Origin: Desertimonas flava
GTDB taxonomy: Bacteria; Actinomycetota; Acidimicrobiia; Acidimicrobiales; Ilumatobacteraceae
Length of the DNA: 35,484 nucleotides
Assembly (NCBI RefSeq): GCF_003426815.1
Contig: NZ_QKYK01000044.1
Location: 1-35,484, forward strand
Reading direction: 5' to 3'
The translations under genes and the position numbers were made by a program. The notes under the pieces were generated by a model. It was not told the DNA's origin and made no database searches. It saw nothing but the letters and a program-made list of their open reading frames with translations. The number at the start of each line of letters is the position of its first letter. Position 1 is the stretch's first letter. Positions 1 to 35,484 of this stretch are shown in pieces.

Positions 1-320
1 GGCTCCGGTGCGGCGGGAGCCGGCTCGGCCGCAGGGGCCGCCTCGGCGGCGGGCTCCGGTGCAGCTGCCGGGGCGGGGGCGGCACCGGCGTCGCCGACGA
101 CGGCGATCACGGTGCCGACGTCGACCGTCTCGCCCTCGGGAACGCGGATCTCGGTCAACGTGCCGGCGACCGGCGACGGGACCTCGGTGTCCACCTTGTC
201 GGTCGACACCTCGAACAACGGCTCGTCGGCGGCGACGGTGTCGCCGACCGACTTGAACCACTGCGTGATCGTGCCTTCGGTGACGGTCTCACCGAGCTGT
301 GGGAGCGTGACTTCAGCCAA
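1..320 (-). CDS. 2-oxo acid dehydrogenase E2, N-terminal lipoyl domain (partial)
   Basis: This is the N-terminal part of a dihydrolipoamide acyltransferase; the gene runs off the left edge after 106 codons. The frame reads [16 protein letters not shown], followed by a complete biotinyl/lipoyl domain with the attachment site STDKVDTEV. The lipoyl lysine is about K42. An Ala/Pro/Glu-rich flexible linker starts near residue 80. The start is TTG at 320, chosen because AAGGA lies 8 nt upstream and the lipoyl fold begins immediately. In the cell the lipoyl arm carries acyl groups between E1 and E3. It follows lpdA on the same strand by 63 nt, so the two are probably one operon. The sequence resembles actinobacterial SucB-type (2-oxoglutarate) E2, but with the catalytic domain missing I cannot separate it from a pyruvate or branched-chain E2. 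Confidence 0.9.
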
Positions 321-383
321 TGTGCGATTCCTTGATGCGTGGGGTGGGTGCGTGGGGCGGGTGCGACGTGTGGGTGAGGCCGC

Positions 384-1805
384 TCAGCCGTTGAAGTTGC
401 GGCCGGTGAGCGACAGCACGGTCTCGCCGAAGAGCTCGGTGAGGCTCGGGTGGGGCTGGATGAACTCGGCGACCTCGTCGACGGTGGCCTCCCAGTTGAC
501 GGCCAGATAGCCGCCGCTCAGCTGTTCGGTCACCCATGGGCCGACCATGTGGACCCCGAGGATGCGACCGGGACGTCCATCGGGACCGACCTCGGCGATG
601 ATCTTGGCCAGGCCCTCGGTCTCGCCGAGGATCTGGGCACGCGAGTTGAACTTGAAGGGGTGCTTCGCCACCACGACGTCGTAACCCGCTTCCTTGGCGG
701 CCTCTTCGCCGGGTCCGGCCCACGCCACCTCGGGATGGCAGTAGATCGCCCAGGGCACACGGTCGTACTGCACCGGCAGCGCCGTCTCGCCGAGCGACTG
801 CTTGACGACGAGGATCGCCTCGGCGTAGCCGACATGAGCCAGCTGCGGCGTGTTGATGAGGTCGCCCACGGCGTAGACACCGTCCTCGCCAGTGCGGCAG
901 AACTCGTCGACGACCACGAAGCCGCGCTCGTCCACCTTCACTCCGGTGCCGTCGAGACCGAGCTCGTCGGCGTACGGACGACGACCGACCGACACGACCA
1001 CGGCGTCGACCTCGAGGGTCTCGCCGTCGCCGAACTGCACGACGGTGCCGCCCTGGCCGTTCGGCGTGTGCCCGGTGACGCTGACGCCGGTGCGGATGTC
1101 GATCTTCTTCTTCTTGAACGAGCGCACGACCACGTTGGCGACGTCGTTGTCGAGGCCCGGCAGGATCTTCGGCAGACCCTCGAGAATCGTCACCTGGGCG
1201 CCGAGATCGGCGAACGTCGAGGCGAACTCGCACCCGATGGCGCCGCCGCCGATGACCGCGACGCGGGCGGGCACGACGTCGAGGTCGAGGACCTCGTCGC
1301 TGGTCATGATCGGGCCGCCACGCTCGAAGTTGGGGATCAGGCGAGGCACGGAACCGGCCGCGAGGATGATGCTCGGCGCGGTGATCTCGGCGCTGCCCCC
1401 GTCGTTCAGCGAGACGGTGACGATCCTGCCGGCGCCGAGGCGGCCGGTCCCGTTGAACACCTCCACCTTGCGGCCCTTGCACATCGCCGCGATGCCGCCG
1501 ACGAGGCCGGCGACGATCTTCTGCTTGCGCGCCTGGGTGACGGCGAAGTTCACCGTGATGGCTTCTGGCGGCGCGCCCGCCTCGATGCCGAACTCGGCGG
1601 CGTGGGCCACGTGACGATGCACCGCTGCCGTCTCGAGGAACGCCTTCGCCGGAATGCAGCCCCGGTTGAGACAGGTCCCGCCAAGCGCGTCCTTCTCGAC
1701 GAGGGCCACCTTCATCCCCGCTGACGCCGCGTAGAGGGCGGCCGAATACCCACCCGGGCCGCCGCCTATCACCACGAGGTCGAATTGCTCAGCCGTCGGG
1801 ATCAC
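384..1805 (-). CDS. lpdA: dihydrolipoyl dehydrogenase (E3)
   Basis: FAD-dependent E3 that reoxidises dihydrolipoamide with NAD+ in 2-oxo acid dehydrogenase complexes. The N-terminal FAD site is VVIGGGPGGY (about residues 11-20). The redox disulfide is GGTCLNRGCIPAK (C45 and C50). A second dinucleotide motif, VIGGGAIGCEFA, sits mid-protein, and the C-terminal catalytic pair is in QPHPSLTE. Length is about 473 aa, normal for the family. I prefer GTG at 1805, because the FAD motif then starts about 10 residues in. An in-frame GTG at 1829 would give 481 aa but lies inside the 64-bp tandem repeat. The purine stretch GAAGGG abuts the 1805 start, closer than usual for a ribosome-binding site, so the start is not certain. 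It is followed 63 nt later by the lipoyl E2 gene. Confidence 0.95.
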   Translation of the reverse strand: MIPTAEQFDLVVIGGGPGGYSAALYAASAGMKVALVEKDALGGTCLNRGCIPAKAFLETAAVHRHVAHAAEFGIEAGAPPEAITVNFAVTQARKQKIVAGLVGGIAAMCKGRKVEVFNGTGRLGAGRIVTVSLNDGGSAEITAPSIILAAGSVPRLIPNFERGGPIMTSDEVLDLDVVPARVAVIGGGAIGCEFASTFADLGAQVTILEGLPKILPGLDNDVANVVVRSFKKKKIDIRTGVSVTGHTPNGQGGTVVQFGDGETLEVDAVVVSVGRRPYADELGLDGTGVKVDERGFVVVDEFCRTGEDGVYAVGDLINTPQLAHVGYAEAILVVKQSLGETALPVQYDRVPWAIYCHPEVAWAGPGEEAAKEAGYDVVVAKHPFKFNSRAQILGETEGLAKIIAEVGPDGRPGRILGVHMVGPWVTEQLSGGYLAVNWEATVDEVAEFIQPHPSLTELFGETVLSLTGRNFNG

Positions 1806-1814
1806 CCCTTCATT

Positions 1815-1938
1815 GCGTTCCCCGGCCACGCAGGCCGGTCGTGTTCGGTTGCCGACCGGGTTCGGCCGACTCGATTGTGCGTTCCCCGGCCACGCAGGCC
1901 GGTCGTGTTCGGTTGCCGACCGGGTTCGGCCGACTCGA
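1815..1938. repeat. 64-bp direct tandem repeat, two copies
   Basis: Two nearly identical copies start at 1815 and 1879 and match for about 60 nt. Each contains GGCC-ACGCA-GGCC and the stem CCGGTCG / CGACCGG around an 11-nt loop, so each can form a hairpin on either strand. The array sits at the 5' end of lpdA, overlaps its alternative upstream start, and precedes the + strand gene at 2049. Confidence 0.85.
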
Positions 1939-2036
1939 ATGTGCGGGGTTCACGGTAGCGCCGCGCGCAACGCGGCACCGCAAAGGGGTGGCTGCACTAC
2001 CTGGCCAGACGCCGGGTCGGTCCCCGACGCGGTCCC

Positions 2037-2042
2037 TATCCT
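2037..2042 (+). promoter_or_regulatory. -10 hexamer, leaderless promoter
   Basis: TATCCT ends 6 nt before the GTG at 2049. That spacing would put the transcription start at or beside the start codon. No convincing ribosome-binding site is present. I see no clear -35 box. Confidence 0.5.
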
Positions 2043-2048
2043 GCCGGG

Positions 2049-2477
2049 GTGCGCACCCGGACCCTGCTGCTGCTCGCCGTCGGCTGCGGGCTGGCCATCC
2101 TCGTGGCCGGCACCGTGTTCCTCCTCCAGTTGGCGAACGACGATCAGCAGGCCGACTTCCACGCCGTCGGCGAGTCGGTCGAGGTCGGTGATCTCCACGT
2201 CGTCGTCGACGACTACGACGAGACGGACGACACGGCGACGGTCTCGGTGACGCTCGGCGGCGTCGACGACGCCGACGGCATCGACGAGTTCCGTCTCGTG
2301 CTCGCCGACGCGTCGCTCTCGCCGGTGTCGGGAGCCGACGGCGCGTGTACCGACACCACGGTCGCCGACCAGTCGTGCACGCTGACGTTCGATCTCGCCG
2401 ACGACGCTCCCGGCGGCAGCCGCATCCTGCTCTACCGCCGCGGCGACGACGTGGCCCGCTGGGAGCTGCACGGCTGA
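2049..2477 (+). CDS. membrane-anchored or secreted protein of unknown function
   Basis: 142 aa. Residues 4-27 form one hydrophobic segment after MRTRT, which looks like a signal anchor or uncleaved signal peptide. The rest is an acidic, Asp/Val/Thr-rich extracytoplasmic domain with alternating hydrophobic residues (GDLHVVVDDY, TATVSVTLGG), suggesting a small beta-sandwich. Two cysteines, in GACTDT and QSCTLT, could form a disulfide outside the cell. The start is GTG at 2049, supported by TATCCT 6 nt upstream. I do not recognise the family. The fold could be of the DUF4352/telokin-like kind, but that is a guess from composition. It stands alone between the lpdA upstream region and marR. Confidence 0.7.
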   Translation: MRTRTLLLLAVGCGLAILVAGTVFLLQLANDDQQADFHAVGESVEVGDLHVVVDDYDETDDTATVSVTLGGVDDADGIDEFRLVLADASLSPVSGADGACTDTTVADQSCTLTFDLADDAPGGSRILLYRRGDDVARWELHG

Positions 2478-2632
2478 CGCCACGCCGACCGCCCGGCGGA
2501 GCGGCATGGGCCGAACCGCGCTCCACGATGCCGGAGCCGTCTCGTCCGGCAGTCGCTCGGCGATTCGCCGGCGCTCGAGCAGGACCAACCACCCGTGAAT
2601 CGTTTACCACGCAACTATTGCGACCCGTCGAC

Positions 2633-2638
2633 TAAGAT
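2633..2638 (+). promoter_or_regulatory. -10 hexamer, leaderless promoter of marR
   Basis: TAAGAT ends 6 nt before the ATG at 2645, the same geometry as at seven other genes in the window. No Shine-Dalgarno sequence fits between. Confidence 0.5.
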
Positions 2639-2644
2639 GGCGGC

Positions 2645-3157
2645 ATGACTGTGATGACGCTCCCGTCCGTCAACGCCCAGTCGGTCGTTCCCCTCTCGAC
2701 CAGCGAGCTCGCCGCGTGGCGAGCGTTCGCCGAAACGGTGACCGATCTCAACTCGGCGCTGGAGGCCGACCTCGCCCCCACCGGGCTCACCCTCGGCGAC
2801 TACCAGGTCCTCGTGTTCCTCTCCGAGTCGCCCGACGGCTCGATGCGCATGGTCGACCTGGCCTGCCGCCTCCAGCTGTCGCCGAGCGGGCTCACCCGCC
2901 GCCTCGACGGTCTCGTGAAGCACGGGCACGTCGATCGTGTGCCATCCGACACCGACCGGCGCGTGATGCGCGCCGTCATCACCGATTCCGGGCGAACCGC
3001 GCTCGCCGCGGCGTATCCCGTTCATCTGGCGAGCGTCCGTCACCGCATCATCGACCGCCTCGCCCCCGGCGACGTCGACGCCTTCACACGGATCTTCAGC
3101 GCGATCGCATCGGGATTGCAGAGCGCCGACGACAGCGGCAACGCTGTCACCTCGTGA
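2645..3157 (+). CDS. MarR-family transcriptional regulator
   Basis: 170-aa winged-helix regulator. The helix-turn-helix covers about residues 66-90 (MVDLACRLQLSPSGLTRRLDGL) and the beta-wing carries the conserved Asp-Arg-Arg (DTDRRVMRAV, about 102-111). Flanking helices would form the dimer interface. The ligand cannot be told from the sequence. The acetyltransferase gene starts 25 nt after its stop on the same strand with no obvious promoter, so the two are probably co-transcribed. MarR proteins usually repress their own operon. The only promoter evidence is TAAGAT just upstream of the start; I saw no clear operator palindrome. Confidence 0.92.
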   Translation: MTVMTLPSVNAQSVVPLSTSELAAWRAFAETVTDLNSALEADLAPTGLTLGDYQVLVFLSESPDGSMRMVDLACRLQLSPSGLTRRLDGLVKHGHVDRVPSDTDRRVMRAVITDSGRTALAAAYPVHLASVRHRIIDRLAPGDVDAFTRIFSAIASGLQSADDSGNAVTS

Positions 3158-3182
3158 CGATCGTCTCCACCCGGCCCGTCCC

Positions 3183-4349
3183 ATGACCACGCCGCTGCCC
3201 ACCGGGTTCTCCAGCTACGTCGCCAACATCGGCGTCAAGGACACCACCGACGACTTCGTCGTGGTGGCCGCCGATCGTCCGGCCGCGGCGGCCGGCGTGT
3301 TCACGCTGAGCCGGTTCGCCGGCCCGTCGGTCACGCTCAGCCGGCGCCACCTCGCCGACGGCGCCGCCAGGGCGATGGTCGTCATCTCGAAGAACGCCAA
3401 CGTCGCCAACGGCGAGGTCGGCGACACCCACGCCGAGGCGGTCGTCGCCGCCGTCGCCAAGCGGATCGGGTGCGAGCCCGGCGACGTGCTGCTCGCGTCC
3501 ACCGGGGTCATCGGCCGCCCCTACCCAATCGACACCGTGCTGGCCGGCATCGCCGAGATGCCGGCAGCTCTCCCCGGCCGCGACGCCGACGGTCCGGCCC
3601 GCGGCATGATGACCACCGACACCGTGCCGAAGATCGCCCAGGCTGTCGTCGAGGGCAGCGCGGCGCGTGTCGTCGGCATCGCCAAGGGCGTCGGGATGAT
3701 CGAGCCCAACATGGCGACGATGATCGCCGTCCTGTTCACCGACGCCGAGGTCCACGCGGCCAAGCTCGACGAGGGCTTCCGCCGGGTGGTGGACTCGACG
3801 TTCAACTGCGTGAGCATCGACACCGACACATCCACCAGCGACACGGCGGTCGTGCTGGCCAGCGGCGCAGCCGGTCCGGTGCCGCTCGACGCGCTCGAAG
3901 CGGCCATCCACAGCGTCGCCCTGTCGCTCACCCGCCAGATCGCCGCCGACGGTGAGGGCGCCGAGACGCTCATCGAGGTCGAGGTCGACGGCGCGCGCGA
4001 TCGCGCCCAGGCGAAGCGGGTCGCCAAGGCCATCGTCAACTCGCCACTGGTGAAGACCGCCGTGCATGGTGCCGACCCGAACTGGGGACGCGTGGCGATG
4101 GCGATCGGCAAGTGCGACGGCCCCGACGACACCGACATCGATCCCCACCGCGTGGTGATCCGCTTCGGCGACCAGGAGGTGTACCCCACCCGGGTCGGCG
4201 ACGACGGCCTGGCCGCCCTGTCCGACTACCTCCGCGCCGACGAGGTGCGCATCCACGTGAGCCTCGGCACCGGCGACGAGCGCTGCACCGTGTGGGGTTG
4301 CGACCTGACCGACGGCTACGTCCGCATCAACGCCGACTACACCACCTGA
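3183..4349 (+). CDS. ArgJ/OAT-family ornithine-glutamate acetyltransferase, OAT2-like
   Basis: 388-aa self-cleaving Ntn-hydrolase-type acetyltransferase that moves acetyl between N-acetylornithine and glutamate. The autoproteolysis site is in EPNMATMIAV, cleavage being expected between A178 and T179; T179 is the nucleophile. The oxyanion region is STGVIG (about 106-111), followed by MTTDT (about 143-147). Several signatures differ from housekeeping ArgJ. The usual SGNAN is SKNANVANG (about 69-77), and the C-terminus reads CDLTDGYVRINADYTT. As I remember it, this pattern fits OAT2 (ORF6) of the Streptomyces clavuligerus clavulanic acid cluster better than arginine-pathway ArgJ. No argB, argC or argD lies nearby, and marR is directly upstream. 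A role in arginine synthesis is possible; a dedicated acetyl-transfer role is the alternative. Confidence 0.9.
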   Translation: MTTPLPTGFSSYVANIGVKDTTDDFVVVAADRPAAAAGVFTLSRFAGPSVTLSRRHLADGAARAMVVISKNANVANGEVGDTHAEAVVAAVAKRIGCEPGDVLLASTGVIGRPYPIDTVLAGIAEMPAALPGRDADGPARGMMTTDTVPKIAQAVVEGSAARVVGIAKGVGMIEPNMATMIAVLFTDAEVHAAKLDEGFRRVVDSTFNCVSIDTDTSTSDTAVVLASGAAGPVPLDALEAAIHSVALSLTRQIAADGEGAETLIEVEVDGARDRAQAKRVAKAIVNSPLVKTAVHGADPNWGRVAMAIGKCDGPDDTDIDPHRVVIRFGDQEVYPTRVGDDGLAALSDYLRADEVRIHVSLGTGDERCTVWGCDLTDGYVRINADYTT

Positions 4350-4362
4350 GCCGCGGACCCAC

Positions 4363-4395
4363 CGTTACGGTTGGTGCCCGGCACCAACCGTAACG
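4363..4395. terminator. bidirectional terminator-like palindrome
   Basis: A perfect 16-bp inverted repeat: left arm CGTTACGGTTGGTGCC (4363-4378), one base, right arm 4380-4395. It sits between the convergent acetyltransferase (+) and SDR (-) stop codons and would work in both directions. There is no T-tract, as is common in high-G+C genomes. Confidence 0.75.
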
Positions 4396-4408
4396 CTCAG
4401 CTGATCTC

Positions 4409-5185
4409 CTACTTCGGTGGCATCCGGATGCCGCCGTCGACGCGGATGGTCTCGGCGTTGAGGTAGGAGTTGGTCACGCACTCGATGACGACCGACGCCA
4501 GCTCTTCAGGGGCGCCGAGACGCTGCGGGAACAGCACACCCTTCTGCAGGTTGGCCTTGAACGCCTCCGACGCCTCGCCCTGGCCGTAGATCGGGGTGTC
4601 GATCAGGCCGGGGGCGACGGTGTTGACCCGCACGCCGACGGCGGCGAGGTCACGGGCGACCGGCAGGGTCATGCCGACGATGCCGCCCTTCGACGCCGAG
4701 TAGCTCGCCTGGCCGATCTGGCCGTCGAACGCGGCGACCGAAGCGATGTTGACGATCGCGCCACGCTCACCGTATTCGAGGGGCTCGGTGGTGCTCATCG
4801 CCGTGGCGGCCAGACGGATGGCGTCGAAGCTGCCGATCAGGTTGATGGCGATGACCTTCTTGAAGGCGTCGAGGTTGGCGGCCGAGTCGTACGAACCGTC
4901 CTTGCCGACGGTGCGCTGGGCCCACCCGATACCGGCCGAGTTCACGAGCACCCGGAGCGGGCCCATCGACTTGGCCATCTCGACGGCGTTGATGATGTCG
5001 TCCGTGTTGGTCACGTCCACCTTGGCGAAGGCGCCACCGATCTCGTCGGCCAACGCCTTGCCGGCTTCCTCCTGGAGGTCGGCGACGACGACCTTCGCTC
5101 CCCGCTGGGCGAGGAGGCGGGCCGAGGCGGCACCGATTCCCGACGCTCCACCTGTGACGATTGCGCTTGCACCTGTGATGTCCAT
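4409..5185 (-). CDS. short-chain dehydrogenase/reductase, 3-hydroxyacyl-CoA dehydrogenase type
   Basis: 258-aa classical SDR. It has the Rossmann motif TGGASGIG (11-18), D36 after the second strand (NAD+ preference), DV at 57-58, NSAG (82-85), catalytic N115, S149, Y162 and K166 (SYSASKGG), and PG near VAPGLIDTP. The insertion around residues 88-105 and the ending VDGGIRMPP resemble bacterial relatives of HSD17B10, which oxidise 3-hydroxyacyl-CoA in beta-oxidation. The substrate is inferred from this resemblance only. The ATG at 5185 lies 75 nt after the LAL regulator stop on the same strand. TAACGT (5197-5202) is a possible -10 box 11 nt upstream, so it may have its own promoter. Confidence 0.9.
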   Translation of the reverse strand: MDITGASAIVTGGASGIGAASARLLAQRGAKVVVADLQEEAGKALADEIGGAFAKVDVTNTDDIINAVEMAKSMGPLRVLVNSAGIGWAQRTVGKDGSYDSAANLDAFKKVIAINLIGSFDAIRLAATAMSTTEPLEYGERGAIVNIASVAAFDGQIGQASYSASKGGIVGMTLPVARDLAAVGVRVNTVAPGLIDTPIYGQGEASEAFKANLQKGVLFPQRLGAPEELASVVIECVTNSYLNAETIRVDGGIRMPPK

Positions 5186-5260
5186 ATCGGGGCTGGACGT
5201 TAGGCGAATCGAACTCGGGCAGGGGAACCGGACCGGTGTGACCGACGGCGCCGGAACGGG

Positions 5261-7897
5261 TCAGAGACCGAGCGCGGCGCCCAGATCTGATCGGTTGCGC
5301 ACACCGAGCTTGGTGAACGCCCGGGCCAGGTGGTTCTCGACCGTGCGACTCGAGAGGAACAGCCGCTCGGCGATGTCGGGGCTGGAGAGACCGGCCGCCG
5401 CCATCTCGGCGACCTCTCGTTCGCGGCGGCTGAGCGGCACGATCGCCACGGCCGACGGCGTGGCCACCACGGTGTTCTCGGCCGATGCCGCCCAGTCGTA
5501 GACGCGTGTCGCCCATCTCGTCGCGGCACGCCGGTCACCAGAACGAGCGGCTGCCTCGGACGTGTCCGACGCGGCGCGGACAGCCAACCCGTGGGCGCCC
5601 GCCGCGTTGAACGCCTCGGCCGTGCGGCCGAGCAGGTCGGTATCGCCGTCGCGGACACCGCGAGCGTGGTCGGCGAGCAGGCCGTACATTCCGCGACGGC
5701 CGTCGGCGAGTTCGGCGAGACGGTCGGCCACCGCACCCGCCCGGCCGAGGGCGACCTGGCGGTGCAGCAGCGCGGCCTCGTCGAAGGGGATGCCCGTGGC
5801 CCGGGCCCAGTCGGCGCCGCAGCCATAGTGCTCGACGGCGTGCGCCGGCTGGTGCTGGGCGACGGCGAGGTCACCGCGGGCCAGCCAGATGAGCCCGTCG
5901 AACAGCACGATGGTGTGGGGCTCGAGCTCGCCGATGCGGGCCAGCGACGCCTCGGCGAGGGCTACGTCGCCGGACGCCGCAGCGGCGAAGGCGAGGTTGG
6001 TGAGCGCGAGGCGCTCGAGCGTCCGGTGTCCGGTCGAGCGGTAGATGGCAGGGGCGTGCCGTGCGTGTTCCGCGGCGGCGCGCGGCCGGCCCGACCACAC
6101 GAGCGCCCGCGCCAGTGTGTACTCGCACTGCCCGATCGGGAACGGTGCGCCACCCGATCGCGCCGTCGCCAGGGCGGTCTCGCCGGCGGAGACGGCGTCG
6201 GCGACCCGACCCAGCTGGAGCAGGGCCGGGATGCGGAGCACCGGCGGGATCTCGCTCGAGAACAGGGCGACCTGGTCGCCGACGGCATTCAGCTCGGCCT
6301 CCAGCCGGTCGACGTGAGCCATGACGCGCTCGGGGTTCCCGGCGCCGGCCTCGGCGAAGGCCCCGGCGAACGCGGCGAGCATCGTCGATCGCCCGGTGGG
6401 CCCGGCGAGCAGCTCGTCGACGATCTCGCGGCAGCGGTCGAACTCGGCGCGCAGCGCGTGGAAGGACGACCACCACGCGCGCACCTCCCCTGCCGGCTGA
6501 CCGTCGGCCACGGCCGCCTCGCCGGCCTCGAGGGCGGCGCGGGCACCGTCGAGATCGCCTTGCTTCCAGAAGGCGTTGCGGAACTGCAACGCGACGACCA
6601 TCAGTCGTTCCGGTCGGTCGACCGTCCGTCGCTCGAGTTCGGCGAGCAGGTCCGACACCTCATCTCCGTCGCCCGAGTCGTCGAGCACGTTGGCGAGGAC
6701 CACGCCTGCCTCGATGTCGCCGTGTTCCTCCCACACCTTGCGGGCCAGCCGCTCGCTGAGCGACACGTCCCACGAATGCATCGCCCGCTGGGCGGCGTCG
6801 ACGAGCAGGCGAGGCGATGCCTCGCTCCCGCCATCCACCACCCACGCGGCGACGCGGACCACGTCGGCCGGGCCGACGCCCCGATCGATCGCGGCGGCCG
6901 CGAGGCGGCGGTACACCGCCCGGGCGGCAAGCCGTGACGTGCTCCGCCGCAGGACCTCACCGAAGAGCGGATGGGCCAGCCGGACGTCGCCATCCGGTCC
7001 GTGCTCCAGGTATCCGTGGGCCTCGAGCGATGCCAGCACGTCGTCGGGCACGAGCGCCTCCACCGTCGACAGCCCGAGCGGCTCGCCCAGAGCGACGACC
7101 CGCAGGGCGTCACGGTGGGCATCGTCGAGACCGACCAGGCGCGTGGCCACGAAGTCGGAGAGCGACGGTGACGTGCCGAGGACCGCCTCGAGGGCCTCGC
7201 GGGTCGGCGCCGCCGGCCCTGACTCCAACACGACCGCCCGCACGAACAGCGGGTTCCCTCCAGTCAGACGCCAGACCAGCTCGGCGGCGTCGGGATCGAG
7301 CTCGGCGCCGAGCAGGCCCTCGGCCATCGCCACGGTCGCCGATCGGTCGAGGCTGTCGACGGGAACGAGACGCAGGTCGCCCCGATGCCACAGGTCACCG
7401 ATGGCGTGGGGCACCCACTCGTTGCTCCGGAACGTGAGCACCACCGTGGCGATCCCGCCGGAGACGAGCTGTTCGAGGAACACGGCGGACGTGGCGTCGA
7501 GCAGGTGCACGTCGTCCACCCCGAGCACGATCGGTCGTCCCGCCGCGGCGGCGAGCAGTTCGGCACGGGCCCGAACGAGCAGAGCGACGTTCGATGCCGC
7601 GTCCATACCCTCCGGGAAGATCGGCGCGAACACGCCGAGCGGCAGGTCGATCGAGTTCGGCCGCGACCGGACGAAGGCGGTCCAGCAGCCTGCCGCGGCG
7701 GCGAGCGCCACCAACTCCTCGGCGAGTCGTGTCTTGCCGACGCCGGGGGGTCCGTGGAACACGACGCCCCGTTCGGCGGACGTCGAGGCCCCGGTGATCA
7801 GGTCACCGAATTCCTCGAGCAGCGCGTCGCGCCCCACCAGACGTCGCGCCGCGTCGTCGGCCGGTGTCCGGGTCAGGCCGTGTCGTCGATCGGACAT
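5261..7897 (-). CDS. LAL/MalT-type ATP-binding LuxR transcriptional regulator
   Basis: About 878 aa, in the size range of Large ATP-binding regulators of the LuxR family. From the N-terminus: AAA/NACHT-like ATPase with Walker A GPPGVGKT (49-56) and Walker B GVDDVHLLD (about 126-134); a long helical, Ala-rich TPR-like region; and a C-terminal LuxR helix-turn-helix with LSRREREVAEMAAAG and SSRTVENHL in the last 60 residues. Such proteins couple effector and ATP binding to transcription activation. The effector is unknown. I prefer ATG at 7897, preceded by GGGACGG. In-frame ATGs at 7918 and 7981 would add 7 or 28 poorly conserved-looking residues. A palindrome just upstream (7921-7939) may be its operator. 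The downstream SDR gene may be a target. Confidence 0.92.
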   Translation of the reverse strand: MSDRRHGLTRTPADDAARRLVGRDALLEEFGDLITGASTSAERGVVFHGPPGVGKTRLAEELVALAAAAGCWTAFVRSRPNSIDLPLGVFAPIFPEGMDAASNVALLVRARAELLAAAAGRPIVLGVDDVHLLDATSAVFLEQLVSGGIATVVLTFRSNEWVPHAIGDLWHRGDLRLVPVDSLDRSATVAMAEGLLGAELDPDAAELVWRLTGGNPLFVRAVVLESGPAAPTREALEAVLGTSPSLSDFVATRLVGLDDAHRDALRVVALGEPLGLSTVEALVPDDVLASLEAHGYLEHGPDGDVRLAHPLFGEVLRRSTSRLAARAVYRRLAAAAIDRGVGPADVVRVAAWVVDGGSEASPRLLVDAAQRAMHSWDVSLSERLARKVWEEHGDIEAGVVLANVLDDSGDGDEVSDLLAELERRTVDRPERLMVVALQFRNAFWKQGDLDGARAALEAGEAAVADGQPAGEVRAWWSSFHALRAEFDRCREIVDELLAGPTGRSTMLAAFAGAFAEAGAGNPERVMAHVDRLEAELNAVGDQVALFSSEIPPVLRIPALLQLGRVADAVSAGETALATARSGGAPFPIGQCEYTLARALVWSGRPRAAAEHARHAPAIYRSTGHRTLERLALTNLAFAAAASGDVALAEASLARIGELEPHTIVLFDGLIWLARGDLAVAQHQPAHAVEHYGCGADWARATGIPFDEAALLHRQVALGRAGAVADRLAELADGRRGMYGLLADHARGVRDGDTDLLGRTAEAFNAAGAHGLAVRAASDTSEAAARSGDRRAATRWATRVYDWAASAENTVVATPSAVAIVPLSRREREVAEMAAAGLSSPDIAERLFLSSRTVENHLARAFTKLGVRNRSDLGAALGL

Positions 7898-7920
7898 CCG
7901 TCCCAGATGGTGACACATGG

Positions 7921-7939
7921 TTGGGTACGCGGTACTCAA
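7921..7939. promoter_or_regulatory. operator-like palindrome
   Basis: Imperfect inverted repeat TTGgGTAC - GCG - GTACTCAA with 7 of 8 positions matched, in the divergent region between the LAL regulator and the gene at 8025, about 24 nt from the regulator start. It is the best regulator-binding candidate in this gap. Confidence 0.4.
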
Positions 7940-8024
7940 TTTGCGTGCCGCCGCGGCGGAGCGGGCGCCGCCGACCATCACGCCTTACCCCGCCGGCGCA
8001 CCCCGAGTTGAGTAGCGGCTACCG

Positions 8025-8312
8025 ATGACCGACGGGTCGTCGAGCCTCAGGATCGTCGACATGCAGACCACCTCGCACGACGACGAGCCGCTCGCCCGAG
8101 CAGTTCTCGTGGCCGTGCACCGCGTGAGTCACAACCAGTCCGGTGTCTGGTGCGAGGTCGATGTCGACCTCCAGCAGCCCGGTGTCGATCCCCGGATCGT
8201 TCGCCGTCGGTTGCGGTTGTCGCCACCTCCGGCGGAGATCACCGTCGGATCGGAACTGGTGGTGCGGGTTCCCCCCGGGCCCGACGCGGACCTCATTGCC
8301 GAACCGTCGTGA
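8025..8312 (+). CDS. small protein of unknown function
   Basis: 95 aa, cytoplasmic by composition, with no signal peptide or membrane segment. The middle reads as beta-strands (ARAVLVAVHRVSH, VWCEVDVDLQQPG) and the C-terminal half is Pro/Arg/Val-rich. Codon third positions are almost all G or C, as in neighbouring genes, which supports real coding. ATG at 8025 is taken as the start; ATG at 8061 is an alternative. It lies 27 nt before the thrombospondin-repeat gene in the same direction and may share its transcript. I do not recognise the family. Confidence 0.55.
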   Translation: MTDGSSSLRIVDMQTTSHDDEPLARAVLVAVHRVSHNQSGVWCEVDVDLQQPGVDPRIVRRRLRLSPPPAEITVGSELVVRVPPGPDADLIAEPS

Positions 8313-8339
8313 ACGACGGTCGATCTTCAAGGAAGTTCC

Positions 8340-9548
8340 ATGTCCAACCGAATCCGTCTCCGTGCCAGCAACCGACGCCCGCGACGCAGCCCTCACCTGC
8401 GTCGTGCCGCCCAGATGACGACGATCGCCGGTGCCGGCATCGTCGGTGTCTCGATCGGCGCCCCGCTCGTGGCCGCGTCCACCCCCGCCGATCCGGCGCC
8501 CACCGTCAGCGATCACGCCGACGTCATCGCCCAGGGTCTCGTCACCTTCACCGACGGTGAGCACCACTGGGCGTTCGGCGGTGTCGACGTCGCCGCCGAG
8601 CCGGCCTCCGTCGTCGTCGACTCCCCGACGTTCCTGTTCTCCGACGGTGGTGCCGCCCTGGTGTCCGTCGACGGCTCGCCGCGCTGGCTGGTCGGCGACA
8701 GTGAGGCCGGCTTCGTCGGCGGTGCCGCGCAGGTGGCGGCCGTGGCGCTGGACGGCGCCACCACCCGCCTGAGCGACATCGGCATCGACGCCGGTGCCGG
8801 CGAGCATTCGTTCACGCCCGGCGCCGGAACCCGCGACGTCGACCTGGTGCACGACGTGCTCGCCGCCGGCGAGGAGTTCCGGCTCGACGCCGAGGCCGAT
8901 GCCGTGTCCGCCTTCGTGATCGTCATGAACGGCAGCGTCATCGATGCCTCCGGCGCCACGCTCGACGGTGGTCAGACCACCGTCACCGATGGTGCCGTGA
9001 CCCTGGCGAACGCCGGGCCCGGCAGCGCCGAAGTGCTCGTCGCCGTCGTCGGTCGACTCGTCGACCCGACCGCCGCGCCGACGTCCGTGCCCGCGGGCGA
9101 CAGCCCGGGCAACGGCAGCGGCACCGCGCCTGGCACGACGCCCGGCACTCCCACGACGACGTCACCGGCGCCGCCCACCACGGTCGACAACAGCGACGCC
9201 GACGGCGACGACCTGACGGCCAGCGAGGAAGCCGCGCTGGGTACCGACCCGAACAACATCGACACCGACGGTGACGGGTTCTGGGACGGTCACGAGGTCC
9301 GCATCACCGGCACCGACCCGACCAAGGCCGACACCGACGGAGACGGGCTCGACGACTACCTCGAGGCCCACGACCTGCTGACCAACGCGGTGAACGCCGA
9401 CACCGACGGTGACGGCCTCACCGACGGCCAGGAGTTCAACATGCACTCGACCGATCCGAAGAACATCGACTCGGACAACGACGGCTTCAGCGACAAGGCC
9501 GAGGTCGACGCCGGGACGAACCCCAACAACGTCAACGATCATCCGTGA
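8340..9548 (+). CDS. secreted protein with thrombospondin type 3-like calcium repeats
   Basis: 402 aa. An Arg-rich N-terminus (residues 1-24) is followed by a hydrophobic segment (about 27-46) and a likely signal peptidase site after PLVAA; an RR pair makes Tat export possible. The middle (about 50-245) is an acidic Ala/Val/Asp-rich beta domain I do not recognise. A Pro/Thr/Gly linker follows (about 245-282). The C-terminal part (about 283-400) has five Asp-rich units such as [29 protein letters not shown] and [15 protein letters not shown], the D-x-D-G-D-G-x-x-D pattern of TSP3 repeats that bind Ca2+. The start is well supported: AAGGAAG lies 4 nt before the ATG. It is probably a surface or extracellular protein. 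There is no sortase or other anchor motif. Confidence 0.85.
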
Positions 9549-9587
9549 GCAGCGCAGCGGCGATCGACCACTGACGCTCCCCCTTCG

Positions 9588-9627
9588 ACGGCCGAGGTCG
9601 TCCGCTCCGGCGGGCGTCCTCGGCCGT
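9588..9627 (+). terminator. terminator-like hairpin after the TSP3 protein
   Basis: Perfect 10-bp stem, ACGGCCGAGG (9588-9597) with CCTCGGCCGT (9618-9627), and a 20-nt loop, 40 nt after the stop codon. No T-tract. Confidence 0.6.
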
Positions 9628-9694
9628 TGCGCGTCCCAGGCATCTGCGGTCCGTACGGGCGACAACGACAGGGATCCGCGCACAGCGGGTTGGA

Positions 9695-9700
9695 TAGCCT
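9695..9700 (+). promoter_or_regulatory. -10 hexamer, leaderless promoter of the PLP enzyme
   Basis: TAGCCT ends 7 nt before the GTG at 9708. This supports that start over the upstream in-frame GTG at 9627, which would overlap the terminator hairpin. Confidence 0.5.
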
Positions 9701-9707
9701 CGCGCGG

Positions 9708-10871
9708 GTGAGCGACGAGCGTTCCCCCGACACCAGGGCCGTCACGGCCGGCCGCTCACATCAGGGCACGAGCCTCACCCCGCCGTTGTGGGCGACCAGC
9801 ACGTGGCAGGGCACCGGGCTCGACGACATCCGTAAGCGGGCCACCGGTCTGCGGGCCGACGCCTTCTACAGCCGCTACAGCAACCCGACTGTGCGGGCGT
9901 TCGAGGAGGCGGTGGCCGACCTCGAGGGGACCGAGGACGCCCTCGCCTTCGCTTCGGGCATGGGTGCGATCGCCTCGACGGTCTTCGCCCTGTGCTCGGC
10001 GGGCGACCACATCGTCGCCCAGCGACAGATGTACGCAGGCACCAGTGCGTTCCTCGAAGGTCCGTGCCGGCGCCTCGGCATCGACGTCACCTGGGTCGAC
10101 GGCACCCGGCCCGGGGCGTTCGCCGAGGCCGTGCGGCCCGGCAAGACGATGCTGGTGATCGCCGAATCGCCGTCGAATCCGCGACTCGACCTCGTCGACC
10201 TCGCCGACCTCGGCTCGGTGGCCGGTCCGTTCACGATGATCGACTCCACGCTCGCCACGCCGCTCGGTCAGCAGCCGGCGAAGTTCGGCGTGGATCTCGT
10301 GGTGCACTCGGCGACGAAGGGCATCTGCGGCCACAACGACGCCACCCTGGGCGTGGTTGCCGGCGAGCGTGACCTGATCGGATCGATCTGGGCGTACGCC
10401 GTGCTGCACGGCGCATCGGCGTCGCCGTTCGACGCGCTCAACGGGCTGCGCGGCATCCGCACCCTCGCCGTGCGTCAGCGGGCCCAGTCGGCGTCGGCCC
10501 TCGTCATCGCCACCGCCTTGCGCGGCCACCCCGGCGTGGCCGCCGTGCATCATCCCGGCCTGGCCGACCACCCCCAGCACGATCTCGCCATCGCGCAGCT
10601 GTCGATGATGCCCACGCTGCTCGCCGTCGATCTGGCCGGTGGCGTCGACGCCGCCCGCATGATGCTCGACGGGTTGCGCATCGCCAGGCCGGCCACGTCG
10701 CTCGGCGGCCCCGAGACGCTCGTGTGCCACTCGGCCACGAGCACGCACGTCAGCCTCGGCCCCGACGACCAGGCAGCGATCGGGATCACCGACGGACTGT
10801 TGCGGGTCTCCGTCGGCCTCGAGGACACCGACGAACTGATCGCCGACCTCTCCCAGGCCATTCCAACCTGA
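9708..10871 (+). CDS. Cys/Met-metabolism PLP-dependent enzyme (cystathionine gamma-synthase/lyase family)
   Basis: 387 aa from GTG at 9708, normal for this fold-type I family. It has YSRYSNPT (54-61), the substrate/PLP Tyr in QMYAGT (about 109), ESPSNP (153-158), the pyridine-nitrogen Asp in MIDSTLATP (D179), and the Schiff-base lysine in HSATKGICGHND (K204). The C-terminal SLGGPETLVCHSA with VSVGLEDTDELIADL is typical. The family includes cystathionine gamma-synthase, cystathionine gamma- and beta-lyases, methionine gamma-lyase and O-acetylhomoserine sulfhydrylase. The sequence does not let me choose; GICGHND replaces the commoner YLNGHSD loop and may mark a subgroup. The gene is monocistronic, followed by a strong hairpin. 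Confidence 0.92.
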   Translation: MSDERSPDTRAVTAGRSHQGTSLTPPLWATSTWQGTGLDDIRKRATGLRADAFYSRYSNPTVRAFEEAVADLEGTEDALAFASGMGAIASTVFALCSAGDHIVAQRQMYAGTSAFLEGPCRRLGIDVTWVDGTRPGAFAEAVRPGKTMLVIAESPSNPRLDLVDLADLGSVAGPFTMIDSTLATPLGQQPAKFGVDLVVHSATKGICGHNDATLGVVAGERDLIGSIWAYAVLHGASASPFDALNGLRGIRTLAVRQRAQSASALVIATALRGHPGVAAVHHPGLADHPQHDLAIAQLSMMPTLLAVDLAGGVDAARMMLDGLRIARPATSLGGPETLVCHSATSTHVSLGPDDQAAIGITDGLLRVSVGLEDTDELIADLSQAIPT

Positions 10872-10894
10872 CCCGGAATCCGAATTCTCAGGCG

Positions 10895-10922
10895 GCTCTG
10901 GTCGCGAAAACGCGACCAGAGC
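10895..10922 (+). terminator. terminator hairpin with AAAA loop
   Basis: Perfect 12-bp stem, GCTCTGGTCGCG / CGCGACCAGAGC, closed by an AAAA loop, 23 nt after the PLP-enzyme stop. Rho-independent-like without a T-tract. Confidence 0.75.
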
Positions 10923-11340
10923 GGTACAGGTGTGATCGCTTGCTTCGGCACGATGGTCTGCCCTGAGGCTGGAGTGCCGCTCGTAGGGACGTTTCGAGGG
11001 CTGGATCGTGACGGTTTTCGTCACGATCCCGCCCCCGATCACCGAATGGCACGATCGAGCCCCAGATTCTCGACGGTGTCCAGCGTCCGCCCGGCCACTG
11101 ATGTCGATCGCCTCACCGTCGGAGCAGCAGCCGTCACCGGCGACACGGCCCAACCTGCGGCCAGCAGAAGACGAGAGAGGCGCGACGGCCCCGCCGAAGT
11201 GCCGACCCAGCGCGCTCCAGAGGCCCACCCCGTAGGCACTTCCACCGTTCAGAACCCACGAAAGCGACAGGAGCGCCCGAAGTCGCGACCGGAGCGGCAC
11301 ACGAACGTGCCCATCCCCCGACTCGAGGCAGCCGGAGCCG
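10923..11340. other. gene-free stretch with a second hairpin
   Basis: About 420 nt in which no open frame looks like protein: the candidates are Arg/Pro/Ser-rich with no recognisable motif. It holds a perfect 11-bp hairpin at 11003-11029. Near 11280-11300 there is a degenerate copy of the right arm of the preceding terminator (CGCGACCGGAGCGGCAC compared with CGCGACCAGAGCGGTAC). A non-coding RNA or regulatory remnant is possible, but I see no proof. Confidence 0.5.
11003..11029. terminator. perfect hairpin, GTTTT loop
   Basis: GGATCGTGACG (11003-11013), loop GTTTT, CGTCACGATCC (11019-11029). On the minus strand it could terminate the small membrane protein transcript ending at 11341, although 310 nt downstream; on the plus strand it could be a second terminator for the PLP-enzyme gene. 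Function unproven. Confidence 0.5.
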
Positions 11341-11568
11341 CTACGGGGTCCGGTCGGCCTGGGTGCTCAGCGAACGGGACTCCGTCCCGCGGGTCGACCG
11401 GGCGGGGATCGCCACGAGGATCAGGGCGACGAAGACGGCACCGGCCGCCGCCCACAGCATCGGGTCGTCGTCGATGCGATCGAAGCCGAACACGGCGACC
11501 GCCGCGCCCACGGCGACGATGACGACGCCAACGAGCGCACTGAGCGGGTTGAAGCGATGTGGGGGCAT
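11341..11568 (-). CDS. small two-helix membrane protein
   Basis: 75 aa with two transmembrane helices: about 11-29 (ALVGVVIVAVGAAVAVFGF) and about 37-55 (MLWAAAGAVFVALILVAIP). A short acidic turn (DRIDDDP) lies between them and a basic/polar C-terminal tail follows. The ATG at 11568 is 3 nt after the stop of the PspC-domain gene. AGGA overlaps the end of that gene about 7 nt upstream of the ATG, so the two are translationally linked in one operon. Its role is unknown; the context suggests a membrane accessory of the envelope-stress module. Confidence 0.75.
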   Translation of the reverse strand: MPPHRFNPLSALVGVVIVAVGAAVAVFGFDRIDDDPMLWAAAGAVFVALILVAIPARSTRGTESRSLSTQADRTP

Positions 11569-11571
11569 GAT

Positions 11572-13242
11572 TCAGTCCTGTTCGTTCCGGGTCGTCGTGG
11601 GGGCCGTCGTGGGCGTCGTGGCGTTCGGGACAGCGACCGTGGTGACGCTCGGGGCATCGTCGTCCACTGACTCAGATGTCGCGACGGGCCGATTTGTTTC
11701 AGGTTCCGGCGAATTTTCGTGCGCCGCCCATTCGGACCGGACGGCGGCGACGTCGATCACGGCGCCGTCCGGCGTGACGATCGCCTGGTTGGGCAGCACC
11801 AGGTACCCGCTGCCGTCGGTGACGTACACGCTCGTCACCCCGTTGGGGCCGGCCATGTCACCGAACGGACCGCCCAGTTGGCCGTCCGGAGTCAGCCACA
11901 CCTGCTCGCTCGGATCCCCAGCGGGGTTCGGGAAGATGACCGTGCCGTCGGTGGTCATCGTGAGGCCGCCGCCGATGTCGACCCCGACGTTGGCGGCCGG
12001 CGCCGTGACTCGTGGGGGTTCGACGGGGACGAGCGGGACCGTGACCAGCTGCGGCGGCCGCGGCAGCGACATGTCGAGCCCCGAGATCGTGTGGAGCCGG
12101 AGCTCGCCGAGGCTCATGTCGACCCGGACGACCAGATCGGCCGGGCCATCGGGCCCGAGGCGGTAGGTGTGCCATTCGCCGTCCGACTCGAGTTCGCGGC
12201 CGGCGGGCCCGCGCACCGTGCCCGAACGCACCCGGCCGACCACGTCGACGGCGAGCGTGTCGTCAGCCCAGATCTCGACCGACCCGATCGCCACCCGGAG
12301 GTCGGGGGCCGGAACGTCGCCGGCGACCACCCCGTCGATCCAGAGCTCGATCCTGCCGGCGAGGACGTCGGTGTTCGCCTCGTACCTCGGCAGATCGGTG
12401 CTGCCGTCGGCCCAGACCGTGTACTCCTGCGCCCCGACGGTGAACTCCTCGAGCCCGACGCGGGCAGCATGGCCGGCGAGGAATCCGGCCCCAGCGAAGC
12501 CGAGAGCGGGCACCACGAGCCACAGCGCGAACCCGCGCCAGGCGCTCACCACGACGCCGAGGCCGCACACGATGGCCGCCGCGCCGAGCCATTGCTCGGG
12601 ATGGAGGCGACCGTCGTTGAGCTCGTCGATCACCATGCCGGAGAGCATCGTCACCAGGGCCATGGCGAGGGTCCACCGGCCGAGCCACGACACCGGTCGT
12701 GGTGTCACGACCGGCAGTCCACCGTCTGATGGCGTCGGAACCGCGAGCCCGCCGACCACCCTCGGCGCCGGCGCCGCGGTTCCGCCCGCCCGAGCGCTGG
12801 CGTCGGGTGGGCGCCACGCGGCCGCGGCCGGTGACGCCTGGCGCGGCACCCACAGCGCGACCGCCACGCCGCTCAGGGCGAACACGAGCGACCACGGCCC
12901 ACCGAGGTACTCGGTGGTCCCCGTGCCGAGGAGCGACAGCGAGCCGACCACGCAGATGAACAGACCGACGACCCCCCAGAACGTGGTGACCCCGCCGCGC
13001 CGCAGGCCACGGAGCACGCACCACAGCCCGGCGTAGAGGACCACACCGAAGCCGCTGAACAGGGTGAGAAAGACGAACGCCAGACGAACCCACACGGGGT
13101 CGGTTCCCAGGCGGGCACCGAGGTCCCGGCCGACCCCGCCGATCACGGCACCGTCGTCCCACGGGCGACGACGGCCGCCGACCGAAGGCTCGCCGGCCCG
13201 GGCGGGTGGCTCGAACGGCGGAGGCGGGGGGACGGTCTCCAT
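11572..13242 (-). CDS. PspC-domain membrane protein with LiaF-like C-terminal region
   Basis: About 556 aa. A Pro-rich N-terminus (1-30) is followed by a PspC domain (33-77; VIGGVGRDLGARLGTDPVWV, then a hydrophobic helix ending YAGLWCVL), several more membrane segments to about residue 255, and an extracytoplasmic beta region. The pieces SVEIWADDTLAVDVVGRV and RVDMSLGELRLHTISG resemble the cell-wall-antibiotic-response domain of LiaF-type proteins. The C-terminus is Thr/Pro-rich. PspC/LiaF proteins sense envelope stress and modulate histidine kinases. The start is ATG at 13242, chosen because TACCGT lies 7 nt upstream; an earlier in-frame start at 13401 would overlap the divergent kinase gene. 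It shares a control region with that kinase, pointing to one regulatory module. Confidence 0.85.
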   Translation of the reverse strand: METVPPPPPFEPPARAGEPSVGGRRRPWDDGAVIGGVGRDLGARLGTDPVWVRLAFVFLTLFSGFGVVLYAGLWCVLRGLRRGGVTTFWGVVGLFICVVGSLSLLGTGTTEYLGGPWSLVFALSGVAVALWVPRQASPAAAAWRPPDASARAGGTAAPAPRVVGGLAVPTPSDGGLPVVTPRPVSWLGRWTLAMALVTMLSGMVIDELNDGRLHPEQWLGAAAIVCGLGVVVSAWRGFALWLVVPALGFAGAGFLAGHAARVGLEEFTVGAQEYTVWADGSTDLPRYEANTDVLAGRIELWIDGVVAGDVPAPDLRVAIGSVEIWADDTLAVDVVGRVRSGTVRGPAGRELESDGEWHTYRLGPDGPADLVVRVDMSLGELRLHTISGLDMSLPRPPQLVTVPLVPVEPPRVTAPAANVGVDIGGGLTMTTDGTVIFPNPAGDPSEQVWLTPDGQLGGPFGDMAGPNGVTSVYVTDGSGYLVLPNQAIVTPDGAVIDVAAVRSEWAAHENSPEPETNRPVATSESVDDDAPSVTTVAVPNATTPTTAPTTTRNEQD

Positions 13243-13249
13243 GACAGCA

Positions 13250-13255
13250 ACGGTA
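13250..13255 (-). promoter_or_regulatory. -10 hexamer, leaderless promoter of the PspC protein
   Basis: On the minus strand TACCGT ends 7 nt before the ATG at 13242. No ribosome-binding site intervenes. Confidence 0.5.
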
Positions 13256-13280
13256 CGGACGCGCTCGTCACCGGGCCATC

Positions 13281-13300
13281 GGTGATCCCCCTGAATCACC
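13281..13300. promoter_or_regulatory. inverted repeat in divergent control region
   Basis: GGTGAT - 8 nt - ATCACC, a perfect 6-bp inverted repeat about midway between the divergent PspC-protein and kinase genes. It is a candidate site for the NarL-type regulator encoded at 14594. Confidence 0.35.
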
Positions 13301-13340
13301 CTGGTCGCGCTCAGGGGAGGCCCCGATACCCCGCGCCGGT

Positions 13341-14597
13341 GTGGTGCGCGACGATGGCCGGGTGACCACGACCGCGCCGGCGCGCACCCCCGGCGATGCA
13401 TCGGACGACCTGTCCCGCGATGGCGCGGTCCGCAGTCCCAACCACCTCTTGTTCGGCGTGTGCGGCTCGTTCGCCCAGCGCTGGCGCGTCGACCCGACGC
13501 TGCTGCGGGCGGCGACGGGACTCCTCGCCCTCACCGGCGGCATCGGTGTGGTGCTCTACGCGATCGGGTTCGCCGTGCTCCGTCGCCGGGAGCCGGGCGA
13601 GGCGGCGGGACCAGCCGACACGACGGCTGCCTCCGATCGCCGCCGCAACCTGGCCGTCGTCGCCGCCACCGCGGCGATCCTCGTCGGCGCGCGCGAGACC
13701 GACCTGTGGCCGGGCAACGAGATCGTCGTCCCGTCGGCAATCGTCGCCGCCGCGGTCGTGCTCATCTGGCTCCCCCGCCCGGCGGTCGCCGGACGCCTCA
13801 GCGTCCGAGCGATGGCGCCGTGGCTGCGGATCGCCCTCGGCGCCATCCTCGCCGTCGCCGGCGTGGCCACGCTCGCCGATCGAACCGGTGGCCTGGCCGA
13901 GGTCGGACGATCGGTGACGGCGATCGCCATCGCCCTCGGCGGGTTCGCCGTCATCGCCGCGCCGGCCATCGCCCGGCTCCTCGGCAACCTCGACGCCGAA
14001 CGAACGATGCGGATCCGTGAGGAGGAGCGGGCCGCACTCGCCGCCCACCTCCACGACTCGGTGCTGCAATCGCTGGTGCTGATCCAGCGCTCCGACGATC
14101 CGCGACGCATGGTCGGTCTCGCCCGGCGCCAAGAACGTGAGCTGCGCTCGTGGCTGTACGGCGCCCGGCCGATCGGCGAGCCGACGAGTCTCATGGCCGC
14201 CGTCGAAGCCGCCGCGGCGACGATCGAGGTGGACCACGAGACGCGCATCGAGGTCGTCACCGTCGGCGACGCCCCGCTCGACGACACGGCCCGCGCCCTC
14301 GTCGGCGCAGTGCGTGAGGCGGCGACCAACGCCGCCCGGCACTCCGGGGCCGGTCACGTCGACGTGTATGCCGAAGCCGACGAGAACGAACTGGTGGCGT
14401 TCGTGCGGGACACCGGTCGCGGATTCGACCCGACGGCGATCGCCGACGACCGCCACGGCCTCGCCGACTCGATCATCGGCCGCGTCGAGCGCGCCGGGGG
14501 CCGGGCCACCGTGACCAGCCGGCCGGGCGACGGCACCGAAGTGGAGCTGCGGTTGCCGCGTCGGCGTACCGTGCGCGTGGAGGAGGGTTCCCGATGA
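13341..14597 (+). CDS. sensor histidine kinase with N-terminal PspC-like domain (NarL/LiaS family)
   Basis: 418 aa from GTG at 13341; GTG at 13362 is an equally possible start. Residues 35-82 (LLFGVCGSFAQRWRVDPTLL, then a hydrophobic helix) form a PspC-like domain. Membrane helices follow at about 104-117, 131-146, 161-178 and 190-213. The dimerisation domain has H238 in HLHDSVLQSL (HisKA_3 type), and the HATPase domain has EAATNAARHSG and DTGRGFDP. The kinase probably senses membrane or cell-wall state within the bilayer, because large extracellular loops are absent, as in intramembrane-sensing kinases. It overlaps the response-regulator start by 4 nt (ATGA), so the pair is translationally coupled, and it is divergent from the PspC/LiaF-like gene. 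Confidence 0.93.
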   Translation: MVRDDGRVTTTAPARTPGDASDDLSRDGAVRSPNHLLFGVCGSFAQRWRVDPTLLRAATGLLALTGGIGVVLYAIGFAVLRRREPGEAAGPADTTAASDRRRNLAVVAATAAILVGARETDLWPGNEIVVPSAIVAAAVVLIWLPRPAVAGRLSVRAMAPWLRIALGAILAVAGVATLADRTGGLAEVGRSVTAIAIALGGFAVIAAPAIARLLGNLDAERTMRIREEERAALAAHLHDSVLQSLVLIQRSDDPRRMVGLARRQERELRSWLYGARPIGEPTSLMAAVEAAAATIEVDHETRIEVVTVGDAPLDDTARALVGAVREAATNAARHSGAGHVDVYAEADENELVAFVRDTGRGFDPTAIADDRHGLADSIIGRVERAGGRATVTSRPGDGTEVELRLPRRRTVRVEEGSR

Positions 14598-15295
14598 CCA
14601 ACACGCCGTCTGGCCAGCCGGACGCGGCGACCCGCGACGACGCGATCGCGCTGGTGCTCGTCGACGATCACGCCCTGGTGCGCGCCGGCGTGCGCGCCGA
14701 GCTCGACCGCGTCGATCAGCGCGGGCGACCGGGACTCACGATCGTCGGCGAGGCGGCGTCGGTCGAGGACGCCGTCGACGTGATCCGCCGCACGCGGCCC
14801 GATGTCGCGCTGCTCGATGTCCACCTCCCCGGCGGCGGCGGGCGCTCCGTGATCGAGGGCGTCGCCGGCGACAAGCTGGCGACGCGGTTCCTGGCGCTGT
14901 CGGTCTCCGATGCCGCCGACGACGTGATCGGCGTGGTCCGCGCCGGCGCCCGCGGGTACGTCACCAAGACCATCGCCGCCGACGACCTGTACGACGCGAT
15001 CGTGCGGGTGCACGGTGGCGATGCCGTGTTCTCACCACGTCTCGCCGGCTTCGTGCTCGATGCCTTCGCCAACGACACCCCGGCGCCGTCCGATCCCGAC
15101 CTCGACCGGCTCACCTCCCGCGAGCGCGAGGTGATGCGGTTGATCGCCCGCGGCTACGCGTACAAGGAGGTCGCCAGCCGGCTGTGCCTGTCGGTGAAGA
15201 CGATCGAGACCCACGTGTCGGCCGTGCTGCGCAAGCTGCAGCTGTCGAGCCGCCACGAGCTCACCGCCTGGGCCAACGAACGCCGCCTCGTCTGA
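14594..15295 (+). CDS. NarL/FixJ-family response regulator
   Basis: 233 aa. The receiver domain has the acidic pair VDDH (about 23-26), phospho-acceptor D75 (ALLDVHLPG), a conserved Ser in ALSVSD (about 103) and K125 (GYVTK). The C-terminal LuxR-type helix-turn-helix starts with LTSREREVMRLIARG and contains SVKTIETHVSAVLRKL. A GGAGGAGGG sequence precedes the ATG. It is the partner of the overlapping kinase and likely regulates its own module, including the divergent PspC/LiaF-like operon. Confidence 0.95.
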   Translation: MTNTPSGQPDAATRDDAIALVLVDDHALVRAGVRAELDRVDQRGRPGLTIVGEAASVEDAVDVIRRTRPDVALLDVHLPGGGGRSVIEGVAGDKLATRFLALSVSDAADDVIGVVRAGARGYVTKTIAADDLYDAIVRVHGGDAVFSPRLAGFVLDAFANDTPAPSDPDLDRLTSREREVMRLIARGYAYKEVASRLCLSVKTIETHVSAVLRKLQLSSRHELTAWANERRLV

Positions 15296-15319
15296 ACCGG
15301 CGATCTCCCGACCGCTTCC

Positions 15320-15431
15320 GTTCTGCTGGCGCGAAAAGCCCCGACGAGCGCCTACCTGCTCCACCAGAACACGCGCCTCCGTTCTGCTGGCGCGAGAAAC
15401 CCCGACGACGGGCTACTTGCTCCAGCAGAAC
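15320..15431. repeat. palindromic 61-bp-period repeats, left cluster (2 units)
   Basis: Two 51-nt units (15320-15370 and 15381-15431) repeat every 61 nt. Each begins GTTCTGCTGG and ends CTCCASCAGAAC, so the ends are inverted repeats that can pair. Both contain CCCCGACGA in the middle. They fill the space between the response regulator and the phosphofructokinase stop codon. Confidence 0.85.
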
Positions 15432-15448
15432 GACGGTGTCGAATCGGG

Positions 15449-16573
15449 TCAGGCCGGCGGTCGATCGCCGAAGTTGATGCCGATCTCGCGGGCTGTCAGG
15501 ACCGTGTCGCAGTCGAGCGGCACCGACTTCATCCGGCTCGTCGCCTCGGCGAGCGGCACGTAGTCGACCGTCGGCGGGTTGAGCGACACCATCACGCCGT
15601 CGTAGCCGGCGACCAGGCCGCGAATCGCCGCCGCGCCGAACCGCAGCCCGAGGAGGCGATCGAACGACGTGGGCGAACCGCCACGGAGCAGGTGGCCGAG
15701 CACCACCGTGCGGGCCTCCTTGCCGGTCAACTCCTCGAGCCCCGCGGCCACCTGGGCGCCGATCCCGCCGAGCTTCTCGGCCTGGCCGACCGCTCTGCCC
15801 AGCACCGACACCGTGCCGCCGACGGGCGTCGCGCCTTCGGCGACCACCACGATGGAGAACTTGGCGCCGCGCTTGTCGCGCTCGGCGATCAGGTCGGCGA
15901 CCGGTTGCAGGTCGAAGGGGATCTCGGGGATGAGGATCGCGTGCGCGCTCGACGCGACGCCTGCCTCGAGCGCGATCCAGCCGGCGTAGCGGCCCATCAC
16001 CTCGACGACGATCACGCGGCCGTGCGACGTCGCCGTGGAGAAGAGCCGGTCGATGCACTCGGACGCGAACGACACCGCCGTGTCGAAGCCGAACGTCTGA
16101 TGGGTCTTGTCGAGGTCGTTGTCGATGGTCTTGGGCACGCCGACGACGCGCAGACCGGCCTCGTGCAGGCGATTGGCGATGGCGAGCGATCCGTCGCCGC
16201 CGATCGTGACGAGGGCGTCGATGCCGGCGTCGGCGAACATCCCGACCAGTTCCTCCGTCCGGTCCACCTCGACGTAGCTGCCATCGGGCTGCAGGACGGG
16301 ATAGCAGGTCGGGTTGCCGCGGTTCGTGGTGCCGAGGATGGTGCCACCGAGGGGGACGATGCCGCGGACGGAGTCCCTCGTGAGGTGGATCACGCCTCCC
16401 TCCGGGTAGCCGTCGGGGTTCATCAGCCCGTTGAACCCGTCGCGGATGCCCACGACCTCCCATCCCTGGTTGTCCCCCGCCAGCACCGCGGCGCGGATGA
16501 CGGCGTTGAGGCCCGGGGCGTCCCCGCCGCCCGTGGAGATCGCGATGCGCTTGATCGGTGGCAACTGGCTCAC
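15449..16573 (-). CDS. pfkA: 6-phosphofructokinase, mixed ATP/PPi signature
   Basis: 374 aa, group III-type PFK. It phosphorylates fructose 6-phosphate in glycolysis. N-terminal phosphate loop STGGGDAPGLNAVIR (13-27); nucleotide site TIGGDGS (123-129); catalytic loop PKTIDND (147-153); and substrate-binding MGRYAGW and PEIPFD. The residue after GGD is Gly (G104 in E. coli numbering), as in ATP enzymes, whereas the loop carries Lys (position 124) as in PPi enzymes. That Gly/Lys combination is known from actinobacterial ATP-PFKs, so ATP use is the more likely reading. The start is GTG at 16573, with TACGCT 6 nt upstream. The frame stays open into the repeat cluster to 16762, but that extension is repeat translation, not protein. 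Confidence 0.93.
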   Translation of the reverse strand: MSQLPPIKRIAISTGGGDAPGLNAVIRAAVLAGDNQGWEVVGIRDGFNGLMNPDGYPEGGVIHLTRDSVRGIVPLGGTILGTTNRGNPTCYPVLQPDGSYVEVDRTEELVGMFADAGIDALVTIGGDGSLAIANRLHEAGLRVVGVPKTIDNDLDKTHQTFGFDTAVSFASECIDRLFSTATSHGRVIVVEVMGRYAGWIALEAGVASSAHAILIPEIPFDLQPVADLIAERDKRGAKFSIVVVAEGATPVGGTVSVLGRAVGQAEKLGGIGAQVAAGLEELTGKEARTVVLGHLLRGGSPTSFDRLLGLRFGAAAIRGLVAGYDGVMVSLNPPTVDYVPLAEATSRMKSVPLDCDTVLTAREIGINFGDRPPA

Positions 16574-16579
16574 GGCGGG

Positions 16580-16585
16580 AGCGTA
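16580..16585 (-). promoter_or_regulatory. -10 hexamer, leaderless promoter of pfkA
   Basis: On the minus strand TACGCT ends 6 nt before the GTG at 16573. It supports this start over in-frame codons in the repeat cluster upstream. Confidence 0.5.
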
Positions 16586-16647
16586 GGCCACTCCCCACCC
16601 TTCGCGAAGGGTGGGCGACGAGCGCATCGCCGAACGCTCGGCCCCGG

Positions 16648-16820
16648 GTTCTGATGGAGCAGAAAGGCCGTGGTTGGTCGTACCTGCTCCAGCAGACACA
16701 TGGCGCCTGGTCTGATGGAGCAGAAAGGCCGTGGTTGGTCGTACCTGCTCCAGCAGACACATGGCGCCTGGTCTGGTGGAGCAGAAAGGCCGTGGCAGGT
16801 CCTACCTGCTCCAGCAGAAC
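16648..16820. repeat. palindromic 61-bp-period repeats, right cluster (3 units)
   Basis: Three units start at 16648, 16709 and 16770, exactly 61 nt apart. The first two are nearly identical and the third has diverged slightly. Each has TCTGRTGGAGCAG on the left and CTGCTCCAGCAGA on the right, an almost perfect 13-bp inverted repeat around about 22 nt. The last unit ends CCAGCAGAACGACGG, exactly as the left cluster ends at 15421-15436, so both clusters belong to one family. They flank pfkA. Confidence 0.88.
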
Positions 16821-16859
16821 GACGGCGGGCGACGGGTCGAGGGCCGAGCCCCGTGCGGG

Positions 16860-17300
16860 TCAGCGGGGGATGGCGGCGACGGCGAGGGAGTCGACGAGGT
16901 CGTTCATCCTGTCGCCGCTGTGACCCTTCACCCAGCCCCAGCTCACGTCGTTCACCTTCACCAGCTCGATCAGCGGCTTCCAGAGATCGGCATTGGCGAC
17001 CGGCTCGCGCTTGGCGTTCCGCCAGCCGTTCTTCTCCCACTTGACCCACCACTTGTCACGGAAGCAGTTGACGACGTAGGTCGAATCGGCGATCACCTTG
17101 ACGGCACGGCCACCGGCCGTCAGCGTGCGGACGGCATCGAGCGCGGCGTAGATCTCCATGCGCTGGTTCGTGGTCGAGCGCTCGCCGCCCGATGCCTGTG
17201 GCTCGCCGTCCGGTGCCACCGCCCACCCCCATCCGCCCGGGCCGGGATTCCCGGAGCAGGCGCCGTCGGTGTACACGATGATGGGGTCGGGAGCTGACAC
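16860..17300 (-). CDS. rnhA: ribonuclease HI
   Basis: 146 aa, close to the E. coli length. It cleaves the RNA strand of RNA-DNA hybrids with two Mg2+ ions. The full catalytic set is visible: D12 (YTDGACSGNPG), E49 (NQRMEI), D72 (IADSTYV) and D134 (RMNDLVD), plus H127 in KGHSGD. The basic handle region is present (KWWVKWEKNGWRN, about 83-95). The start is GTG at 17300, chosen because the catalytic strand begins at residue 8 and TACCCT lies 7 nt upstream. It is divergent from aceE. The frame remains open far upstream, antisense to aceE, which is a high-G+C artefact. Confidence 0.95.
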   Translation of the reverse strand: MSAPDPIIVYTDGACSGNPGPGGWGWAVAPDGEPQASGGERSTTNQRMEIYAALDAVRTLTAGGRAVKVIADSTYVVNCFRDKWWVKWEKNGWRNAKREPVANADLWKPLIELVKVNDVSWGWVKGHSGDRMNDLVDSLAVAAIPR

Positions 17301-17307
17301 CGGGCCG

Positions 17308-17313
17308 AGGGTA
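17308..17313 (-). promoter_or_regulatory. -10 hexamer, leaderless promoter of rnhA
   Basis: On the minus strand TACCCT ends 7 nt before the GTG at 17300. Confidence 0.5.
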
Positions 17314-17402
17314 GCGAGACCATCGGGCCGCGAAGGCCCTGCGTGGCGGTTACCGGCGGGTAGGCGGAGGGGGTTCGCCAGGAAGGTGCGAGACTGTCCC
17401 CC

Positions 17403-20132
17403 ATGATCTTCGACGGTTATGTGCATCAGCTTCCCGACACGGATCCCGTCGAGACCCAAGAGTGGTTGGATTCCCTCGATGCCGTCATCGACACGCACGG
17501 CAAGACGAGGGCCCGGTACCTGCTGACCTCGCTGCTCGACCGAGCACGCCAGTCCCAGGTGAGCTTCCCCGCCACCGTCTCGACGCCGTACGTCAACACC
17601 ATCCCCCGCGAGGCCGAGCCCTGGTTCCCCGGCGACGAGTTCATCGAGCGCCGCATCCGCGCCTTCGTCCGCTGGAACGCGGCGATGATGGTCGTCAAGG
17701 CCAACAAGGCCGCCGACGGCATCGGCGGCCACCTCTCCACGTTCGCCAGCTCGGCGTCGCTGTACGAGATCGGCCTCAACCACTTCTTCCGCGGCAAGGA
17801 CAACGGCAACGCCGGCGACCAGATCTACTTCCAGGGTCACGCCGCGCCGGGCATCTACGCCCGTGCCTACCTCGAGGGTCGCCTCGAGGCCGAGGATCTC
17901 GACCACTTCCGCCGGGAGATCGGCCGCACGCCCCGCGGCCTGTCCAGCTATCCGCATCCCCGGCTGATGCCCGAGTTCTGGGAGTTCCCCACGGTGTCGA
18001 TGGGCCTCGGCCCGATCACCGCGCTGTACCAGGCCCGCTTCAACCGCTACCTGCACAACCGCCGCCTCAAGGACACGAGCGAGAGCCGGGTGTGGGCTTT
18101 CCTCGGCGACGGCGAGTGCGACGAGCCCGAGACCCTCGGCGCCCTGTCGCTGGCCAGCCGCGAGAACCTCGACAACCTCGTGTTCGTGGTCAACTGCAAC
18201 CTGCAGCGCCTCGACGGTCCGGTACGCGGCAACGGCAAGATCATCCAGGAGCTCGAGGCCGTGTTCCGCGGCGCCGGCTGGAACGTCATCAAGGTGATCC
18301 TCGGCTCGAAGTGGGACGAACTGCTCGCCAACGACAAGGACGGCGTGCTGCTCAACAAGCTGAACACCACCGTCGACGGCGAGTTCCAGCGCTACGGCAC
18401 CGAGACCGGCGACTACATCCGTGACCACTTCTTCGGTCCCGATCCCCGTCTTCGCCAGATGGTGGCCCACCTCAGCGACGAGGATCTCGTCAACCTGCCC
18501 CGTGGCGGTCACGACTACCGCAAGCTCTACGCGGCATACAAGGCGGCCACCGAGAACCTCGGCTCGGGCGCTCCGACGGCAATCCTCTGCAAGACGATCA
18601 AGGGCTGGACGCTCGGACCCGGCTTCGAGGGGCGCAACTCCACGCACCAGATCAAGAAGATGAACAAGGAGCAGCTCATGGAGCTGCGCGATCGTCTCTA
18701 CCTGCACGACGAGATCCCCGAGTCGGCCCTCGACGGCGACGCCACGCCGTACTTCCGGCCCAGCGAGGACTCGATCGAGTACCAGTACATGATGGAGCGG
18801 CGGCGGGCGCTCGGCGGTTCCGTCCCGAAGCGGGTCGTGCGCTACAAGCAGCCCACGCCGCTGCCCGGCGACAAGGCCTTCGCCGAGCTGCGCAAGGGTT
18901 CCAACGGCCAGGCCGTGTCCACGACGATGGGCTTCACCCGGTTGCTGCGCAACCTCGCCCGCGACGAGCAGTTCGGCAAGAGCGTCGTACCGATCATCCC
19001 CGACGAGGGGCGTACGTTCGGCATGGACTCGCTGTTCCCGCAGCTCAAGATCTATGCCTCCCAAGGCCAGAAGTATGAGCCGGTGGACCACGGCCTGCTG
19101 CTCAGCTACTCGGAGTCGGCCGATGGTCAGATCCTCGAGGAGGGCATCACCGAGGCCGGTTCGACGGCGAGCTTCATCGCCGCCGGCACCGCCTACGCCA
19201 CGCACGCCATCCCGACGGTGCCGTTCTACACGTTCTACTCGATGTTCGGCTTCCAGCGGGTCGGGGACCTGATCTGGCAGGCGGCCGACGCCCGCACACG
19301 AGGCTTCCTGCTCGGCGCCACCGCCGGTCGCACCACGCTGCTCGGTGAGGGTCTGCAGCACCAGGACGGGCACTCGCTCGTGCTCGCCTCCACCGTGCCG
19401 CCGGTGCAGGCGTACGACCCGGCGTTCGCCTTCGAGGTGGCCACCATCGTGCAGCAGGGCCTCAACCGCATGTACGGCGGGCCGGAGCTGAACGGCGGGT
19501 TCGATCCCGACGTCTTCTACTACCTCACGCTGTACAACGAGAACTACGAGATGCCGGCGATGCCCGAGCACGTCCAGGCCTCCGACGTGATGCGCGGGCT
19601 CTACCGCTGGTCGCCGGCGGCGGACGGCAAGGAGCGCCACGTCACGCTCCTGTTCTCGGGGTCGGCCCAGGGTGCCGCCTTCGAGGCGGCCGCCGATCTG
19701 TCGGAGAACTACGGCATCGGGGTCGAGCTCTGGTCGGCCACGTCGTACAAGGCCCTGCGGGACGAGGCCCTCGCCGTGGAGCGGTGGAACCGGCTGCACC
19801 CCAGCCAGGAGCCCAAGCTGCCCGTGGTGACGCAGCTGCTCGGTGACAGCACCGATCCGATCGTCGCCGTCACCGACTTCATGAAGATCGTGCCCGAGCA
19901 GATCGCTCGCTTCGTGCCCAACCGCACGTTCGTGCCGCTCGGCACCGACGGCATGGGTCGCAGCGATACTCGCGAGGCCCTGCGCCGGTTCTTCGAGACC
20001 GACGCCGGGCACGTGGTGGTCGGCGTGCTCAGCGCCCTCGCCGCCGACGGCAAGGCGAGCCCGGACGAGATCGACAAGGCCATCGCCCACTACGGCATCG
20101 ACCCCGACCTCCCCGACCCCGCCCACCTCTGA
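17403..20132 (+). CDS. aceE: pyruvate dehydrogenase E1 component, homodimeric type
   Basis: 909 aa, close to E. coli AceE (887 aa). ThDP-dependent decarboxylation of pyruvate and reductive acetylation of lipoyl-E2. The ThDP/Mg2+ motif runs from FLGDGECDEPE (233-243) to NCNLQRLDG (264-272). Other AceE hallmarks are ADGIGGHLSTFASSA (104-118), YFQGHAAPGIYARA (142-155), KTIKGWTLG and, in the C-terminal half, IPDEGRTFGMDSLFP. It is complete, with no frameshift. The start is ATG at 17403 with no good ribosome-binding site close by. No E2 or E3 gene is adjacent: the lipoyl E2 and lpdA are about 15.6 kb away on the other strand. In mycobacteria AceE shares E2 and E3 with other complexes. Confidence 0.97.
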   Translation: MIFDGYVHQLPDTDPVETQEWLDSLDAVIDTHGKTRARYLLTSLLDRARQSQVSFPATVSTPYVNTIPREAEPWFPGDEFIERRIRAFVRWNAAMMVVKANKAADGIGGHLSTFASSASLYEIGLNHFFRGKDNGNAGDQIYFQGHAAPGIYARAYLEGRLEAEDLDHFRREIGRTPRGLSSYPHPRLMPEFWEFPTVSMGLGPITALYQARFNRYLHNRRLKDTSESRVWAFLGDGECDEPETLGALSLASRENLDNLVFVVNCNLQRLDGPVRGNGKIIQELEAVFRGAGWNVIKVILGSKWDELLANDKDGVLLNKLNTTVDGEFQRYGTETGDYIRDHFFGPDPRLRQMVAHLSDEDLVNLPRGGHDYRKLYAAYKAATENLGSGAPTAILCKTIKGWTLGPGFEGRNSTHQIKKMNKEQLMELRDRLYLHDEIPESALDGDATPYFRPSEDSIEYQYMMERRRALGGSVPKRVVRYKQPTPLPGDKAFAELRKGSNGQAVSTTMGFTRLLRNLARDEQFGKSVVPIIPDEGRTFGMDSLFPQLKIYASQGQKYEPVDHGLLLSYSESADGQILEEGITEAGSTASFIAAGTAYATHAIPTVPFYTFYSMFGFQRVGDLIWQAADARTRGFLLGATAGRTTLLGEGLQHQDGHSLVLASTVPPVQAYDPAFAFEVATIVQQGLNRMYGGPELNGGFDPDVFYYLTLYNENYEMPAMPEHVQASDVMRGLYRWSPAADGKERHVTLLFSGSAQGAAFEAAADLSENYGIGVELWSATSYKALRDEALAVERWNRLHPSQEPKLPVVTQLLGDSTDPIVAVTDFMKIVPEQIARFVPNRTFVPLGTDGMGRSDTREALRRFFETDAGHVVVGVLSALAADGKASPDEIDKAIAHYGIDPDLPDPAHL

Positions 20133-20163
20133 CCCACTCCCTCGTCCGAGTACTGAAGGTCGC

Positions 20164-20204
20164 CCGAGTATGGGAGGCCCCGAATCGGCACCTTCCATAC
20201 TCGG
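20164..20204 (+). terminator. terminator hairpin after aceE
   Basis: CCGAGTATGGGAGG (20164-20177) pairs with CCTTCCATACTCGG (20191-20204), one mismatch in 14 and a 13-nt loop, 31 nt after the aceE stop. A further half-copy of the left arm (CCGAGTACTGAAGG) starts near 20147. Confidence 0.75.
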
Positions 20205-20408
20205 ATGACGGTCGCGGCCGTGGAATCTGACGCTCGCTGCATGGCCGACGGCGAACCGGTCCACGAATCCTGACCGGCGGCGTTCGCTTGCACCGAGGCG
20301 TCGTCGGCATCGGTTATTGTCCGGCGACCGGCTCCGCCGGATTGCGTCCGGTGGACCGGGGTGACGACGTGTCCTCTAGCGCCGGCGCGCCTGTGAGGAG
20401 GACAGTAG

Positions 20409-22961
20409 ATGCTCGGACGGGTGGTGACGGCAGCGAAGATCCTGCTCAGCGGCACGCTCCTCGCAGGCGTCGTAGCGGTCGCAGGGGACACGATGGGCGC
20501 CACCGGCGCTGGGACCACGGTCGAACGTGCCCCTGTGGCGCCGAGCAGCCCGGCGAACGACCCGGTGACGCTGACGTTCACGGCCAACCGCACCTCGGCC
20601 GCACCCGGCGATCGGCTCGTGTTCACGGCCACTGTCGCCAACCGATCGACCACCGTGCAATCGTTGCAAGGCACGATCGACACCCCGCCCGCCGTTCAGC
20701 TCTGGGGATACTCCGAGATGTGTGCACCGTGGCCGGGTATCGGCTACGTCGCCTGCCACGGACTGACGCCGTTCGAGCTGCAACCTGGCGAACGGGTGTC
20801 GTTCTTCGTGGAGGTGTTCGTCAGGGCGACGGCGGACCCGCTCGACCTCGAGGTGGCTGCCCGATTCGGCGATCTCGATCCGGCCACCCTGACGATCCCG
20901 GTCGCTACCGGAGCGGAGGTCGCTCCTCAACCGCCCGAAGACCTCGAGGCGACGTGGAACGGTGGCGAGTCCGTCTGGCTCCAATGGTCCGCCCCGAGCG
21001 AGATCGGCAGCTCCTGGATCACGGACTACGTCGTCGAGCGGGCATCGTCCCCGAGTGGGCCGTGGACGACGCTGTTCGACGGGACCTACGGCGGCGCGGT
21101 CGGTTACCTCGGCGACACCCCGCCCGTACCTGCGACCGACCTCTGGTACCGCGTCGCTGCGGTCAACGACGGCGGGCAGGGGGCTTTCACCCCGCCCGTT
21201 TCGGTGCAGCCGGAAGGACACCTCCCCTCGGCACCACGGGAGTTGTCCTTGCAGCCGACCGGCGCCGGCGGCGAGTTGCTCGCTACCTGGCGACGACCGG
21301 CGTATGTCGGCAACGCGTTCGCCGAGTACGAGGTGCAGCTGTCGGCCGATCGCGGCGCCACGTGGGAGCCGGTCGTCATCGAGCCGGGCTTCACGACGTC
21401 AGCACGTCTCCGTGACCTGCGGCCCGGGGGTCGCTACACCGTCCGCGTGGCCATGCGCACCAGCCACGGCGTCGGTGCCTGGTCGTCGGCGACGGCTACC
21501 GTGCCCCGCCGTCCAGCCGCGCCGTCCGCACCTCGCCTCACGGCGACGACGCTGAGTCCGACCGAGATCCGGCTCGACTGGCGCCCGCCGACGTCCACCA
21601 ACGGCTCCGACGTCGTCGAGTACCGCTACGAGATCTCCGCCGACGACGGCGCAACGTGGTCACCCGGGTTCGGCGGCGACGGCTCGGCCCGATCCACCGT
21701 CGTCGCCGGCCTCACCGATGGCACCCGATACCGCATCCGGGTGGCGGCACGTAACTCGGTCGGCTGGAGTCCGTTGAGCAACACGGCATCTGCCGTTCCC
21801 GCTCTCCGGCGGCCGGCCGCCCCGACGCTGACCGCGACGGTTCTCGGACCGACGCAGATCCGCCTCGACTGGACGGCGGCGAGCGACGGCGGCTCCCCGA
21901 TCCTCCGATACCGCTACCAAATCTCGGCGGACCGAGGCCGGACCTGGCAATCGGATGTGATCGACGATCCGACGGTGCGCTCGGTCCTCCTCGACGGCCT
22001 CGTGTCCGGCCGGGCCTACCTCGTCCGGATCGCCGCGTCCAGCGAGCTCGGATGGGGCGCGACGAGCAACGAGGTCTCCGTGACACCGCGGGTCGTTCCC
22101 CCGTCGGCCCCGACACTCACGTTCACCACGCGCACCACGTCGCAGGTGGAGCTCCAGTGGACGGAGCCGGTCTCGGACGGCGGCTCACCGATCGTCGAGT
22201 ACCGCTACGAGGTCATGTCGATGTACGACCCGACCTGGCGAGACGGCACGACGATCGACGCGGCCGAGAGATCATTGATCGTCGACGACATCAACGTGTT
22301 CGACGGGCTCAGCTTCCGCATCGCAGCGAGAAGCGAGATCGGCTGGGGCGCGTGGAGCAACGTGGTCGACGTTCCGCCGTTCCCCCCACCGCCCTCCGCG
22401 CCGGGCCTGATCGGCGAGCCGTGGGGACCGGGAGAAGTGCGACTGACCTTCCTGCCCCCCGAGCTAGGTGCCGAGGACGTCCTCGGCTACGTCTACGAGA
22501 TGTCGACCGACGGCGAGTTCTGGACCAGCGCCGGATGGGCTGGCGCACCGCGAACCACTGCGATCGTGACATGGCTCGAGCCGGGGGTGACGTACTACTT
22601 CCGGGCGGCCGCCGGCAGTTCGTGGGGACAGAGCCCGATGAGCGAACCCGTCGCGGTGACCGTCGGGAACGATCCGCGGCCGTCGGACCCCTCGGACACG
22701 GAGCCGCCCGACTCGTGGCCGCCCGACTCCTGGCCGCCCGACTCCTGGCCACCCGACACCTGGCCACCGGACACCTGGCCACCCGACACCTGGCCGCATA
22801 TCGACACGTGGCCACCCGACACGTGGCCACCCGACACCTGGCCACCCGACACCTGGCCGCCGATCGACAGCGAACCGCCGGTCACCGACTGGCCGTGGCC
22901 GTCGGAACCGGCCATCGGCTCGGAGCCGGAGTCCGGAGTCCCCGACAGCGTCCCCAACTGA
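20409..22961 (+). CDS. secreted multi-fibronectin type III protein with PPD(S/T)W tail
   Basis: 850 aa. Signal peptide about 1-28 (AKILLSGTLLAGVVAVAG). Residues 50-165 form a DUF11/CARDB-like domain (LTFTANRTSAAPGDRLVFTA). Six FN3 domains follow in tandem, about 174-757; each ends in the typical Y/L-x-(V/I)-R-(V/I)-A-A strand and a SN-x-V-x-P linker (GTRYRIRVAARNSVGWSPLS in domain 3). The tail (about 766-818) has nine exact PPDSW/PPDTW pentapeptides plus the variant PHIDTW, then an acidic Pro-rich end. No LPXTG or other anchor is visible. The start is ATG at 20409 after a strong GAGGAGG. FN3 arrays in secreted bacterial proteins usually mediate adhesion or act as spacers in glycan-active enzymes; no catalytic domain is present here. 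A 276-nt gap separates it from aceE. Confidence 0.88.
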   Translation: MLGRVVTAAKILLSGTLLAGVVAVAGDTMGATGAGTTVERAPVAPSSPANDPVTLTFTANRTSAAPGDRLVFTATVANRSTTVQSLQGTIDTPPAVQLWGYSEMCAPWPGIGYVACHGLTPFELQPGERVSFFVEVFVRATADPLDLEVAARFGDLDPATLTIPVATGAEVAPQPPEDLEATWNGGESVWLQWSAPSEIGSSWITDYVVERASSPSGPWTTLFDGTYGGAVGYLGDTPPVPATDLWYRVAAVNDGGQGAFTPPVSVQPEGHLPSAPRELSLQPTGAGGELLATWRRPAYVGNAFAEYEVQLSADRGATWEPVVIEPGFTTSARLRDLRPGGRYTVRVAMRTSHGVGAWSSATATVPRRPAAPSAPRLTATTLSPTEIRLDWRPPTSTNGSDVVEYRYEISADDGATWSPGFGGDGSARSTVVAGLTDGTRYRIRVAARNSVGWSPLSNTASAVPALRRPAAPTLTATVLGPTQIRLDWTAASDGGSPILRYRYQISADRGRTWQSDVIDDPTVRSVLLDGLVSGRAYLVRIAASSELGWGATSNEVSVTPRVVPPSAPTLTFTTRTTSQVELQWTEPVSDGGSPIVEYRYEVMSMYDPTWRDGTTIDAAERSLIVDDINVFDGLSFRIAARSEIGWGAWSNVVDVPPFPPPPSAPGLIGEPWGPGEVRLTFLPPELGAEDVLGYVYEMSTDGEFWTSAGWAGAPRTTAIVTWLEPGVTYYFRAAAGSSWGQSPMSEPVAVTVGNDPRPSDPSDTEPPDSWPPDSWPPDSWPPDTWPPDTWPPDTWPHIDTWPPDTWPPDTWPPDTWPPIDSEPPVTDWPWPSEPAIGSEPESGVPDSVPN
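22704..22862 (+). repeat. 15-nt coding repeat (PPD(S/T)W)
   Basis: Tandem 15-nt units of the type CCACCCGACACCTGG, about ten copies, encode the Trp-rich tail of the FN3 protein. Copies differ mainly at third positions; one unit is interrupted (CATATC insert). Copy number is likely to vary by slippage. Confidence 0.9.
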
Positions 22962-22970
22962 CGCCGACCG

Positions 22971-23017
22971 CCGCGATGAGCCTGGGCCGCAGCATGTGCG
23001 GGCCAGGCTCATCGCGG
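22971..23017 (+). terminator. long hairpin abutting the next promoter
   Basis: Stem CCGCGATGAGCCTGG (22971-22985) with CCAGGCTCATCGCGG (23003-23017), 15 bp and perfect, extended inside by CCGCA/TGCGG after a G-G mismatch. It starts 10 nt after the FN3 gene stop. Its right arm ends directly before the -10 hexamer of the HhH-GPD gene, so that promoter's -35 region lies in the hairpin. Confidence 0.75.
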
Positions 23018-23023
23018 TACCGT
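23018..23023 (+). promoter_or_regulatory. -10 hexamer, leaderless promoter of the HhH-GPD gene
   Basis: TACCGT ends 8 nt before the GTG at 23032, immediately downstream of the 22971-23017 hairpin. Confidence 0.45.
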
Positions 23024-23031
23024 GGCCGACC

Positions 23032-23646
23032 GTGGCGGGGACGCTGTACATCACGGGAGACGCCGACGCCGACGAGCTGTTGAACACCGACGGCACGGCG
23101 CTGATGATCGGCATGCTGCTCGACCAGCAGGTGCCGATGGAGGTGGCGTTCAACGGGCCGGCCAAGCTGCGAGCCCGGCTCGGCCGGTTCGACGCCGCGA
23201 CGATTGCCGCGATGGACCCCGACGAGTTCGTCGCCGTGTGCTGCCAGCCACCGGCGATCCACCGCTTCGGCGGCGTGATGGGCCGGCGCACCCACGCGCT
23301 GTGCCGGCGGCTGGTCGACGACTTCGACGGACGCGCCGAGAACATCTGGGCCGGCGCCGGGTCGGCGGAGTCGCTCTACGAGACGCTGCGCACGTTCGAC
23401 GGGTTCGGCGACGAGAAGGCGCGCATCTTCATCGCCCTGCTCGGCAAGCGCATGGGCGTGCGTCCACGCGGCTGGAAGACGGTCGCCGGCAAGTTCGGCG
23501 AGGCGACGCCGCGCAGCGTCGCCGATTCGTCGTCGCCGGCCAGCCTCGCCAAGGTCCGCGAGTGGAAGAAGGCCCAGAAGGCGGCCAAGCTCGACAAGCA
23601 GGACCGCCCTTTAGCGCCACGAGCGCCGCGACCGGCGCGGGCCTGA
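23032..23646 (+). CDS. HhH-GPD family base-excision-repair-like protein
   Basis: 204 aa from GTG at 23032; an in-frame ATG at 22996 lies inside the upstream hairpin and is disfavoured. It matches the small actinobacterial HhH-GPD family (TIGR03252-like): N-terminal LMIGMLLDQQVPMEVAFNGP, then the helix-hairpin-helix FDGFGDEKARIFIALLGKRMG (split at GFG-DEKA), and a Lys/Arg/Pro-rich C-terminal tail. In Nth/AlkA-type glycosylases a catalytic Asp follows the hairpin; here the matching stretch reads GVRPRGWKTVAG without an Asp, so activity is uncertain. No FeS-cluster cysteines are present. It likely binds DNA. Its stop is only 6 nt from the convergent dynamin operon stop. Confidence 0.85.
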   Translation: MAGTLYITGDADADELLNTDGTALMIGMLLDQQVPMEVAFNGPAKLRARLGRFDAATIAAMDPDEFVAVCCQPPAIHRFGGVMGRRTHALCRRLVDDFDGRAENIWAGAGSAESLYETLRTFDGFGDEKARIFIALLGKRMGVRPRGWKTVAGKFGEATPRSVADSSSPASLAKVREWKKAQKAAKLDKQDRPLAPRAPRPARA

Positions 23647-23652
23647 TCCGGC

Positions 23653-25104
23653 TCAGTTGCCGACGTAGAACGCCTCGCAGCTGCGCGCCGCGGTCTCGAA
23701 GACCTCGACGACGGCGGGGTCGGCGAGCGGGTCGGCGGCACGGTCGCGCCAGCGGGCCACGCCCTCGAGCGCCTTGCGCTTGATCTCCTCCTCGGGTGCA
23801 CCGGCGGCCAGACCCATCGCGGCCGCAGGCGTCCCGGCGAGCAGGAGCCGTTCCAGCTCCTCGCGTTCGCGGTCGGCGACGCGCGCCTCACCGGTCGTGA
23901 CGAGGTGGGCACCACGCATGCGGGCGAACTCCACGGCCCCGGCCTCGAGCTGTTCCACCTCGCGGTCGAGCTTGACCGCGGCGTCCGGATGGGTCGAGCG
24001 CATCGTGGCGGCGAGCGATCGCAGGGCCTGCACCGCCGTGCGGGCCTTGAGGATCCTCGACCGGGGCATGAAGTGCTCGGCGATCAGCCGGCGCAACTCG
24101 CTCAAACCGGAGCGGGCGACGAGCTTGGGGCCGAGCGTGGCGGCCGTGTTGGCGCCGGCAGCCAACTCCTGGAGCGACACCCGCACACCGAACATGCCGA
24201 GGCGGGAGAGCAGTTCGCGCCGCAGCTCGACGGTGAGATCGCTCGAGCTGACGTCGCAGAACTCGTCGGTGGACAGCAGCATCCGCTCGAGGACATCGGG
24301 CCCGGCCGCGGCGAGCGTCCGCAGGTTGGCCACCTCGTCCTCACGCAGGGTGAGCCCGGTCTCGGCGAGCAGACCGGCGAGCGGGGTGACCGAGGCGCAC
24401 AGGCCACGGATCTGCGGATCGGCGGCGTAGCGCCGGGCGATGCGGCCCGCCGACTCGATGGCGTCGAGGCGGCCGGCGCCGATCTCGTCGGCGCGCGACA
24501 GCACACCGACGGCGTTGACCGGAGACGACGCCGCCACCGATCGGTCCATGAACGCCTCGAGGAAGGCGACGTCGGCGGCGTGCACGTGGCGCATCAGGTA
24601 GATGACGGCATCGGCGTCACCACCCGCACCCTCGTCGGGATCGAGGAACTCTCGAGTGCGCCGCGAGTTCTCGTCGTTGAGCGAGGCGATTCCGGGCGTG
24701 TCGATGAGCGTGATCGTGTCGAGCGTGGAAGCGGGCCACCGCACGTCGAGCCAGCGCACCTGCCGTCCGCTGAGGTCACCGAGCTCCACGTCGAGGGCAC
24801 CGTCCTGGCGCTTGAACGCCAGCGGACGTTCGGTGCCGTCGACGAGCCGGGCACTCACCTGGTAGCTGGTGCCCTTGCGGTACCACGACACGATCCGCGT
24901 GCATTCGCCGGCGTCGGTGGGCGCCAGACGCTCGCCGACCATGGCGTTGAGGAGCGTCGACTTGCCGGCCTTCACCCGACCGGCGATCGCCACCTGCAAC
25001 GAGCCCTCGATGCGCCGGCGGATGGCCGCCGCGGCCTCGGCGACCGACGGTTCCTCACGCTCGAGGCGGGTGGTGATCGCCACCACGGCGTCGCTGACGC
25101 TCAC
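23653..25104 (-). CDS. dynamin-like GTPase 2 (IniC-like)
   Basis: About 483 aa. GTPase motifs: P-loop AGRVKAGKSTLLN (41-53), switch I Thr in APTDAGECTRIV, G3 TLIDTPGIAS (132-141) and G4-like SRADE (203-207). The rest is alpha-helical with Arg/Glu-rich stretches (VADREREELERLL) and no membrane helix, as in mycobacterial IniC. The start is GTG at 25104, whose GTGA overlaps the stop of the upstream dynamin gene by 4 nt; the frame is open further upstream but inside that gene. Bacterial dynamin-like proteins often work as pairs on membranes, and this one is probably the soluble partner. It is last in the operon, stopping 6 nt from the convergent HhH-GPD gene. Assignment to IniC rests on gene order and domain type, not on an alignment. 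Confidence 0.88.
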   Translation of the reverse strand: MSVSDAVVAITTRLEREEPSVAEAAAAIRRRIEGSLQVAIAGRVKAGKSTLLNAMVGERLAPTDAGECTRIVSWYRKGTSYQVSARLVDGTERPLAFKRQDGALDVELGDLSGRQVRWLDVRWPASTLDTITLIDTPGIASLNDENSRRTREFLDPDEGAGGDADAVIYLMRHVHAADVAFLEAFMDRSVAASSPVNAVGVLSRADEIGAGRLDAIESAGRIARRYAADPQIRGLCASVTPLAGLLAETGLTLREDEVANLRTLAAAGPDVLERMLLSTDEFCDVSSSDLTVELRRELLSRLGMFGVRVSLQELAAGANTAATLGPKLVARSGLSELRRLIAEHFMPRSRILKARTAVQALRSLAATMRSTHPDAAVKLDREVEQLEAGAVEFARMRGAHLVTTGEARVADREREELERLLLAGTPAAAMGLAAGAPEEEIKRKALEGVARWRDRAADPLADPAVVEVFETAARSCEAFYVGN

Positions 25105-26966
25105 TTCGCCGCTCCCAACACGGCCTCGACCTTCTTCAGCGCGGCGATGCGCTGGTCGAGCTCGCCGCCCTTCTTCTGCCGCTCCTGCTGGGAGCGCTGT
25201 GCATCCTCCTGAGCGCTCTTGGCGGTGTTGGTCCACGTGCGCTGGAGCTCGCCGAGCCGTTCGGTGAACTCGTCGCGAAGCTCACGCTGGATGTCGCGCG
25301 TCACCGAGGTGAGCTGGTTGGTGACCTCGAACTGGACGTCGTCGAGGAACTGCCGCACCTGCTGTCTGGCCGCCTGGCGACGCATCTGCACCTTGCGCTT
25401 GCGATCGTCGGCGAGACCCATCCCACCGAAGAGGGCCCCGATGCCGAGCAGCACGGGGTTGGTGGCCAGCAGGGCACCGGCGGCAGCAGGCAGGAAGCTG
25501 CCCATCATCCCGAACATCATCACGCCGCCCTGCGCCCCACGAAGGCCGACCATGCCCTTGTCGAAGGCCCGCTTCTTCCCCGAGCCGCCGGCGTCGAGCG
25601 CCTTCCCCTGCCACAGGTCCGACACGTCCAACCAGTTCGTGTCGCCGGACGGGCCGAGCTCGATGTTGAGGTCCTCGTCACCCAGCGTCTCGACCACCGC
25701 ATCGCGGATCGCCAGCCGGCCCTCCTCCAGTGCGAGGAAGGCCCGAGCCACCTCGTCGGCGACGTCGGCTTGGAGGTCGTGGACCATGTCGTCCCACGTC
25801 TCGCCCTTCGAGAGACCCTCGATCACCTCATCCATGTTGCGTGAGATCGTGCGCATGCCGGCCCGGAACTCGAACATGACCGAGTTGGACAGATCGGCCG
25901 TGCGATCGCCGACGATCGTCGACCAGCGGGCCGCCGGACCGCGCAGGTGCTCGAGCCGGGCCTTCGCCACGTCGAGGCGCTCCATGGCCGCCTTCGTCGC
26001 CGCCGGGTCGCCGAGGACCGCCTTCTCGGCCTCGAGGCCGGATCGCACCATCGCCGCGATGCCCGCCGCCTCGCTCGCCGAGCGCTTCGCGGCGCCGGCC
26101 TTGGCAGGCGTGACGACCTTGTCGCCCAGCTCCTTCACCAACACCGGGAAGTTGCTGTGCTCGTTGAGCTCGCGGTCCTTGCGGGCGAGTGCCTCGGCCC
26201 GCACGACGCTGGACACCGCCACCATCGGGACGGGCAGGCGCTGGCGCTCGAGGTGACCGCGATTGAGGTCGGCGATGCGCTGCCACTGCGGGTAGAGGTC
26301 GATCTTCGTCAGGGCGAACATCACCGTCGGGCACAGCTCCGTCGCCCGCCGGAGGAACTCGACTTCCGGGGCCGACAGCTCGGCGGAGGCGTCGGACACG
26401 AACACGAGGCCGTCGGCGAAGGGTAAGAAGGCGAGCGTGGCCGCGGCGTGGCCGGCACCGAGGCCGCCCATGCCCGGGGTGTCCACCATCACGAGGCCTT
26501 GCTTGAGCAGCGGGCTGGACACGGAGATCTCGACCCGCTCCACCTGCTTCGAGTTGCGAGGGTTGCCGGCCTCGCTGACCCAGTTGGGAAGGTCCTCGAC
26601 GGCGACCGGCTGGCTGGCCGTGGCCCCGTCGTCGCCCCGTCGACGGACGGTGGCGGTGGTCTCGTCGCCGTAGCGGACCAAGGTGATCGCCGACGTCGCC
26701 AGATCGTCGTCCACCGGACAGATCGTCCGGCCGAGCAGACCGTTGACGAGTGAGCTCTTGCCCTGCTTGAACTCCCCGACCACGCACACGACGGTGCTCG
26801 GGCGCTTGAGGCGGGCCGCCGCGGCCGACGCCCGCTTGGCGAGGTCGGGCCGCTCCACCTGCTGGAGGATGCGGACGAGCTCGACAATGCCCGCCTCCGA
26901 TCCCGCGGCCGGAGCGGCTGCGGGAGCGGAGGCGGGCGTCGCAGGAGCCGCAGGGGCGTTCGTCAC
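25101..26966 (-). CDS. dynamin-like GTPase 1 (IniA-like)
   Basis: 621 aa. An Ala/Pro-rich N-terminus (1-24) precedes the GTPase domain: P-loop VGEFKQGKSSLVN (63-75), G2 Thr in LATSAITLV, G3 VDTPGMGGLG (161-170) and G4 TKID (220-223). A long helical stalk follows. A hydrophobic, Gly/Met-rich paddle at about 490-530 (MMFGMMGSFLPAAAG, then ATNPVLLGIGALFGGMG) could insert in the membrane. The C-terminus is coiled-coil-like (QEDAQRSQQERQKK). This layout matches IniA, which remodels membranes and is linked to isoniazid tolerance in mycobacteria. The GTG start at 26966 overlaps the repetitive-protein stop (GTGA), and its own stop overlaps the next dynamin start, so the three genes are translationally coupled. 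Confidence 0.9.
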   Translation of the reverse strand: MTNAPAAPATPASAPAAAPAAGSEAGIVELVRILQQVERPDLAKRASAAAARLKRPSTVVCVVGEFKQGKSSLVNGLLGRTICPVDDDLATSAITLVRYGDETTATVRRRGDDGATASQPVAVEDLPNWVSEAGNPRNSKQVERVEISVSSPLLKQGLVMVDTPGMGGLGAGHAAATLAFLPFADGLVFVSDASAELSAPEVEFLRRATELCPTVMFALTKIDLYPQWQRIADLNRGHLERQRLPVPMVAVSSVVRAEALARKDRELNEHSNFPVLVKELGDKVVTPAKAGAAKRSASEAAGIAAMVRSGLEAEKAVLGDPAATKAAMERLDVAKARLEHLRGPAARWSTIVGDRTADLSNSVMFEFRAGMRTISRNMDEVIEGLSKGETWDDMVHDLQADVADEVARAFLALEEGRLAIRDAVVETLGDEDLNIELGPSGDTNWLDVSDLWQGKALDAGGSGKKRAFDKGMVGLRGAQGGVMMFGMMGSFLPAAAGALLATNPVLLGIGALFGGMGLADDRKRKVQMRRQAARQQVRQFLDDVQFEVTNQLTSVTRDIQRELRDEFTERLGELQRTWTNTAKSAQEDAQRSQQERQKKGGELDQRIAALKKVEAVLGAAK

Positions 26967-28936
26967 CCGTTCGTCCCGAGGTCGTCGAACATCGTGTCGA
27001 AGCTGTCGTCGATGCTGTCGGCGGCGGCATACGACTCGCTGAAGTCGCTCTGCGGCTCGGGCTCCGGCTCGGGGGCGTAGTCGGCGGCGGGCTCGGCGGG
27101 GGCGGACACCTCGGGCGCCGAGAAGTCGCTGCCGCTGTCGAAGCCGTCGTCGAACCCAGCGTCCTGACCAGCGCCACCCTCGGCGCTCGGTGCCTCGTCG
27201 AAGGGCATCGCTTCGTCACCGATGCCGCCGCCGTTGACGTCGGGCATCGTCTCGTCACCGATGCCGTCTCCGGCGGTGCCAGTGGCGGGAGCGTCGGGCG
27301 TGCCGTCACCGTCCGTGTCGACCATCGTCTCGTCGCCGATGCCGTCACCGTCGGCACCAGCCGCGGGAGCAGGAGCGTCAGGGATGCCGTCGCCGTCGGT
27401 GTCGACCATCGCTGCGCCGTCAGCGCCGGGCAACTGCTCGTCGCCGGGTGCGCCCGGGTCGACCAACGGATCCGTGATCGAGACGGGCTCGGGGTCGCGG
27501 TCGAGGCCGAGCGACGTCGCCGCCTCGCGGAGCTGGTCGAACCACGTTGCGCTGTCGCCGCCCAGCGAGCGAGAGAGGTCCTCGGCCTGCTGAGCGAGCT
27601 GCACCAGCCATCCCGGTCCGGCCTCGAGCGTGGGCAGGGTGAGCTCGACCGGCGAGATCTCGGGGATGTATCCGGTCCCCCAGCAGTTGGTGTAGTCCGC
27701 ACCGGCGCCGCCGCCCAGGTCGAAGATGCTGCTGGTGACGCTCGAGTCGCCCATCGCACCGTTCACGGCCGAGGTGATGCCCGTCAGACCGAGGCCGCCG
27801 AGGATGGAGGCCATGCCGCTTTCGGCGGCGCCTGCCGCGCCGGCGACTCCCACAGCCTGGCCGGCGGCACCGGCCACGGACTCGAAGACATCATCGACCA
27901 TCCCGAAGATGCCGCCGGAGGACGAGTCGGCACCGGCCGCACCGGCCGCACCAGCGATGCCACCGATGGCGCCGGCGACGTCACCGGCATCGATCCCCAG
28001 GGCGTCACCGAGCTTGCCGGCCAGCTCACCGGCGTCGAGACCGGCGAGGCTGCCGAGCTGCCCCGCGGCGTTGCTCAGGTCGCCACCGACGATGTTGCCG
28101 AGCGCTCCGGTGATGTCACCGGCGTCGATCCCGAGCGCCTCGCCGAGCTTGCCGGCCAGATCACCGGCGTCGAGGCCCGCCAGGCTGCCGAGCTGGCCGG
28201 CCGCGTCACCGCCGACCAGCCCGCCGATGGCACCGGTGATGTCGCCGGCGTCGATCCCGAGCGCCTCGCCCAGCTTCCCGGCCACATCACCGGCGTCTAC
28301 ACCAAGGGCTTCGCCCAGCTTGCCGGCGATGCCCGCGGCGTCGAGGCCCGTGAGGTCGCCGAGCTGGCCGGCGAGGTCGCCGGCGTCGATGCCGAAGGCG
28401 CCGCCGATCGTGCTGGCGATGTCGCTGGCGTCGATCCCGGCCAGCTCGCCGAGCTTGCCGACGAGGTCTCCCGTGTCGATGCCGAGGGCGGCGCCGATGT
28501 CGCCGGCGTCGATACCGATGGCCTGCGTGATGGCGCTGCCGGCGGCGTCGATCAGCGACCCGCCGTTCAGCAGGTTGGTCGCGATGTCGGTGACGCCTGC
28601 CGGCAGGGGCAGCCCGAAGGCGCCGACCGCCGTGTCGAGGGCGTTGCCGAGATCGAAGTCGCCCTGCAGCAGCTGCGTGGCACCGGTGGCGATCATCCCG
28701 CCGACCGGACCGCCAACCAACGTGCCAAGCATGCCGGCGTACGGGGCGACGTGGCCGAGGGCATCGCCGAGCACGCCGCCGGTGGCGTCGTCGATCACAC
28801 CGGCCGTCGTGCTGACGACGGTGTTGACGGCGTCGACCGCCTCATCCACCGTCTCGTAGGCAGCTTCGGCGACGTCGACGACGACGTCGGCGGCGTCCTC
28901 CACGAACTCGGCGATCTCGTCAAATGGCCATCCCAT
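26963..28936 (-). CDS. repetitive Gly/Ala/Asp-rich protein (IniB-like by position)
   Basis: 657 aa. Acidic helical N-terminus (1-60), hydrophobic Gly-rich segment (about 62-90), then 13 units, mostly of 15 residues (141-328), of the form G-(I/L/V)-D-A-G-D-x-x-G-K-L-G-E-A-L. A Gly/Ala-rich stretch follows, then an acidic region with TSP3-like motifs (VDTDGDGIPDAP, VDTDGDGTPDAP) and a Pro/Glu tail ending FDDLGTNG. No signal peptide is seen. A strong GAGGAGGAAG precedes the ATG. Its position directly before two coupled dynamin genes mirrors mycobacterial iniB, which is also a Gly/Ala-rich repetitive protein, but similarity is in composition, not clear sequence. It could be a scaffold or cargo for the dynamins; this is inference. 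Confidence 0.85.
   Translation of the reverse strand: MGWPFDEIAEFVEDAADVVVDVAEAAYETVDEAVDAVNTVVSTTAGVIDDATGGVLGDALGHVAPYAGMLGTLVGGPVGGMIATGATQLLQGDFDLGNALDTAVGAFGLPLPAGVTDIATNLLNGGSLIDAAGSAITQAIGIDAGDIGAALGIDTGDLVGKLGELAGIDASDIASTIGGAFGIDAGDLAGQLGDLTGLDAAGIAGKLGEALGVDAGDVAGKLGEALGIDAGDITGAIGGLVGGDAAGQLGSLAGLDAGDLAGKLGEALGIDAGDITGALGNIVGGDLSNAAGQLGSLAGLDAGELAGKLGDALGIDAGDVAGAIGGIAGAAGAAGADSSSGGIFGMVDDVFESVAGAAGQAVGVAGAAGAAESGMASILGGLGLTGITSAVNGAMGDSSVTSSIFDLGGGAGADYTNCWGTGYIPEISPVELTLPTLEAGPGWLVQLAQQAEDLSRSLGGDSATWFDQLREAATSLGLDRDPEPVSITDPLVDPGAPGDEQLPGADGAAMVDTDGDGIPDAPAPAAGADGDGIGDETMVDTDGDGTPDAPATGTAGDGIGDETMPDVNGGGIGDEAMPFDEAPSAEGGAGQDAGFDDGFDSGSDFSAPEVSAPAEPAADYAPEPEPEPQSDFSESYAAADSIDDSFDTMFDDLGTNG
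27953..28516 (-). repeat. 45-nt coding repeats in the IniB-like gene
   Basis: Thirteen tandem units, mostly 45 nt, encode the 15-residue GIDAGD-type repeat. Two units are shorter (11 and 12 residues). Blocks such as units 7-9 and 10-12 repeat as larger modules (GxDAGDxTGA, GGD, GLDAG), suggesting growth by duplication of several units at once. Confidence 0.85.
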
Positions 28937-29015
28937 GATGTCTTCCTCCTCAGGGGGCGGTCACTGGACCGCCGAACGAACTGGTTCGATCTTGGCGATC
29001 GAGCGTCTCGGCGTC

Positions 29016-29033
29016 ACCGGGAGCATTCCCGGT
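29016..29033. other. short hairpin between the LpqN-like and IniB-like genes
   Basis: ACCGGGA - GCAT - TCCCGGT, a perfect 7-bp stem in the 138-nt gap, followed by a direct repeat (GTTCTCGTCC twice, about 29050-29070). It may be a weak terminator or processing site between the two minus-strand genes. Confidence 0.45.
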
Positions 29034-29074
29034 TCCCACACCGGGGCCCGTTCTCGTCCGTTCTCGTCCGTGCG

Positions 29075-29605
29075 TCAGAGGAAGCGGAAGCTGGCGATGA
29101 TCTCGACGAACGTCCGCCCGGCCACCGCCATGTGGTCGGCCGTGCTCGTGCCGATGATCTGGAAGAGATCCACCGTCTTCGCGTCGTCGGCGGCCGGGGC
29201 GAGGAACAGGGCCTGCAGCTGAGCCAGCTTGCGGCCCGACTGCGGCGCCTCGAGGTCGACGCCCCGGAGGTACACGACGTTGTTGCCGAAGCGGGCCACC
29301 CGCTCGGTGTTCACGGTGGCCGAGGGCGCGCCCGCCTTCAGCCTTCCCCAGCTGGCCGTCGCCGCGGCCTCGAGATCGACGGAGCGGGCAACGCGGTCAT
29401 GGGTGATCATGGCGTTGTCCCAGAACTCGTCCGTCGACTTCGGAGCCCGGATGACGGCGACCGCCCCCGGTGCGTCGTCGACCACCCAGCCGTCAGGCGC
29501 GGCGAAGACGAACGACGGCACCGGACGGATCGCGGCGCTCGGATACACGACGACCTGGTGCCCACCCGCACTCTCGATTTGTGTGGTTGTGTCCATAACG
29601 GTCAT
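29075..29605 (-). CDS. LpqN/PsbP-like (DUF1795-type) protein
   Basis: 176 aa, no signal peptide. The sequence reads as the alpha/beta fold of the LpqN/PsbP superfamily: FVFAAPDGWVVDDAPGAVAVIRAP near residues 32-55 (split at W-VVDD), a central helical stretch, NNVVYLRGVDL, and a C-terminal DLFQIIGTSTADH and FVEIIASFRFL. Mycobacterial LpqN/LpqT are lipoproteins; here the lipobox is absent, so the protein should be cytoplasmic. ATG at 29605 is used; TAGGTT lies 9 nt upstream. It is 138 nt before the IniB-like gene on the same strand and is probably the first gene of the dynamin operon or a separate unit next to it. Family assignment is from memory and moderate. Confidence 0.65.
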   Translation of the reverse strand: MTVMDTTTQIESAGGHQVVVYPSAAIRPVPSFVFAAPDGWVVDDAPGAVAVIRAPKSTDEFWDNAMITHDRVARSVDLEAAATASWGRLKAGAPSATVNTERVARFGNNVVYLRGVDLEAPQSGRKLAQLQALFLAPAADDAKTVDLFQIIGTSTADHMAVAGRTFVEIIASFRFL

Positions 29606-29614
29606 AGGCGGCGC

Positions 29615-29620
29615 AACCTA
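29615..29620 (-). promoter_or_regulatory. -10 hexamer, leaderless promoter of the LpqN-like gene
   Basis: On the minus strand TAGGTT ends 9 nt before the ATG at 29605. This could drive the whole dynamin operon. Confidence 0.4.
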
Positions 29621-29686
29621 GCCACGCGCTCGAACCGCTGCCGGGAATTCCCCCGGGATCGGACGGCAGACGGGAGAACGCCGAGC

Positions 29687-30730
29687 TCAGTGCCGCGCCA
29701 CGGCCGAGCACAGCGCTTCGCCCAGCCGGGGTCGCACCCTCCGGGGCAGCGACCGGTGGACGCGCAACAGCGCGTGCATCGCCTCCGGGCGCTGCATCAC
29801 CGCCAGTTTGGCCCGGCGGCTCACGCTGACGGGTGACCGACGGTACAGCTCGGCGAGGGCGTCGGCGATGAGACGGGCGTCGTCGTACTGCCGTGTCCGG
29901 AGGGCGGTCGCGTAGTCCGAGACCGTGGTGTGGAGCAACCGTGGGAACACGAGGTCGCGGATGAAGTAGCGGTTGAGCCGCTCGTCGCTCGGGATGTCGC
30001 GCACGAGCTTGTCGAAGAAGAGGAGGCGGCTCTGGAGGAAGCGGGCCGATGCCGAGGCGCTCTGTGAATGGACGCGGTACCGCGTGAGCGGCTCGCGTAC
30101 GAATCGACAGCTCCATCCGGCACGGAAGAGCCGGATGAACAGATCGTCGTCCTCGTAGCCGCACAGCCGGGGATCGAACCCGCCGACCTCCCAGAATGCC
30201 GTCGCCCGAACCATCGAGGCCGACGGCAACATCATCAGATCGCTCTGGAGGAACTGCCCGAGCGTGCGCCGCGTCTGGTCCAGCCGGTGGACGCCGATGA
30301 AGCCCTTGGTGACCGTGCGGCCGTCCAGATCGATCTCGTCGAAATCGCTGTACACCCAACCGAGATCGGCGTGGGAGGCGAACGGTCGCCGCAGTTGCTC
30401 CACATGGCGAGGACGCCACAGGTCGTCCTGATCGCAGAAGGCGAGGAGCGCTCCGCTCGCCAGCCGCGCCGCCTCGTTGCGCGTGGCCGACTGCCCTTGA
30501 TTGGCCTGACTCACCACCTTCACGACGACGCCGCGGTCATCGGACGTCGCCGCCTTGATCGCCGCCAGTGAGTCGTCGGTGGAGCCGTCGTCGATGACGA
30601 TGATCTCGTCGGGAAGCACCGTCTGGGCGAAGATCGACGCGAGACAGCCGGCGACGTGGGCAGCGCCGTTGTACACCGGCACGATCGCCGTCACGGTGAG
30701 GTGATGGGTGGGGATGCTGCTGTGCCTCAT
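29687..30730 (-). CDS. GT2-family glycosyltransferase
   Basis: 347 aa. GT-A fold: AIVPVYNGAAHV (15-26), EIIVIDDGSTDDS (42-54), QGQSATRNEAARLASG (78-93), the metal-binding DQDDLWRP (100-107), and the acceptor region GGFDPRLCGYEDDDLFIRL with the ED dyad. It transfers a sugar from a nucleotide-sugar donor; donor and acceptor are not readable. There is no membrane helix, so it acts at the cytoplasmic face. The ATG at 30730 overlaps the stop of the upstream methyltransferase gene by one base (TGATG), so the two are translationally coupled. The longer open frame upstream (to 31159) is antisense-like shadow inside that gene. Confidence 0.92.
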   Translation of the reverse strand: MRHSSIPTHHLTVTAIVPVYNGAAHVAGCLASIFAQTVLPDEIIVIDDGSTDDSLAAIKAATSDDRGVVVKVVSQANQGQSATRNEAARLASGALLAFCDQDDLWRPRHVEQLRRPFASHADLGWVYSDFDEIDLDGRTVTKGFIGVHRLDQTRRTLGQFLQSDLMMLPSASMVRATAFWEVGGFDPRLCGYEDDDLFIRLFRAGWSCRFVREPLTRYRVHSQSASASARFLQSRLLFFDKLVRDIPSDERLNRYFIRDLVFPRLLHTTVSDYATALRTRQYDDARLIADALAELYRRSPVSVSRRAKLAVMQRPEAMHALLRVHRSLPRRVRPRLGEALCSAVARH

Positions 30731-33393
30731 CACGCCGGCTCCTCCGTCGCCGCCCCCGTCCGTCCGAGCGTCGCGTCGACGTCCTCGGACGCGAGGCCGT
30801 CGACGGGATAGCGACGAGCTTCGTCGGCACCGACCGCTGGGTCGTACGCCCAGGCGACGGCTGGTGGCGGGTCGGCGAGCCGCTCGGACACGACCCAGGA
30901 GAGAGCCGCCGATGACGTCGTCGGCATCTTGGCCGCTCCGCGGCGCCAGATTGGTGAGGGGACCACCACCACCGACGCACACGAGCCGCCGTCGAGAACT
31001 CGAAACCCCGTCGCCGGGCCGAAGAGCTGCTGGAGACCACCGGTCGAGAAGCGCCAGAAGTCGTTGGGTTCCCCATGCGTGGGCCACACCCACGGCGCGC
31101 CGTGCACGGCCAGCCCGCCGGGCCGTAGGACCGCCGCGCATTCGGCCGCGACCAGCCAAGGAACCGCGACGTGCTCGAGCAGGCTGGTCGAGAAGACGAC
31201 GGCGAAGTGGGCCTTCGGAAGGAACCGGGACAGGACGTGGGCGTCACCGACCACGTCCACGCCCGGCCCCGGGTGGATGTCGAGCCCGACGACGTCCCGA
31301 TCCCCGAACATCTCCCGACGCCGCGCCGCGATGTCGGTGTTGGCGGCGCGCACGCCGAGCGCCAGGACGGGGCCTGGCGGCGCGCTGGCGATCCACCGCT
31401 TCATCATCTCCACGGGGTCGACGTCGGCGAGCACGGCCGGCGCCGGCAGAGGACTCGACGGCAGCTCCAACTCGACATCATGGTCACCGACTGTCGTGTG
31501 CAGGGTGAGAACCGTACGCCCTGCGGGCCGACCCTCGGCGTACGCCGTGAACCCCGCCCGCGCACAGGCCGGATCGTCGGGCCAGTACTGCAAGAGATGG
31601 GCGCTGTCTCTCGGAACCGCCTCGCACACCGCGTCACCCACGCGCAGCGTGAACCGCTCGACGCGCTCGCCCTCGGCCCATGCCCACCCTTCGACGAAGG
31701 TCCCGTAGGGGTCACACCAGTACACGTCGACGGAGTGGTGAATCGTGGGGGGACGCCGCCAGCGCTCGACACGCACGTCGGTCGGCGCCCCGTGCTCGAC
31801 GGTCAGGGCGATGTGGGCCCGCGCCCACTCCGCCACTTCCAGCGAGTGGGCGTCCTCGGCGACGTCGGCGACGTGGAGACAACGTTGGAACCACTCGTGG
31901 GCCGCACCAGGGTGCCCGGTGTTGAGGGCGAGGATGCCGAGCGAGAACAAGCTGTCGAGCGAGATCACGCGGTCGTGCTCGGCCTCACGCTCGACGAGAT
32001 CTCGGATCGAGGCCGCCACGATCTCCTCGAGCTGTGCGGCTGCCTCGTACTGACCGGCCGCGACGAGCTCGACGAAGATGCGACAGGTGAACAGTCGAGC
32101 GCCGGGCGTGCTGGGGTCGGAACCCATGGCGGCGGCCATCGCCGACGCGCGATTGGCGTCGTCGACGGCGAGGGCGAGCGCGTGATGCAGCGCGCCCTGA
32201 GCCCGTAGGTCGACCGAATCGAGATCGAGGACCCCCGCAACCTTCTCGAACCCCGCGACCGCTTCGCCCGTGAGCTCGAAGTACGTGGCGGCACGGTCCC
32301 GACGCCGCCGGTGAAGCAGCTCGACCATTCCGAGTGCGAAGGCGGCCCCGGCCAGGTGCCACGGCGGCGGGGTCCCCGCCGCCAGCGCGTCGAGGACCGA
32401 CTCGGGGTTGGCCAGGTCCAAACCGTGCCGCTGCCTCATGCAGTCGATCAACCGAGGGCTGGCCGCCATGGCGGCATCGAAGTCGCCGCGGCTGACGACG
32501 GCGCGCACGTACCGAGTGATCATGCCGTTGGCGAGCGCTGAGTCCGCCGGGGCCCCCTTGTCGCGGAACCGGTAGTACGGCTCGAGGGAGCGCTCGACGT
32601 CCCGCCCGAGGCCGCCAGGTTCGAACACTCGGTTCGGGGCGGCCGAGGCGATGGCGTGAAGCGTCCCGTGATGTCGAGTGACGTCGACCGAGGCGAATCC
32701 AGCCGACCTGAGGAGGCGCTCGAGCCCGGCGGCACTGGCGAGAAAGACGTGGAATCCGGCGCTGACCGCGGTCAGCACGTCGGAAGCTGCCGACGACTCG
32801 GCCACGATCTCGGCGGCGGGGGTGGTCAGCACCACGCACCCGTCGTCGGTGACGTGCTCGCGAAGCGCCCTGAGGAACGAAAGTGGATCGGGTACGTGCT
32901 CGATCACCTCGCTGGAGTGGACCAGATCGAAGCGACGGCCGAGGTCGGTACTTGCGGTCAGGTAGTCGTTGCGGATGTCGAGCTCGAGCTCGAGGGCACC
33001 GCGCACTCCAGCGCGAGACGGCTCGATACCGATCGGGGCCCAGCCGTACAGGAACCGACCGATGTCGAGAGCGAACCCGTACCCGCAACCGACGTCGAGC
33101 ACGTTGACGACGGACGCCGGATCGACCCGTGACAGTCCGGCGGCAATGGTCCCGATCCCCGCCCCGCCCTCGATGTACGCATCGACCGACTCGTCGGTGG
33201 GCGACGACTCCCGAGGGGCGTCGAGAAGATCGATCGACAAGCAGTCATCGCAACGCACCAGCTCGAGGTCCCGTATTCCCAAGGCGGTGACCCATCCAAG
33301 GCCCGTCGCATCGACCTCTCGGCCGCACGGCCGGCAGCGAGCGCGCCGCGACCGTCCATCGGCTGCCCACGTGATGACAGTGTCCACACACAC
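30730..33393 (-). CDS. large protein with two SAM-methyltransferase domains
   Basis: 887 aa. An N-terminal zinc-ribbon-like set (C20-x2-C23 and C48-x2-C51) is followed by a class I methyltransferase domain (about 85-260) with motif I VLDVGCGYGFALD (98-110) and SSEVIEHVPDPLSFLRAL. The middle (about 290-520) is Ala-rich, helical and TPR-like. A beta domain (about 545-650) resembles glycan-biosynthesis linker regions. A second methyltransferase-like domain (about 655-840) has VVGLDIHPGPGVDVVGDAH and FSTSLLEHVAVPW, the pattern of SAM-enzymes that lack the classic GxGxG. With the coupled GT2 gene it probably modifies a surface glycan or lipid; the substrate is unknown. The start is a GTG at 33393 (another GTG lies two codons later). 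Confidence 0.85.
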   Translation of the reverse strand: MCVDTVITWAADGRSRRARCRPCGREVDATGLGWVTALGIRDLELVRCDDCLSIDLLDAPRESSPTDESVDAYIEGGAGIGTIAAGLSRVDPASVVNVLDVGCGYGFALDIGRFLYGWAPIGIEPSRAGVRGALELELDIRNDYLTASTDLGRRFDLVHSSEVIEHVPDPLSFLRALREHVTDDGCVVLTTPAAEIVAESSAASDVLTAVSAGFHVFLASAAGLERLLRSAGFASVDVTRHHGTLHAIASAAPNRVFEPGGLGRDVERSLEPYYRFRDKGAPADSALANGMITRYVRAVVSRGDFDAAMAASPRLIDCMRQRHGLDLANPESVLDALAAGTPPPWHLAGAAFALGMVELLHRRRRDRAATYFELTGEAVAGFEKVAGVLDLDSVDLRAQGALHHALALAVDDANRASAMAAAMGSDPSTPGARLFTCRIFVELVAAGQYEAAAQLEEIVAASIRDLVEREAEHDRVISLDSLFSLGILALNTGHPGAAHEWFQRCLHVADVAEDAHSLEVAEWARAHIALTVEHGAPTDVRVERWRRPPTIHHSVDVYWCDPYGTFVEGWAWAEGERVERFTLRVGDAVCEAVPRDSAHLLQYWPDDPACARAGFTAYAEGRPAGRTVLTLHTTVGDHDVELELPSSPLPAPAVLADVDPVEMMKRWIASAPPGPVLALGVRAANTDIAARRREMFGDRDVVGLDIHPGPGVDVVGDAHVLSRFLPKAHFAVVFSTSLLEHVAVPWLVAAECAAVLRPGGLAVHGAPWVWPTHGEPNDFWRFSTGGLQQLFGPATGFRVLDGGSCASVVVVPSPIWRRGAAKMPTTSSAALSWVVSERLADPPPAVAWAYDPAVGADEARRYPVDGLASEDVDATLGRTGAATEEPA

Positions 33394-33479
33394 CCCACTA
33401 CTGATTCGGCCGCGCGCGTCGCGGCCGGACGAGTGAGGACATTACCGCCGAGCGGCCGGCTCGACCTGATCACAGGGGT

Positions 33480-33506
33480 ACGCCGGCGGCGCGCGGCCGC
33501 CGGCGT
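33480..33506 (-). terminator. terminator hairpin after the 634-residue protein
   Basis: Perfect 11-bp stem ACGCCGGCGGC / GCCGCCGGCGT with loop GCGCG, 16 nt past the stop codon at 33523 on the minus strand. It separates this gene from the methyltransferase-glycosyltransferase pair. Confidence 0.7.
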
Positions 33507-33522
33507 CACCCATGAGCGATCG

Positions 33523-35427
<1,905 letters not shown>

Positions 35428-35433
35428 GATGGG

Positions 35434-35484
35434 CTCCGTGGGTGCGGGCGGGCGGGCGTCGGCTGGCGCGGGCGGGCGGGCGTC
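35434..35484. repeat. GGGCGGGCGGGC tandem repeats at window edge
   Basis: Two copies of a GCGGGCGGGCGGGCGTC block, separated by GGCTGGC, lie just upstream of the 634-residue gene. The block runs off the window. On the minus strand it is C-rich and untranslated; on the plus strand the G-runs could form a quadruplex. Confidence 0.6.

Follow-up and report, generated by a model that had tools for sequence, protein, structure and literature searches.

The closest described system is the mycobacterial iniB-iniA-iniC operon with its regulator iniR, which shares with the locus described here the homology and order of IniA and IniC, a low-complexity first gene and probably a nearby LuxR-type regulator. 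MsIniA cuts membranes in vitro, an activity that the authors tie to drug resistance in the accessible part of their paper (PMC6715688). Dynamin-type GTPases are also encoded in side-by-side pairs in BDLP, DynA/DynB, LeoABC and Cj-DLP1/2, and the Campylobacter Cj-DLP1/2 proteins form a heterotypic tetramer (PMC6104087, accessible sections). In the "chaperone group" of cyanobacterial BDLPs, DnaK-domain proteins are encoded downstream (PMC5827413, accessible sections), and the DLP adjoining Nostoc BDLP1 carries a DnaJ-like domain (PMC6104087). A likeness of our locus to these dynamins with DnaK/DnaJ neighbours is suggested by the published descriptions, the accessible portions of which contain no example from actinobacteria, no membrane segment and no fusion of Hsp70 to a dynamin. 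A literature search whose coverage leaves outside most subscription journals turned up no publication that links IniA to a membrane Hsp70.

The window, by which we mean the whole 35,484-nucleotide stretch of Desertimonas flava DNA analysed, contains on its minus strand all four genes that a sequence-only reading had placed there. Two of them encode an IniC-type dynamin-like GTPase of 483 aa with a GTG start (23653..25104) and an IniA-type dynamin-like GTPase of 621 aa (25101..26966). Direct reading of the sequence confirmed the two GTGA overlaps: the stop of the repetitive gene overlaps the IniA GTG (...GGGTGACG...), and the IniA stop overlaps the IniC GTG with four bases shared (...AAGTGAGC...). 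Pfam Dynamin_N is found in both IniA (75.1 bits, E 8.7e-21) and IniC (53.2 bits, E 4.6e-14). M. smegmatis IniA (PDB 6j72) matches the window IniA over residues 35-613 with E 1.3e-88, a full-length similarity that covers the GTPase, neck, trunk and lipid-interacting region; the match to the bacterial dynamin-like protein 2j68 has E 2.4e-10, and IniA is thus the nearest relative by far. In a tree of 105 rows, the window protein groups with the IniA rows and away from five IniC rows (FastTree quick trees, IniA rows shorter than 350 residues left out, long branches flagged). The hydrophobic paddle proposed for this GTPase, a paddle or lipid-loop stretch, is also borne out by a 19-residue KD peak of 1.71 within residues 482-513, compared with a peak of 1.37 in IniC. 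The G-motifs read GEFKQGKS, DTPG and TKID in IniA, and GRVKAGKS, DTPG and SRAD in IniC, where the fourth motif deviates from N/TKxD.

The window IniC matches BDLP (E 1.9e-7) and IniA (E 5.4e-6) within the GTPase domain only, and is 42-53% identical to the gene at the same position in three relatives. The four-base overlap, the Dynamin_N match and these relatives identify it as an IniC paralogue directly downstream of IniA. The dynamin pair is confirmed at this locus, with both GTPases being relatives of IniA and IniC in the expected order. The pairing is also kept in other genomes: an IniC-type match, scored with a profile that has the window IniC among its seeds, is found in 79 of 80 IniA loci, and the single exception is truncated by a contig end. 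These loci are the best 80 of 427 confirmed stretches and are biased towards the query; L025/L041, L026/L073 and L082/L186 are duplicates and L107/L111 nearly so, none was dropped before counting, and L107/L111 is the sole duplicate pair noticed within the 80. Such pairs are widespread in Actinomycetota, and their occurrence outside mycobacteria is ordinary and not special to this lineage. No match in PHROGs was found for IniA, IniC or the PsbP-fold protein.

In the IniB slot lies a repetitive protein of 657 aa (26963..28936, minus strand), 37% Gly+Ala in composition, with Leu/Gly/Asp-rich repeats, DxDxDG-type stretches, an acidic C-terminus and an N-terminus predicted at low confidence to be helical. 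Its AlphaFold model has a mean pLDDT of 43.8, with 466 of the 657 residues below 50; a fold reading of the protein, modelled with relatives, was dropped as uninterpretable. The protein had been described as unlike mycobacterial IniB, and this holds: it occupies the IniB position and lacks the IniB N-terminal domain, a difference from mycobacterial iniBAC that extends to the window clade. It gave no NCBIfam match up to E 0.1, NF038175 (IniB N-terminal domain) included, and a local IniB-N profile built from 11 sequences had zero matches in the window clade, including all frames of its loci; homology to IniB is thus unsupported by either. With E 1e-3 as the limit, the same profile matches 47 of the 89 slot proteins, probably an undercount, since the slot proteins were chosen mechanically and several seem to be wrong frames (L024, L028, L043, L046, L047, L087, L099). 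Because the IniB N-terminal domain is missing, we have not filed the window locus as iniBAC proper. As a separate observation, an acidic C-terminus is present in 12 of 12 hand-picked slot rows and in 17% of 660 genes, and a stricter acid-aromatic motif in seven of these 12 rows and seven of the 660 genes, missing the window slot protein.

The fourth gene (P0004; 29075..29605, minus strand; 176 aa) is an addition relative to mycobacterial iniBAC. Its AlphaFold model (pLDDT 86.4) has the PsbP/Mog1/LpqN fold, with near ties among 3lyd (Z 16.2), CyanoP (15.9), LpqN (6e5d; 15.1 over 148 residues) and the Eag protein SciW (14.8), at identities of 14-19%. The description of this gene as LpqN-like stands at the level of the predicted fold; membership of the LpqN sequence family and export as a lipoprotein do not. 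No signal peptide or hydrophobic N-terminus is visible in P0004, no Pfam or NCBIfam family matches it up to E 0.1, and none of the nine members of its family matches LpqN in Pfam up to E 1. Homologues above 50 bits occur in seven of the 80 ini loci, plus L024, a seed of that profile.

At the right end of the contig, an Hsp70-type gene (Hsp70b) is represented by its C-terminal part (33523..35484, minus strand), in a frame open to the contig end. This tail comprises a proline-rich linker, an Ala-rich, weakly hydrophobic segment (KD 1.41), a Gly run, repeat units and an acidic end, and shares 44% identity, across about 192 aa, with the tail of a gene in another locus (L038, 4584-7259) with an Hsp70 ATPase domain at its N-terminus. 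The ATPase half of Hsp70b is absent from the window contig (C39), and a fitting half terminates another contig of this genome, C25, where it adjoins a LuxR/AAA regulator; the gene content of the two contigs, which share no overlapping sequence, points to a C25-C39 join. PF00012 is found in both Hsp70 copies of C25, of which Hsp70a also matches phrog_22485, of unknown function (residues 1-347, E 1.9e-45). In the two C25 copies and eight other rows, D8, G10, T11, K70, D171, G173-D178 and G312-S315 are invariant, positions that we take to be the phosphate and adenosine motifs of the ATPase domain.

Among the 36 loci flanked by 7.5 kb or more on each side, 33 have an Hsp70-type gene close to the pair (the exceptions being L045, L087 and L099); such a gene lies within the fetched flanks of 58 of the 80 IniA loci overall. 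Overlooked by the sequence-only reading, this putative membrane ATPase of Hsp70 type is the most constant neighbour of the IniA/IniC pair among the loci here. Across 296 genomes of the class, among the matches listed, 24 had both genes, 8 IniA only, 1 Hsp70 only and 263 neither (Fisher 2e-27, kinship between genomes ignored), with misses possible in these counts since the number of candidates scored in each genome was small in both profile searches (mostly 4 and 6). The two genes share one contig in 18 of the 24 genomes, 27 to 10,777 bases apart. Of the 32 genomes with an IniA-type match, eight lack the Hsp70; seven of these eight have weak IniA-type matches (1e-28 to 1e-36) and one a strong match (G286). 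The limit between linked Hsp70 (at most 1.1e-74) and DnaK-type matches (at least 8.9e-70, among the matches listed) was fixed post hoc; the DnaK-type matches listed in this class-wide search end at model position 359. In four of ten genomes (L064, L088, L078, L101), the linked gene is the only Hsp70 besides DnaK at E 1e-8, except for one weak MreB-like match. In the Hsp70 tree (likewise a FastTree quick tree with long branches flagged; 89 of 92 rows retained, rows shorter than 220 residues excluded), linked Hsp70s fall on one side of a branch from four DnaK (100).

In the linked copies scanned, the PF00012 match stops at about 369-377 of 599 model positions, as opposed to 598-599 in DnaK; judged from these matches, the substrate-binding domain is absent. 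A tail segment with KD of at least 1.6 is present in 68 of 72 linked tails, whereas three DnaK controls peak at KD 1.06. K+R residues flanking this segment number 205 before and 40 after, with the N-side higher in 67 of 68. Since a single hydrophobic segment is combined with a strong positive-inside bias, the ATPase appears to be cytosolic and the tail external, as predicted from hydropathy and charge. The four tails without a segment, one of them partly masked, include that of L028, which carries an FHA domain. A conserved, cysteine-bearing end domain occurs in part of the Hsp70 tails and, among these loci, is restricted to them. In three genomes of one family (two by Pfam, three by local profile), Hsp70 and IniA are fused in one frame, and a kinase is fused to IniC in three genomes (Pfam). 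The best hydrophobic segment of the Hsp70-IniA fusions is the dynamin's own, and thus an outside tail is not essential.

Hsp70-like genes are also found in six loci of the genus nearest MsIniA (70-88% identity), which were taken as mycobacterial. Besides any DnaK, each has one or two such genes, three of which were confirmed by Pfam at only 54-73 bits. These are, as their sequences read, degenerate versions, in contrast to the better conserved Hsp70s of window-type loci.

A large LuxR-type protein is encoded close to the dynamins in 33 of 36 loci, a linkage that is weaker than it appears since each genome has 4 to 146 LuxR-type HTH. Beyond the putative join, the C25 LuxR/AAA protein aligns only at its HTH end with the regulators of L177, L178 and L182, which we take to be IniR; in this it differs from the mycobacterial system. 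The regulators of L027 and L185 are related to the IniR-like ones (phmmer about 1e-28 and 4e-73 against L177). A LuxR/AAA gene in the window itself (5261-7981) was considered as an IniR and set aside, as its HTH alone aligns well and some 16 kb separate it from the operon. PF04602, the arabinosyltransferase family of ethambutol targets, has three matches in each of four mycobacterial-type genomes and none in the window genome or three relatives. The inducer should therefore differ from that of mycobacteria, as had been expected.

Taken together, the claim of a homologous iniBAC-like membrane-protection system is partly supported. From the observed gene content, homology, linkage, co-occurrence, fusions and missing substrate-binding domain, we consider it probable that the genes of the window form the effector half of a module, homologous to the iniBAC core, that repairs the membrane under envelope stress, with the Hsp70-type ATPase as its partner. 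One could instead regard the locus as a plain iniBAC-like operon, in which the IniB-slot protein, IniA and IniC alone cooperate and the Hsp70 is a chance or co-regulated chaperone neighbour. Mycobacterial papers, in their accessible parts, do take iniBAC as the unit (PMC5760070, PMC13413693), Hsp70 orientation and distance differ between lineages, and 22 of the 80 loci have no visible Hsp70, mostly loci in which at least one flank is short. This explanation is nonetheless unlikely in view of the co-occurrence over 296 genomes, the separate clade with a membrane tail that the linked Hsp70s form and the fusion to IniA in three genomes.

Slightly less likely again is a role in conflict or phage defence, with a threshold-set response built from the GTPases, Hsp70, kinase and LuxR regulator. 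The kinase-IniC and FHA-Hsp70 forms would fit such a module, and PADLOC models include kinases matched by the L032 kinase-IniC (best E 7.7e-42) and Leo dynamins matched by IniA (LeoA 1.8e-16); however, the PADLOC matches concern generic kinase, dynamin or HTH components, both C25 Hsp70s, the slot protein and P0004 match no PADLOC model, and no effector domain was found among the Pfam-scanned proteins, which cover part of the neighbours. Systems in which other GTPases are combined with Hsp70 or a kinase have been described as conflict systems (PMC7159879), but they use a different GTPase family, the DO-GTPases, and dynamins go unmentioned in the accessible part of that paper. A cell-division or septation module akin to the Streptomyces dynamin pair DynA/DynB is the least probable, since the Pfam-scanned neighbours include no division gene and the adjoining LuxR/AAA regulators suit an inducible response.

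For the membrane-repair module, we infer sensing, coupling, induction and repair along the following lines. As a heterotypic dynamin pair, IniA and IniC would bind and bend the plasma membrane and either cut or reseal it. They would usually work with the membrane-spanning Hsp70-type ATPase, with a cytosolic ATPase domain, one membrane segment replacing the substrate-binding domain and an external tail that may sense the envelope or be anchored to it. Depending on its state, the ATPase would recruit the dynamins to a damaged patch or switch them there, and induction of the genes would fall to the LuxR/AAA regulator. The lineage-variable IniB-slot protein may serve as a low-complexity acidic scaffold or client, with the PsbP-fold protein as its possible lineage-specific helper.

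We also put forward, with somewhat less than even confidence, that the ancestral and general ini form is an Hsp70-dynamin machine: the transmembrane ATPase would read the envelope through a variable tail and drive the pair by direct contact, which extends to gene fusion, while IniB would be a fast-changing accessory and mycobacteria would keep a worn-down ATPase. If true, this would be an Hsp70-type ATPase employed as a membrane switch instead of a chaperone, the variability of IniB between species would be explained, and IniB might lie outside the core of the machinery. As iniBAC is a well-known drug-induced operon, a linked and sometimes IniA-fused membrane ATPase bears on how IniA gets switched on, and suggests that the drug-induced mycobacterial operon represents a single branch of a more ancient machine for envelope repair.

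The window spans the whole of contig C39, from a draft genome of 6.2 Mb, and its operon runs on the minus strand from P0004, the gene in front (29075-29605), across a gap of 138 bases to the IniB-slot gene (26963-28936), IniA (25101-26966) and IniC (23653-25104). Four-base GTGA overlaps join the slot gene to IniA and IniA to IniC, bearing out the overlaps noted in the sequence-only reading. On the plus strand (20409-22961) lies a gene for a secreted-looking protein, fibronectin-like by eye, with a C-terminal WPPDS/WPPDT run of which eight units were counted.

The window IniA matches IniA of M. smegmatis (MsIniA) with an E value of 1.3e-88 over most of its length, and its hydrophobic stretch (residues 482-513) aligns opposite the MsIniA region for which a passage of PMC6715688 describes a predicted membrane segment and a lipid-interacting loop; the dynamin-like GTPase with a paddle-like hydrophobic stretch is confirmed. 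IniC, the proposed second dynamin-like GTPase, indeed contains a Dynamin_N domain, its fourth G-motif departs from the usual form, and a hydrophobic stretch comparable to that of IniA was not found in its sequence. It is nearly certain that these two GTPases are homologous to the IniA/IniC pair.

Such pairs are common, with 427 confirmed stretches in genome_contigs; our locus counts rest on the best 80 of these, and an IniC-type match accompanies IniA in 79 of the 80. Within the class Acidimicrobiia the distribution of the pairs is uneven (32 of 296 genomes). In a FastTree phylogeny of 100 IniA and 5 IniC rows, with long branches flagged, the window IniA groups with eight other actinobacterial MAG rows (support 99), the larger clade around this group takes in Chloroflexota rows (support 100), and mycobacterial-type rows form a separate clade together with other Actinomycetes. 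This placement suggests an ancient pair, of which the mycobacterial operon is one branch.

The first protein, P0001, was described as repetitive and unlike mycobacterial IniB, and this stands: NCBIfam gives no match, and a local profile finds the IniB-type N-terminal domain in the slot gene of 47 of 89 loci (hosts being Actinomycetes, Nitriliruptoria and others) and in no member of the window clade. The slot proteins of two Acidimicrobiia relatives match NF038175 weakly, under the cut-off (L026, E 0.011; L027, E 2.6e-4). The N-terminus is similar and the end acidic in the close relatives of P0001, whose middle parts differ. Judged by sequence, P0001 is best called an IniB-slot protein, of low complexity and in IniB's place, with no shown homology to IniB. 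Its residues about 510-580 contain DTDGDGxxD-type stretches resembling calcium-binding repeats, and no signal peptide is visible. The clade slot proteins (L033-L040, L024 and window 26963-28936) carry an acidic, often aromatic C-terminal tail, for example DDVWDDL; Hsp70b tails end similarly.

The label LpqN-like for P0004 holds for the fold, as its model is confidently of PsbP/Mog1 type (pLDDT 86.4) with 3lyd, CyanoP, LpqN and the T6SS chaperone SciW as near ties in structure comparison; it is weakened by the sequence, in which no signal peptide is visible. P0004 is lineage-specific: homologues lie near the operon in L024 and in 7 of the best 80 of 427 loci, opposite in strand to IniA in 6 of those 7 and co-oriented in the window.

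The partner that the sequence-only reading missed is an Hsp70-type gene near the pair in relatives. It is found in 33 of the 36 loci whose flanks reach 7.5 kb or more on each side (the exceptions being L045, L087 and L099) and in 58 of the best 80 of 427 overall. Across the 296 class genomes, an IniA-type match (counted at 1e-20) occurs in 32, a linked-type Hsp70 in 25 and both in 24 (Fisher 2e-27), with both genes on a single contig in 18 of those 24. A branch with support 100 separates the linked Hsp70s from four canonical DnaK. The linked copies keep the ATPase motifs (10 rows aligned); a substrate-binding domain was not found in them. L025 of G013 also has, adjoining its linked Hsp70, a second, very divergent Hsp70-like frame (12306-13850, plus strand, 18 bits).

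Leaving aside 4 DnaK, 3 fusions and 13 tails too short to judge, 72 of 92 Hsp70 frames could be assessed, and 68 tails have a hydrophobic segment, exactly one in 64. Lysine plus arginine number 205 in the 15 residues before the segment and 40 in the 15 after; therefore the ATPase is predicted, as the likely arrangement, to lie inside and the tail (median 200 residues) outside. HVHFFF-like and cysteine motifs mark an end domain common to 20 frames, all Hsp70 (five being seeds, two identical). Other copies carry BON, NHL or FHA domains; the copy of the window genome shows no further Pfam domain at E 0.001. Hsp70 ATPase and IniA share one frame in G007 and G010 (Pfam) and, by local profile, in G014, as do kinase and IniC in G007, G010 and G029; this points to physical contact between the fused parts. 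We consider it very likely that the Hsp70 is a functional part of the module.

In the window, a minus-strand frame (33523-35484) running off the right contig end matches the Hsp70b tail of L038 (44% over about 192 aa), those of L037 and L040, and the corresponding stretch of L035. Contig C25 of the same genome terminates within an Hsp70 frame, just past the ATPase domain; ahead of this frame stand a second Hsp70, which has a membrane segment and the end domain, a LuxR/AAA gene and a small gene. In the Hsp70 tree, one C25 copy groups with Hsp70b of L037, L038 and L040 (support 99), the other with Hsp70a of L037 and L038 (support 97), and the L037/L038 order is Hsp70a, regulator, Hsp70b, P0004, slot, IniA, IniC. 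Given this grouping and order, C25 runs on into the window with high probability; no sequence overlap was found between the C25 and C39 ends. A methyltransferase and a glycosyltransferase gene stand between Hsp70b and P0004 in the window.

The small C25 gene (87 aa; L151 13628-13891, C25:66627-66890), between regulator and Hsp70b, resembles by eye the same-place genes of L040 (889-1110) and L038 (4192-4476). In three genomes (window 35400-35430, minus strand; L037 about 6379; L040 about 2323), a GGAG-type stretch stands before an in-frame ATG (MSD) past the ATPase part of Hsp70b, a start that could yield the tail as a protein of its own. A second cluster of the window genome (L152, C34:85000-104000; 5879-16732) combines an Hsp70 having beta-propeller-type matches and the end domain with a protein kinase that resembles the IniC-profile end at its C-terminus (70 bits) and has no dynamin match in Pfam.

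Six mycobacterial-type loci (L177-L182), from the genus nearest to MsIniA at 70-88% identity, show a large LuxR-type regulator accompanied in each by one or two Hsp70-like genes, whose profile scores are low (83 to 138 bits) but which have a membrane segment. The dnaK-like gene of M. smegmatis noted in a passage of PMC5760070 is probably of the same kind. Parts of PMC5827413 mention Hsp70-dynamin neighbourhoods in cyanobacteria, and parts of PMC6104087 a Nostoc dynamin with a DnaJ-like domain; in the literature searched, we found no description of the actinobacterial membrane Hsp70, its IniA fusion or its iniBAC link.

MsIniA binds acidic lipids and deforms and cuts membranes, an activity its authors tie to drug resistance (PMC6715688, in part). 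In the module proposed here, the membrane Hsp70 would be an envelope-facing, nucleotide-driven switch, the regulator would fix the level of the system, and the slot protein and P0004 would be accessories; we give sensing and switching of this kind an even chance.
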